From: Perkinsus olseni
Taxonomy: Eukaryota; Perkinsozoa; Perkinsida; Perkinsidae
NCBI GenBank assembly: GCA_013115135.1
Contig: JABANP010000208.1
Coordinates: 22,077 to 86,076, forward strand
Length of the DNA stretch: 64,000 nucleotides
Reading direction: 5' to 3'
In this document: in pieces, positions 1-64,000 of the stretch
Layout of the letters: every line of letters starts with the position of its first letter
Position numbering within the stretch: position 1 is the stretch's first letter
Notes under the pieces: generated by a model
Database searches by the model: none
What the model was told of the DNA's origin: nothing
The model's input: the letters and a program-made list of their open reading frames with translations, nothing else
Program-made: the position numbers and the translations under genes

Positions 1-614
1 AGCAGCCACCGCTGGCCTACTTCGGCAAAAGTCAACCCCTTCCATACACCAAATACGGACGATCAGAGCGTATACTCAATCACAACCTCTTCTATTTCCC
101 TCTACTACCCGTCTTTCCCGAACTTTTCCGAACGAAATTTACGGTTTCTTCCCAAATTTTCCTGTATTTTCCCCAACTTTTCCGCGCGATGTGTACTACG
201 AGGTCTAAACAAGCTCCCGAAATGGCTGATGCCACTCGGCCACTACGGTTGGAAGCAGTTTACGAGCAAAAAAAGCTAATATACACCGAATCTTAGGTCG
301 ACCATAGCTCTCGACAAAATCCATGATCCCTTCCCCACGAATGCCCCTCACCCTACAGAATCCACACCCCCACCCTGCCCACCCTATTACATCGTCTTCT
401 AGTGTTGCGGCACTCGGGCGTGGCGGGCATTCGATCTCCTTTATCCTCACCGCACTAGGAGAGGCTCCCATACCAAAACAAACGCTACTCCCAGCCACTT
501 CGATACAGTCTGTCCCGCCAAAAATTTCCGCATTGAAAAAAAATTTTCCCAAATTTTTCGTGAGCCCGGATACATTACCAACAACAACTCAACGCCATCA
601 TCCTCGAAAGGAAA
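1..614. other. Region without a supported gene
   Basis: An open frame of 115 codons runs on the minus strand from about 552 to 205, but it shows no recognisable domain and its composition gives no strong coding signal. It could be a downstream exon of the minus-strand membrane-protein gene that follows at 615-1379, because that gene's last codons run into a possible GT donor near 625. I could not find a convincing acceptor, so the link is not made. Confidence 0.3.
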
Positions 615-1379
615 TTATACCAGGAAAGCGTCGTGCAGTTTTTGCCTGAAGGGATAGTCCGGCAGGAGGCCCACTCGAACGCTCCCTCGCAGACCACCCG
701 GGCCGCCCATCCCCACAACTCCGCCAACTTCCACCGGAAAATACGGTACTTTAAAACCGAACCCGAGCTCCCGAGGAGGGACGCTATGCTGCTGCTCCAG
801 AAGAATATCCTGAGCGTCCAGATCCTTCCCTGTGCGCGCTGCCTCCTCTGCCACTATAGCCGCGCCCAGACGTATCCTTTCGAGTGCGAGCTGCTCATCA
901 TCCGACCTCGCACAAAGTGAAAGATACCTATCCCAGTCCCGCTTCACCTCCCGCAACTGTCCCCTAATAATTTTCTCGTTCTCCGTCAAAAGTCGACTTC
1001 TCTTCGCGAACCATTGAGCCAGCCTCTCCCAACCATCGCCTTGGCAGTCCATATTAAGTATAGCTCTCCACGCCTGGCGTCGTAGTGACCGTAGCTGCAC
1101 TGCCAGCGCCGTGTCCAACAACACTTGGTCATTACCCTCGTCATCACGGAGACCATCCCTCCTCATCACTTCGGCGTAGTTGTCCAGAGGCTGATCGAGT
1201 CTTATCGCCCTCCTCGCCACTTCTTCTGCTTCCGACCGCCCGGACGACCACAGGAAGAGGCCCCCGTTGTGGATGACGAGACAGAGGGCGCATAGAGCGG
1301 CCATCGCCATAATAATGAGGGTTCCTCGATGGCCTCTCCGAAGACGCCGTCCAGGAGAACCCCGCGATGAGGATGGCAT
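615..1379 (-). CDS. Putative single-pass membrane protein
   Basis: I chose the ATG at 1379 because the open frame upstream of it is the antisense of a tRNA-like sequence (1408-1445) and is unlikely to be coding. The product is about 254 residues. It starts with a short basic stretch rich in Ser, Gly and Arg, followed by one hydrophobic segment at about residues 23-42 (core IIMAMAALCALCLVI), which suggests a type II signal anchor. The rest is charged and probably helical (many Glu, Arg, Leu and Ala), consistent with a coiled-coil or stalk region, and ends in a Gly- and Pro-rich tail. No family is recognised. The 3' end may continue through a further intron. Confidence 0.5.
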   Translation of the reverse strand: MPSSSRGSPGRRLRRGHRGTLIIMAMAALCALCLVIHNGGLFLWSSGRSEAEEVARRAIRLDQPLDNYAEVMRRDGLRDDEGNDQVLLDTALAVQLRSLRRQAWRAILNMDCQGDGWERLAQWFAKRSRLLTENEKIIRGQLREVKRDWDRYLSLCARSDDEQLALERIRLGAAIVAEEAARTGKDLDAQDILLEQQHSVPPRELGFGFKVPYFPVEVGGVVGMGGPGGLRGSVRVGLLPDYPFRQKLHDAFLV

Positions 1380-1407
1380 TAGCGGCGAAAACCTCCTACA
1401 ACCATAA

Positions 1408-1445
1408 ATGCCCCTCCCGGGAATCGAACTCGGGTCGTCGGATAG
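1408..1445 (-). repeat. tRNA-like B-box sequence (3'-half fossil)
   Basis: Read on the minus strand this has the TTCGATT loop of a tRNA T-arm with flanking CCGAG and CCCGG arms (one mismatch), preceded by GACGACCC. The same GACGACCC plus TTCGA arrangement recurs near 46900 and 55130. No complete cloverleaf with matching acceptor arms can be drawn. It lies 29 bp upstream of the start codon at 1379, in the same orientation. Confidence 0.45.
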
Positions 1446-1930
1446 AGAGAGAAACATGGACGAGGTACATTCATGTCACACCAGATGGACTGTTCCCCAA
1501 CACACATTCGCACAGCTCCGGGAAGCCCTTTTCCCGCTCTCTACCCTCATCCACTTCAACCAGGCCTTCCCTCTCCTCGGACTCCTCTAGCGTTATGAAA
1601 GGGTCGAAGCCCCAACGTGTCGTGTCCGCCTCTAGCCGACCATCACTACCTTCACTGTAGTACCTGGCAACCGATGACAACCTCCCAATGACTCAAGACC
1701 CTCCCAGAGTACTTCCTTCTCTCATTCAGTAACCATCACACAAGACAACTCAAACGGCTAGTCTACAGCTCTTACCAGAGACCATTCCCGCTGTACTACC
1801 ATTGAAAACGCTACAAATTGTACACGACAGACGCAGGTGAGGGACGACCATGACTATCTGCCCCAGAGTCAACGCCAATCACGAGTAACTCATAATTTCA
1901 CACATTTTTGTGAAGCAACCCTCCCAACTA

Positions 1931-3614
1931 CTACCCGCCCTCCCAGTCCCTCCGCCACATGCAGCCGATCTCCTCAGCGCCAACATGATGGACCACCCAC
2001 GACCCCGGTTTGATCGAGCTCCAGGTCTTCTCGCAGACAGGTTCCATGGCAAACCTACGCGATTTGAGGAGATGGCCAAACCCCAGTAATACCCACACTG
2101 AGTAGCTGCCAAAGTCGTCCACAATGAGGGACGGGAGGAGCCTCTCTCCCTCCATCCGAGTGTACACAGCTTGACGGAGGTGCACCCCAAGACAGGGATC
2201 GTCGCCAAAGACCATCCGCAGCTTGCCGAGGCTACGAAGGGAGGGCATGCACAGCATTCGTGTGAGGACAGTATTACTCCTTCATAGTCGATATCTTCCG
2301 CACGACGTCCATGGACATAACTCTGACTACCCCCCTGAAGAGACGTAGCAGCTGGTCGTCATTCCCACCTCCACCACAGGATGCTCCACCATAAACAACC
2401 AAGTTGGCTGTCATTTCGGTTCAAGATCCAAGAGTGCTTGCGTGGGGGCTTTTGCTGTATTTGAACTCGATCGGTGGACCGCCGGCGTGGTGGTGAATCG
2501 GAGTCGATGAAATTTCTATTTTACATCACGAAATTTTCATTCTCATCATCACAATCCCGTCTCCTACTGCAAGGCACTCTTTGCTGCTGCTACCGCTCAG
2601 TAAGCGGTTATATCCCTCAAGGAACGAGCGCGTCTCGAATCTACACCATTATGCTGGGTTCTTAGCTGCTACTATCACCACCATCACTGCTACTACTGGT
2701 ACTACCGCGGATAAGTCGGGAAGGTCTCATAAGGATAGATCTCCCAGGTGTTATGGAAATTGTGACCCTCCTCTCGAGGAACCGGCGATATATAGTCGAT
2801 GAAGCCCCAGAGGTACCCAACAGCAGGCCTGACCCAAACCCATCGACCCACCCAAACGACGGCCCCGCTGCTACCTCTGCCGGACCATTCGGATGAGCGG
2901 CTCCAGGCCGCAGGTAGATGTCATCGTCTGCCTTAATGAGCATGCGTGCAGCGGAATTTCGGGCGATCCACTCCAGGAACAGGAGCCCTTTCTGGGAGTT
3001 GTATCTAAACAAGAACAACCACAGTTCTGGTCGAGGGCTGTTGCTGAATCAATAATTCATGATCAATGGTGATGAATGATGATGAACCTTTCACCTGCGA
3101 CTCGTATAAGCTACCATGACAGGCGTGCATAGTTCTACTCGAAAACAACAATATTCATTCTCACCTCTCCCAACGCCAACAGTGGATGATTCAACAAAAT
3201 CTCGCAGATCTACGGACTCCAATCGGCGTCTAAGAGAAGACCCCGTTATAACCTGTAACCCTCCGCGACGTCCAACAGTACGATATCATCATGAGCAGCT
3301 ATTTCCCGTCTGATCCTCGGGCCAACCTCGGATTCGTTAGCAGCCCCAACTCGCCCCAGAAAGAACCTACAGCACAGCTACCCATCGAGCACTCCTTCGA
3401 ACTGCTACTTGTATCTGATCCGAGAATCGTTCCTGAAAATCCTCAGCCAGGAGTCCCTGATCGCCTGTCTCTTCTCAAAGTTACCATTAGAACTGTATAT
3501 ACCCAGGAAAATGTCGTTGGCTGAACAGAAGGCGCTATCAAGCGCCGAGAACCATACTGTTCTACTAAACAGCAGTCGTAAAGAGCCCCCCTGTGCACGC
3601 CTGCATTGCCCCAC
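1931..3614 (-). CDS. GT31 beta-1,3-glycosyltransferase, multi-exon
   Basis: Several exons spell out the Galactosyl_T (GT31) order of motifs. Near 3540-3420 is FEKRQAIRDSWLR, the family's RR-IR-TW block. Near 2960-2910 is ARMLIKADDDIYLRP, whose DDD is the metal and UDP-sugar binding motif. Near 2790-2710 is a segment ending YPYETFPTYPR, the YP-PY block. Near 2310 is VMSMDVVRKI, the YVLS-D-V block. Near 2210-2180 is FGDDPCLGVHLR, matching EDV--G. The last coding part ends in VVHHVGAEEI before the stop at 1931. Such enzymes act in the Golgi and add galactose or GlcNAc in beta-1,3 linkage. The exons lie in different frames with gaps of tens to a few hundred bases; the N-terminal signal anchor was not located, so the start is approximate. 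Confidence 0.82.
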
Positions 3615-4057
3615 GTTCGTCTTTCCACATCATCAGTGCTTTGATATCACTCTCGTGACGCGCGCGAGTTCTGATGCGTAGCCACTGTATCAGAAATCGT
3701 TGGTTCGGTACGTCTACACAGGTTCTTCGAGGAACAAGCTTTTCGCTTTCTCTACTCTCTGTCGAGTTCAGAGTCTGGCTCTGCTCTCGACCCCGACTCA
3801 GTATCAGATCAGGATCTTCAACCGTCAGCGGGACACTACACTACTACGTGTATTCTCTAAAGATTGGACTTTTGATCATAGCTCAGTCCTGGCAGAATCA
3901 AACTGCGAGAGGCCCCTCAAGAGCCTCCTACCTTTTCCGCCCTCCCCTTCAATACCCTCACAGAGGGTCTCTACAGTAGACCACAGACGAACAGGAAATG
4001 GCTGATTATATCTGCCGATCCATTGCCATCATCCAACCCTGACCAGCTTCGCTCCGC
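3615..4057. other. Intergenic gap
   Basis: This lies between two minus-strand genes. I see no convincing coding exon. It could hold the missing first exon of the glycosyltransferase. It ends with one exact copy of the dispersed 12-mer (4046-4057). Confidence 0.35.
4046..4057 (-). repeat. Dispersed 12-mer GCGGAGCGAAGC
   Basis: One of seven exact copies in the window. It lies immediately after the TGA of the minus-strand gene 4058-5175, in that gene's sense orientation. Confidence 0.7.
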
Positions 4058-5175
4058 TCACCGATAATACAGTACGTCAAGCAGCATATCCTGGTAGCTC
4101 CACAGGAACTTCATCTGCTTCTCCAGATCATGCAGGAGATCCAAAAACGACCCTGACTATGACACCCTCCCTACTACCACTACCACCCCTACCATACCAA
4201 GCTCAAAATGCGTTTCATTGAACGCTGCCACCGCGTTGGCGAACATAGTAGACACCCTATAGTAGCCGTTATAAGCCGGTACTGTGTGCCAGGCCAGTGC
4301 CTACCCCTAAGCCTTAATATTCACCAATACCGCACCCTTATTACATTGATCATAGCCTCGCTCAGGAAGTCCCGTCTTCGGCGGTCGTCCAGGATGATCG
4401 TGAACCGGTACCGTTCAAAAGCCCTCTTATACAGACTCATCCTCCGCTCTACCGCGGCTTCCGGACTCTCATCGAAGAATATGTGCTCCGCGGTTTCAGG
4501 ATGCTGATAACATTTTTCTGACACCTCTAGCTTGCACTCTTACCGCGGCCGCCTGTGTGTAGATGTTCATCCACTCCTTCGGCCAGTTCGTCGGCTCGCC
4601 AGAAAAGGACAACTCCTCCACAGCCGGAAACAGCAATGATACAAAATTATTTTTCTGCGAGAAATTCGGTCCGCCCATCGACAGAATTTTTTCTACTACT
4701 CTGAGTAGGAGATCCTCAACGCTCTCTCCTTGCCCCTTAGTATCGCTAGTATCAGTTGGCAACGAAAATTCAACTTCGTCGATGTGGACGAGTACCGTCC
4801 CTTGTGTAATCTGCTTGGTCTGGCCGAACGGCACCCAACTGAGGTTGTTGGTAAGAACGTAACTGACCCGAAGAGCCTAACTGCGGCATACCTTCCGAGT
4901 AGTACTCAAAATTGCCAAGAGAAAAATTTGTAGGGGCGTGGAGGTAGGCCACGCGACATGATCCCGACGTTCTACCTGAGCAAGGCAACCTCGACAATTA
5001 TGGTGGATCTTAGGTTGAAGCATGGATGATGCAAAACTCGCTCATACGAGCAATTAAGTAAAACCCCCCTAGTACCAGTGCTAGAAGTCACGTTCTGTTC
5101 CGTGTAGAATTCGAGCGCAGCTTCCACTGTGCTCACGATGGCTGCTATGATACTGCCATACCAAAACTTTCTCAT
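4058..5175 (-). CDS. Secreted or lumenal protein of unknown family, multi-exon
   Basis: The start at 5175 gives a signal-peptide-like N-terminus (MRKFWYGSIIAAIVSTVEAA). Further exons on the minus strand contain AYLHAPTNFSLGNFEYYSEG (around 4950-4890), a long stretch from about 4870 to 4510 that includes GTVLVHIDEVEFSLP, a segment ending AFERYRFTIILDDRRRR (about 4450-4380), LAWHTVPAYNGYYRVSTMF (about 4290-4230), and a last exon ending in DLEKQMKFLWSYQD before the TGA at 4058. Possible N-glycosylation sites (NVT, NFS) fit the secretory pathway. Exons are joined by short introns whose limits I did not all fix. No family is recognised. Confidence 0.6.
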
Positions 5176-5343
5176 CCAAAAACGATAACAAAACTGGCAA
5201 GAACTCAAACCATCCCCGATCCCCCTCTACCCTCCCCTGATCGTCCTAATGGAAATCAAATTGATCAACTCCGAGCCACTGAACGCTTGAAACCGCCTCA
5301 GAGGGGCCTTAGCAGATGCACACTATTCTTAGAATAGGTCGGT

Positions 5344-6337
5344 CTAATGACTCACGCCACTTTGCTGAGCATTCTTCTTGCTATATACGAAAAACGGGTT
5401 GGGAGTATCTTCAGAAATGTCAGCCCAAGTGTGGTTGACATCCCTGTGCCGATCTTCATCCGCCCTCATGCAGACAAGCGCGTCCAAGGAGCGTGGCGTC
5501 CGTAGGCAAGTAGTAGTACGACCGAGCATAGTACGGCGCCGAACGCTCGAACTCGGGAATCTTCCCGTTCTCAACATCCTCAATGATGGCGGTGTAGGTC
5601 TTGAAAGCCTCTTCCTCCAAGTACCCGACAAACCTATGGCAGAACCGTGGAGATATCGAGTACGCTGTTGCATAGAAGACGAAGAACGCTCCCTGCGCGG
5701 CAGTGATCAGGCTGCGGAGCAGCCAACCATGAGAAATAAGGGACTGCGAAATCAGTAGGTGCATCCTTTCATCTTCGGCCTCTTCGATAAGAGTTGGTAT
5801 CCAACCGTGATCTCTGTCCATCCTCCGCAGCGACTTCAAATGGCGGTTCAAAGCAGCCACCATGCCTGGTATGGCCGCGATAGTTTCGAGGAAGATGAGG
5901 CGATGGGCGTAGAGTTTGTAGCCGTGCTTGAGAAAGTCGTAACCAGAGAAGAAGTCATAGCCAGAACGACAGAGCCATACTAAGGAGTAGGCCAACCTAT
6001 CCTGAGCATCCTTCGGTTTCAAGTGCTCCGCAGTCAACGCACGAGCTTCCGGGATGTTCCACCGGGCATGGAAGATACTACCGAGGCCGTTGGGGGACTC
6101 TGAGAAAGGAAAAATTGAACGACTTCAAGTTCCACACTAAATGACAACCCACCATTGACTTTCGTCGCTTCCCTGTACTCAACTTGGTCCTTAACGTCTT
6201 CCGGTGAAGTCCACCGGCTGAGTAGCGAAGCCACGGAAATGCGGCGCTTTGCTAGCAGAGAGTCTTGCTGTAACCGAGGGAAGGGTCGAACGAAGCAGGG
6301 GCGTCAGAGAACGACTAGCTGATAATGATGATAACAT
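5344..6337 (-). CDS. AOX: Alternative oxidase, mitochondrial; apparent frameshift near the C-terminus
   Basis: This ubiquinol oxidase of the inner mitochondrial membrane moves electrons from ubiquinol to oxygen and bypasses complexes III and IV. The diiron ligand motifs are visible: LETIAAIPGM, LIEEAEDERMHLL, FVGYLEEEA, and RADEDRHRDVNH. The N-terminus from 6337 is Ser-, Arg- and Ala-rich without acids, as in a mitochondrial targeting peptide (MLSSLSASRSLTPLL). At least one short intron near 6160-6100 joins the N-terminal exon to NGLGSIFHARWNIPEA. Near 5492-5488 the reading frame changes from LPTDATLL to DALVCMRADED with no plausible intron: one extra G (CTTGGAC where CTTGAC is expected) breaks the frame just before the last iron-binding motif. 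A second frame change in the N-terminal exon near 6220 is not resolved. This may be a sequencing error, a pseudogene or a programmed shift. Confidence 0.9.
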
Positions 6338-7063
6338 TACTGTAAAAATAAACTGAAAGAAGACCATCAACTCCGGAAGGTAAGGACCCCACCCGGAAGG
6401 ATATTCAGGGGGACGAGGACCAAAATCCAAGGAAGCGCCTGTTGATACCGTTCCACGCCCAATTCACGCGAGCTGCACCCACCCTCTGAAATGCCGGTAG
6501 CCAGCGAGAACGATGTAAAGCCTGAGTACTGAAATGGTTAGCCCGCTCCCTATAAGTACGATGGCAGGCAGGCGAGCTCGTGGCCCCTCGTCGAGCGGTG
6601 GTGACGTCTTTGGGATGCGGAGAGATTGTTCGGGCCAGGTTGAAGTCCTAGTACCCTGGGGCATTGAGACATCAGCACGCAAGCAGCACAGGAACAGATC
6701 TCACAACAACTACTTGCACACGGACATGAACCAGACATCGTTGAAGGAGCGTCTAATGTAAACACAGGATGTTGATAAAATTATCATGCCTGCCGATTCA
6801 GCCATACGCTGCAAAGACACGAAATCACAAAAACGACGGACGTTTTCGTTAAGGTAGGAAAACTCCGAGAAAGTGACCACCATACGAGGGTGAAAATAAG
6901 ACGGATCGTTACTTGCCTTCTGATAGCGAGTTGATAACTATGTACCATCTATCACCAAAGGTAGGCAACTGTATGAATCCACCGAAATTAAGCCTAGCAA
7001 GGTTACCGCTACAACCATAAGGGAATAACGAAAGCTGCAAAGTCTTCCATCGATACAGCATAC
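6338..7063. other. Intergenic region
   Basis: Short open frames are present on both strands (for example 6550-6765 minus), but none has a recognisable motif or a matching paralog. It presumably holds the promoter of the alternative oxidase and the 3' region of the gene at 7064. Confidence 0.35.
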
Positions 7064-8038
7064 CTAAAGCTGATTTCCGGGAAGTCGTAAGAGTTGGTAT
7101 TCCGTCTTCTCGCCTCGTACGTTGAGCCTGCCGGGCTCGTCACACAGGCAGAATCTCAGTGACGATTCTGGCTCATCAGCAGTCGTCTGTAGTATAAAGC
7201 AGCCAGGTGTGGTATGATCTGGGAAGATTCTTCCCCTGGTCCGCGCCAACATCGTAGCTTCTCCGTACGCGTGTAGCGCAGCGAGAGGAAGACCTCCATT
7301 CATTGGGGTTTGGACGAACAAGTGAACCTCAACTGAGCCGGGGGCCCAACCAGCGTAAGCCCCATCCATTATGGTCGTACCATCAGCAACGCCTTGTCCT
7401 TTCGACGGTCGCGGTTGAGCCTTGAAGGTTGGGGTAAGAGATGGCGAGGACTCTCCAAAGGAAGCAGAGAGATGGTTGCTGTGTATCAGAGGTACCGGTA
7501 AGTTGAGCTTGTCGAATGGTTCGTAACTGGAAGGCTGGTGCGCGTCCAAGTACAAGATCAAATCTGGTTTCCATCCACTCGACGCATCGCTGCTGGTCGT
7601 GGTGCAGAGCACCATACTTTGACGATCCGCGTCCCACACCCTATTAAGCCAGCCATAAACAGCAGGCATAACAAGCTTCGTAATATCCCAGCTGAACCAG
7701 TAGCACTCCCCGACGTCGTGGGTTGTGACTGGTTGGAGGAAGGGGGGACCGCAGGGCTTGAGTAGGTGGGGACCATCCAGGTGGACCGAGCCAAAACCGT
7801 CGTCCAATAGCCCGTAGCCGAAGGATATACTCGCGTACGTCTTCCTCATAAGTTGGGTTACTTTCAGACGAACAGGGGCCAGGAAGCTCAATTCAGAAGA
7901 GATGAGTCTTTCATCGGATTGGTAGACACCGTGAGGGATGCCGTGGAAGGAGAGAAGACCCCTGTCAGGTTTGTTAGTAGCAGACCCCAGACAAGCACCG
8001 AGTAAGAGACTGCTAGTCAGAAGACCTTCGATGAGCAT
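7064..8038 (-). CDS. Secreted protein, unknown family
   Basis: The ATG at 8038 gives a 324-residue product that begins with a signal peptide (MLIEGLLTSSLLLGACLGSA). The longer open frame upstream is the antisense of a tRNA-like sequence at 8113-8145 and is not taken. The body has no internal repeat or transmembrane segment. It contains a GLLDDGFGSVHLDGPHLL stretch and several His and Trp residues (YWFSWDITK). It reads as one exon, unlike most genes here. I do not recognise the fold. Confidence 0.62.
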   Translation of the reverse strand: MLIEGLLTSSLLLGACLGSATNKPDRGLLSFHGIPHGVYQSDERLISSELSFLAPVRLKVTQLMRKTYASISFGYGLLDDGFGSVHLDGPHLLKPCGPPFLQPVTTHDVGECYWFSWDITKLVMPAVYGWLNRVWDADRQSMVLCTTTSSDASSGWKPDLILYLDAHQPSSYEPFDKLNLPVPLIHSNHLSASFGESSPSLTPTFKAQPRPSKGQGVADGTTIMDGAYAGWAPGSVEVHLFVQTPMNGGLPLAALHAYGEATMLARTRGRIFPDHTTPGCFILQTTADEPESSLRFCLCDEPGRLNVRGEKTEYQLLRLPGNQL

Positions 8039-8112
8039 GTTCTGTGAGAGCAGATGAGGGGCGAGACGTGGATAGACTAGCGAAGTTTGTGACGGAAAAT
8101 GACGGAAAAACA

Positions 8113-8145
8113 TGTCTGGTGCGGGGATCGAACCCGGGCGACACA
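8113..8145 (-). repeat. tRNA-like B-box sequence
   Basis: On the minus strand this reads GTTCGATCCCCGC preceded by CGCCCGG, a T-arm with four of five pairs and a canonical TTCGATC loop. No matching 5' acceptor arm is found. It sits 75 bp upstream of the start codon at 8038, in the same orientation, as does the one upstream of the gene starting at 1379. Confidence 0.45.
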
Positions 8146-8596
8146 CTGGGCTCGTCTGAACTGAAAATATTGACATTGCCTATTAGACAGTGGAGTTTTC
8201 AGCGACCTTCTTCTGCTGTCCATCTCAAGTCGAGCTGCTGCTGTCCACTTGTTAATTCTCGGCAAACCGGTTCTTCGAGTTTCATAGTGGGTCAAGTCAA
8301 TGGGCGGAAAGCGGTAAATTACAGGCTGTGATTCTATAGGTTTTTTCTCCAGGTGTTCCAATCCCTCATTTGGGTGGATTCTCGTCGTACCTGGGCGAAC
8401 TGCATCGGTATCCATGACGATTAGTCAACTTCAGTCAAGTTGAACTGAATAATGAGCTAGAACTGACGAGTTTCTCTCCTCTCATCAATGCCGCCTCTCG
8501 GGACTCTTGTCCGACCACTCCGGATCTAGAGCAATACGCAGTGACCGTGTCGTGCATTAACCTCTATCACGAATGTAGCGGAGGACAGTTCTCCTA

Positions 8597-10095
8597 GGCG
8601 TTGGTCCGGTGGAAGAAGTTCGACGACCTGGTCATATGGCATCCAGCCTCTCGACGAAATGTGTGGAAACCTTTTCTACCTCATCTTCACTTTAAAGAAT
8701 CGCGGCAATTGGGCACGGCAGATGACCATTCCGTGCCACTGGTGTTGGCTACCTGGGAGTTGAACCATCTGCTTCTCACTCGATAGCTTACTGAACGTCC
8801 AACGTTGGCTCACGCAGCGGCAGTGAACTCGTTCCGAGTCTGCATGATGGTGCTTGTTCAGGATCTGACTTTGAAGGAGGCTGAAGCTGACCTCCTAGAG
8901 GAAGAAGATTTCAAAGAGGGAGGCAGCACCAGAGCGACGTGGATCGTGGCAGGTGGTCTCTTTCGAGCGGTCATAGTGCTGAAGGGAGTGTTTTGGTACG
9001 ATCAGGTTCTCTGCTGCCTCGCGACGTGCCGCTGAAGGACATCGAAAAGTTGAATAGATCGGACGATGTGGTGGTCCAAGTGTGAGAAGGGGTATTCTCA
9101 GTCGCAGGGTCTTACTGCTTTGTCAGGTTCCTTCAATCCACTGCAACGGAGGGTTCTGAAGGGACCACTACCGGCATGGGCGGCAGCAGCACTGTCAACT
9201 TGGACAGGATGGACACCTTCGAGGACAGCGTCTCGATATTTGCCTACTCGGTGAGTCGTCCGAATAGCCGGTCGGATGGAGTGTTTGCTGTCATGACAAC
9301 CACCCTGGCTCGAACCGACCACCTGTCGTTTCAGGTATCTGGTTTAGGACTTGCATTCACCTGGCGGTATCTCCTTTACTCCGACCGATCTCCTGTTGGC
9401 CGAGACGATGGTTCATCACTGCTGCAGAACCTCACCCTCTTCTGCATCTACGCGTGAGTCCTCACCGTGATTTATCCCTCTTCTCTTCGGGATACTGTCA
9501 CAGTACTACTGTGGTCTAATCGGGTGTTCGCTCGATCTGCCGATCGGATCTGCCGAACGATGCTTCGATACTTGCATTTGATGATTCATCGCCTTTGCTC
9601 ACGAAATGAGCTCCTAACTTAGGAGTCCTAAGACTGTTTTTCGGCCCTCTGGGTGCGTTCTCAAAGGCTAAGGCTTGGATTCAGGCAGCTTTCGTACTTA
9701 GGCCCCTAGCTGCCGATTGTTTGTCGGCCCGATGCGAAATTGACATTGTGAATACTGTCCTAGGGGATAGATAGACTAGCGAGTCAGTGTCACCGTGTAT
9801 GGATAGGTTCACACTACTGTGGGTAGCCACTGTTGTGGGGGTCCTGATACGGAATCTCACACCAACAGTTGAGCCGAGTAGCACTAGTACTGAACGGCGA
9901 GATGGAGGCCCTACAGAACGCACCAGCGTCGCTGAAGGGATGCCGGTTGATGGGACCGCTGAGGGAGGTACGGATACTCCCTTTGGGCTTATTCGGACGC
10001 GATGTCTTGGATAGATACGAGCGTTGCAGGAGGTTGAAGCTACAGTGCCTGCCTCAGCCCCATCGAGGCACGAGGAAGGCGAGTCACCGTCATGA
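8597..10095 (+). CDS. Uncharacterised multi-exon gene
   Basis: Exons can be chained in frame through short GT-AG introns. The exon around 8612-8742 (containing FDDLVIWHPASRRNVWK) joins through a 45-nt intron to about 8788-8999 (containing VNSFRVCMMVLVQDLTLKEA and ending VFWYDQ). Next come about 9021-9082 (DVPLKDIEKLNRSDDVVVQ), an exon ending DSVSIFAYS, and, after an intron of about 84 nt from GTGAGTCG to TTTCAG, an exon ending LTLFCIYA. After an unresolved gap come VALVLNGEMEALQNAPASL and a final exon encoding EVEATVPASAPSRHEEGE before the TGA at 10093-10095. The true start is not found. The product looks soluble. I do not recognise the family. Two 14-nt palindromic insertions lie between its last exons. 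Confidence 0.5.
9493..9512. repeat. X-n-X'-n-X palindromic insertion signature
   Basis: TACTGT-C-ACAGTA-C-TACTGT: a 6-nt word, its reverse complement and the word again, with single-base spacers. It lies in non-coding DNA between exons of the gene at 8597-10095. Confidence 0.75.
9612..9631. repeat. X-n-X'-n-X palindromic insertion signature
   Basis: TCCTAA-C-TTAGGA-G-TCCTAA. Both single bases equal those expected from an inverted copy of the surrounding 8-mer. Confidence 0.78.
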
Positions 10096-11503
10096 TGACG
10101 GCGTCATCGCCGAGAGAGTGATTTCCTATGTGATTGTTTTCTACCATTTTCTGTTTACTTTGGTGTCTGCTGTTTCATCTGCAGAGTTTTTTGTGTAGTT
10201 TGTAAGTTCAGCTATGTCCGCTGGCAGCCTGTCCGTGGCAGGGAGAGGGAGTACGCGAGCCACTTATTCTTGCATGTTTCGTTATACTAGTCGGTCACAC
10301 CGATTCGGTGTGCAGCGGAGATGGTTGGGAAAACAGGTCGCATAATGAACTGGGAAGTGTAATTTACTGTTATCAGCTCAGCTTTTCACACTTGATTGTT
10401 CCGATAAGGGGCTTGCACGTACACCAAGGGAGAGTGGCAGTTTGGTTGGCCGAGGAGTCACTTCTCGGAGTGCCTCGGAGGCGTTCAACAAAGCATAGAT
10501 GTTTTCATCGATGGCACCTTCATCATCACGCCCCGAGCCATTGCACAGACCCTGACTGTCACAGGCTCGCTCGAGCAACAGTTCTTCCAGTTGGGAAATG
10601 CACTGAGATTGGAGTGAGATCTACGAGGCATCTATTTTGCTTGCTCTCTACGAACATGTGGCCTGCATGATATGGCCTTGTTGATTCTCTACCTGCAATA
10701 CGGGTTCATGATAGCGCCGAGAAAACATCATGCCCAAGGCCCTTGGGCCAAGGGCCCCGGAAGTGGCTCTGTCCTATCCAGGCCGCTAGATATGCACTCC
10801 TCCGATGAGGATGCCAATAGCCGAAATGGTTGCATTCAAGCCCGAGTTCATTGTTTCCGTTTCCAATCATGAAGAACCTTTTGTTCGTGATCGTCGAACG
10901 AAACGCTGCGAGAGTGGCGCGGGGCCCGCACGGTGCTGTGAGCACCGCAACTCCGAAGCGTTGTAGAGCATGATCATGTAGGTCCGTGCATTGTTACGGA
11001 TATCTTGTTGCCTTCGAAGCGATGCCACGGCGACGACCGCGGGCCGCCGTAGTACTGTCCGATTACTCCAGAACTCTAGCTTTTAGAGCGTGATTTGCCA
11101 TGGCCCCAGGCCGAACAGATTATAGCGCTCCGCTACTAGCGACAGGCGCTACAACTAGATCGGTGTCTCCCAAATCGCTGACCCCTGATGCCCTCCCACA
11201 ACGAATAATCGTTTGAGCCTTGGGCTCCTGATCACTAAGTAACGCAAGAGCCGTTCTTGTCATAAAACTCGAGGGCCTCTAACCCAGATCCTACGTTGAC
11301 GCTCGAGCGAAAGAGGTACTGTATAATCGCCCTTGAGGAATAGGGGCGAATAGGAGATCTCTGAGCCATCTTCGGCCAATACTCTCTTAATGACTGAAAA
11401 ATAGTGCAGCACTAAAAACAGAAATTGTCACGAGCCCGGGTTAGTACGGGTCGTGAGTGAGATCGGGTATGGACGGGACTACAGTCGTGCCACTACTAAA
11501 GGC
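10096..11503. other. Intergenic region with hairpins
   Basis: No gene is supported. It holds the triplet signature at 10734-10753 and several small inverted repeats (CGGTGCT/AGCACCG near 10930; CACACCGA/TCGGTGTG near 10300). From about 11050 on it is homologous to 17830-18390, the flank of the S41 pseudogene. Length differences between the two flanks include 14-nt palindromic insertions present only in the 17.8-18.1 kb copy. Confidence 0.6.
10734..10753. repeat. X-n-X'-n-X palindromic insertion signature
   Basis: CCAAGG-C-CCTTGG-G-CCAAGG, with both spacer bases as expected for an inverted 8-mer copy. Confidence 0.78.
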
Positions 11504-14203
11504 TCAAGCCTTGTGGTAGACCGGACAGTCGCCGAGACCTGGGAACTGTGGATTCATCCTTAAATGAGTCCAGTTCTTGATGCTGACAATCTCCTCGTGG
11601 ATAGCCGCCCTCTCATCGAGGTTACGAGCCCACATATTCATCTGCTTATGCGGTGGTATAATGTAGAATTGTCGAGGTAGAGATTGTGGCCCAAGCTGGG
11701 ATGTTGGTGTATCCATATCCCACGTGTATCGAGCTCTAGCACTATTGGGGAATGGTATTGGCTTGTTGACCCAAGTGTTGGTATGCCTCTTGGACCAGTC
11801 AGACTCTCCGAAAGTAGCCCAGTAGCCGAGATGACTGGCGATATTCAGTAATGGGGAGGTATTGTCATACTCGAGAACGTCTCCACCTCCAAAGGAGGCG
11901 ACGTCCATCGCCTGATCCTTTAGGCCACCGAAAGTGAAAGCAGTCGCCGCACCTGTGAGCTGCAAAGTCTGCGTAAATAGAGAACAGGCGGAACCGCAGT
12001 TGCCATCAGTCACGAAGGCGACCTCTGTCCAATACTCAGCATCGTAGCTTGGCTGAACGAGGTTCGGCATAACATTCTCAAGAGTATCATAGCAAAACCC
12101 GAATACACTCTCAGTGGAGTAGTTCGAAGGCTTACCCCACGGGAGGACTCGATAGTTGGTGAACTGACTTAGTGGAGGGTCGAATGGCTCGCGAGTTTTG
12201 GGATTTATCAGATCTTCGTTATCAAAGAGGTACCAGCCATACTGCGGAGCCAATTCCGAACCCACCGCTGTTGAGGCATCCAGGAAGAGCCTTTCCTTGA
12301 GGAAGATGTTGAAGAGCCTCGCCCGCTGAGCAGCCGTGCTCTGTGACAATATACCCTCCTCGATCTTCTTCAGACGCGGTACCTCGATGTTCTCCACTCG
12401 AGAATTCTGTGTTGTCTCTGCGTCAGAGAGCAACTGATCGGCGTAGTTGAGGAGGAGGTACAGCTGTTGGAACCTCTCATGAATGAAGGCAGGGTCTCCG
12501 ACCTTATCGACATTCTCGCTGAAGAAGTTGTCGATAGTCTGATTGTAGTTACCTCCAAAAGAGGATACCCAAGATATCCAGTTATCCGTCATGTGTCGAA
12601 CAACAGGGACACAAACTTCATCCACGTTGGGTACTATGTACCATTGCAGAGCGAAAGTTGAGATGACATATCCACCACCATTGGTAGAGACGTCGAATAA
12701 TATTCGAGTCACGTTGTGCTGCCGAGCAAAGTCTTGGACTTCCGAGAAGTTCTCGTAGACGACTGCCGGTAGAGAGAATTCTTCACCCCCGGGGACAAAG
12801 TCTGGGACACTGACAACCACAGTGTCATCTAACAATGAATATTGGTAGCCGGTTCCCTTGATCCACTTATCTTCTTGAGTCACGGGAGTCTTTGTCGCAA
12901 AGAGCACATCATCAACTCGGCTATCAACCTTGTGGGCTAAAATGTCGTCAAATATTTCGTTATTGTAGTCGCCAGCTGAGAAGTCTCCAACAAAATCCCA
13001 CAGAGTGTCACCCTCCTTCTGGTAGAACTCGGTCTCGAACTTCACCGTCCTCTGGAAGAGAGGATTCCAATTGGTCAGCACGTTGTAGAACTGCGCGGTG
13101 ATGACATCGGCTCCAGCGGATTTGCTGTAGTCGCTCAAACGCCCAAGCCAATTTATCGTCTCTGTAGACCCGTCATCATAAGTGACGTTGTGTGGTCCTG
13201 TCGGAGGCTGAAACAAACGCAGGTCCCTGTCTACGGCGGAGCTCACGAAAAAGTGATTGTTGAGTCTCTGGAGGGGGCCCTGGTAGATCCCCAAATACGG
13301 GCCACTTTCGGAGACAGCATCCTGCATCCACTGAAGAACAGGCTTGCCATCCACCTCCACGATAACATCACCCTCCTTGTGCTTAGTCACCGGTGTGCCG
13401 TAGATGAGGGGATAATACGACTCGTCCAAGTCCGGGAAACCGAGAGTTATCACCTGAGCTCCGTCACGCATGCGCGATTCGAAGCGGATGGGCAGCACAT
13501 AGTAGAAGTCTCTGTAGGGCGTATCATACCGTGTGTGGGCGTCGTTCAAACGACTCAATTCGCGCTGTAGAGCGAAGTGGAAGGGAGCCGCTGGGATGCT
13601 CTCACTAAAGAACTTTCTTCGCTCCGCCGGGGTCATCGGGTCCAACACATCTGCGAACTCCCTTATCTTGTCATCAATGGATCCCTTAATGTCAACATCA
13701 AGAGAATGGAGTTTGAATCCGCAGGTGTTGGACTGAATGGATTTGTTCAGCCCGTTGGCGACATCCGTGAAGGCGTAGGTCTCAGTCAAGCCGTACTTCA
13801 GATTGTGGAGGGTGAAGAGAGCGTTGAAATTGGTGATGGTCAGACTGTTGAGACACCTGCTAACATCCTCTGCCTTGGCCCATATGTAATCCTTATTGGC
13901 ATCGTCAGCAAGATGCTCTTGGACCGTCTGACCCCTCGCTGGGTCGAGGAGAGCGCACTCGTCCACAGCAGGGATTGGCGGTGTCGGTATATTAGACGTG
14001 TTCGCAGGGCCGCAGGGAATGGGGGGATGACTGCCGTGACACACCGCACCAGGTCCCACCTTGTAGAACATACAGTAGGAGTCTTCACGCTGCGTCTCAT
14101 CGCGGCAAGCTTGGTCCCATTTTTCGGAATCAGGGGGTTGGCCTTGGACGAGGGACTTCGACACCCACCAGATGGTAACCGAGAAAAGGCGGAGCAAGCG
14201 CAT
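11504..14203 (-). CDS. S41-family (C-terminal-processing-like) secreted protease
   Basis: A single uninterrupted frame of 899 codons. The N-terminus MRLLRLFSVTIWWVSKSLVQ looks like a signal peptide. A PDZ-like stretch EGDVIVEVDGKPVLQW lies near residue 280. The family's nucleophile region is seen near residue 734 as VTDGNCGSACSLF (G--GSA context). The segment ILFDVSTNGGGYVIS near residue 500 is the strand-turn that precedes the active site in S41 enzymes. Fungal and protist secreted S41 proteins of this length exist. The gene diverges from an AP2-type gene copy starting at 15360, sharing about 1.15 kb of upstream DNA, and it has a broken paralog at 18394-20783. It is the only intact S41 copy in the window, and it has no intron although its neighbours do. 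Confidence 0.85.
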   Translation of the reverse strand: MRLLRLFSVTIWWVSKSLVQGQPPDSEKWDQACRDETQREDSYCMFYKVGPGAVCHGSHPPIPCGPANTSNIPTPPIPAVDECALLDPARGQTVQEHLADDANKDYIWAKAEDVSRCLNSLTITNFNALFTLHNLKYGLTETYAFTDVANGLNKSIQSNTCGFKLHSLDVDIKGSIDDKIREFADVLDPMTPAERRKFFSESIPAAPFHFALQRELSRLNDAHTRYDTPYRDFYYVLPIRFESRMRDGAQVITLGFPDLDESYYPLIYGTPVTKHKEGDVIVEVDGKPVLQWMQDAVSESGPYLGIYQGPLQRLNNHFFVSSAVDRDLRLFQPPTGPHNVTYDDGSTETINWLGRLSDYSKSAGADVITAQFYNVLTNWNPLFQRTVKFETEFYQKEGDTLWDFVGDFSAGDYNNEIFDDILAHKVDSRVDDVLFATKTPVTQEDKWIKGTGYQYSLLDDTVVVSVPDFVPGGEEFSLPAVVYENFSEVQDFARQHNVTRILFDVSTNGGGYVISTFALQWYIVPNVDEVCVPVVRHMTDNWISWVSSFGGNYNQTIDNFFSENVDKVGDPAFIHERFQQLYLLLNYADQLLSDAETTQNSRVENIEVPRLKKIEEGILSQSTAAQRARLFNIFLKERLFLDASTAVGSELAPQYGWYLFDNEDLINPKTREPFDPPLSQFTNYRVLPWGKPSNYSTESVFGFCYDTLENVMPNLVQPSYDAEYWTEVAFVTDGNCGSACSLFTQTLQLTGAATAFTFGGLKDQAMDVASFGGGDVLEYDNTSPLLNIASHLGYWATFGESDWSKRHTNTWVNKPIPFPNSARARYTWDMDTPTSQLGPQSLPRQFYIIPPHKQMNMWARNLDERAAIHEEIVSIKNWTHLRMNPQFPGLGDCPVYHKA

Positions 14204-14214
14204 CGTCTTAAATA

Positions 14215-14234
14215 TAAACTGAGTTTATAAAACT
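14215..14234. repeat. X-n-X'-n-X palindromic insertion signature
   Basis: TAAACT-G-AGTTTA-T-AAAACT, one mismatch in the third arm. It lies 12 bp upstream of the S41 start codon and has no counterpart upstream of the S41 pseudogene. Confidence 0.7.
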
Positions 14235-14983
14235 CCCTACGATAGGTCCACAACAACGCAATCATGTAAAGGTTTACCCGAATCCGCTTTCCCAATCAGT
14301 CTTCAAGCCATCGCGCGGCTATCCCGTGTTCCGCGGGGGAAATGCGCGTGCGTGTAACACGCATCATCATCTCCTCACCAGTTTGACCCCACTGCCGCCA
14401 TCATAGTGAGCAGGACGACAACGGCATCAGTATACTTCTACTCCTCTTCTGCGGTTCAGTTAGGTTCCTGAGTTCGGATAGATGAGAATGTCACCGGTCG
14501 AAGTCGTCGAAAGATGCTGACCGAAGCATAGGTCACGAGGAGACAGAGCATCTCCTCAGAGCACGTCACGTTTGTGTGGGCAAGTGCGCCAGCTTGTGCG
14601 TCACCACCCTCAACTGCCCCGTTGTATCCCGTGGTTCCTGTTTCATTGAAGGAGAGAACATCGCCGGCACATCCTCTACAGCACCAGTTTCCTGGAGTTA
14701 CCGAGATGGCAACTGTGAGTAGCCATGTTCGACGGGCCACGAGGCGATTCCGAAATTCTTCCGTTATAAATCATCGTTGACAGTTTGTGGCACAAACTCT
14801 GTGCGGTGAGCAATGTGTACGCGCGTGACATGAAGGTCTTCTCGCGCGGCTCGGAGCGCTTGCTTTTAAAGCAAGCAGGCATCGCAAAGCAATGCTTTGC
14901 GATCTCCACGTCGTCGGCTCTGAAATCTGGAAGTTATCAGGTGGGAAGAGTCATCTCAGGAGACCCTCATCAAGGGATGGAGC

Positions 14984-15003
14984 TTAGGTGATCTAAGTTA
15001 GAT
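14984..15003. repeat. 14-nt palindromic insertion, shown by comparison with a paralog
   Basis: TTAGGT-G-ATCTAA-G-TTAGAT. The homologous site near 21553 reads TTAGATCAG without the extra 14 nt, so the insertion is polymorphic between the two copies. Confidence 0.82.
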
Positions 15004-15378
15004 CAGAGTCGGATCATCACACTCTGAAGTTCGCAATCTGAACTTGATTCGATGCGCAAGTACATAACTGTTGGCTTGCGCGCCAGATTCGCTTTCTCCG
15101 AGCGAACGAATCTAGTCCTTGTGACGCAGCATTCGAGAAAGCTTCTCGAATGTTGCATCAGAATGATGAGCATCGGCGAAATCTTGTGACAAGATATCTG
15201 TCGTCTTGTTGCTTGTGAAAACTGCTAAGTATCCTATCGTTTAGTTCACTATAGATAATCGGGTTTGCTCTGCAGTCAGCTGCAGTGAGCCGGCTATGAA
15301 TGATGACAATGTCGTAGACTTGGCATTCTCAAAATCACCGCGAGTGTGTTTACTCGTAAATGGAAAACGATCGAGGGA

Positions 15379-15398
15379 GTAGGATTTCTACTGTAGGA
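15379..15398. repeat. 14-nt palindromic insertion in exon 1 of the AP2 pseudogene
   Basis: GTAGGA-T-TTCTAC-T-GTAGGA. The copy at 21890 has the same flanks and is exactly 14 nt shorter here. The insertion shifts the reading frame. Confidence 0.85.
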
Positions 15399-15469
15399 AC
15401 CAACAACTCCCTGAAGGACAACTCGAAGTTCGATTGATCGAGGAAACCGAATGGGATACCGATACCGTA

Positions 15470-15489
15470 GGGCAGTCTGCCTTAGGCAA
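15470..15489. repeat. 14-nt palindromic insertion at a splice donor
   Basis: GGGCAG-T-CTGCCT-T-AGGCAA. In the two other AP2 copies GGCAG is followed directly by the intron donor GTGAGA. Here 14 nt intervene and then GTAAGG follows. Confidence 0.78.
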
Positions 15490-15732
15490 GTAAGGAAATA
15501 GTGGCGGCGGTCGGGGTGCCATACTTGACTACTACAGAAAATCGGATACTGGAATCGATGTTGCATGTCACATAGAAGAGTCAGCCGTGATGAGCTAGGC
15601 CTATGCTGTCTACCTTCCCTCCTCACTAATACTGATCTTATAGAGGCCCACGCCGTGAGAGACCCTTCGGTAGGGCTGGGCTCCCGAGTCCGTACGAGAG
15701 GAGGTGCATCAGGCCGGCTGTCTTCATGGTGG

Positions 15733-15752
15733 GGAGATTATCTCCTGGAGAT
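15733..15752. repeat. 14-nt palindromic insertion in exon 3 of the AP2 pseudogene
   Basis: GGAGAT-T-ATCTCC-T-GGAGAT, perfect. The copies near 22238 and 25500 read a single GGAGAT followed by ACCCTACC. Confidence 0.88.
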
Positions 15753-15940
15753 ACCGTATTTTGTGGAAGTCAAACCTTGTTATGAGGTCGGCGTAGGCTC
15801 CATCTTAGCAACTCCGTTGGTAGTAATTTTCAGTACATTTCCTGAAGTTACCAGAAATCCATTGTAGAAACATTGCTACTCATGGCCCGGAATCGAATCA
15901 CCGTGGAAGACATCCTCAACGGACAAGAAGGCCCGGCAAC

Positions 15941-15990
15941 GGATCCAATGGGTGCTACGGATCAGCGGATCCAATGGGTGCTACGGAGCA
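15941..15990 (+). repeat. 26-bp tandem duplication
   Basis: Two adjacent copies of a unit beginning GGATCCAATGGGTGCTACGG, in the decayed AP2 copy. The other AP2 copies have one unit at this place. Confidence 0.8.
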
Positions 15991-16212
15991 TCCACGTTGT
16001 TAACCGGCTAGGCACAGACCGTGCAGCACAGTTAACACTGGATGCTTCCCGAGTCAACTCAAATCGCTCATCGACGAATGCGTAGGGCTCGAGAACGTGG
16101 ACGGTAAGTTGGAGCGTCCCGTTGTGACTGACGGGTCTGGGCGAGGAGGATACCCGGAAAGGGTCAGTGCCGCGCGATGACCGCTCCCAGTCGTGGTCCG
16201 GAATGACTCGTC

Positions 16213-16232
16213 CCATTGCCAATGGGCCATTC
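16213..16232. repeat. X-n-X'-n-X palindromic insertion signature
   Basis: CCATTG-C-CAATGG-G-CCATTC. The two other AP2 copies read TCGTCCCATTGGG at the corresponding position, without the extra arms. Confidence 0.72.
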
Positions 16233-16593
16233 AATGAAACGAGATTCTGTGGGTTATGGAATCTCTCAAGTATCCCAAGTTTGGGTGCGCGGGATGGGCC
16301 TAACCGATGAGCACGACCAATGGCTGCGAGCCCCCCCCCCCACGATGGCCCTGAGTCACGGTGAAAAACAACCATTGAAGGTCCAATGGTGAACTATCGG
16401 TTCCCAGTGAATCACGGGCCGTGATTGTCACTGTCAGTTACTGTACTCACTAGAATTGTATAAGTTCGCTGAGGAAATAAACTTGAGCTCCACACCGCCC
16501 GATCCTCACGTGGTCGCCGCCTGTATGGCGGCTCGCCGAAACGAGTAATTGCGATGGGTTTTGTCGTAAGGTCACCGGAATGATGCCAAGATG

Positions 16594-16613
16594 GCGATTA
16601 AATCGCCGCGATT
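16594..16613. repeat. X-n-X'-n-X palindromic insertion signature
   Basis: GCGATT-A-AATCGC-C-GCGATT, perfect, with both spacer bases as expected for an inverted 8-mer copy. Confidence 0.8.
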
Positions 16614-16730
16614 TGGTGGCAACAAATTGACGCTGGGTGGGTTCCGGCTTTGAAGGTTCATGACGATGTTGATCAACGCCGTTGAAATCCTTGGCTAGTT
16701 GAGGTTCATCAACTTCTCGTTTGTGGTTTT

Positions 16731-16750
16731 CAGAATTATTCTACTAGAAT
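16731..16750. repeat. X-n-X'-n-X palindromic signature (weaker)
   Basis: CAGAAT-T-ATTCTA-C-TAGAAT, one mismatch in the first arm. The spacer bases do not fit the inverted 8-mer rule, so this may be an old or chance case. Confidence 0.5.
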
Positions 16751-17005
16751 CTCCCACGACAGCGGCATTGCCCGTAACATGTATTAGCTCGTTTTAACTC
16801 AAGAACACGCGAAAAGTGGTATTGAAGAAACTCTGAGCTAGTTATACGCCCAAAACGTCAATGAGAAGATATTGGCGAACTAAATTTTTGTTACTAGACG
16901 GGTTTATAATGATTCATTGTTCAAAACAGCCAGGTAAGGCGAAACATCTTCAGGGAAATGTTCAAACATTAGCAGCAGCAGCAGCAGCAGAGAGTAGGCC
17001 AGAGG

Positions 17006-17197
17006 TCAGCGTGGGGTACCGCAGTAACAGCCCTTGTCCGCGTGCCCGAGACATTGATGATAGTGCTGAAGGCATACCCCGTTACAGACACTCCCACCAC
17101 AGAAAGCCAGAGCACGGAGTTGGGCATGGCACGGTTGCGGGCCAGATAGCAGGGCGAAGCAGATAATAGTGACAAGGGAGAGGTAGGTCTGAACCAT
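17006..17197 (-). CDS. Small secreted cysteine-rich peptide (hypothetical)
   Basis: A 63-codon frame with a clear signal peptide (MVQTYLSLVTIICFALLSG, then a likely cleavage near HAQ) and a mature part of about 37 residues with six cysteines spaced C-x4-C-x3-C-x6-C-x7-C-x-C. The order signal peptide plus compact cysteine framework is typical of small secreted disulfide-rich proteins, but it matches no family I can name. No intron is needed. The frame is short and has no paralog here, so it could be chance. No function is assigned. Confidence 0.45.
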   Translation of the reverse strand: MVQTYLSLVTIICFALLSGPQPCHAQLRALAFCGGSVCNGVCLQHYHQCLGHADKGCYCGTPR

Positions 17198-17889
17198 ATT
17201 AATGATAACTTGTGAAGGACAGCTGCCAGCCCAACCCAGTCACTCACAACACTAGGCCACTGAGTGTGGAAGGTCCAAAACTCGTGGAGTAAACTGTGTA
17301 TGCTATACAAGTTCTTAAAGGACTTTAATTTCAAGCGTGAATGCCGCCATCGCACGGACCCTCATCAAGGCACTTCATTCGGCACTGCCGAATCTGCAGC
17401 ACGCAGAGGCACTGTCGCGTCACCACGGGACAGCATGGGACATGTCCCTCGGGATTGGCGGGAGCGGACGGGAAGGGCAGCAAGTTGCTGCCAGCAACAG
17501 CTCATAGCATTCGAACAGAGCGGATCCCCACGATGCGGAGGTTAAACCTCTGAGGTTGGGAGGCAGCGTATTGCTCTGCTCCGACCTGTTCAACTTCGCC
17601 AGGTCAGAGCCAGCAACTGGCCAGGCCAGTCTCACCTTGTCTTTGCTGCCAATTGGTAGTTGTCAGCCACCACTGCTCAGTAGGACACGAGGGAGTCGCT
17701 CGACTTCATATTCGAGTAGTTTGAGTATGTAGTCGGGCAACTGAGTTTGAATCAACCTGGGTCGAGTCCGCAGTCTCTAGTCAAGCTAGGATGCCCTTCC
17801 CAACCATCTGCTACGTTAGCTTATGGCGCCCTTAATACTGTCCCGATTACGCGCCTGTTCAGAGCGTGATTGGCCATGATCTTAGACCC

Positions 17890-17923
17890 AACAGAAATTC
17901 TGTTACAGAATCTGTTGAAAAGA
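17890..17923. repeat. Two nested 14-nt palindromic insertions (28 nt in total)
   Basis: Inner event: ACAGAA-A-TTCTGT-T-ACAGAA (17891-17910). Removing its 14 nt restores an outer event: AACAGA-A-TCTGTT-G-AAAAGA. The homologous site near 11120 reads AACAGATTATAGC and is exactly 28 nt shorter. Confidence 0.85.
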
Positions 17924-17952
17924 TGATAGCACGCCGCTCCTAGCGACAGTCG

Positions 17953-17972
17953 CCACAAGTTGTGGCCCACAA
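17953..17972. repeat. 14-nt palindromic insertion, shown by comparison with a paralog
   Basis: CCACAA-G-TTGTGG-C-CCACAA, followed by CTAG. The homologous site near 11150 reads CTACAACTAG, exactly 14 nt shorter. Confidence 0.88.
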
Positions 17973-18037
17973 CTAGTTCAGACTCGGGACTTCCGAGCCC
18001 CTCCATTGCTAACGACAATCGTTAACTCCCGATGCCT

Positions 18038-18057
18038 TGCCACTTTGGCAGTGCCAC
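18038..18057. repeat. 14-nt palindromic insertion, shown by comparison with a paralog
   Basis: TGCCAC-T-TTGGCA-G-TGCCAC, one mismatch in the middle arm. The homologous site near 11195 is 14 nt shorter (GATGCCCTCCCACAAC). Confidence 0.82.
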
Positions 18058-18393
18058 AACAAATGATCGTTCAAACATTCGGTTTTCTGACCACTTGGTA
18101 ACGCAAGAGCCACTCTTCCAAGTCGATGGCCTCTACGACAGGTTCAGCGTTTACGCAAAACTTTGAAAGTTTCGCGTAAAGTTCAACTCTCGCTGGAGAA
18201 AGACGTAATGTATAATGGCCTTTAGGGGTAGGGCGCAAATTAGAGATTTATGAGCCATGTTCAGCTACGGCTCTCTTAATGACTGAAAAAATGGTGCACC
18301 ACTAAAAAATAGAAATCTGCACGAGCCCCGGTTTGTACGGGTCGTGCGTGAGATTGAGCATGGACGGGACTGCAGTCGAACCACCATTAGGGC

Positions 18394-20783
18394 TCAAGCC
18401 TTGTGGTAGACCGGACAGTCGCCGAGATCCGGGAACTGCGGATTCATTCTCAGATGAGTCCAGTTCTTGACGCTGACAATCTCCTCGTGGATAGCCGCCC
18501 TCTCATCGAGGTTACGAGCCCACATATTCAACTGCTTATGCGGTGGTATAATGTAGAATTGTCGAGGTAGAGATTGTGGCCCAAGCTGGGATGTTGGTGT
18601 ATCCATATCCCACGTGTATCGAGCTCGTAGCACTATTGGGGAATGGTATCGGCTTGTTGACCCAAGTGTTGGTATGCCTCTTGGACCAGTCAGACTCTCC
18701 GAAAGTAGCCCAGTAGCCGAGATGACTGGCGATATTCAGTAGAGGGGAGGTATCGTCATACTCTCATACTCGAGTTTTGGGATTTATCAGCTCTTCGTTA
18801 TCAAAGAGGTACCAGCCATACTGCGGAGCCAATTCCGAACCCACCGCTGTTGAGGCATTCAGGAAGAGCCTTTCCTTGAGGAAGATTTTGAAGAGCCTCG
18901 CCCGTTGAGCAGCCGTGCTCTGTGATAATATGCCCTCTTCGATCTTCTTCAGACGCGGTACCTCGATGTTCTCCACTCGAGAATTCTGTGCTGTCTCTGC
19001 GTCGGAGAGCAACTGATCGGCGTAGTTGAGGAGGAGGTACAGCTGTTGGAACCTCTCATGAATGAAGGCAGGGTCTCCGACCCTATCGACATTCTTGCTG
19101 AAGAAGTTGTCGATAGTCTGATTGTAGTTACCTCCAAAAGAGGATACCCAAGATATCCAGTTATCCGTCATGTGTCGAACAACAGGGACACAAACTTCAT
19201 CCACGTTGGGTACTATGTACCATTGCAGAGCGAAAGTTGAGATGACATATCCACCACCATTGGTAGAGACGTCGAATAATATTCGAGTCACATTGTTCTG
19301 CCGAGCAAAGTCTTGGACTTCCGAGAAGTTCTCGTAGACGACTGCCGGTAGAGAGAATTCTTCACCCCCGGGGACAAAGTCTGGGACACTGACAACCACA
19401 GTGTCATCTAACAACGAGTATTGGTAGCCGGTTCCCTTGATCCACTTCTCTTCTTGAGTCACGGGAGTCTTTGTCGCAAAGAGCACATCATCAACTCGGC
19501 TACCAACCTTGTGTGCTAAAATGTCGTCCAACATTTCGTTATCGTAGTCGCCAGCTGAGAAGTCTCCAGCAAAATCCCACAGACTGTCACCCTCCTTCTG
19601 GTAGAACTCGGTCTCGAACTTCACCGTCCTCTGGAAGAGAGGATTCCAATTGGTCAGCACGTTGTAGAACTGCGCGGTGATGACATCGGCTCCAGCGGAT
19701 TTGCTGTAGTCGCTCAACCGCCCAAGCCAATTTATCGTCTCTGTAGACCCGTCATCATAAGTGACGTTGTGTGGTCCTGTCGGAGGCTGAAACAAACGCA
19801 GGTCCCTGTCTACGGCGGAGCTCACGAAAAAGTGATTGTTGAGTCTCTGGAGGGGGCCCTGGTAGATTCCCAAATACGGGCCGCTCTCGGAGACAGCATC
19901 CTGCATCCACTGAAGAACAGGCTTGCCATCCACCTCCACGATAACATCACCCTCCTTGTGCTTAGTCACCGGTGTGCCGTAGATGAGGGGATAATACGAC
20001 TCGTCCAAGTCCGGGAAACCGAGAGTTATCACCTGAGCTCCGTCACGCATGCGCGATTCGAAGCGGATGGGCAGCACATAGTAGAAGTCTCTGTAGGGCG
20101 TATCATACCGTGTGTGGGCATCGTTCAAACGACTCAATTCGCGCTGCAGAGCGAAGTGGAAGGGAGCCGCTGGGATGCTCTCACTGAAGAACTTTCTCCG
20201 CTCCGCCGGGGTCATCGGGTCCAACACATCTGCGAACTCCCTTATCTTGTCATCAATGAATCCCTTAATGTCAACATCAAGAGAATGGAGTTTGAATCCG
20301 CAGGTGTTGGACTGAATGGATTTGTTCAGCCCGTTGGCGACATCCGTGAAGGCGTAGGTCTCAGTCAAGCCGTACTTCAGATTGTGGAGGGTGAAGAGAG
20401 CGTTGAAGTTGGTGATGGTCAGACTGTTGAGGCATCTGTTCACATCCTCTGCCTTGGCCCATATGTAATCCTTTTTGGTATCGTCAGCAAGATGCTCTTG
20501 GACCGTCTGACCCCTCGCTGGGTCGAGGAGAGCGCACTCGTCCACAGCAGGGATTGGCGGTGTCGGTATATTAGACGTGTTCGCAGGGCCGCAGGGAATG
20601 GGGGGATGACTGCCGTGACACACCGCACCAGGTCCCACCTTGTAGAACATACAGTAGGAGTCATCACGCTGCGTCACATCGCGGCAAGCTTGGTCCCATT
20701 TTTCGGAATCAGGGGGTTGGCCTTGGACTGAGGGACTTCGACACCCACCAGATGGTAACCGAGAAGAGGCGGAGCAAATGCAT
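18394..20783 (-). pseudogene. S41 protease pseudogene (paralog of 11504-14203)
   Basis: Nearly identical to the intact gene along its length, but with three disabling changes. An extra T at about 20729 shifts the frame inside the signal peptide, so the start MHLLRLFSVTIWW soon reaches a stop. A deletion of about 320 bp with an 8-bp addition at about 18765-18772 removes about 104 codons, including the GNCGSACS nucleophile region, and creates a stop at the junction. An extra G at about 18627 shifts the last exon-length stretch. The remaining sequence still shows mostly silent differences, so the duplication or inactivation is recent. It diverges from the AP2 copy at 21890 just as the intact gene does from the one at 15360. 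Confidence 0.9.
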
Positions 20784-21889
20784 CGTCAACAACGCTATGA
20801 TGAGAACGGAGCATAGTCTGCTCAACGGACGCACGCCATATGCCTCTCGAAAGCTTCTGTTCTAGGTTGACCGAAATCCGCTAGCCCAATCAGTCTTTCG
20901 GGCCGTTGTGCGGCTTTCCCTGGTTCCGCATAGCAGGTGCGCATGCGTGTAACACGCACCATCCTCTCTTATCCTCTCACCAGTTTGACAACACCACGGC
21001 CACAGTGGTGAGCAGAACAACAAGGGCATCAGTATTCTTCCAATCCTCTTCTGCGTTGCAATCGAGTTTGCTGAGTTCGAATAGAAGAGGATGCCACTGG
21101 TCAAAGCCGTTGAGGGATGCTGACCGAAGCATAGGTCGCGATGAGGCAGAACCTCTCCGCAGAGCACGTTACGGTTTGTGCGGGCGAGGTCGCCAGCTTG
21201 TGCGTCGTCCCCTTTAACTGTCCCGTTGTAGCCGGGGATCCTCTGTTCAATTGAAGGAGAGAACATCGCCTGCTCGTATTTCACGGCATCAGCTCCTTAT
21301 GGGCTTATCTAGATGGCGAACCATATATAGCCATCTTCGACGGGCCACGAGACGATTTCAAAGTTCGTCCGTTACGAATCATCATCAACAGCTTGTGCGT
21401 ACGCAGCATGTACGCGCCTGGCATCAAGGTCTTCTCGCGCGGCTCGGAACGATTGCTTTCCGATCTTCGCGTCGTCGGCTCTGAAGTTCTGAGGTGATGA
21501 GGTGAGGAGATTCTCTTCATTGGAGCTCCCTCCCTTGACAAGGGAGGGAGCTTAGATCAGTCTGATCATCGGACTCTGCTGAGATCTGATGCGTAAGCAT
21601 GTAACTGACAGTTACTTGCTGTAGGCTTTGTGCGCTGGATCAGCTTCTTCGAATCTTACATCAGAAAGACGTCGCATGCTGAGCATCGACGGAATCTCGT
21701 GACAAGATACCCGCGCCTTGCCTGTGCCAATGGCTATGTTACCTAGCCTTAGTATCCGATTGCTCAGTTTCTACTATCGATGAACGGGTTGATGTTGCCG
21801 GTCTCCCGTCAAACCGAAACGGGCTTTCAATGATGACAATGTCGTAAACTTCGCATTCTCGAAATCACCGCGAGTGTGTTTACTCGTAA
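20784..21889. other. Divergent upstream region of the second block
   Basis: Homologous to 14204-15359. It contains a strong perfect palindrome near 21525-21553 (AGCTCCCTCCCTTG/CAAGGGAGGGAGCT with a one-base centre). In the first block the matching site is only an imperfect inverted repeat. Confidence 0.6.
21602..21621. repeat. 14-nt palindromic insertion, shown by comparison with a paralog
   Basis: TAACTG-A-CAGTTA-C-TTGCTG, two mismatches in the third arm. The homologous site near 15066 reads CATAACTGTTGGC, exactly 14 nt shorter. Both spacer bases fit the inverted 8-mer rule. Confidence 0.75.
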
Positions 21890-24477
21890 ATGGCAAACGA
21901 TGGATGGAGTAGGCAGCGACAACTCCCTGAAAAACAACTCAAGGCTCGATCGATCGAGGAAATCGAATGCGATGCCGATACCGTACGGCAGGTGAGAACA
22001 TAATGGCGGCGGCGGCCGAGGTGCCATCCTTGACTACTGTAGATGATCGGGTACTGGAATCGATGTTGCATGTCACATAAACGAGTCAGCCGTGATGAGC
22101 TAGGCCTATGCTGTCTACCATCTCTCCTCACTAATGCTGATCTAATAGAGGCCCACGCCGTGAGGGACCCTTCGGTAGGGCTGGGCTGCCGAGTCCGTAC
22201 GAGAGGTGGTGCATCAGGCCGGCTGTCTTCATGGCGGGGAGATACCCTACCTTGTGAAAGTCAAACCTTGTTTTGAGGTCGGCGGAGACGAACACTCCTT
22301 CCTGCTGATCATTACTGTTCAGTATCTCTCTAGCACCGATCAAAAATCTATCGTCGAAGCAATGCTGGCCATGGCTAGGAGTGGAACCACGGTGGAAGAC
22401 GCCCCGGATGGCCGAGAGGGCCCGGCAGTGGGCCCAGTAGGCGCTAGGGAGCATCTACGTCGCTACCCGACTGTGCACAGTTAACCCTGGATGCAGCACC
22501 GGATGAACTCAAGTCGCTCATCGACGCATGCATAGGGCTTGAGCGAGTAGACGATGAGTTGGAGAACTCCGTCCTGAACACTGACGAATCCAGACGAGGA
22601 GGATACCCGGAGAGGGTCGGTCATGGCGGTCACTTCCAGTCGTCGTCCCATTGGGTCTGACAGGTGACTGACTGTCCGTCCTCATGCCCGGGTAGGATGG
22701 CCTTCCCTCCTCTAGAGATCGCTGAGTTGAAAACTAAGCTCGGGTGGATGAGGGTCTCTGTGGACCCCGACTGCCTGACGGGCCTCAGTGCATGTGAGAC
22801 ATCCTCTGGCGAAACACCACGGTCATTCCCCCGCCAGGCACCGTCCACAACAACGTCGGTGTATTACTGCGGCCATTACTGCCACCCGATGCCGTCAACC
22901 CTCCACGGGAGATGTTCAAGACACCACTCAGTATGCTGGTTGACGCTGCGCAGGGAAGAGGCCCCATCCTGCGGCGGCCTAGTAATCATCTTCAGTAATA
23001 ACCATCAAGTACTTCCATCAGACAACGCTGTAATGGTTGAGGACGATCGAAGCTGTCGCCGTCAGTGTGTTAATGTCCTGAGATGTATGGATGGCTACTG
23101 GTAACTCTACCGGAGCCAATGCCTCTACTCATCAATCCTGATCAGGGAGCGCGATCCGTCCCGACCCGAATGCATCATTCCGGCTAAGCCGAAGTGGAGA
23201 AGCTGTTCCTTTGCTCCCAAGGTGAAATGAGAGCATCCCTAATGACCCTTTTTCATGGAATCTGCTGACGTGTCGCCTTCCAGGCATCCTCTCAAGAGAC
23301 ACGCGGCTCTGACTTGATGAAACCGTGAGGGTTACTACAGCAGGCGTCGAGTCAGCGCTTATTGACTTTAGTGGTCGCTCTATAGAAGATAACCTACTGA
23401 CTCTACTGAGGTCAAGACTTGATGCCGACGAGGTGAGAGGATATGCTCATCTTCTGGGCATAACTGATGCCAACGAGGAGAGTACGGAGGAGCTTCTCCT
23501 TCGGATAGCCGAGGAGTTGGCTATGAGGGTCGCACAGGGTATTCGGCCGACGACGCCTAGTAGGGCTTCCGACCCATACCGGTCCCGAGCATGATCTTCA
23601 GATTACTTCATGTTTGAGCCACAACGGTGGGCTCAGCTGAGGGAAGCTATACAGTCGATGCTGCCCGTAGGCATCGGGGCGGCGGGAAGAGCGGAAGACT
23701 GGCCATTTAGGAGGCGATGGCCAACCTCCCCCCTGGGGCGGTGGGGAGCACTTACCGAGAGTTGGCTGCTGCAATATCCGAGCCCGGGATCACTGAAGTG
23801 GTAAGAAAAGTGGCGACTTCGAAGCGACCTGAAGGTGAGATTCGGAATCAGACTTCTCTGACAGGCCAAATCATTTGGCCCAAATGCCTTCTTCTGTCAG
23901 GCTACGGCCAGCAGAGGGGCAAGAGAGTCTCCTGCGATGTATCTTCTCACGGTGATGTTAGTCGAGTCAGTGCACGGAGAACAAGCACGAGGCAGAGTGG
24001 AGTTCTCGGTGTATCCTGGTACGGAAGGAGAGGAAGTTGGGATGCTTATTGGAACACAAAAGAGGGACAACAAGTCCACAAATATTTCTCGGTCTCGAAG
24101 TATGGCGACGAGGAAGCGTTGGCTCTCGCCACGGGTGAGCAGAATCTATTCTGCCTGCTGTTACGCCATCATAAGTTATGATTCATAACCTTTCAGAATG
24201 CCGTAGGAATGCTGAAATTCGCGGTGAGGCTGTGGCGAGTCTGAGTGGGACTTGCCATAAGCAGAGTGGCGTGGTTGGGGTTCAGTGGAAGCGCCCTTGT
24301 TATTGGGTCGCCAAATGGCGTGTGAATGGGAAAGCAATCGAGAAGCGGTTTTCAGTAGAGAAGTACGGCAGCGAGGAGGCAGCACTGGGAGCAGCCATTG
24401 GTGAGCCGATCCGCCCTCATGCCCAACTATACCCACCCCACCCCTCAGCCTGTCGCCGTTCTAAAGTACCCGAATGA
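21890..24477 (+). pseudogene. Twin-AP2 gene, second copy, with frame-breaking changes
   Basis: The exon order is the same as in the copy at 25158. Exon 1 (21890-21991) begins MANDGWSRQRQLPEKQ; intron 1 is 51 nt. Splice sites and phases match the third copy throughout. Exon 5 has a 1-nt loss near 22805, later compensated, and a TAA at 23102-23104 where the third copy reads TAC. Exon 8 has a 1-nt loss near 23730 (CCTCCCCCCTGG against CCTCCACCCCTGG). The two AP2 domains themselves are open: SGVLGVSWYGRRGSWDAYW and SGVVGVQWKRPCYWVAKW. The intron between them is 62 nt, 14 nt longer than in the third copy, because of a palindromic insertion. It may be a pseudogene or may carry assembly errors. Confidence 0.78.
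24169..24188. repeat. 14-nt palindromic insertion inside an intron
   Basis: TCATAA-G-TTATGA-T-TCATAA, perfect, with both spacer bases as expected. The same intron in the copy at 25158 reads TCATAAGCTCTCAG and is exactly 14 nt shorter (48 against 62 nt). Confidence 0.9.
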
Positions 24478-25157
24478 TGTGTGAGCTCAGCATGTTATGA
24501 TGATGTTATTCTGGTCACCAGTGGCCCTCTTTCTCGATATCATGTTCCCACAACACGGCAATAGCAATAGCAATACTAGGAAGTCGGAAAAGTCTGTTAA
24601 AAGGTTAAGCTTGAAACCTCAGTCAGAAATATGATAATGTAGATATGGTTCCTGAACGAGAATTCGTGTTACAATTCCGTTCATGCCGGTAGACTCCTGA
24701 TCGTGTATCTGCAATACCGGGTGCAACGAAAGAGATGGTATCGCAGAAATAAATATTATATTATTGATAAATGTGCTGGTACAGCTGGCGTCCTGGAGAG
24801 GCTGTGCATCGGTTGTATACTATGACTGGCATAGAGAAGGTTGTTCTGCAAATAGGTTCTGTTTGTCTGGTGGTAGAATGCGCGGCTGTTATGCTACAGG
24901 TCTGGAGTTCGATTCTCCATGTTTGCTTGTCGTTCGATTCTCCAACTCAGACTCATCACCAATGACGGTTTGTCGAAGCCCTCGGTAGTCCGATGCCAAC
25001 AAGAGATCGAGCGAGGAACGGGCCAACGTGATAGGAACCCACCGTTAGTATCGTTGTCTGACTTTCGCCGCTGCGCTGTGTCATTGGGGAAAGCGTTGCC
25101 TCCTCGTGTGCATTACGCACCCGTACCCTATATAGTGTGTCTTCTCTACTCTGGCTC
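24478..25157. other. Intergenic region with a tRNA-like sequence
   Basis: No gene is supported. The upstream DNA of the third AP2 copy is unrelated to that of the first two until about 25230, so this copy has a different promoter and first exon. A tRNA-like sequence lies at 24848-24926. Confidence 0.5.
24848..24926 (+). tRNA. tRNA-like sequence, probably a pseudo-tRNA
   Basis: The acceptor arms GCAAATA and TGTTTGC pair over 7 bp (one G-T). The T-arm TGGAG-TTCGATT-CTCCA pairs perfectly. A Gly-type D-arm phrase GTGGTAGAATGC is present and the anticodon loop would be CTGTTAT (GTT). At 79 nt it is about 7 nt too long in the D region, and the anticodon stem is mismatched. A second GTTCGATTCTCCA follows directly. 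It is more likely a tRNA-derived repeat than a working tRNA. Confidence 0.35.
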
Positions 25158-27739
25158 ATGGCAAAGAAACGGCAGGCAAGGAAGAGGCAGTCACAAGGCA
25201 AGGCTGAGGTCAAACCCACTGAGAAAGTGGATTATGCCGATATCGTACGGCAGGTGAGACTTAATGGCGGCGGCGGTCGGGGTGCCATCCTTGACTACTG
25301 TAGATGATCGGGTACTGGAATCGATGTTGCATGTCACATAGGAGAGTCAGCCGTGATGAGCTAGGCCTATGCTGTCTACCGTCTCTCCTCACTAATACTG
25401 ATCTAATAGAGGCCCACGCCGTGAGGGACCCTTCGGTAGGGCTGGGCTGCCGAGTCTGTACGAGAGGTGGTGCATCAGGCCGGCTGTCTTCATGGTGAGG
25501 AGATACCCTACCTTGTGAAAGTCAAACCTTGTTTTGAGGTCGGCGGAGACGAACACTCCTTCCTGCTGATCATTACTGTTCAGTATCTCTCTAGCAGCGA
25601 TAAAAAATCTGTTGTCGAAACAATGCTGGCCATGGCTAGGAATGGAGTAACAGTGGAAGACGTCCCCGATGGCAATGAAGGATCAGCAGTGGGTCCAGTA
25701 GGCGCTAGGGAGCATCTGCGTTGTTGACCAACCAGCAATGCGCAGTTAACACTGGATGCTGTCCCGAGTGAACTCATGCCGCTCATCGACGGCTGCATAG
25801 GGCTCGAGAAGATTGACGATGAGTTGGACGACCCCGTCCTGAACACTGACGAATCCAGACGAGGGGGGTACCCGGAGAGGGTCGGTCATGTCGGTCACTT
25901 CCAGTCGTCGTCCCATTGGGTCTGACAGGTGACTGACTGTTCATCCTCGTGCCCGGGTAGAATGGCCTCCCCTCCTCTGGAGATCGCTGAGTTGAAAACT
26001 AAGCTTGGATGGATGAGGGTCACTGTGGACCCCGACTGCCTGACGGGCGCCAGTGCATGTGAGACGCCCCCGGCGAAAATCACCACGGTGATTCCCCCGC
26101 CAGGCACCGTCCACAACAAGATCGGTGTATTACTGCGGTCATTACAGCCACCCGATGCCGTCAACCCTCCACGGGAGATGTTCAAGACACCACTCAGTAT
26201 GCTGGTTGACGCTGCGCAGGGCAGATGCCCCATCCTGCGGCGGCCTAGTAATCATCATCAGTATCCACCGTCATTAGGAAGTGCTTCCATCAGATGGCAC
26301 AGTAGAATGGTTGGAGATGATGGAAGCTGCCGCCGTCAGTGCGTCAATGTCCTGAGATGTTTGGATGGCTACTGGTACCCCTATCGGAGCCAATGCCTCT
26401 ACTCATCAATCCAGATCAGGGAGCGCGATCCCTCCCGACCCGAATGCATCATACCGGCTAAGCCGAAGTGGAGAAGCCGCTCCTATAACTCAGAGGTGAG
26501 ATCCAACCCTTCCTAACGAGGGCGTGCTCGACGGCTCTCTTACACGGGAACCGGCTAACGTGCTTTCTGCTGCTGTAGGTATCCGCTGAAGGCACGAGCG
26601 GCTCTGAGCTGATGCAACTGTGAGGGTTACTACAGCTGGTTCACGGCAAACTCTTACCTACTTCAGTGGCCACTCAATAGAAGATAACCTACTTCCCCTA
26701 CTGAGGTCGAGACTTGATGCCGACGAGGTGAGAGGATACGCAAATCGCCTCGGTATCACTGGCGGTGAGGAAGACAAGGAAGACCTTCTCTTCCGAATAG
26801 CCGAGGAGTTGGCTATGAGGGTCGCACAGGGCATTCGGCCGACAACACTCGGTAGGGCTCTCGACCACTACCAGTCCCGAGCATGATCTTCAGATTACTT
26901 CATGTTTGAGCCACAACGGTGGGCTCAGCTGAGGGAAGCTGTACAGTCGATGCTGCCCGTAGGCATCGGGGAGGCGGGAAGAGCGGAAGACTTGCCATTC
27001 AGGAGGCGATGGCCAACCTCCACCCCTGGGGCGGTGGGGAGCACTTACCGAGAGTTGGTTGCTGCAATATCCGAGCCCGGGACGGCGGAAGGAGCGGAGA
27101 AAGTTGCGACCATCAAACGGCGTGGGCGAGGTTAAATCATCCTTCAATGTCGGTCCACAGCGATGTTCTCTGTCAGGCTTCGGTGATCAGAGAGGCAAGA
27201 GAGTCTCCTGTGGTATCTCTGTGCACGGTGATGTTAGCCGGGTCAGTGCGCGAAGAACCAGCTCGAGGCAGAGTGGGGTCCTGGGTGTGTTCTGGAATAA
27301 AAAGAGCAGAAGTTGGGATGCTCAGTGGTACACAAAAGAGGGACAACAAGTCCGCAAATATTTCTCGGTCTCGAAGTATGGCGACGAGGAAGCGTTGACT
27401 CTCGCCACGGGTGAGCAGAATCTATTCTGCCTGCTGTTACGCCATCATAAGCTCTCAGAATGCCGTAGGAACGCTGAACTTCGCGGTGAGGCTGTGGCGA
27501 GTCTGAGTGGGACTTGCCATAAGCAGAGTGGCGTGGTTGGGGTTACGTGGCAGCGCCCTTGTTATTGGGTCGCCAACTGGAGTGAGAATGGAAGGTTCAT
27601 CCGAAAGCTCTTTTCAGTAGAGAAGTACGGCAGCGAGGAGGCAGCATTGGAAGCAGCCATTGGTGAGCCGATCCGCCCTCATGCCCAACTATACCCACCC
27701 CGCCCCTCAGCCTGTCGCCGTTCTAAAGTACCCGAATGA
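25158..27739 (+). CDS. Twin-AP2 domain protein, ten exons (intact copy)
   Basis: The model was built by matching splice sites and phases with the copy at 21890: exons 25158-25253, 25304-25420, 25479-25688, 25746-25880, 25929-26495, 26579-26619, 26667-26851, 26894-27130, 27177-27410 and 27459-27739. It gives 700 codons plus the stop. Introns are 42-83 nt. Several differ in length between copies by numbers not divisible by three (1, 4, 14, 20 nt), yet both copies stay in frame after splicing. The first exon is very basic (MAKKRQARKRQ), like a nuclear signal. Two AP2 DNA-binding domains lie at the C-terminus: SGVLGVFWNKKSRSWDAQW through SKYGDEEALTLAT, and SGVVGVTWQRPCYWVANW through EKYGSEEAALEAA. 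A role as a sequence-specific transcription factor is inferred. The boundary of exons 2/3 and the donor of intron 4 (GTCGGT) are the least certain. Confidence 0.82.
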
Positions 27740-28024
27740 TGTGTGACCCCAGCATGTTATGATGATGTTATTCTGGTCACCAGTGGCCTCTCTTTCTCAA
27801 TACCCCGGGGTCCTTGATGTGCTGTGTTGAATAGTATCGTATTACGGGTGAGGTAGCCGAACTGTTATAACAAAGTTGCACATCGTGAATCGCTTCGCTC
27901 CGCTGAAATTGGTGCATTTTGTTGATTTTCTCCCTCTCGGTATTGAGTTGAATTGAGTTGACCTACGAGGCCCGAGCGACCTTTCATTCGTCTATCTCTC
28001 GGCGTTTTAACAATTCGTCTCACC
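27740..28024. other. Intergenic gap between two plus-strand genes
   Basis: No coding signal. It carries one exact copy of the dispersed 12-mer (27892-27903) and the promoter of the pseudouridine synthase. Confidence 0.5.
27892..27903 (-). repeat. Dispersed 12-mer GCGGAGCGAAGC
   Basis: Exact copy, reverse orientation relative to the flanking genes, in the gap upstream of the start at 28025. Confidence 0.7.
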
Positions 28025-29787
28025 ATGTTGATCACCCACACCCCATACTCTCCCCTAGCGCTTCTCATACCGCGGCTCGGTACCCGCACTGGTCGAGGCT
28101 TTGCTGCGATGGCTGCGACGACGGAAAGGAAGGAGCCGCCCAAGGCCGTTATTGAGCTGTTCGATGTGAGCTTCTGTCACTGCAGGGTGAGAGGAGAGGT
28201 AGCGGTGGTCAGGTCCTTCGGGAAGAGTCTTTGAACAGGATGAAGGACTTCGAAGCGAATCACTTATTCAGTCTCGTGTGGGCCTACTCCACGGCCAAGA
28301 GGTGAGTAGTACGTTAGGAGGGAGGGTATCTTAGGTTGACGCAGGTTGGATAAGCAACTCTATGAAGCCTGCCTCGACAGAGTACGTCAGTTGGGTAATA
28401 AGAAGGATGAGGCGAAAGGTCGAGGGGTGGGCGAGAGGCCTTCGCCGGTGGACATGGACGAAATGGACACGACTGTCCCTGCTGTAGTGCTGCCGCTCTT
28501 ATCGGTGGTGGTAGACGGCTGTGATCAGGTGCTTCATGAGACTAAGCACTTGAGTGTGATCTGGAAGCCAGCCCATTGGTAACGGCGCGGTAGCATAAAA
28601 TTCTCGCCATCGCCGCCTCTCAGGCACGTCTCGGTTACATCGGCTATCGCAGGGGCGGCCGAGGAGGAAGTAGTGGACGATACCACCGACGAGGAGACCG
28701 AAGCGAGGGACTCGGCAGTCCGGACTGTTTCTAGTGCTAACGGGAACGCCTCCGGGTTGCAGGTAGTAATGGGTAGGGCGGTGTACCAGCAGTGGTAGGA
28801 GTTGCTCAGGAGTGGATAGAGGAGGCTTACCCGGGGTATCCGATAGCGAGGGACCGCCATCACGCCCACGGCATTCTCCATCGGTTGGACGTGGGGACGA
28901 GTGGCCCCTTGTTGTTGGCCCACTCTTATAAGGGCTTCTACATGGGCCGGCTGGTGTTTTGCTCCCATCAGGTGGGAAGCGCCTTTGAGAGGTCTGCCTA
29001 GTAGCTTGTCGTGACAGATTGATAAAGAGTACGTCGCGCTGGTGAAGGGCCATATGGGTACTGTGGGGGAGAAGGTCGTCATCAGCGATCGAATTAAGGT
29101 CCTCAGCACAACGCTCGGAGCGGCCTCGTTAAGGAGTCTATCAGATTCTCAAGTCAACCCTCGACAACGGGCAGTCCTACAGCACCACTTGTGTAGTGGC
29201 GCCTGATGGGAAGCCTTCCCTTACGGAGGCCGTACCGGTGGCCCACTACTATGACGGGTAGAGAGGAGCCCCGCTGTAGCTGAGTAATCTTGGCTACCCT
29301 GTAGGTCTGGCGTGGAGTACTCGTTAGTGTTGGTGAAGTTGCATACGGGAAGGACGCATCAGATCAGGTTGGTCGTGCCGAGCTCCAGAGGCTCTCCTTC
29401 TTGCTGTTCTCCTCAGAGTGCACATGGCCCACATCGGGCATCCCTTAGTATGCGATCCGAAGTACGGTAACCCCACAGACCCCGAGGCAGCGAGGGCTGT
29501 GTGTGCAACGGACAGACTGTGGTGTCCACGGACCTTCCTGCACAGCTACCGGTTGTGCTACAATCAGCCGATCGACGTTGTGGATGAGAAGGGTAAAAAC
29601 ACGAGTGGAGGTGAGTGGGAGCTGCCCTGCTTCAGATGCCACCGTCGATGTCTACGTGCCGTTACCGTTGGACCTCCGTCTGGCCCTGGCCAAGCTGACC
29701 TCTGTTAGTGATGACTGCGCAGAGACAGCACGATGGTTGAGTGGAAAGAAGGGGGACGTTGAGGGGAGGAGCTTCCTCTCGAAGTAG
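28025..29787 (+). CDS. RluA-type RNA pseudouridine synthase, multi-exon
   Basis: Converts uridine to pseudouridine in RNA. The motifs of the RluA family follow in order: VLHETKHLSVIWKPAHW (the KPAG entry motif), HRLDVGTSGPLLLAHSYKG (catalytic motif HRLD, Asp as nucleophile), KEYVALVKGH, and LVKLHTGRTHQIR joined to VHMAHIGHPLVCDPKYG (RTHQIR-H---GHP--D--YG). The first exon (28025-28165, MLITHTPYSPLALLIPRLGT) is followed by an exon encoding DFEANHLFSLVWAYSTAKR and, after an intron, LDKQLYEACLDRVRQLGN, which reads like one helical repeat as in organellar RNA-binding proteins. An organellar or fused role is possible. The last intron (about 29609-29633) would be only 25 nt. The stop is at 29785-29787. 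Confidence 0.85.
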
Positions 29788-30180
29788 GAGGATATTGCTC
29801 TGTTGTATCACTGTGATGAGTTTGTAGGTGCAGCCAAAAGTCAAGTGATGGTGATATTTGAGAAGACATCATGTGATCCGACGTTTCAGCTTTTACTGTT
29901 TCTGCTTCGGCATCACTGTTGGGTTCATCACATCATCTAACTCCTAGTAGCTACTTCTGCCACTCCGAATAATGAAGTCCTTCTACACACCGAAGATAGC
30001 GCAGATGAGGTCATCACTTACGATAGCGGACTGTTGCTTCCCCATTCGAGTATCTCCGTGAACACAACAAATCGAAGAGGTATCGCACAACATCACACAA
30101 TGGAAGACAATGACATCATTTCATGGAGAAGTGGAGGTGAAGGAATTATCCCGCTCCTTCGACGTCGACAATAGCCTCGG
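29788..30180. other. Convergent intergenic gap
   Basis: The region between the plus-strand pseudouridine synthase and the minus-strand array. No gene or structure is supported. Confidence 0.5.
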
Positions 30181-31093
30181 TTAGCGGCTTCTGCCCAACG
30201 TTAGCGGCGCGTTGGCAAATCCGTTAAAGTAAGGGTCGTGTCTCTTCTTTTCGATGAGTTTCTTTTCAGCATCCCTCCTCTGAGCTTTCCATGGCGCCAG
30301 CTGCTGGTCCTGTTGGACTTTGTTCAACTTGTTGAATTTCTTGATTCTCTCCAACAGGACCTGGTACACTAACATCACTCAGAACTCTCACCAAATACCT
30401 CACCCTCGGCGGAACTCTGTCGTATATAGTATAGTCCATCTCATCCCTCGTGAACCCGACATCCTAAATAAAGGACAGTGACCCAAGACTTGCTAGAAGA
30501 TTCACTTTATCGAGCAGCTTCGACGCGATCCCTCGCTTCATGCTGTCAGTTGCCTGCTTGTTGTGGTAGGAGAGCTCATCAATGAGATCCTCGTGGTCTC
30601 TCTGAACGTTTATGAAGACAGTGAAGAAAGCCTTGACGCATTGAACACTCACCAAGAAATCAGGGTCGTAGTCTTCTACTCTGTTTCCTAGGTACAAGCC
30701 AAAACGACTCACCTGAAGTTGTTATGGTAACCGCCGTGAAGGCCTGTCAGGAGCAAACCTACCTCCTCGGGCGTCAAGGGCCCTCTGCTCGCTCGAAATG
30801 GCTTTCTCCACTTTCTTTTTTCCTGAACAATAATATCTTGGCCGCGATTCTGACCGCGAGCCAACCTCATTCAGTCTGTTTATAATTACATCACTGTTGA
30901 TAGGCTGCTGCTTGCTGGGCTCGAGGGGCTGGAAGCGGCTGATACGCTCAGAAACGGCGACCTTGAAAAAGTTCCTTTTCGTGTCTTTCACTGTTCTCGC
31001 AACCCTTACTCCTCCGTTTCCTTCAGCACGAGCATGACTTAGTTGAACCAAGGTAGCCAGAGCGAAGCACAGCGACGGGTAGTTGAAAATCAT
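30181..31093 (-). CDS. Secreted protein of the minus-strand array
   Basis: Starts with a signal peptide (MIFNYPSLCFALATLVQLSH) followed by a basic region. A second exon around 30712-30470 encodes a helical segment (FFTVFINVQRDHEDLIDELS). The last exon, ending at 30181, is very basic and helical (LLERIKKFNKLNKVQQDQQ). Exons lie in different frames, separated by short introns. The family is unknown. It is the last gene of a run that reads from right to left. Confidence 0.55.
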
Positions 31094-31485
31094 TGTTTCA
31101 AAGATGGAGTTGGGAAGAATCTTCTAAAGTCTTCCATCTCATCGTTGAGGAGTTGGAGGAATACACGACGACGATTCTTCGTCATCATTCGACCACAGCA
31201 GCAGCAATTTTCTCCCATGATTAACCCAAGCAGGGGCAAGTCTAACATCACCAATTGAACATGAACACCGAGGTTGCTTACAGGCTCAGAAGGGAGACGA
31301 GATCACTCGGGCTCGCCTTTTGGCTTTCTTGCGCTGTGGATGAGCATCAGTCAACCTTGCTTCTGAATAATTCCCATCATGCTTCAGCCAATACTCTGCG
31401 ACAGTCTACAACGAGCATGCCATAGAGAGCAGGTAAATCGCCCTTCTTTGGAGACCCACCATGTTGAGCTCCTTTGCTCGGGCTA

Positions 31486-31896
31486 TTATCTCACTGATCC
31501 GTGCAGTCGCTTCCCCGTATGGGGCCTGACGAAAGTCTGTAATAAAATGACCGCGGGCGTAGGTCTACACTCACATCGCCAGTTGAGAAGCTCCGCTTCG
31601 GCCTCCTTCTCACAACGGGCTGTATTACCGGGTTCAGGTAAGCTGTAATAGGCTGGGGTGATGATGAAAAATGACGGTTCGAGCGCCCTGAGAACCCTCA
31701 CTTTGTTTTCGGTCTCTGATTTGTTTCGGAGGCTCCTAATTTCGTCTTGCACCGACACACTCTGACAGGGATGACGCCATACCGCACCTTCCGTAACGAA
31801 GAAGGCCTCCTGGGGTAAGCTCACCTGCAGGGCTACGGCGTCCGGCGAGGATAGGGCTGCGAGGATGACAGCGACCAGGGCATGGGTGAAGAGCAT
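31486..31896 (-). CDS. Secreted protein of the minus-strand array (first exon clear)
   Basis: A signal peptide MLFTHALVAVILAALSSPDA is followed by VALQVSLPQEAFFV. The N-terminus resembles that of the gene at 34499 (AAIAFQEASALQV), so the two are probably paralogs. The frame remains open to 31486, but the true exon may end near 31645. No domain is recognised. Confidence 0.5.
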   Translation of the reverse strand: MLFTHALVAVILAALSSPDAVALQVSLPQEAFFVTEGAVWRHPCQSVSVQDEIRSLRNKSETENKVRVLRALEPSFFIITPAYYSLPEPGNTARCEKEAEAELLNWRCECRPTPAVILLQTFVRPHTGKRLHGSVR

Positions 31897-32473
31897 AGTA
31901 CTGGTGGAAATGAGGACGATGAGGGGCTACTGAGAGTCAGAAGGAGGAATGCTGGCCCACGGAAGATTGAGCGGAGCGATGCATAAGAGAGTGTTGAGGG
32001 TATGGTAGTTAGGCAGGTTGACGACACTACGGTGGTGGGTAACAGCCTCGCTGCGAATGCAATCAGCTTTGAGGGGGTCGGCTGCGAGGGAGAGTTCTCT
32101 TCTACTTCCTCTTCGGTCTTTGGAATGCCGGCTTTACCCCTCTATTAACAACCCGAGTACAAGCAATTACAGGCAGGCTGACACCGACAGAGCTGGACAG
32201 TGTGAACATGAGTATCCTCAACATGAAGATGTTCTAAGCTTCGTGCAAGGGGTGGACGGCATTCACTCGAACCATCTCAGAAATGCGTCGTTTGGGCGAC
32301 TCTAAAGAGAATAACAACACTGGACTGATTCGCCGAGCTTGAGCGAAGATAATGTACTTATCTGTTTTAGGCCCCTTTGCCTTCCGCTTGATGGTCGTAT
32401 AAAGATCCTCGCCGCTCTGCAGGGAAGGGACCGTAACAAATACAACGACACTCCTCCTTCCAATACCATCTTC

Positions 32474-33050
32474 TCACCTCTTCATACCGTTTTGCCGCAG
32501 CAGCGATCGCCTCAGGCGGGGGGTTCGCCCTTGTACGTCAATACATATTCTCGCGGGGTCTAGAAAGGGAATGGAGAACTGTTGACGATGAGCGTATGAT
32601 GAGTGCTCCGATACAGGGTAGGATATCTGAGCTGTCTGAGCTATCGTCTCGTCTTCATCAAAGCTAAGGCATGCACGATCTACCATGACTAGAATGTTCT
32701 TATGAGATGGATTCTCTCATCGGTCTACTCTTAGGATACTTCAACGACTGGGCCTCTACGAGCTCACGACTACCATGTGATAGTGATTCGCCCTGGCCAG
32801 CATGCTGCTCATGTCCTTGTCGAACCTGTCTTCGGTGGTCTCGAAAAGCTCGTCATCGTCCTCTCCCGAGGCTGTCTTCTCCCTTCCTCCATGTCTTCGA
32901 TCTCCGACGTTTCTAGCGGTGGCTTCTAAGGAAAAAATCGATACACAGAAAACTGATGATGTGCAGTAGAGTTACCTCATGAGAGCTCGCCAAGCTGCTG
33001 GTGACTGTGAGGAGACACATGAGTAGGGCCCAGAGGGAGAGGCTCCGCAT
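32474..33050 (-). CDS. Secreted acidic protein of the minus-strand array
   Basis: A signal-peptide exon begins at 33050 (MRSLSLWALLMCLLTVTSSL) and ends at a GAG|GTAACT donor. The next exon, near 32930-32780, is acidic (SGEDDDELFETTEDRFDKD, then MSSMLARANHYHM). A further open stretch at 32686-32474 (ACLSFDEDETIAQTAQISYP) is probably part of the gene. Exon limits are approximate and no family is recognised. Confidence 0.5.
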
Positions 33051-33361
33051 CGACTATGGATCCAAATCAGGCAACTGCCTCGCGCGAGGGAGTCCCTGGG
33101 AAAACGTAGTTTCCCGTGTGTTGCCGCAGGAAAGACAAGCGAATTTCCCTATGCACGCTGTTGTTGTTAATGATGATGATGACCAGCGCAATGCTGCGGC
33201 GACGGTGTCCCAATAACTCGGTCGAAGTGACCGCCAATGGCCACCAGAAGCCTAGTAAAAGCTACTGATGGTGGTGATGCCAAGATGAGGCCGGCGCGGA
33301 GATGAACTCAAACCTTCAGCACTAACGACATCACACTACAATAACAAAAACATGGAACTGC

Positions 33362-34499
33362 TTAATATCGGCAGTACACTGGGAGTGAAAGATTTGACAC
33401 ACGCACAGCGAAGAATATCCCCTCCTCAGAGCCTGGTGTCTTCCGTAAGGGGTTCACCGAAAGGAGGTGGTGGTGGAGCGCGGTTTTTCTTCTGGATGTT
33501 GTCGGCGAGGCGACCATCAAGATAGCTCTGCAGGCCCCCGATACCGCCCGTAGGGTATTTCCTTTGAAGCCTGGCTCTCCTCTCCATTTCCTCTTTCCTC
33601 TCCGCTTCCGGTCATTTGGCTCCACTCTTCCTCTCTCTCCTCCTCAACCTGCGAGATGGCAGGTTAGCGAGGGCTACGACAGAGTCAAAACAGATACCAA
33701 CCTCAGGGAAGAGGTTATTCAGGGCTCTATTCATCTGCTGCCCCTGGGCTCACTCTCTTCACCTAAGAAAACAAACCAATTGATCTGGAGATGAGCGAAT
33801 GGCCATCGACCCTCTCTACCACAGTCCCGGTGACCTTGCCCGCCTGAAGCAGCACAGAAATGGTCACAAGCGAGGGTCAGCGTGAACCACGTACCTTCAG
33901 CCTGTTAAACTTCTCCTGCACGCGCTCCAGCTGTGCCTTCAATTCCGCCTCCTCCTGGATCTTCCTTCTTACCACCGTCGTAGTCCGGCTTGGGTTCAGG
34001 AGCAGGGGGCCCAGTAGTCTGCAGATGACACAACCTCTTCCAACGAAGAGGATCGTGTCCCTCCAACTCACACTGATGGGTTCGACATTATCGTAGACAG
34101 GCCTAGGTTCCCTGGGAGCTCTACCTTTCCTCCTCACAGCCTGAGGAAGCAGCGGTTGCGTGAGGGTGACAATATAGGTGCACTGGCTGCTGCATGCCAC
34201 GATCGAACCGTGTGATTACTAGCCTCATCACACTAACGTCCCGCCGTTAACTACACCTCTCTCGACTTCTAATTTTATCCGTATCTTCATCATACTAGCG
34301 TTCCGTTGTTAACTACCACTCTCTCAACTACTCCTAATTTGACCTGCTCTATGTCGGTCACTATGAGCCCGATCTGACTTGCGTTGCGTTCTAGTACTAC
34401 CACGAGATAGTGCCCAGGCCACTCCACCTGCAGGGCTGACGCTTCCTGGAAGGCGATGGCGGCGAGGATGGCGGTAGCTGCGGCGCGGTTGAACTTCAT
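33362..34499 (-). CDS. Secreted coiled-coil protein of the minus-strand array
   Basis: A signal peptide MKFNRAAATAILAAIAFQEA is followed by a hydrophobic strand-like segment (YLVVVLERNASQIGLIVTDI). The next exon, about 34190-33900, ends in a charged helix (RKIQEEAELKAQLERVQEKF) typical of a coiled coil. A tandem duplication at 34221-34345 covers the end of the first exon and its donor, giving two alternative ends. The 3' limit is uncertain. Confidence 0.5.
34221..34345. repeat. Tandem duplication at an exon/intron boundary
   Basis: Two diverged copies of about 60 bp, each containing a CATCA-ACTA-CGT-CCG--GTTAACTAC phrase followed by CTCTC and CTAATTT. The right copy covers the end of the first exon of the minus-strand gene at 34499. 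Confidence 0.6.
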
Positions 34500-34940
34500 T
34501 TTTTACGCGGAGGAAGGATAGGTAAAGTCGTCTGAATCGCAACGAGCTCGAGAGGACCCTCCCTATGTGGCTGAGGGGAGAGGGGAGTTGAAAAGACATC
34601 AACAGCGGCGGGCGATGCAGATTGACAAGTCAAACATGAGGATGGGCTCAGTGACATCAACTTGACGGTAAAAACAGCATGATGGACAACAACACTATGC
34701 ACACGCAGGACTACGCACAGCTCACAACGACGGACGGGTAGATGGCCTTCTTGCGGCGGAGGAAAGAGGCTTTCCGCTTTCAACGTATGCCCTTAATCAG
34801 AGCTAACGGTATCGCCTGTTGGCCGCCGCCCTCGGGACTTCCATTGCGCCACTTCTTGACTTCATCTGAGGCACGAAACAGAAGAGTGCCCGATCGCCTC
34901 CGATTGCGCGTCATTCACCTTCGCCCACAACGATTGCTTC

Positions 34941-37900
34941 TTATGTAACTGAGGGAAGAGCGTCTAAAGTCCCCACAGGTCGAACCGAGTGACCTACTTC
35001 GAGAGCCCGGAAGGCGCTGTTGGGGATGTCTTCGGCAAATTTCAGCTGGACGTTCATCACTGGAGCGATCTTCTTACTGTATTGAACCTTTACTTTACCC
35101 CAGGCGAAGCGGCGACTCTTCGTCATCCAGCTGCCTTTAATTATCTACAAAGGACCGTTGTAAGGCCATAAGAAATTTTCCCAAAGATTTTTTTCTCTTT
35201 CTCCTATAAAAAAAGACCTTCCAAAAAGTGAGCACTGCCATCGGCAGCCTCGAGTAGGTCAGACGATGAACGGTGGTCCCTGTCAGGGATCCGCCCCCCC
35301 AGTCACTCTCGACCTCGGCCTTCTACGTCCCTCACTTTAGCATAGTATAACTTGTTCTTCCTCGTCGGAGCGAAAACGTTGGAGAGTATCGTTCCATCCT
35401 CCCTCAGCCATCCCTCCATCTCTAATCCTTTCCTCGGCGAAGCCAGGCCGAGCTCCTTGCTCATCGCCTCAAGCTGCCTTCTGGGTATGGACGTTGACTT
35501 CGCTATCGTCACCAACACCTTCATCGATCACGATTCGACAAGAGATCACCTTGCTGCTCTCACCCTCGTTTGCTTGCCGATGAACTTTCTGGTCGGATCT
35601 AGACCGTAAACCCGGGGAGGGGCGGCCTGAAGCGATGATGATGTACATAAAACGACTGGTGACGATATGACCTTGATGGAGCCAAACACCTGAGCAGGGG
35701 ATGGTCAGAAGGACGCAACCATGCCACATTGTCTCTCACTTTGCCAGTCTTCCTAGCAGCCCTCTCAAGGAGAGTCTTCTTCCGTATCTGACGATGCGAG
35801 ACCGTCACCATCAAACCGCAGGGATACCTCAACCCGACAGGTCGAAGAGGTTAGCCCCTCGCAAATAGAAGGAAGGTAATTTTCACCGAGACCAACTGCA
35901 CTGTTATTACCCCTAGGAAGGCCAAAGCGTCATCCGGCACTTCGTCGTTAGGGAACTGTAGGTTGACTTGCACGACCGGTTGGGCGTCTCCATAATTCAC
36001 TTGCACTTTCCCAAATGCCTGGCTTGTCTTGTACTGCCACGTCCCCCAGATAATCTTAACCTCGGGATTCGACAAGAGGCTCCTCGTGCCGCTAAGCCGA
36101 GGGAAGAGGTAGGTCTCGATGATGCCGTCCCCCTCAAGATAGCTCCCTCGAGTGGCGTGAGGGTCCAGGCCCTTTTGTCGAGGAGGGCCTTCGGAATGCT
36201 CTGGTGAGGGTCAAGCTCGATCATAACCTGCAGGGCGGTGAAGCCCCATCGACGCTGATGGAGGCACTCACATTGTAACGCTTGCCTTGGTACCTCTCAT
36301 TGAGATCAGGGAAAGATTCCGTTTCAGTGACCTAATGCGCAGGCGTGTTTGGTCATACCAACTTTTCCGCAACTCGTCTTACCCCTAGGATACTCAGCAC
36401 CTCCCGCGACAGGTCGGCGCCTCTGTGCTGCTTCTTAAACTTAACTTGGGCTTCGATCGCATACGTCTTGGCGAGGTGAGGGAAGTTGACCATTAGCGAT
36501 CCGCTGGCCACATTCCCAATCGTCAACCAATTCCCTCCCTTCACCGTCACACTCGATGGCTGCCTTTTGCTTTTCTTCCACAACTTGCTGCACTTCAGGT
36601 CGCCGGTCGGTCTCAACCGGCACCCGACGTTGTCGTTGATGAGAGGGACAAGGCCATAATAGCGGAGGTCGGTGGGGATGAAGGCGTCCTTTGGGATGAT
36701 GACGGTGACCTTGAACCCACGAAGGTTCGATCCCCGGCGAAGGCAATTTCCCCATAACTACCTTCTGCTTGTCCACTGGACGCAGCTCGACCTGAAAAGA
36801 AGCAACTCCCTCGAGGCCCAGCCCGCCCGCTCCACCTTCGGCGCTTCCTCCTCGTCGTCGTCATCCTCGTCAATGAAGAGCCCCGTCGTGACCCCTCCCG
36901 AACTTTCGCCCTCCTCCGTCTCGATGCCATCACCATCACCATCAGGCGGGCATGCTATCTCATCACTTGGTATACAGGGCTCCTGTGATGAAGCAAAGAC
37001 AGGGAAGAGGGCACGTGATAGTGGCAGTCACCTCAGCATCCAGTACTGCAGTGGAGCGGCCTTTGTTGTTTTCTCCCTCCTGTCCGCCAGGCTCATCATC
37101 ATCCACCCTCACCAAGAACCGAAACTGTCGAGTCGTCATCCTCATCATCATCATCATCGTCCTCATCCTGTCTCTCCTATAAACAGAGCGAATCTTCCCT
37201 CAAACAACCTCACGCCTCCTACCACCTCAGCTTCCTCATCATCGATAACATCGTTCTCGGCGTCCACTGTCTCCCCACCATCAGTAAAAGGGGACTCCGA
37301 AGCCTGAGAAGTCCAAAGTCCCAGCACGACCGTCATCAATGTCCCCACCGAGCCCGAGTAGGAGGCCGCAGAATAATCACCTCCGTCCTGACCAGAGACA
37401 CAATCACCTCACCGTCTTCCCTCGTCCTCTCTTACCGTCGACCCCTCATCACCAATATCGCTGGACCTCCTAAACGCCTTCGATAAGGAACCGACCTGAT
37501 CTATCCATGACCAGCATCAACCTAAGATGCCTCCCACTTGGTTATCCTCCCAAGGCGAGTCTTCCCCAGCCGCCATCATGTCCTCCTGAAGCAAGCGATG
37601 ATACCACCGCCGCCGCCGCGACCACCACCCTCACATGCAGGAGTGCGAATGGCGAAAGAATCTCCATGGCTTCCCGACACGACTTCGACCTGCCGCCGCC
37701 GGCCCGGTGGACTATCGTAAATTTGATATCACGATCCTCGAAGACACCAACTGAAGCAGGAAGAATCTTTCGACCGTTTCAGCGTCATCACTACGAGATC
37801 GAGATCTGCTTCCTCTTCTGCTGCCGTCATCATAGCAGGCGTTGGCGAGTACATGTAGCTTGGATATTTGGTGGACTTTCCCGCCGCCCTGAAGGGACCG

Positions 37901-39525
37901 TCCGGCAAGTTCGAGAGGAGATCCTTCACTACTTTAACGGCGCTCCTCACGCCAATGGTCTCCTCGTGAGCCGTGTACCAGTCCACCTGAGTGATGTGTC
38001 AAGGCAGTCCCGAAGGCTGCTTCGGGGACGTACAACCACCACCACCACTATGACTCTTGCTGGTACGTCTCAACCACCACCCCACCGCGCCTTCCAACCC
38101 ATTCACAGCGGACGCAACGGCCGAAGGTTTGATATTTCCCTTCTCAAACTGAGTTGTGCGTTCGGGTTGGCGAGGACCGAGTAGAGATCACCGTAGTGCA
38201 GCGACACTGACTTGGGATTGTGCTTAAGGGCGAGCGAGGGTTGCACGACTGTCCTTTGTCTAGTAAGAGTTGTAATTTTGCGCCAATCGACTCCTTGGGT
38301 TGAAGCGTTACATCACACGAAATTCCCAGGACGAGAGCTCACCTCGAACGACTGCTTCTTCCTGCCGAGACCTGGCACTGCCTCCTCAAGCTGAACAGAA
38401 AGGATCACCCCGTAGCACTAGCTGGGCACGGCGCCTTACTTCGATACTCAGGCCCATGCCCTGCAGGTTGATCTGAAGGAAGTGGATACAGCAGGATGGC
38501 GAATCGGCTGTGGGGAGATCGTCTACCTTCTCGTTCTCGGATTTCCACCACGGCTTGCCCGCCTCCATCAACCACCGCTTTGAAGCCGCAGGGATCTCAA
38601 CATCACTTCTTGCCGAATACTCCTAAGATGATTTTGCAAATGACCAGCTTCGACCTCGGATACTCCGGTAGTCTCACGTGATACAGATTGAAGAGTGTCG
38701 TGAAATGAGAGACGAAGAGACGCTTGCCCAGATCTGTCTTCTCATAAGTAGTGTCCAGCTCAGCTCCGATGTCCTCTTTCTCGTACACCTCCCCCTCGAC
38801 GTAGATTACGTACTTGTCCTCCTCCCTGCTGTAGCCGGCACGCGGTGGCGACGTCACTTTCATACGGCACAGGTGTACCTAGCAGAAGACTCCTCTTGAC
38901 TGTCCTCCACTATGGGCCTACTTGGGCTCTATCCTCGACTGTGGTCGGGGCAGAAGTGACAGGCAGACCACACGCCTCCTGGGCAGCTCGAATCTGAGAG
39001 GCCCGATCGAGGGATGTGGTTCAGTCGCCTTTGACGGAAGAGATCTTTCCGATAGGACGAAAGCCATTCTTTCCACGAGAGTAATAAACGGTCTGCATCA
39101 CTCTACATAGCCGCCACGGTCGTAACAATCACAGCCCTCGATCGGCCCTCAAACCGCACGCCGAAGGAAGTCAACCCAGAGGCACCCCACAGCCCCACCT
39201 GGTCGGCCCTATGCTCCACCGCATATGACGACGGCATCCTCACCTAAGATGCAGCAGAACACTGTTCCATCATCGGGCGAGCGCTACTTACAACGACGTT
39301 CTCTGGATAGCTCTGAGCGTCGTCCCACTCTTGGACGACAATGTCGACCCCGGCGTCCTTGATCCTCAGGTGACGTTGGAAAAGTCTCGTGGCCCTCTGG
39401 TCTGACGTCGGCGCTTCCCAGTACCTGTCGGGAGTGGACGAAATGGCTTCAATCACAGATGGTGTTGAACTGACCAAGGCTGTGGAGCTCAGGAGGCAGA
39501 GGGCGGCGAGAAAGGGGCGTAGCAT
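34941..39525 (-). CDS. Large modular secreted protein, paralog of 39942-43555
   Basis: A signal peptide starts at 39525 (MLRPFLAALCLLSSTALVSS), and exon 1 ends SYPENVV before GTAAGT. A 48-nt intron ending ATCTTAG leads to an exon with SGLTSFGVRFEGRSRAVIVT. Later exons carry LFVSHFTTLFNLYHVRLPEY (near 38720), INLQGMGLSIEV (near 38460), GFKVTVIIPKDAFIPTDLRY (near 36700), AKTYAIEAQVKFKKQHRGAD (near 36450), QAFGKVQVNYGDAQPVVQVN (near 36000) and FAWGKVKVQYSKKIAPVMNV (near 35090). Four exons end in a similar L--LG or F--LE phrase right at a GT donor, which suggests a repeated strand-rich module. It could be more than one gene. No known domain is recognised. Confidence 0.42.
36724..36737 (+). repeat. 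B-box 14-mer (GGTTCGATCCCCGG)
   Basis: Identical to 41371-41384, 46908-46921 and 48651-48664. It is the T-arm core of a tRNA, but without a pairing arm here. It lies at the edge of an exon of the minus-strand gene. Confidence 0.6.
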
Positions 39526-39941
39526 GAGATAGATGACAGACAGCGATGACTGCCGAGGGACGGGTGAGGGCAGGGTTCGGCAACTCGACACCGTCCGTAG
39601 TACAACAAGTTGGGTGGTGATGATTTTCACGGGAAGCATGTTGTCCAGCTGCCACGCACAAGTCGGGTTGAAAGAGGAATTGATAAAGTAGAGTTGCAGG
39701 TAGTTGCAGAAAGAATCATTTGGTAGAGGCATTTCACAGCAGTGGAACGACGAGATCGCTGCGAAGGGCGTCCCTGAGAGGAGAAACGAACTCCTAAAGA
39801 CACAACGACACGACGATGGAATCGGGCTTCGACTCTCCCAATTTAGACAGAGCCCGCCCCAGATGTCGAAGATGTTGTTAGGATTCCCTATTTTATACAA
39901 TTGGGAGCCTTGAGTGTCCACTGTGCGCAGACGAGGTCACC

Positions 39942-42900
39942 TTATTCGTCAAAGGAGAACACAAGATTGCCTTCGCTGTCGACGCTCCCTGCATTGTCGC
40001 CGAACATGCCCGTCAGGCTCTGACAACAAACCCCAGAGTCCGGAGCACCGGTACAACAGAAGATTGATACCCGACTCACCTCGTCACTGTCATCATCATT
40101 AAAATCATCGTCAACTACCGACGAGTTCGACATATTCGCCTTCCCCTTCCTGCGGAGGCAGACGACCTTCCGACTGACCCGTCCGCGGCCGCCCTACCTC
40201 AGATATGTCGGACTCCTGCTCCTCTTCGAACTCATCATCGTCCTCGCCCGTGGCATCAGTGGAGTTGTCGTCCTCCAACGGATCGATTTGACCATCTCCC
40301 GTCATCTCCCCTTCCTCCTCTTCCTCATCGTCCTCGTCATCATTCATGTCGCCTCTCTCGCTGGTCTGCAGAGGAAGTCACTCAAACCACAGAGGGGACA
40401 GTCCGCTGCCGCCAGTCTACGCCCTCACGCCGCTGCTCCTGTAGCCGTCGTCCCCAACTCACCAGTGACTCATCACCACCCTCATTCGTCATCAAAGCAT
40501 CGTCATCATCGTCATCAATCCTCCGTTGCTCGACTGTATCCTGTACAATAACGACTCCCCCGCAGTCCTCTGTGAAGCACCACCCACCAGTGGCACAGGC
40601 GGCTGACGGTCGATAGCTCCATCGTCGTCGTCCTCTATTTCTCGCTCAGTCCTTTCCGTAATTACAGGCGAGGCGCCCTGAAACCGAAAAAGATGGTGAA
40701 AAATTTAAAGCCCTCGAGAAACTCACCTGTTTCGAAATTGCAGCCAGGTCATGGCCCTGAAAAGGAATCGTTACCAAAGGCACGCACCGCAAAGATTTGC
40801 GCGCACCTTAAAGATTCCCTCAAAGATACTCCTAGGAGTATGAGGGAACTGCAGCGTGACGATGAACTCCTTAAACTTCTTCTTATCCTTCCAGATTCTC
40901 ACAGGCCCGGTGGCGCTGTGGTCAGTCACTTGCCACCTCGCCGGTTCCGACGCCACCACAACCCGAGGGCGCATCTTCCCCTCCCGCAAGACGACATCAG
41001 TTTGGATGTAGCCGTCAGAATCGATTTTGGACGGGGTCGCCAGGTCGGTCTTGAGGAAATATTTTTGATCTTTCTTCTCATCACCGAGTGCTTTCTTAGC
41101 GTCCTTCTTTAGTCACTTTGAAGTTGACCTGATTTTCATCATTAACAGCGGAGCGAAGCACTGCCAGCTCACATCATAGGTCGCCTTGGTGCGGGCTGGG
41201 GCTACAGCACGAACAGCATCAGCCGGCGCCACCTGAACCGTCGTCCAAGGACACGAGAACGCCGACCCGACCCACCTCGATGTTCGCCCCGGCCGAGTGA
41301 CCGTTGTGGGAAGCTACGCCAAAGGTCGCTTCCTCCTCCACGGCAAGAGGTACCTGACCTCGAGATCCCGGGTTCGATCCCCGGTAGCGGCTTCTTCACC
41401 CCCAATGCACGTCGTAGTTGGTTCAAACTAGCAGTGTCGGCGCCCTCAACCTCCAACTTCACTTCCTGCTCCAGGGCAGCCTTCTTGCCGTACGTCACCT
41501 TCACGGGATGCCAGTAAAAGTCCTGAAACGACCACGTGGCAGTGATAACGCAGCGCGACAAAGTACTCACTCCTTGGCCGTAGATCCGCCGCTCAACTCC
41601 TTCCACGAGCCAGGGACGATCTTAACCGCGCTGGGACGATGAGGGAAGAGGTCGGTGGTGATGGTGCCCTTCTTGTAGTCGATCTTTGCGTCCTTCTGTA
41701 CACCCCTCTTGGGTGTTGCCTTCCGGGCGGCAAAGCCACGGTTGACTTTAGCCTTTGCCCCGATGGAGATGTGGGCCTGCCCGGAGGAGGTCAGCGGGAT
41801 GGGGAGAGGGGCCTCCGAGACCCACTTTGAATTTTTTGGGCGCTTCACGTGCAGGGCTGGTCGCTCCGCCGCGCTTGTGCTGAGCAGTATAACGATACAG
41901 GAAGAATCTTAGGTCGACCCTTACAAGATCCGAGTCGAGGTTGAAAAGATCTCCAACACCCTCAATGATATCATCCTGAAGTAAGGATGCCCTCCCCCGA
42001 TCGGCATGCTCGTCTGCAATCACCTCGAAGTGCACGAACGAGCTGATCGTCTCAATGGCGTCGCGACAGCTGCCGAAGTCACTGGTCGTTTGGTCGAAGA
42101 CGATGCTGTACTTAACATCCTTTTTCTTTAGGAACCCGCCTGACCGGACACCTCAGCGATACCACAACTCTCCGAACTTACGAGCTCCTGCTAGAGAACA
42201 GGCCGGCCTCTTCCTCGCGCTTGCACGCCCCTCGCTCCATCACAACGTTGGACACTTGCACCACTTCCCCCTGCAACGGTGCTGCCCAATAGTGGCGATC
42301 TATCCCCCCGCCTTACCTTGTCGTCTTTGCACGCCAGGATTTTATCGTCAGGCTGATACCACAACACGCCCAACTTCTTCCCTCTCACGCTCGCTGCCGA
42401 ACCGCGGTCGTTGAACTAATAAACGAAAAGACCAGCGACTTTCCTGGTCTCCCTCTCCCCTACCTCCACAGTCAGGCCGCTGTTGCTAAGATCAATCTGA
42501 AAGACACTGCTACCACTGCCTAACCCTCGATCGCCTCACATGCTTGGTCTTCTGATTATACCCAGCCCTCCTGAGGACCTCCTCATACTCCTTCGGGATC
42601 GGCATCTTCTTCTTGTTTTTGCCCTTCTTCAACTAAATCAACAGCGGAGCGAAGCTCAGCAAAGGCCCGGCCCTCTCAACCTTACATGGTAGGCGTTCCA
42701 CAGATCAACGAAGTGAGACACAAACTCCCTCTGGCCGCCGGCCGCAGCGTAGCGGTACGTCAGACGAACGCTCGGAGCGCCTCCACTGCCCTCGTCTCTT
42801 CTTCTTGCCCGTTACGGCCGAGTCCATCGTGATAACCCAACCGCCGTCATCACTTTGATGGCATTTCGGTGGGGACTTTATCGTAACCTCGCACAGTTGA

Positions 42901-43555
42901 ACCTAAGATACTCAAAGATTCTCACAGCGCACAGCGACGATTCTCTACATCCGAGCGAGGCTTCCCGCCCTGATCACCGCCGCCCTTGCCGCACAACTCC
43001 TGAAGTTTTCTTATCTAAGGGAACGGGGAGACCAGAAGAACGACCAATTTGAGCCGCTAAAAACGTTCGACGTAAAAAATGCGACAAAACTGCCGGAAAA
43101 ATTTTGGCCTTCCGGGAGATTTTCGCGCCGTGAGCCCGCCGTCGAAATCGGACAGCAAATACCGAGACGAAACTCGACGAGTAAACTTTCAAATTATCAC
43201 CATCAAACTCTCAACCGCACGCGAGAAGATGCCCTCCCAAACTGGATGAGACACCCTTCACCGTCGAGACCACCAACGTACCGATTCCTCCTGTCCGGTG
43301 ACTGCTGCTGTCGTTGGCATCTTCAACTGAGGTTACACACAGAGTGACCTTCCACGAGCTGCATGATTCGCTCACCTTGACCTGATGAGGGAAGGACTTC
43401 GCGGTCTCCCATTCTTGAAAGGAGATATCAATATCATTTTTGGGTATCTCGACGTGACGATGTAGAACGGTTGACGTTTCGATAGGCTCGGTAGCATGAA
43501 CCTGAGCAGAAGTCACCGAACAGAGCCCCCACGCGGCCAGACTTACTTCAAGTGG
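39942..43555 (-). CDS. Large modular secreted protein, paralog of 34941-39525
   Basis: The same exon order as its left neighbour can be read: near 43480-43380 a segment VEIPKNDIDISFQEWETAKS matching IKDAGVDIVVQEWDDAQS, near 43175 FVSVFAVRFRRRAHG, near 42730 QREFVSHFVDLWNAYH, and near 42495 IDLSNSGLTVEVGERE. Further exons contain HFEVIADEHADRGRASLLQD (near 42010), GQAHISIGAKAKVNRGFAAR (near 41770) and FYWHPVKVTYGKKAALEQEV (near 41500). The C-terminal part is strongly acidic (DDEDDEEEEEGEM near 40330), and a stop follows SEGNLVFSFDE at 39942. The signal-peptide exon was not fixed. Intron ends often read TCTTAG. It may comprise more than one gene. Confidence 0.42.
41148..41159 (+). repeat. Dispersed 12-mer GCGGAGCGAAGC
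   Basis: Exact copy, preceded by TTAACA, in a probable intron of the minus-strand gene. Confidence 0.7.
41371..41384 (+). repeat. B-box 14-mer with perfect T-arm
   Basis: CCGGG-TTCGATC-CCCGG forms a perfect five-pair T-arm. It lies about 22 bp into the intron that follows the exon ending QLRRALG on the minus strand. The preceding TACCTGACCTCGAGATC resembles a tRNA anticodon arm. Confidence 0.6.
42644..42655 (+). repeat. Dispersed 12-mer GCGGAGCGAAGC
   Basis: Exact copy preceded by TCAACA, as at 55311. Confidence 0.7.
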
Positions 43556-43796
43556 GCCTGTCGAGTAGACGAATAGCAGGCAGCCGGCGTAGAGCGTCCA
43601 AGAGAGACTAGGGGGGAGTTAGTCATGCGATGGCCATACACTGACACCCTGAAAATCCACAGCATCCCTCCAGAAAATAGGAGACGCCCTCGACGGGTTC
43701 GGCCATCACCAACTTCGTCGCGGAGGACCGCCGGAAAGGGCTGATGAACACAAGCCCGTCGCTTCACACCAACAGCAACATGCACATCGACATTAT

Positions 43797-46430
43797 CTAG
43801 AAGACACTGCTTTGACGTCTCTCACTAGTTGGGGGCTGGTAAGGGGAGTAAGGAACAACCCTCGGGATCAGGATGGCCTCCCTCCTCGGGCGGCCCATAG
43901 TCTTGGAGAGAACAATCTTCGTCAACTCAGTCACGAGCATCTTGTCTTCCTTCACAATCTCCGTCTGTTCGTTCTCACCATCAACGTAATCCTGATCACA
44001 CAAAAACTGTCCCCTACCATAACTAGGCCTCGTCCTACTGAATAGAAGATGGGGGTGAGGGTGAGGACCTCCACCAACGCCCTGCACTCCCGCTCAGTCG
44101 CGCCGTACTGAACCATGTACATCGACATCCGAGCGTTCATTGCCTCACCACCAAAGCCAGCATCTGAGAACAACCGTAGTGACCGGAGACCAGGAGAAGC
44201 TGTGCTCACAAATGGGAGTGAACATCATCTCCTCGCCATTATAAGACGTGTAGGGTATGCATGCTCGCGGAGCGACATAGACATCCGCCATCCAATTTAC
44301 GGAGACACCTTGTCGAGCGAAGAAATCCTAAACAACGAACCTCCCCGTTCTAGAGAGCTTCGCTGTTGACCTACGTAGCCGACGACCTGCAGGTTGAGGG
44401 GCGGGAGGCGAGTGTAGTTGAGTAAAGGCGTTCCAGGGTCGGCATCTTCTATAGCGTTCAAGGTGGAGGAAATAGAAGCAGCAGAGGAACGTTTTGGGGT
44501 GGTCGGAGAGGAGTCAAAGAGATGCAGGGAAAATACTGAGTTGTCGTCCGCAGCCGACTGGCGGGGAGAGGTTGCGGCCGAGCCGGTAGCAGATCGGCGA
44601 GGGGACGTCGGTGTCGACGAGGCAGCGGACTGAGCAGCTTCGGGTGTGACATCTTCAGTGGTCGATGGGCGGGGAGAGGATGTTGATGTACGGGCTCGGG
44701 AGTTGGCATCGTCGGCGGTAGAGTGGCGAGGGATGGACGGACTAGAGCCGGCGCTGGGATGGCGAGTAGTGGCGGATGACGAAGCAGACGTGGCCGGGGA
44801 CTTCGGAGGGTTTGGCGAGTTCGTGTCAGCTTCAGTAGTCGGGGACCTGAGTAACGGTATCTGAGCCCTCGTTATAGTCAATCACGTTATGCCTTACCGG
44901 AGTGAACCACCAAGGATCGCCCAAAGGCTTGGTCCCGTTAACGCCCCGAGCGAAGCACGTGCTCAACGACGGTCACATTGCTGCTCTTCCCTTTCTTATC
45001 AGCGACTTGGCGACTCTGAGTGGACAACGGTTCTCGATCTCTCCTCATCTCTAACGACCCCACCTTATAAAGGCCCTCGAGCATGAGGGCATGGGCCATG
45101 AAGGCCCCATAGGCTTCCTCGCTCGAGTCGTAGAGGAACTCGATCGTCACGTCCGCGGTGATTTGCGTCACAACGCTGCTGGCCTTCATCTTAATGGTAG
45201 GCAGACCGCTCTTGGGATCGATGAATGCTTGGGGCAGCTCAGTGAGCTTTACTGTGCATACCGTTATCTGCTCGTCAATAGTTGGCAAAGGACAACAACG
45301 AAGGAACCCCCACGTAATGCGTGCTGCTGTGACGCTTCTTCTTGAGGCCGCATAGCTTCTGCACCTTTCCGACCTACCCAAAACACCTCTGCGAACCCCA
45401 CCAGCATTCCCGCTCCACCTCCTGAGCTCCATCGCCATCAACGGTGTAGGGCAGGCTCGGCACTTGCACCTACCGCAACAGCCAAGTCGGTGTTTACCAT
45501 AATGATGATGATGAGCGGCTCACCGCGAAGGCCGCGTATTTCTGAGTGGCGAGGGGCGTCCAGCTGTTGAAGGTGAAGGTGGTGGGCTTGTTCGGGTGGC
45601 GTCTTTTCGGCAACTTCTGCACCTTCACGAAGTTCTTCACATCCTTCCACCCGAAAGGCTTCTCATTGATGGTCAAAGTCCTCTGGATGAAATGGGACTC
45701 CCACGTTCCATTGACCGGGGGCGCAAAGGGACGTATCTTGGCGGCACCTTGCTCCTGACAGGTTAACCTCTAAGATACGCAGCGGCATCAAAAGATACCA
45801 CCCTCCCCTTACCCCATGCCCGGATGCACGGAGATCGGTAACGCTCATGCCCTGAAAGGAATAAGTGACCCTGCTTGGCACAGCAGTCGGGCGGCCCCTA
45901 CCACCGAGCCCGTACTCCTGATGCTCACGTGACCGCTCCGGCGTCTCTCCCTCAGTAGTTCTGCGTCCTGATACCAATACAGTGTAGGCGATCGAAAACC
46001 ACGTGAAAGGCACCTCTGTCGGCTCTAAGTCGAGATCCAGCCCAAAAACTTCTGCATCGCTGCGACGCTGAAGTAGAAGAGGGAGCAGTCCGCCCGTTCC
46101 ACACGACACTCCGACCCTCGCAGCCCTACCGAGGAGGTTGAACTGGCTCTCCTCCGGCTGCTGAGTCCACTCGACCGGCGACGCATGGCCACCGGCATCA
46201 CCACGTCCTGGACGGAAGCGTGTCTTGGGAGAAGAACCCCTTCCCTACCGTTTCCACGTCAAAACCATTCAAGTCGTCGGCTGGGTCAGGATAACTTTTG
46301 TGAAAGTACACACTCCCTTCGCTCGGCAACACCTGACTCCAACAACGCTGCCCCGTCACAAGGAGATGAAGGACAACCCCACCAGCAAGAGGCAGGCAAG
46401 GAGGCCCACTGCGGCGTTGGTGACACGCAT
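43797..46430 (-). CDS. Secreted protein with Ser/Pro-rich region, paralog of 50251-51980
   Basis: A signal peptide begins at 46430 (MRVTNAAVGLLACLLLVG). The following exons include VLPSEGSVYFHKSYPDPADD (near 46340), SHFIQRTLTINEKPFGWKDV (near 45680), TFTFNSWTPLATQKYAAFA ending at a GTGAGC donor (near 45530), LTELPQAFIDPKSGLPTIKM (near 45250), a Ser/Thr/Pro-rich linker (44830-44480), LPPLNLQVVGYVG (near 44390), MMFTPI (near 44230) and YMVQYGATERECRALVEVLT (near 44100). The stop at 43797 follows RVVPYSPYQP. Nearly every block has a counterpart in the gene at 50251-51980. An outer-surface or secreted role is inferred from the signal peptide and the low-complexity linker. No known domain is recognised. 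Confidence 0.55.
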
Positions 46431-46907
46431 GGTCTACAAAATCCCTGTGCGGAAAGACACCCCTCTTCTGTGACCCGAGCATTGACGAACCCAAGCCCCA
46501 GTGACAGTTAATTCAATGTTACCGATAGAAACGAAGCTACGCGCATTCAGAACTTCCTAGACACTCGCCTCGGGCTTGGGAGGGGCAGCAGAGGTCTGCT
46601 TATCCTCACCGCCAACCACCTCGAACTTGAAGGTTCGACTCAGCGGCTCGGCACGAGCGACTTTGAGGACCTTAAAAAGCGATGGTCCTCCAAGATAGCA
46701 GCAGTTGCATACCAATGGCCGGCGGCCGGAGCTGCTGCCTCCCCCCTCGAGGCTTCCCTTCACAGCTTCACGGACTAAGGCGTCTCGGACGAGGGCGAAG
46801 TGATGAGGGGATACATCGACCTCTCGACACCACTGAAGTTCCTGTTCTCCAAGATTCTTCACACATTCCGATTTAACCTGGGAAAGGCGGCTAATGATGA
46901 CGACCCG

Positions 46908-46921
46908 GGTTCGATCCCCGG
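46908..46921 (+). repeat. B-box 14-mer with perfect T-arm
   Basis: CCGGG-TTCGATC-CCCGG, preceded by GACGACC as in the tRNA-like sequences near 1430 and 55130. No acceptor-stem partner is found. Confidence 0.6.
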
Positions 46922-47297
46922 TCACGACATCTACTCACAATATCCTTATTCACGCGACGCTTTCTAAGAACGTGTTTCCTCATCCATGCATCAGGGATAG
47001 ACCCTTGCTGAGGACGGGCAGCAGCATCAGCATCAGCAGCAGCAGCAGTGCTGTCCTTCGACGGCCCCTCCAGCTCCTCCAGCCGATGACTTATTCTTTG
47101 TTCTTCTAACAGTAACTACCAAGTAACAACCAACACTCTCGCAGAACATACCCCCCCCCACGAAGAGAGCGCCGCCTCCGTCATACGCCCCAAGCCGCAA
47201 ACACAGACGAGGGGCCGCCTTAAAGGAGTTGCTCCCTTCCATGATCAGTGGCCACCCTATCAACTGCTGTCAATAGAGATGAAGTTCACTGTTTATC

Positions 47298-48865
47298 TTA
47301 TCGACGTCCGAGCGTTCTTTTAAGTGGATGACACGGGAGTGGAACCTTGTCGTATTTTACGAGACCACGTCATGGCGATGCCCTCACCTGTTTGAACTCA
47401 TCACATTCGCCCTTCGAGTCGAAGAACCTCTCGACAGGTCGGAAGAGTCTGTTCAAGATTTGCCCTGCCCGGGTCTGTGCATTGACTGGAGGAGGGGGTG
47501 GGACTCCACCCGACCCTCGGATACGCCGGCGGAGGGGGCTGCTGCAGGACCATATCCCGGGCCACCACATAGCGCTTCATTTGCTCCCGAAGGGACAGTC
47601 GGGCGTTGTAGGCCAACAGGACGTCTAACACGTCCGATACCACACCACGAACAACTCGCAAGATCCCTCCTTACCAACTTTGATCTTCACATCCTCGGGT
47701 CTCTCGTTCGGTTGGAACTCCATGTCAGCCAGCAGGAGCTCCGCACAATCGTCATAGTCGACTTCAAAGTCTCCTCGCCTTGGTGTGTACCCGGGTATGT
47801 ACCTGGAAGGGCGTCTGGGAGTTGAGCGAAGGGCCCCTCTAGAGACACTGTATAGGTTACTTGTCAAGATCGTTTGTACTTGAAGCATCCCTCTTCCTCT
47901 TCCCAAAGACACTGTCGACAACCTGAGGCATACGCTCACTGCAAAACTGCAAGGAATGAGTGCCACTGGTAGGTTCCGAGTCAGAACTGTTATCGTCTCG
48001 CCTGGGATGTGGGTAGGTATCACAGAGGTCGTCACCATCGTCCACCTCGTCATAGACCCCTACTTACCGGGCCTTCGTGATCAGCCATCGGGTTCATCAC
48101 TGAGCAATGGCCATCAGCTTCAAGGACCTGCCCAGCTATCGAGTCCTTGGCCACCTTCCCCGTCGAAGAAGATGCTTCCCATGTTGAGTACCTACAGCAG
48201 TGCCACCTGGAGGGCTAAGGAAGAGGTTGCCGCTGTTACAGTAGCATAAACCATGATCGGCATTGGGACGGGGTGATCTCCTTCGAAGATCCAGCTCCGG
48301 CTTGGTGCATGCGGGCAAGGACGTCGTCCCAGGACCCGACCCCGACCTAGTAGGGAAGCAGTTACCCTCGCTTCTGAAGGAGCGCTGAGTTACCTTGGCG
48401 ACGGCATCGAGTAGGGCAAGGGTGTCTGCGACGGTCCAGATGGATGCGTCAGACGGGGTGCCGGCACTGGAAGGGTCGTTCTCGGCGGGAATAGGAGTAT
48501 CTGAGGTCGAAGCGTGCGTGATACGAGGTGGAAGATATCCACTCTACCTTGTGAACATTGCGAATCTCGGGAAGGTACAAAATTGAGAGGAGGTATGACA
48601 AGGTACGGCTCTTGGCGGTTAGTATCTGACCTCACATCCGAAAGGTCCCTGGTTCGATCCCCGGTCCCTCCTCCCGACCTGATGCCGCGAAACATGTTCC
48701 ACAATAGTCCTTCCCTTTGCATCGTATGTGTCCCTCGTCCTTCAGCAAAGATACCCCGCAATTGTAGCAAGTCGTGCCTGACGAGCACCGAGGCTGTCAC
48801 GTGCAAGGCCAGTCAACTGGCTCACGAAGATCCCCGCCGTCATGCTCGAGTTCAGGTGCTCCCAT
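47298..48865 (-). CDS. ADA2: Transcriptional adapter ADA2 homolog, multi-exon
   Basis: ADA2 is a subunit of GCN5-containing acetyltransferase (SAGA/ADA) complexes. From the start at 48865 (MGAPELEHDGGDLREPVDWP) the exons show a ZZ-type zinc finger (TCYNCGVSLLKDEGHIRCKG then YCGTCFAASG, near 48760-48680) and a SANT-like segment (IWTVADTLALLDAVAK near 48440, then GSWDDVLARMHQA near 48330). The ADA2 signature YTPRRGDFEVDYDDCAELLL (near 47780) follows, then the matching helices LAYNARLSLREQMKRYVVAR (near 47600) and LFRPVERFFDSKGECDEFKQ (near 47420). The frame closes soon after, at about 47298, so the C-terminal SWIRM domain of most ADA2 proteins seems to be missing. A tRNA-like sequence sits between the ZZ and SANT exons. 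Confidence 0.85.
48589..48671 (+). tRNA. tRNA-Val(CAC)-like sequence, probably a pseudo-tRNA
   Basis: The acceptor arms GGAGGTA and TCCCTCC pair at six of seven positions. The T-arm CCTGG-TTCGATC-CCCGG has one mismatch. The phrase CCTCACATCCGAAAGGTC strongly resembles the anticodon-to-T region of tRNA-Val with CAC anticodon. The total of 83 nt is about 10 nt too long, and the anticodon stem does not pair well. It lies in an intron of the ADA2 gene on the opposite strand, which fits a tRNA-derived repeat. Confidence 0.4.
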
Positions 48866-49185
48866 TTTGATGCAAAAATTGATAATTGGCTCCTCGACCT
48901 TCAGCAGATGAGTGGAACTTATTCTTCCGAGCCCTTCTAATTCTCGTTCGCCCGGGAAAGTGATAGACTCGAAAAAGTACAGTTGAACGCACCATCCCGA
49001 ATAATGCTCCAAGCCGACATATTCGGCATCTTCCCATGTTCAGCCAAAGATACTCGTTTCCCCCAGGACACATTGTCCAGTCCTTCCTATCAGCAGTTCA
49101 TTACATTCACAGGTGGCCCGACAGATTTCGTATTATCATTCATGGTTGGGCGCGCGCTACTTTCAGCGCTTTTTGTGAGTGTTGC

Positions 49186-49197
49186 GCTTCGCTCCGC
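49186..49197 (-). repeat. Dispersed 12-mer GCGGAGCGAAGC
   Basis: Exact copy in the gap between ADA2 and the duplicated exon fragment. Confidence 0.7.
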
Positions 49198-49384
49198 CTG
49201 AAAGTGATTTTACTAACCCCGCTGATGAACAAGAAAGTCTCTAGCGTATCTTAGGTTAACTCTCGTCACAGACGGTGGCCTGCAGAGGTACCGATTGGCA
49301 GGTTACTCGGGTGACGAACGGCAGCAGGTTTGTTCTCGAGTATCAAGTATAATGCGTGTGCGCTACTATGAGATGACGTATGGA

Positions 49385-49590
49385 AGGCGTGCTTCAACCT
49401 TAGATACGAAATCGCCCGACTGAAGGCGTCTCGTGAGAAGCTTGCCACAGCAGTGGACATGCAGTGTGAAGTGATGGCACAACAAGAGGTCTTCGAACCG
49501 GAGGGTGGTAATAAGGATGAGGATAAAGGAAGCAGCAAGCAGGAGGCACCTAAGGAAGGGTAGTAATAACTGGGAAAGGGGGGTCGGAAT
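49385..49590 (+). pseudogene. Isolated duplicate of a VPS13-gene exon
   Basis: About 206 bp nearly identical to 54060-54266, same orientation. It encodes CFNLRYEIARLKASREKLAT and continues to a Lys/Glu-rich end followed by a GT donor context (GGAAGG|GTAGTAAT). The homology stops abruptly at both ends. No other VPS13 exon is found nearby, so this is a stranded exon copy or the source of the exon now in VPS13. Confidence 0.75.
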
Positions 49591-49732
49591 CCAAAGTTCA
49601 TCTAGAGCCGCGGGGGCTTATGCCTCGGAGCGAAAGATAACCGGACTTTGGAAGCCTTTACACGGCGAAGGTCCCATCGCACTTTCCCGGCCAGAATCGT
49701 AAGTGATTGTGGGGCGAAATGAATGAATAAAT

Positions 49733-49962
49733 GGCAACAGAATGCTCTATTCTGTTGCCTACCGTTCTCGGACTGTACGCCGCGAGGCGTACGTTAATAA
49801 GCTGAGCTGAGGACTTAATCTCAGAAGGTTCCGTTCGTAGGGACGGGCGACCCGCCGCCGGTCATCTAGGATACACTACACACTTGAATCTGGTGGTGGT
49901 GTTCTCATTGACTCGGACACGCAGGCAACCTGCGTGAAGAGCCATCACCAGAGGCGGCGGTC
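49733..49962 (+). ncRNA. Candidate structured RNA: a run of consecutive hairpins
   Basis: The hairpins in order are: GGCAACAGAAT/ATTCTGTTGCC (11 bp, 5-nt loop); GTACGCC/GGCGTAC closed by a GCGA tetraloop; CTGAG/CTCAG; CCGTTC/GGACGG with a 4-nt loop; then a nested structure with outer stem GACCCGCCGCC (49849-49859) and GGCGGCGGTC (49953-49962), middle stem CTGGTGGTGG/CCATCACCAG (10 bp with one G-T), and inner stem CACGCAGG/CCTGCGTG with a 3-nt loop. No open frame crosses it. I could not match it to U snRNA, RNase P or SRP motifs. Strand is not proven, since perfect stems fold on either strand. Confidence 0.5.
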
Positions 49963-50250
49963 AGCAGTGTATTTCAGCATGTACCGCCCTCCCAGTTATG
50001 ATTACACTCAGGCCCGAGAGTACGAAGAGAGTGATTGAGCATCAATCGATAATGGGTTCTAATGAGATTTCGCCTGACGAGTGGTTTCGACAAGGGTGGA
50101 TGTGATGGTTCTGTTTGCCCTTGAAGAGGAGGGTACACTGAGAGACAATGCTGAACGCAAATCCACTGTTCACTATTCACACCAACATGAACACGAACAA
50201 CGACATCGAGCTCTTTCGTCTTCAAAACTTCGGCGTCCTTCTCAAACGGT

Positions 50251-51980
50251 CTAACTCAAAGGCACCATCCTTGGTAGAATGTAGATTTCCTTCTTCTCGC
50301 GTCCAGTGGTGTCGTACGGAACCTTCTTCGTTATTTCGGTCATGATTTTCTTATCTTCTTCGGCCTTCTTGGTCTGCTCATTCCCGCCGCCGAGGTAATC
50401 CTGATCGCAACTCCGCATAAGGACTTCATATTAGGACCACTTACTGAGTAGTAAATGGCGGTGAGGGTGAAAACCTCTACAATGGCCCTGCAGAAACTTT
50501 CTGTGACTCCCACTTGGACCATGTAAGCTTCAATTGCTGCGTCCGAGACCGGTCCTCTGAAAGTAGCGCCTGAAAAAAAGGCGAAGCTCACGGGCGAGCC
50601 GAGAATTTGGCCGACTCACGAATGGGAGTAAACATCATCTTCCTCCCTTTGGTTGATGTGAAGGGAATGCATGCACGAGGGGCGATCTCCATGGTAACAA
50701 TGTCCTTTATCCACGTTCCATGGGGGCTGAAGAAATCCTGAAACAGGCTCGGACGGCTCTAAGATTTCTGAGGGACCCAATGCTGCACTCACATATCCTA
50801 TAATGTAGAAGGACAGAGGCGGCATGCTCAAACGGGCGATCAAAGACGTTTCCGGAGCGGTTTTGTCACTTCTGTAACCCTCGCAGGTCGAGGTAACATC
50901 AACAGCGGTCGAATCACCCGAACTGGATGAGGTCGAGTCCGACTCAGAATCGTTATCAGAATCATCATCGGAGCTTTCACCGGAGGTGTCCTGGCCCTGA
51001 GTAGTGGAGAGATGGCGCACGTTTCACTCATGAGCACTCAAGATAGTTCCCCAGTGCGGACCTTGGTCCACCAAGGATCATGCAATTTTTTGAAACCCTG
51101 GGCCTTGGACTGAAGCACGTGATGACTACCGAGGTCCTCCTTCCCGGCTCGACTTTCCTGAGTGGAGATTAATCGTCGAAGGCATGAAGCATCGACGGCG
51201 TATCCATTGGCGTGAGCTTGTACCTTGTAGAGCTTCTCAAGCCTCAGGGCATGGGCCATGAAGGCGCCATATGCGTCGCCCGTGTTATCGTAGATGAAGT
51301 CAATTGTCATATCGTCAGTGACGCGTGTGTTCACGCTGCTGGCCTTCATCTTAATGGTGGGCAGACCGCTCTTGGGGTCGATGAATGCTTGGGGCAGCTC
51401 AGTAAGCTTCACTGTGCATACCGTTATCTGCTGGTCAATGGGACGTTTCAGCTAGGAGTAGCAGAGGTTCTTACGTATCTCGTGCTGCTGCTTTGCTTCG
51501 GCGGTGCACCGCAGAGTTTCTGCACTTCCGCGACCTGAGGAGAAATAGAGGCAAGCGCACGAAGGACCGAAGGGCCATCACACCTTTTTAGCTTCTTTTC
51601 CCTCCAGTGTGTACAACAAGCTCGGCACTTCCAGCTAACGGAAGAGACACAATCTAGTTCACCGCGGTCAACAATCCGGAGCCCGAGCACACCACAGAAT
51701 ACGATTGCAAGGCTATGCTGAGCTAGGTGCTCCATTGCTCGCTCTATTACTAAGTGGAGTGTGCAAAATTATACTCAGAGTTGCCGTACTGCCCTACGCC
51801 GAGGAAACTCACCGCAAAGACCAAGCCTTCGTCCACGAGGCGCGTCCAGCTGTTGAAAGTGTATGCGATATTCTCATTCGGTGGCCTCGTTAATCCAGTA
51901 AACCCTATTGTTGGACGTTGCTTCTTTGAGATGGTCAAAGTCCTCTGTATGAAGTGGGTCTTCCAACTTGGAAGTTCCAA
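50251..51980 (-). CDS. Paralog of the gene at 43797-46430, possibly decayed at its 5' end
   Basis: Exons match the paralog block by block: KTHFIQRTLTISKKQRPTIG and TFNSWTRLVDEGLVFA before a GTGAGT donor (51970-51810), LTELPQAFIDPKSGLPTIKM and ALRLEKLYK before a GT donor (51410-51225), an acidic Ser/Asp-rich linker (50990-50900), MPPLSFYIIGYVS (near 50800), MMFTPIRES (near 50635), YMVQVGVTESFCRAIVEVFT (near 50500), and the end PYDTTGREKKEIYILPRMVP before the stop at 50251. Upstream, the frame breaks between KPFAPQ and LPSWKTHF, where the paralog is continuous, and no signal peptide is seen, so it may be a pseudogene. Confidence 0.5.
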
Positions 51981-51999
51981 GCTCCAATATTTGTGGAGC

Positions 52000-53428
52000 G
52001 AAGGGTTTTATGACAGCAGTCTGATCCGGAAGACCTCCCAGCGGAGCAAGACACCAGCCTACCGTTTTCCTCAGCTTTGGGGCGTCACCGGAGCTCGGGG
52101 TAGCACCCGCGTGCCCACTCTGGAATCAAGTATGTGAGTGTCAACTTCAAGTGTTGGCTCTGAGTTTCTGATGACGATGTCGTCCAGACTCCCTGTAAGG
52201 CTAGAGCCCAGCACGGATGTTCCCTAATGGGCCCATTGTGTAGAGCCCTCTTTACTTGGATAGTACCTCTTCTTTATCCGAGTTGTCAGAGTCCGCCTGA
52301 ACGGAAGTGTAGCCTTTGCGATACCGCACACTTCCTTCACAGTGCTGCAGCACCTACTAACAATATGTCGCCTTCGAGACCAAGTCAGTCAACCTACCGT
52401 CGAATGGTACATGAGAAGAGTCGCGGCGACGCCAGTGAAACGCATTTCGTGGAGAGCTGACTGAATTGAGTCATATCCTCGGCACCTGGACTAGTGTGAT
52501 TGAAGAATCCGAGCCGGCCAGCCCTTCCCAGAGGACAAGATGTCACTGCAACGGCTGCTTACGGACCCTTGGGGCGCCATAGCGGTGGTAGGCTCGTTTG
52601 CAGTTCTGGGCCTCACAAGCCGAGGTTTTCGGTACCCATTCTCGACGAGTTGTATTTATTGTCGATGGACCGCTGCTGGCTGGCTTATTGGCAACTGGCT
52701 TTCCCCGAGAGAGCTCATCGTCCCAGCCGACACATGCGTCACATGATGCACGCATCATGCTTGGTTCTGGGCATCGCCCCATTTCTCCAGTTCTCACTTC
52801 ATTCTCTCTAGCATGTGAGGGATTCTCTGCTTCTCCTGCGAAAGCAACGAGCAAGGATCGTGGGAAGATGGTGCCGTGCAACTAGGGAATTCCGAAAATC
52901 TGAGCTCTCGGAGTATGGGAAAGCCTGAGTTTTGCTTCTTCGAGCGCGCATAAGTGTCGTTCGCCTGGAATGTACGTGAAGGGACATGGGAAATGCACTG
53001 AAGATCTAGTCGAACCTTCTTTGTTTCTTGCCAGGTTCAAGGTAGGATATGCGAGTCGACCAATTCGGCGGTTCACCAGTTGTAGTCATGAGGCACTAAG
53101 AAATAAACTATCGAACTATGTCTGATTAGAAGAGCCTCCATGACGCTTCTGCTGATGATAGTTCATGAATGGTTTCGCCTTACACACATTGCCACTTGTG
53201 TTAAAACCAGTATAATAATGAAGTTCATTCTTCCGAGTTGTTTATCGCCCATTCAACAGGCTGAACTAATCCCCCTCAGAGAGGTACGTCGGTGGTGCTA
53301 GTCTAACTAAGCCGGCATGTCGGCGGTGGACTTTGAACTCACACACAGCAGTTTATTGATGAGCTTCGTTCTTCCGAGTTGTTTATCGTTTTTGTCATCA
53401 ATTTCCGGACCATCATCCTTCCCGCTTC
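52000..53428. other. Region without a clear gene
   Basis: Short frames on both strands. Part of 52000-52200 may be a decayed 5' part of the paralog to its left. A perfect inverted repeat CATGATGC/GCATCATG lies near 52740. Promoter sequences for the plus-strand VPS13 gene are expected near the right edge. Confidence 0.4.
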
Positions 53429-56400
53429 ATGTTCGAAGGTATCGTAAGTCGGTACCTCTCGCAATACCTCGGGGACTACTTCGATGGTCTCGATGAGAAG
53501 AATCTCAGCATCGGCGTGTACAGCGGTCATGTACACCTGCAAAATGTAGACTTCAAGCAGGAGGCGGTTGACATGCTGCATCTTCCTGTTAAACTCGTGC
53601 ACGGCAAGCTTGGCAGTCTCCACGTTTATGTGAGAAGAGGGAATGATAGCCAGAGAGGGAGTTTGGCTGGATTTAGGTTCCTTGGAACAGACTGGGGTCG
53701 TCTCCTGTAGTGATCGAGCTGGAGGACCTCTACCTTGTTGTTGAGCCAAAACGAAGGGAAGAGTGGAGTCAAGGGTAGGTGGGAAGCGGCTCACTGGTTC
53801 ATTTTGTGAGTGTGAGTAAAGGAGCGGGCTATGTCGTTAGCAGTACAGTCTTCCGAATGATCCACGACTACTGTTATAAGAAGCGACATCTCGAGTACTG
53901 TTACGAATTGGAAGCTGTTTCTCGGCCATGTTCTTTACACAGTGCTATGGCTGGCAGCAAGATATCGGGCATTTTTTGGAAATCTCTTGAGATCGTTCAG
54001 AGCACATGACTGATGATTTATTATTCTGAGCACTGTAGACGCTAGGAAGCGCAGCTGGGAGGCGTGCTTCAACCTTAGATACGAGATCGCCCGACTGAAG
54101 GCGTCTCGTGAGAAGCTTGCCACAGCAGTGGACATGCAGTGTGAAGTGATGGCACAACAGGAGGTCTTCGAACAGGAGGGTGGTAATAAATATGAGGATA
54201 AAGGAAGCAGCAAGAAGGAGGCACCAAAGGAAGGGTACTAATAACTGGGAGAGGGGGGGTCGGAATTAGCGTGAGAAAGTCTGGGAAGGTTGCGTGATGC
54301 TAAGGAATGGGCGGTGGACCTCTGGGCGTACTCGGAAGAAGATTACGTTGCTGGATCTGCCCGGCCCGAGTAGTGTTGTATTGAGGTAGGTATATCGCTT
54401 CTATATGTCGGAAGATGGCCGATAATGTGGAGCTGAGGGTGTCGAATATACACATACGTTACGCCTACAGTAATGCTGAGCGTACAACTGGTGAGACGGG
54501 TATGGGTGTGTGTTTCCACGGGGAAGGTTGTTGGTTCTATCCCATCGGGAGAAGTTCATGTCGTCGTCTCCTTAGGTGGGGCCTGTGGCATTACTCTCCA
54601 AGGCTTCACTATGACTACGACTGATTCATCGTGGTCGCCGGTGTTCGTGGACAGGAAGGCACCACCAGAGAATGGCGCGAAGAGGGATGACTCTAAGCTG
54701 TAATAAGGAGGAGGGCGTGGATTCCCTTCCGGGCGTTTGCGCCGGAGGCAGTGTCATAGCGGTCAAGGCTGATCATGTCGCATCCCATCGGGGAGGTTTA
54801 GTGAATGGAGGCCGATACTAGTCTACGGTATGATTCGATCGATGTAGAGAGTATCTGCAGTAGTAGAGTATCTCTCGAGATTCGACGATCTTTCCCTTGT
54901 TATGCTGCGATGTAGGTATAAGTTGGTACGGCTGGAGCGTCTGGCGGCGTATTGGAATCCTCTCATTATTAAGAAGGGTGACACTCCAGTACGGCCGAGA
55001 GGCACGTCAGCATCGAGAGTATCTTTCGATACGAGTAGCTTCATTAGCATGGAAGACGATACAGACGAAGATGGTGATGGACAACACAGGGATTACATTG
55101 TAAGTGCCGGCTGCCGGGTTCGAACCTGGGTCGTCCGATGGTTAGTCTGTGTCAGATCGAGCCGGTATCCGGATCGCTGCGAATGATTAGAACACCCGTC
55201 GCGAAAAAGCTCCCCCCGGACGATCCGAACTTTGTACCAAAAATTCAACTCACTGGCGCGCTGGATGTGGTCTCGATCAAGCTGACGAAATCTCAGTAAT
55301 AATGTCAACAGCGGAGCGAAGCGATCCATGTCTAGTGTTTTTCTACTAATTGTGGTAGATACGCGGGTATGCTGCGTACAGCGTCCCTTTTCTCCGACTA
55401 CAATTCCTACAGAAGTGCTATCGAGCGACGAGTCCGTTTTGTCTGGCCTTGGCGACCCTTGAAGGGAGGAGGGACTTCGCGTGGTAGTAGGGGAGGGAGA
55501 AGAGAATCAATGACGGCTGTGGCAATCTTCATGTCGTGACTGAGAACAGTAGTGGATTTCTCGTAGGAAAAATGACGGGCGTGGGAATCGAACCTGCGTG
55601 TTGCATCCTAGATACAGCGAGAAGGATGTGGAGGTATGCTATCGGATGTGTGGTACGAGATATAAGGCAGACTCGGCGGGAGCTGGGGCAGCAGAGTGGC
55701 ATGCCCAGGTGAGTGGACAGTGCGGCGGCTCCTTGCTGAGGTTGGAAAGATATCTTTTAAGGTTACTGGGAGAAGTCTTCACTGATGAGAATCTTATGAG
55801 GTTGGTACAACAGAAGAAGTATAAGGCTTCTCTTTATCGGGCTGAGAAGAAAATTCAGAAAAACATTAGCCGTCAGCAGGCGGAGCGAAGCGGGACTCCG
55901 AGTGAGTCGCAAGAAAGCAGTGATGCCAGTAGCGAGCTTCACAATACATCCGAGGAGGAGGACGTGGGCGGCAGCAGCTGCTCCGAAGGTAATGGGAATT
56001 GCTGCCTAAGGAAGCTTTCCTTATACATCGTTCTGTACATGGTACAATTGCCACGTCTATCAGTGAATATGGCTCCGCCGCCTGTCCCGCCAATTTTACA
56101 GAATAGTGCTCTTCCAACTCTTCCAGTCGCCCGTTGCTGCGCGGAGTTTTTGCGCAGCCACCGGTTCTCCTCGCTTTCGATCATAAAGTTGTGATGGCTG
56201 GTTCAGATACACCGTTTGCGTCCCTGTCTCCGGCCCCACCTGATGCTCACGTTGGAGCGGTCAGCGTCATCGGACCTGTCTCGACCTGCATAGACCCTCA
56301 GCATGATAATGAGAGGAATCTTGAGGTTGAGATGAGGTCAGAAGATCTTGTGAGGTGGAGAATGGAGGTAAAGATACTCCTCCTGGACGCAGATAGCCGC

Positions 56401-59400
56401 ATCCAATGGCTTCAGGTGGTCGGGGCTCGATTCGCCCGAGAGGCTCGCCAGAGCAAGGCAGCTCAGGGTGAGGGGCGGTGGCTCCGCGCCTTTCTATAAC
56501 GATGAAACCGTCGGTGAAACGGCAGATCGATATATCACTGAATTACCATTTACCAAATACATAAGCATTTCAACTTCGGAATGAGGGAGACATCTTAGTT
56601 TTTTTGCAATATCCATATCTTTATTGAACTTCTGCGCTTTTCTGTTCGGTCGTCCGTTCAAACTTTTTCTTGATGGACTCGGGCAATGTACCCCACTCGA
56701 AAGCGCATGGTCTGTGCATTCTATAAAAGTAAGGAGTGGCTTTCGTCCCCATTCTACCAGTCAACATAGTCGATCGCTCGTAGTGTCGGCTGCTGTGAGG
56801 GTGGTGTGGTCAGGTCAAGGCTGGGTGGCTTGGTTCTGGGGAGTGAAGCCAGAGGTGGAGGAGAGTGGTAGTGGTGAGGAGGAGGAGGGCAGGAGCATTC
56901 AAGGTCAGTTGGCAGAGGGACTTGAGAAACTCTTCGGACGCTCGAAAGACTGCTGCCTTTCCTGTGTCTTGAGGGGGCTCCAACGACCGCTTCTCACACG
57001 CTTGATTCGATCCTGGAAGCGGCCCTGGAATTCGGGAGATGTGGCAGTCTACCAAGCACCCCTGACTCCTGTGAGGCGATGGTTTTGTCCCTGCCCTCAG
57101 AGTCCTACACCGCCCTTGCATCGGCCCTGCTGGTACCCGAGTCGGAGTCAATAATGGTATCCCTGTACATGCGGTTGGCCAGTGTCCGACTGGAGCCCAG
57201 CCGTAGTGTCTACAGTCTGGGGAGCTTGCATGACGTTTCCGTCACGTGCACGGTGTCCGGGAAGGAGTACCGACTGAAGGCGGGTCTGGGGGATGCTGAC
57301 GTGGTGGCTCGGAAGGCTGGAAGAATGGTAGTATCTTTGACCTCTGTATCTGACCAGCTCGACTTGTGATCAGTTTGATATCATCAAGAGAGACGCCGGG
57401 TCTTCGGATGTTGGGGATCTTCTCGCCTTGAGCTTGGACCCGAGGGAAGCGGTCTTGACGGCGGCCAAGTTGGTGGTCCTTTACGACCGTGCCCTGTTCT
57501 CTGAGCTCATCGCTATTGGGAGTAATGAGAAGGCCAGCACAGCGGCACCCGCGGCGAAGTCGTCGTCGTGGTGGGAGAGTGTCCGGCAGTGGGACAGGCT
57601 GATAGCGATGCAGCAGCAGCTGGGTGGAGGGGCGCCTGGGCTGAGGTCCTTGGTCAGGCCGGATGATTCCAAGTTGAAAGTGAAGGTGAGCTGGGGGGAA
57701 TTTCGTGGCGCGCGGTCATTTACGGAAGTCTGCTGCTTGTACCTGCCATGGGAAGGGGCAGTGGTCTTCCTTATCTACTAACGGCCTGGCGAATCCTTTA
57801 GACTGCGTGTACTTAGCGTGAGGGCAGATTGGCTTCTCGCGACTCGCTAGTAGGCCTTCCCTCAGCCATTCAGTTCTACTCACTCCTGTTGTTGTGCGTT
57901 GAGGAAATGCAAGTTAGCAAGATTTAGTACATTTCACCGTTGTCTTACTGGTCAGATCCGCGTCGAGGCTCCTAAAGTCCTCCTGCCCGTCCACACGTAC
58001 AACTCCGGCGTCTTCATAGTCCTCAATCTCGGTACCTTCGCCTTGACCTCGCTGAACCGGGCAGATCTCGAGGAGCCCAGCATGAGGGCAGAAGTGGCTG
58101 AAGTGTGCTCGAGGGAAAAGGGCCTGACTAACCCGACCACTGATGTGTGGGAAAATCGGGATGACGGGCGTCCGAGGGGAGCTGATCGGTCCAGGGGGCC
58201 AGCACAGTCTGATACTGGATAGCGTGGAGTTGTGGTTGAGGATTTTTATCATCTCCAAGCCGCTGAGTATTGATGATGATGCTACGGCTGATGGGCGGGC
58301 GAGGCTGTCACCGGCGCCGACGAGAGTCCGATTGAGGGGAGATGTGACCGAGCCGTTGAAGTTGTGCTTGGACGCTAATCGATACCATGCCCTTGTCCGC
58401 GCCTTGAGGTTGATGCTGGCTGTCCCTACTGCAGCAGCCTCGCCGGGGACGACGACTCAGACTACGGTGGCCACGGGCACGTCGACTGGCTTGAACTTCC
58501 TGATTCCAACTGAGGAGGGGCAGCAGCAGAAACACCAAGAACGGCCGGTGAGGTCAGCGGGCGTCGAGTCCTCGACGAGCCCTAGTGAGAAGGAAGAACT
58601 CAACTGGGCCAGCTTCATCTCGGTGGAGCTGTCGATCCCCACGACTACCGTGAGCATCAGCTGCATGGAGGGTCGGCCGAGCATCGACCTGTCGGCCAGT
58701 GCCATCTCGACGATGGTGAAGGTACACCATCTGTACACTAAGTTGAGCTTTGGGGTGAAGGCGTTGAGCATCACTAACGGGTCGGACGATATGCTGTTGA
58801 GCGACACCACTGAGGAGTTGGTCGATATTACGGTCTTTGTGTCGGACCGGAAGGTCGCGATGGACGAGCAAGGACAACGGTCTAGGATGCTCTTCAACTT
58901 TCGACTGGGCGCCGTGAAGGCCTTCTTTCGACCGAGGCTTTGGCGGGCCCTGGTGGGGTTCATCCGCAACATGCCAGCCTACGACTTGCCAACGGCAGCG
59001 GCGGCGGTCGAGGACGAGACTGGCAGTACCGCAGCGGCAACTACGCTCAACGTGTCGAATCTGTTGGCGACGCCTCAGTACGTCGCCGAGGACACCTATG
59101 CGAACTGGCGGTTGGTGTTTGTGTGGTCGTCAATGTCCGTGCAATGGTACGACGAGAAAGGGCAGATCGAGAAGCCCTTCGCCTGTAGTGAGATGACGCA
59201 TAGCAGTTTCAATATGAGTATGCGGAATTATGGTATGAGCATGCACGTTAAGATTGGTAATCTCACCTTCACCTACCTTCCCAACTTCGCCTCCACAGCA
59301 GCCACGCTGCCTCTGCTCAGTCTAAGGCCGGGCGATGAGTACATCTTCGCCCTAGAAATGAAGACCTACTCCCCCGACGACCCCACCAGGGACTTTCCGG

Positions 59401-61501
59401 GCCACAACATGGCCGTCAAAGTGGACTTGTCCGGTGTGCGTGTGTGGGCGCTGAGGCCGGCCGTCCAGCGGCTCTGGGAGTACATTTGGTCGGCTTTCAT
59501 CCCCTCCATCTCTGGTGACACGAGTGGTGACGAGCCTCTGGTGATGGACATCCCCACTGAGGCTCAGCGACCGCCGGAGAGAATGTTCACCGCCAACAGC
59601 TCGGCATTTGATAGTGTTGATACTGACAGCATCGACTCCTCGGGCTACTACTCTCTCGATGATGATGAAGATGATTATGGAGGGGTCCTGGACACTAGTG
59701 CAGGGTAAGCGGGGCGGTCGCGTTTTCTTCGTCTTGTCAGTTTTGGGCGCGCCAGGGTCGCGTGCGACCACCGTGCTTTCTCCTGTGGCCTCGTTAGTCT
59801 CTGCTCGGTGGAGTTCAATTTCGTCCCCTATACGGTTATTGAGGATGACTCGCTATTGGGCAGACGACCGCATAGGTTTGTCTTTGTATTACTGGTCCTC
59901 TCAGCGTCCCCCTCACGCCGACGCCGCCGTCCCCTCCGACCCCTGAGGCCTCGGGCTCTCCCGTGAGTACCACTCCATCTCCGGTGGACACAAGTTTGGT
60001 GGTGACGGCCAACTTGATCGATTCCAGTATCATCTTGCCCGCATCACCCGAGCCACATGCGCAGCTGTTGGTGACTAGAGGGACGGTCCTTTGCCAAGTC
60101 GAGAAGGCCTCTACTCCCAGCCAGGGCCCCTCTGCTGGGTCTATGAACACTAAGATTACGTTACACAACGGGACTGTGTTCACGACCAGGAACTTTGAGA
60201 CGCTGAATAGGCTCGAAAAAGAATGGAAGACCAGGGAGGCTGCAGCTGCCGGGGCCACGTCGCCGGTGTCTGACGTTAGCGCCGTGGCTGCCGCTGAGGG
60301 CGGAGCGAGGGCGATTGTCAGTGATTGCGATGCTTTCCTGAGCATCCTGACGGAGACGGCTGAGTCGAAGGTGGCCACTGAGACAAGATCGGTACATCTG
60401 AATTTCGAGCCGATCCACCTGAACGTCAGCTACTACGACATCAAGCTGTGTATGCTGTGCTACGAGCTGCTTATGAGGGACTCCCCGACTGAGGGTAAGA
60501 AGGAGGCGCCTGTATTGGCCTTGACAGATGGTGGTAGCGTTGAGGAAAAGCAAGAAAGCAAGAGTGAGCAAGAGATATCGGAGAGCTCCCCGTCCAGCAT
60601 CGCGGTAGCTGGAGTTGCCGGAGTGCGGCCTACCGTTTATCGGTCGGACTTTGACTTCATTTTTCACAGAGTAAATGTGACCCTCGTAAACGACTCCGGA
60701 AGGACCACCAACACCCCGTTTGTGAATATCCTTTTTACCAACTGCCAAGTGACGCACAACAGCAGCAGTACTACTGACGATGGTATCAGTATCGACGCTG
60801 TCGAGTCGGACGAGGGCTCCCCACGTTCGAGTGGCCGACGAGGTGGCGAAGGGACGGGTCAGGGCGTGCTGGTGACGAAGCGAGCGTCTAATGCGGCAAA
60901 TGTTGAGGTGGCTATGCAATTTTTCAACCCAGTGGCTGTCGCCTGGGAGCCTCTACTGGAGAGTGAATCGGTCGATCCGCAACGGAACGGTACGCTTGAC
61001 GAGAGTTTGAGTATGTATAAAGTACTGGTGAAGCAAAAGAACATCGGTGTGGTCCAGGGGGGCAGGCCTAGCGAGAAGAAGGACTTCTCTGTCGAGGCCA
61101 CGCATCAGCTATTGATGCTGAATATCAGCCAGGCCTTCTTGAAGGCGTTCGATCAGAATATGAGAGAGTTTGAACGGGTATGGAAGGGCGAGGGGTCGTT
61201 CGCAGCGGCAGGAGGGCGAAGTGACGGCAAAGATAAGCTCCAGTACGCCCCTTACAGTATTCGAAATCTCAGCGGGTCTCAGCTGCTGGTGACGTGGGAG
61301 GCTCATGATCATGATGGGAGGTCGAAGGAGTCGACGGCCCCTGTTAAGATTGATGTGGGGGAGGAGAGGAGGTTGACTGATATTAGTATTCACGTGGCGA
61401 CCAATAACGCGAGGATGGCGAAGGACAGGGCCTTCGTGAGTCTCCGGGGTGATGGCTGGGAGCAGGATAAGATACCGCTCGGACCGATTTTTTTGCGATG
61501 A
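53429..61501 (+). CDS. VPS13: VPS13-like bridge lipid-transfer protein, multi-exon, truncated C-terminus
   Basis: The start at 53429 gives the chorein N-terminus (MFEGIVSRYLSQYLGDYFDG, then VDFKQEAVDMLHLP). Further exons match the family in order: IELEDLYLVVEP (near 53735), VELRVSNIHIRYAY (near 54440), LVRLERLAAYWNP (near 54940), GWVAWFWGVK (near 56830), VEAPKVLLPVHTYNSGVFIV (near 57990) and a long exon from about 58143 to 59708. A second long exon from about 59963 to 61501 includes VEVAMQFFNPVAVAWEPLLE and YAPYSIRNLSGSQLLVTWEA, the part just before the VAB/SHR-BD region. The frame ends at 61501 with an AATAAA eight bases later, so the VAB, ATG2_C and PH-like parts are absent. VPS13 proteins move lipids at membrane contact sites; the N-terminal groove remains. 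An intron near 55100-55600 holds two tRNA-like sequences. Internal exon limits are approximate. Confidence 0.88.
54060..54266 (+). repeat. Exon segment shared with 49385-49590
   Basis: The VPS13 copy of the duplicated exon. In this gene it follows an AG acceptor (CTAG|GAAGCGCAGCTGG) and ends at GGAAGG|GTACTAAT. It falls where other VPS13 proteins have a charged helix before the IHIRY motif. Confidence 0.7.
55106..55166 (-). repeat. tRNA-like B-box sequence in a VPS13 intron
   Basis: On the minus strand the ends ACCGGCT and AGCCGGC pair at six of seven positions and a GGTTCGAAC T-loop is present, preceded by CGGACGACCC. At 61 nt it lacks a full anticodon arm. It begins just after a GTAAGT splice donor of the plus-strand gene. 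Confidence 0.45.
55311..55322 (+). repeat. Dispersed 12-mer GCGGAGCGAAGC
   Basis: Exact copy preceded by TCAACA, in the VPS13 intron. Confidence 0.7.
55574..55605 (-). repeat. tRNA-like B-box sequence in a VPS13 intron
   Basis: On the minus strand it reads CGCAGGTTCGATTCCCACGCC, a recognisable T-loop with weak arms. It is the second tRNA-like sequence in the same intron. Confidence 0.4.
55880..55891 (+). repeat. Dispersed 12-mer GCGGAGCGAAGC inside an open frame
   Basis: Exact copy in the apparent coding stretch after KKIQKNISRQQ of VPS13. It would encode AERS, or mark the entry of an intron or insertion in the exon. Confidence 0.6.
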
Positions 61502-61508
61502 AGTGTCT

Positions 61509-61514
61509 AATAAA
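61509..61514 (+). terminator. Poly(A) signal-like AATAAA
   Basis: Eight bases after the VPS13 stop codon. It suggests that the truncated end is the real 3' end, if this organism uses that signal. Confidence 0.35.
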
Positions 61515-61741
61515 GACGCAGAAAAATTGAGAATGTCATATGATAGAGAATTTCATGTAGATTCAGAATCTGTAATTATTTCTGTTTTATTATTCTGCAA
61601 TTGATGACAAAAATCGATCGCGCGTTTTTTCGCGCGTCGCGCCTCGCCCTGCAGCGCCCCCATATCGGACAAATTGACAAGTCTAAAACCCCAAGCTCTC
61701 AGGAAATCAAATTCTATGGCATAGAAGAGTGAGAATAAAAG

Positions 61742-63774
61742 TTAATCAAGAGTATTAGAAGATGACTCGTAAGAGTCAACATCTGAACTATCCTCATTAG
61801 AGGACGCAGAGTTCCAATCAACCACTGGAGGCAACCGAGAAGAGCTGGAGCCTCCACTAGAAGAGTTATTACTAGCTTTTTCACTAGAGCTCTTCGACTC
61901 GCTTCCCTCCGTCGACACCCTGGAGGCTCCTCGTCCCACTGGAGATTCCAGCTGTAAGAGACCACGCAGTCCACCAGACGCCTCGCGGAACACCCTCGTT
62001 GTCGGGGTTAGCTTTGAACCCTCAGGTTCCATACTCGTTGTAATCGTGCATGGAGTGATTCACCGGATTGTTCAGAGGAAAGGCCGAGGCCAGCATCCGA
62101 ACAGTTTCGTACTGCCTCAAGGTACTCTTCGACATGACTGCAGAGTACATGGACCTTCAGGAGTGTAAGGGAGGCTGGTCGCTTCCCAAGCGGTACGGAA
62201 CGACGCAATTGCCTGACTCCATCCTGGGACTCTCATAAGTCCGAGGCACTTGTCTTTTACCACCTTGAAAGCTTTGAGAGCTCTCGACGAACGGCCTTGC
62301 CCGCTGTTCAAAGGTATACGACCCGCTGCAATCTCATCGAGTAAGCGGGAACAACTGTTTCCTTCTGAACGCTCCGTCGAAGTAGACCGAACGCCTTATA
62401 TTGTACTTTGACCAAGGCCTTACAGTGACGAGCATGAAGCGAGTTTGAAGCTCCTGATGTCTCCCGTGGACGGGCTTTATCGTATAGCTTGTTGACTATA
62501 CCGAGCAGGAGGTGCAGTGGGGATAGGGATAGAAAACTCCAGAGGCGAATTCACCCATTGAATCACCGGTTGAGCCACGACATTATGGGAAGCGCTCTCC
62601 AGATCCTTTCATATGCTGCCCTACGTTCGTGTGGAGCTGAGCCATCGCAGTCACCCTTTACGGTACAGGCAGAATGGGCATCGGGTACTTTTTGCATGAC
62701 GCCATCTGAATTCCTACCATCATAGCCGAAACCTTCAAGTCACAGGCAACCCTGCTTTGGGTATTCCTCAGGTGGAACAACGCTTCCACAGAGGAAATGA
62801 CCGAACACCCTGTTCGAGGTTCTTCTGTGTCTCGCTTGCCTGACCCATTCCAATAACGAAGTTCTTCAAGACGCTAGGACTAGGCATATACCGAGAGCCT
62901 TCTTCCATAGTGGTGATGTTGATGGAAAGCTTCAGGAACCGCTGGCCTCCATCAAATTGAAGTTTCCAGGCGTGTTATACGATGGGCTTCTCCACCAGTG
63001 ACGATGTTGAGAAGGGCATTGATGCCGGTACAGAAGACAAAGGGCGCTGATGTAGCTCAGAGTGACGATCCAGTCTGCAGTGGAAGAGCTCAGACCGGAG
63101 AGAGGCCCAAAAGACATCCCATTTTTTCATCCAAGGCCTTCTTCAGCCCACCTTCTGGAAAATACACTCCCATCCCGTCTTCAGGATCTTGCAGCCCTGA
63201 GCACTTCTGCATACCAAGCCCCAAGTGCCCTAGACGCAGCAGGTCTCGTGCTGATTCCCTGCTCAGCACCACACCAGCTCTCTTCTCCTCCATAAGAGAA
63301 TGACGATACCCCTGCGGTAGTGGTGAGAATCCAAACTCACTCCAGAGGGCAAAAGGGCTCTCATGGCACACCTCAGTAGATTCCTGAAGCGCTCCTCAAG
63401 CCTCTGAGCTACGAGCGTGATCTGTGTAACTCCCAGCAGCAACCCTCTCAGCGAACTTCACACCAGCTCTACGTGGGCGTTTCACTGTCCTGGCGCATTC
63501 ACGATCATCATGATCTTCAACAGGGTTCCTGCATCGCGAGCAGACCCTTTCGGGGGAGACGCTCGCTGATGGCCTTCCAGGTCCCGGAGCATTCTGACTG
63601 CGCCTTCTTAACGAAGCTAGGGACAAGCGCGGAAGCAACGCTATTATCACCTTGCAGCGATCGGCCCTCAGAGCAGATCGCCGCCTGACGGGTTGATACT
63701 GGATCGTAGTCCATGAGGAGAGCATCATAATAGTGCCTGCTTCTCCTCATTCCACTTCGACGTCCATTGCACAT
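61742..63774 (-). pseudogene. Degenerate transposase-like remnant
   Basis: Fragments in three frames on the minus strand: a zinc-knuckle-like CSRCRNPVEDHDDREC (CX2CX6HX4C) near 63555, then low-similarity stretches, then WSQAIASFRTAWEATSLPYT running by a frame change into LLKVHVLCSHVEEYLEAVRN and LGLSSEQSGESLHARLQRVW (62230-62020). The last block resembles the KVH--HV--Y and SEQ--ES-H motifs seen near the C-terminus of some eukaryotic DNA-transposon proteins. A Ser-rich tail follows (near 61890). Frame breaks make it a dead copy. The element class is not assigned. Confidence 0.4.
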
Positions 63775-64000
63775 TCGTGCGTCATGTCTTGGGCTGCTGA
63801 GTACGCACGCATTACACAGTACCTACGGTAGCCCCAGGTTGGCTACCTCGGCTTTGAAGTCAACCTGGAATTTTAGAGCTCGCTGACTGACCTCCTGCGT
63901 GGGAGGGTGGCTGTTGTACCCTCTTAGGTAAAGTGAGCCTAGGGAAGCAGAAACGACCATACAAACATGGCAGTGTGTCGTCAGTGCTTCTCGTCACCAG
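63775..64000. other. Right edge, no feature supported
   Basis: Contains a GGTAGCC/GGCTACC inverted repeat near 63830. Nothing else is supported. Confidence 0.4.

Follow-up and report, generated by a model that had tools for sequence, protein, structure and literature searches.

In V(D)J recombination, coding-end hairpins are opened off-centre, P-nucleotides are usually a few nucleotides long, and the two coding ends are unlike, with the result that they have no built-in 8-nt complementarity. As in hAT transposition, these hairpins form on the flank (PMC6900584). Among hAT elements, Kat1 is described as cutting mostly 1 nt from its terminal inverted repeat (TIR) and forming hairpins (PMC4763223), and the target rule of the superfamily is given as nTnnnnAn (PMC10368747). 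In published Ac/Ds footprints, P-nucleotides form palindromes whose centre is the complement of the element-adjacent base (PMC5873905), and P-nucleotide joints of hAT elements are reported to have microhomology in most cases in Arabidopsis and Saccharomyces cerevisiae (PMC5873905, PMC1978519).

The 14-nt insertions that we describe from Perkinsus resemble the Ac/Ds footprints in the centring of their palindromes, and they resemble excision by the hAT elements Hermes and TcBuster, for which flank hairpins and an 8-bp duplication are described, together with the target nTnnnnAn for Hermes. They differ in uniformity. Footprints in the hAT literature show more variety and are in many cases shorter, with 28 kinds among 128 listed for Candida albicans and palindrome arms of at least 3 nt in 66 of 140 heterogeneous footprints from S. 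cerevisiae (PMC5873905), and TcBuster scars in human cells are given as insertions of a few nucleotides or deletions of up to 50 bp, at a target nnnTAnnn (PMC3499496). In Perkinsus, by contrast, one form dominates, a full 8-nt inverted copy between both 7-nt halves, and other joints are rare. The account of mPing excision offers another parallel in that the target duplication supplies microhomology, although repair there is precise (PMC4561436), whereas in Perkinsus the complementarity would lie in hairpin-derived inverted overhangs and a palindrome is left. The hAT footprint is known as a kind, and what is new here is the near-uniform, full-length and very abundant product. Among the top-ranked open-licence literature, we found no report of scars of such form in Perkinsus, nor of the full product as a dominant genomic form.

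Geometry and distribution of the insertions

The source of the DNA, Perkinsus olseni or a close relative, is a parasite of clams. The window, the whole 64-kb stretch of DNA analysed here, contains 13 exact sites of the form X-n-X'-n-X with 6-nt arms (starting at 9493, 9612, 10088, 10734, 15733, 16594, 17478, 17538, 17891, 17953, 23866, 24169, and 51961), compared with a mean of 0.017 and a maximum of 1 in 60 order-2 Markov copies. The geometry is fixed, as the first-pass annotation had proposed: across arms of 6-10 nt and spacers of 0-6 nt, matches occurred solely at arm 6 with both spacers of 1 nt. There were no sites at arms 7-12, one at arm 5 that overlaps a counted site, and three at arm 4. 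The duplicated unit, however, had been wrongly given as 6 nt (6 bp). It is an 8-mer, Y, and the 6-nt arms are Y minus its two end bases. Sites were modelled as Y(1-7)+Y'(8)+Y(2-8) and scored by agreements out of 14; the model is symmetric under reversal, and reversed sequence is therefore of no use as a control. The earlier rule that the spacer bases follow from an inverted 8-mer holds, as both bases obey it in 10 of the 13 exact sites (one base in two sites, neither in one) and in 19 of the 25 exact sites found in C1:1-200000 of the same genome.

With decay allowed, 32 window sites have at least 12/14 agreements (Table 1; Markov mean 0.5). The 17 events counted previously thus do not stand as exact sites, and with decay there are more. 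In the window, 30 of the 32 sites fall within 9.4-24.2 kb, but other contigs carry sites too. Of 21 loci there with hAT sequence, 19 contain one or more sites with a score of at least 12, and these loci, together with C1:1-200000, indicate that the pattern reaches beyond the window cluster. A 264-kb sample holds 84 sites scoring 12 or more, a number that leaves out sites scoring 11 (63, compared with 31 in a Markov-1 control). Two of the 84 lie within open reading frames of at least 200 codons, which cover 20-23%, so the claim that sites are mostly outside genes is correct for long reading frames. Dense clusters of scars were also noted.

Table 1. Footprints and 1-nt-loop palindromes in the window (Y, 8-mer target; scores are agreements with the model).
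Feature	Y	Positions	Strand	Score and remarks
Footprint	ATACTGTG	9492..9513	.	13/14
Footprint	CTCCTAAG	9611..9632	.	14/14
Decayed footprint	ATGTGAAT	9732..9753	.	12/14
Footprint	CCGTCATC	10087..10108	.	14/14
Decayed footprint	CTGGCAGG	10221..10242	.	12/14
Decayed footprint	GTCGGTGT	10290..10311	.	12/14
Footprint	CCCAAGGG	10733..10754	.	14/14
Decayed footprint	GCACTACT	11476..11497	.	12/14
Footprint	ATAAACTC	14214..14235	.	13/14
Footprint	GTTTGTGC	14783..14804	.	13/14; C857 paralog exactly 14 nt shorter, single Y
Palindrome, 9-bp arms, 1-nt loop		14858..14876	.	taken as the left half of a footprint with long P-nucleotides that did not anneal
Palindrome, 11-bp arms, 1-nt loop		14881..14903	.	read as right half of the un-annealed footprint of 14858..14876
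Footprint	CTTAGATC	14983..15004	.	13/14; 14 nt absent from C857 and from the window copy at 18.8-22.6 kb, each with a single Y
Decayed footprint	GATCAGAC	15001..15022	.	12/14
Footprint	AGTAGGAA	15378..15399	.	13/14; 14 nt absent from window paralog at 18.8-22.6 kb; scar common to C857
Footprint	GGGAGATA	15732..15753	.	13/14; 14 nt absent from two window paralogs; scar common to C857
Decayed footprint	GGCACAGT	16011..16032	.	12/14
Decayed footprint	CCCATTGG	16212..16233	.	12/14
Footprint	CCCGTGAT	16404..16425	.	13/14; C857, C140 and C622 paralogs lack 15 nt
Footprint	GGCGATTT	16593..16614	.	14/14; C857 lacks 14 nt, its 8-mer 2 differences from Y
Footprint	TTCGGCAG	17378..17399	.	13/14; common to C857
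Footprint	GCAGCAAC	17477..17498	.	14/14; common to C857
Footprint	GGAGGTTT	17537..17558	.	12/14; 6-nt arms exact, both spacers break the rule
Decayed footprint	ACTGGCCT	17616..17637	.	12/14; common to C857
Footprint	AACAGAAT	17890..17911	.	14/14; common to C857
Footprint	GCCACAAC	17952..17973	.	14/14
Decayed footprint	GTTCCGAG	17976..17997	.	12/14
Decayed footprint	TTGCCACA	18037..18058	.	12/14; common to C857
Palindrome, 14-bp arms, 1-nt loop		21524..21552	.	candidate one-sided long P-nucleotide trace
Decayed footprint	GTCTGATG	21560..21581	.	12/14
Decayed footprint	GTAACTGT	21601..21622	.	12/14
Footprint	GCCAAATG	23865..23886	.	14/14; messy paralog alignment with a 12-nt gap and three differences from Y
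Footprint	ATCATAAC	24168..24189	.	14/14; 14 nt absent from window paralog at 25.2-27.8 kb
Footprint	CTTCCAAG	51960..51981	.	14/14
Decayed footprint	GCTTCCTT	56001..56022	.	12/14

Seven paralog alignments (14.4 kb) bear out the earlier reading of exact 14-nt insertions. The commonest long indel is 14 nt, with 16 such gaps compared with three of 12 nt, none of 13 nt, and three of 15 nt. The model fits 14 of the 16 (12 scoring 13-14 and two scoring 11), which represent 13 distinct events, as one appears in two pairs; the two non-fitting gaps both come from one C1 pair. The empty site carries a single Y, as judged from the 16 fitting gaps of 12, 14, or 15 nt, where it matches exactly in eight, with one mismatch in five, two in two, and three in one. 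The 14-nt insertions in X-n-X'-n-X form are thus confirmed as a real feature of the sequence.

Polymerase template switching makes inverted copies adjoining a template, and at quasi-palindromes it could place such copies here without any transposon. This origin is extremely unlikely, since a spread of lengths would be expected, whereas variable arm and spacer lengths were not found in scans of the window, C1:1-200000, or the 264-kb sample, and arm 6 occurs exclusively with spacers 1 and 1. The duplication length of 8 and the target-sequence preference described below also argue against it.

Duplication length, target preference and possible hairpin traces

A scan of duplication lengths (t) of 4-14 and offsets (o) of 0-3 singled out (8,1), with 29 exact sites in 264 kb compared with approximately 0.001 expected. 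In the 21 hAT loci (64 kb), (8,1) yielded 35 exact sites and t of 6-12 at offsets 0-2 otherwise yielded zero; perfect scars are accordingly denser by hAT genes. The scars therefore show the 8-bp target duplication of hAT footprints, and the suggestion of an enzyme-defined footprint proved right. Against expectations that are simple powers of 1/4, mild excesses occur elsewhere in the 264 kb at (4,1) (109 vs. 64), (6,3) (95 vs. 64), (5,1) (12 vs. 4), and (8,3) (2 vs. 0.25). A separate (10,3) class was rejected because all four matches lie 1 nt off model sites (three exact, one 13/14), and a 6-bp target duplication is ruled out because the end bases of the 8-mer mostly follow the rule too. Partial P-nucleotide products are nearly absent from the 264 kb ((0,6), 2 vs. 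0.02; (0,3) and (3,0), 4 each vs. 1); the large excess is confined to the plain 6-nt tandem (270 vs. 64), which is read as ordinary tandem repeats.

The preference nTnnnnAn, a feature of hAT footprints, was found in two separate samples. At the 52 sites scoring 13-14, T at position 2 and A at position 7 of Y together make up 49/104, compared with 24.4 expected (p ~1e-7); the lower-scoring sites left out of this test gave 29/64 (score 12, n = 32) and 45/126 (score 11, n = 63). The 49 distinct sites in hAT loci gave 42/98 vs. 24.3 (p ~7e-5), counting distinct 22-mers only, as the 75 sites there include copies from duplicated loci.

Flank hairpins with a 1-nt offset predict palindromes with a 1-nt loop, and these are in excess, numbering 95/28/12 at arms of 7/8/9 or more compared with 8-17/1-4/0-3 for each other loop of 0-8 nt. 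Most of those with 7-nt arms are parts of scars, so that this test overlaps the scar tests, but away from scars scoring 11 or more the 1-nt loop still gives 24/8/9 compared with 8-15/0-4/0-3.

The scar itself reveals just duplication length, offset, and target preference, and a different type of DDE transposon that duplicates 8 bp, be it Merlin, P, or an unknown superfamily, might form flank hairpins and leave such scars. We consider this very unlikely, as the 1-nt-offset flank hairpin and nTnnnnAn are hAT traits, and hAT elements are present with scars denser near them. Neither P nor Merlin is known to form flank hairpins. Merlin, which makes 8-9-bp duplications, does have relatives in Perkinsus marinus, although their TIRs and duplications are described as unidentifiable there (PMC8101967).

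hAT elements and a model of excision

The genome contains both hAT transposase and TIR elements. The hAT dimerisation domain has 21 matches above the cut-off, and one locus (L028) has an open reading frame with DUF4371 and Dimer_Tnp_hAT. TIR elements flanked by 8-bp duplications occur in L023 (GTCTGATG at both flanks), in L025, where the element sits inside a 7-nt tandem repeat, and in L044 as a 42-bp mini-element (GTGTCTTT at both flanks). Of the other TIR-bearing loci, L036/L043 have flanking 8-mers that differ by one mismatch, and at L022 and L045 the two flanking 8-mers do not match and show no 8-bp duplication; in L046 and L047, with guessed element ends, the ends are absent. Copies at different places are 97.8-99.5% alike (L023 vs. 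L031, L032, and L024), which indicates recent transposition.

Searches by the flanks of hAT copies found no filled copy with a scarred paralog of the same site. One-flank searches gave paralogs without the element, of which two agree across the boundary for L031 and for L022, and one or differing paralogs were obtained for L032, L024, and L033; a single shared flank was seen in C775 and in C301. At L033, an element has a 12/14 scar directly beside it, and the far flank there was not found.

The 14-nt scars are very probably excision footprints of hAT-superfamily DNA transposons, a transposon excision footprint having rightly been among the first-pass candidates. An element would insert at an 8-bp target to give Y-element-Y, as observed for the L023 element and the L044 mini-element. 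At excision, the transposase would nick both flanks at a distance of 1 nt from the element, and the strand ends would be joined into 1-nt-loop hairpins, of which the observed palindromes may be traces. Opening of the hairpins far from the tip would leave a left end with overhang Y' and a right end with its complement; such distal opening is supported by the 9- and 11-bp-arm palindromes, which occur as a pair in one insertion. The overhangs would be complementary by construction, because both flanks carry identical Y, and their annealing, trimming of the excess, and ligation would give Y(1-7)+Y'+Y(2-8), a gain of 14 nt whose final geometry would be independent of the exact nick position. Substitutions would afterwards decay the site. 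The earlier view that this form does not follow from P-nucleotide footprints was mistaken, as hairpin-capped flanks with the 1-nt offset of hAT transposases would, once their complementary overhangs anneal, yield it exactly.

Several observations count against the hAT reading: the flank searches yielded no filled copy with a scarred paralog, flanking 8-mers are unequal or imperfect at several TIR-bearing loci, footprints described elsewhere are more varied, and partial P-nucleotide products are nearly absent. Elements are also scarce, as the 264 kb with its 84 sites has no clear 8-bp-duplication TIR element. The element scan of this sample found none with TIRs matching at 11/14 or more, and six candidates at 10/14 resemble chance; length 8 was not singled out, with maximal duplications of 5-10 nt numbering 50, 10, 2, 1, 0, and 1. 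Scars far more numerous than recognisable elements, their dense clusters, and the unusually uniform product might instead reflect a domesticated hAT transposase (similar to Kat1 of yeast) that cuts the genome, or programmed element removal, without ordinary transposon traffic. This is very unlikely, because most empty paralogs have just one Y and Y varies between sites, which indicates scattered targets with no fixed recognition sequence, and because the near-identical hAT copies point to recent transposition. The idea that the uniformity stems from a loss of end joining is unsupported, as Ku, Pso2/Artemis-type (DRMBL), and Mre11 domains have one match each.

Implications of a uniform scar

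With hAT excision as the preferred source of the scars, we tentatively suggest, as a possibility rather than an expectation, that repair after excision in Perkinsus is channelled to one stereotyped product, with hairpins opened far from the tip and target duplications paired over their full inverted length. Excision would then be a near-deterministic +14-nt mutation that has left thousands of scars and counts among the principal origins of long indels in non-genic DNA. As a further step, element removal may be a host-directed or domesticated hAT process instead of ordinary element traffic.

Because the scars are so exact, computation suffices to find them, and the genome thus preserves a legible account of earlier hAT excisions, even at places that have lost the element. 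From sequence by itself one can read the length of the duplication, the offset of the hairpin, and the preferred target, with some indication of the point at which hairpins open. In addition, the uniformity of the scars means that the sequence records how cut ends folded, opened, and rejoined. The scar scan is applicable to any eukaryotic genome and would test host opening and joining of hairpin ends. For Perkinsus, the scars represent a specific +14-nt mutational process, which in coding sequence would cause a frameshift.

The pattern and its counts

The window had been read in the first-pass annotation as holding seventeen insertions in which a 6-nt word X, its reverse complement X' and X again are separated by single bases. 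The exact pattern with 6-nt arms is present, but at 13 sites rather than 17. Amongst arms of 6–10 nt and spacers of 0–6 nt each, 6-nt arms with two 1-nt spacers were the sole combination with matches in the window, whereas 60 order-2 Markov copies of it held the exact pattern 0.017 times per copy, with a maximum of one. The rule proposed for the spacer bases, that X' is the core of an inverted 8-mer, was obeyed by both spacers at 10 of the 13 sites, by one spacer at two and by neither at one. With decay allowed (a score of at least 12 out of 14 agreements with the 22-mer described below), the window has 32 sites versus a Markov mean of 0.5. The 14-nt pattern also extends beyond this stretch. 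In C1:1-200000, on another contig of the same genome, there are 25 exact sites, of which 19 obey the rule at both spacers, and arms of 6–9 nt with spacers of 0–3 nt gave one match besides the sites of this form. The original observation is confirmed.

A proposed hairpin-annealing model

With the 8-mer aXb written as Y and its inverted form as Y', a site reads aX + b'X'a' + Xb, or Y(1-7)+Y'(8)+Y(2-8), 22 nt replacing 8, and is best explained as the scar of hAT transposon excision. For a transposon whose insertion duplicated an 8-bp target (Y-element-Y), the transposase would nick 1 nt outside the element and make a hairpin of each flank, the left consisting of aX, one loop base b' and X'a' back, and the right being its mirror. 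Hairpins opened off the tip would leave b'X'a' as the left overhang and its complement as the right, and since a single Y underlies both overhangs, they could pair. After trimming, ligation would yield the 22-mer whatever the nick position, given overhangs of sufficient length to overlap; on this view the duplication length, and not a measured cut, would set the fixed geometry.

The model was set down ahead of the analyses of duplication length and hairpin offset, palindromes, target motif, elements and paralog gaps. For target duplication lengths (t) of 4–14 and flank-hairpin offsets (o) of 0–3, the 264 kb sample (the window plus C1:1-200000) has 29 exact sites at t = 8, o = 1 versus approximately 0.001 expected; four occur at (10,3), each 1 nt off a model site, with milder excesses at other pairs. 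In loci chosen for their hAT domain, 35 sites were found at (8,1) and none at other combinations of t 6–12 and o 0–2. Taken together, T at Y position 2 and A at Y position 7 occupy 49 of 104 places among the 52 best sites (24.4 expected; p ~1e-7) and 42 of 98 among 49 distinct sites drawn from the hAT loci (24.3 expected; p ~7e-5). The hAT target rule is stated in one source as nTnnnnAn (PMC10368747), and a passage on hobo gives it too (PMC11226609).

The seven alignments between paralogs cover 14.4 kb at 92% identity and contain 16 gaps of exactly 14 nt and none of 13 nt. Fourteen of the 16 fit the model (13 distinct events; 12 gaps score 13–14 and two score 11), which upholds the earlier claim of exact 14-nt insertions relative to paralogs. 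Amongst the 16 fitting gaps of 12, 14 or 15 nt, the insert-free copy carries exact Y in eight and Y with one mismatch in five. Insertions were seen in either paralog, as expected of recurrent events.

Perfect palindromes with a 1-nt loop number 95, 28 and 12 (arms of 7, 8 and 9+), versus 8–17, 1–4 and 0–3 for loops of 0 and 2–8 nt. Most of those with arm 7 are the scars themselves; excluding scars scoring 11 or more leaves 24, 8 and 9 versus 8–15, 0–4 and 0–3 for other loops. The nine with arms of at least 9 thus found outside scars include the two longest (table). A 45-nt insertion relative to contig C857 carries two palindromes with arms of 9 and 11 bp, 1-nt loops and the 6-mer TGCTTT in common. 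It is read as a single excision in which the hairpins were opened approximately 10 and 12 nt off the tip and their ends were joined with no annealing step. Of the two loop bases, the right one matches the left flank and the left one mismatches the right flank. Because C857 lacks the expected 8-mer, a deletion in the paralog or a different history is possible.

Features of the window, of other contigs (C) of the same genome and of fetched loci (L)
Feature	Location	Terminal inverted repeat (TIR)	Remarks
Scar cluster	window 9.4-18.1 kb		26/32 sites; 28 times the density of the remaining window
Scar cluster	first 11 kb of C1 (L002-L003, C1:1-11000)		26/52 sites; 17 times the remaining density
Paralogous gene family	window 11504-14203 (-; 899-aa ORF), 18764-20677 (-), 25-28 kb; also C857, C140, C622		source names say tail-specific protease domain
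45-nt insertion	window 14853
Palindrome, arm 14	window 21524
Palindrome, arm 17	C1:22981-23015		outside scar clusters
Short tandem array	C1:15139-15711		several overlapping self-matches, 84-88% identical
Element	L023	TAGAGATGGGCAAA	8-bp duplication on both sides
Element	L025	TAGAGATGGGCAAA	8-bp duplication on both sides, within 7-nt tandem repeat
Tandem units beside element	L025 1968-1995		duplication GTCCGGAG runs on as TCCGGAG units
42-bp mini-element	L044 596-653 (C12)	agree 12/14	8-mer GTGTCTTT on both sides
Elements	L036/L043		one mismatch between flanking 8-mers
Elements	L022, L045		flanking 8-mers do not match
Perfect scars inside hAT elements	L023 2563 and 2662; L032 1226 and 1325		common to two element copies
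Decayed 14-nt scar (12/14)	L033 1227-1262 (C206, ~42955-42990)		adjoins TIR of hAT element

hAT elements and known footprints

The genome has at least 21 matches to the hAT dimerisation domain above the cut-off. A 581-aa ORF in L028 carries DUF4371 and Dimer_Tnp_hAT, and the repair domains Ku, Pso2/Artemis-type and Mre11 have one match each. Element copies at different places are 97.8–99.5% alike, with one further copy at 93.9%, and the TIR 12-mer occurs 452 times with at most one mismatch versus 221 for a backward control. The left flank is common to the copies in L022, L025 and L036 (95–98%); the right flank of L022 differs and its flanking 8-mers are unequal (GTCCGGAG / AGTTGTAC), which suggests a rearranged element locus. 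Scars lying within hAT elements indicate that the elements themselves are also targets, and L033 looks as if a second element had landed on the same 8-mer.

In searches with the flanks of hAT copies, comparing one flank only, paralogs continue through the 8-mer without the element. For L031 the 8-mer of the element-free paralog differs by one base, and the L033 paralog (L072), compared by one flank with the far flank not found, carries CTGTCCCC once. Among the paralog pairs compared, none had an element in one copy and a scar at the same site in the other. Against 84 scars, the 264 kb sample has no element that combines an 8-bp duplication with TIRs matching at 11/14 positions or more. This ratio is only partly accounted for, most simply by long-term turnover together with local hopping.

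Palindromic hAT footprints as a kind are long known. Those of Ac/Ds are described as deletions and as inserted P-nucleotides with the complement of the base adjoining the element at their centre. Most joints in Arabidopsis and S. cerevisiae show microhomology; in S. cerevisiae the palindrome arms can be as long as 20 nt, and in C. albicans the inserted P-nucleotides do not exceed 3 nt (PMC5873905; PMC1978519). TcBuster scars are described as a few nt or deletions (PMC3499496), and Kat1, another hAT, as forming hairpins and cutting, in most cases, at a distance of 1 nt from its TIR (PMC4763223). In contrast, the product that dominates here and is scattered over the genome is the target's complete inverted copy flanked by a 7-nt half on each side; no report of it was found in the open-licence literature searched.

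Genomic distribution of the scars

Across the 21 hAT-domain loci, which span 64 kb on 21 contigs, 75 sites reach a score of at least 12, of which 35 are perfect; 19 of the loci contain such sites. Perfect scars are more densely packed near hAT genes, with 35 per 64 kb versus 29 in the 264 kb sample. The clusters in the window and in C1 possibly reflect local hopping or chromatin preference. Scars avoid long ORFs, as stop-to-stop ORFs of at least 200 codons hold 2 of the 84 sites in the 264 kb though covering 20–23%. The 899-aa ORF of the paralogous family shares 91% identity with a protein of Perkinsus olseni, and all 15 proteins among the matches listed are from Perkinsus, which places the DNA in P. 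olseni or a very close relative. A Pfam search with the 899-aa protein gave no match. Because the sites are clustered, C1 alone (19 perfect scars per 200 kb) gives only an order of magnitude by extrapolation, which for the whole genome (61.5 Mb, 968 contigs; the window is C122:22077-86076) would mean several thousand perfect scars.
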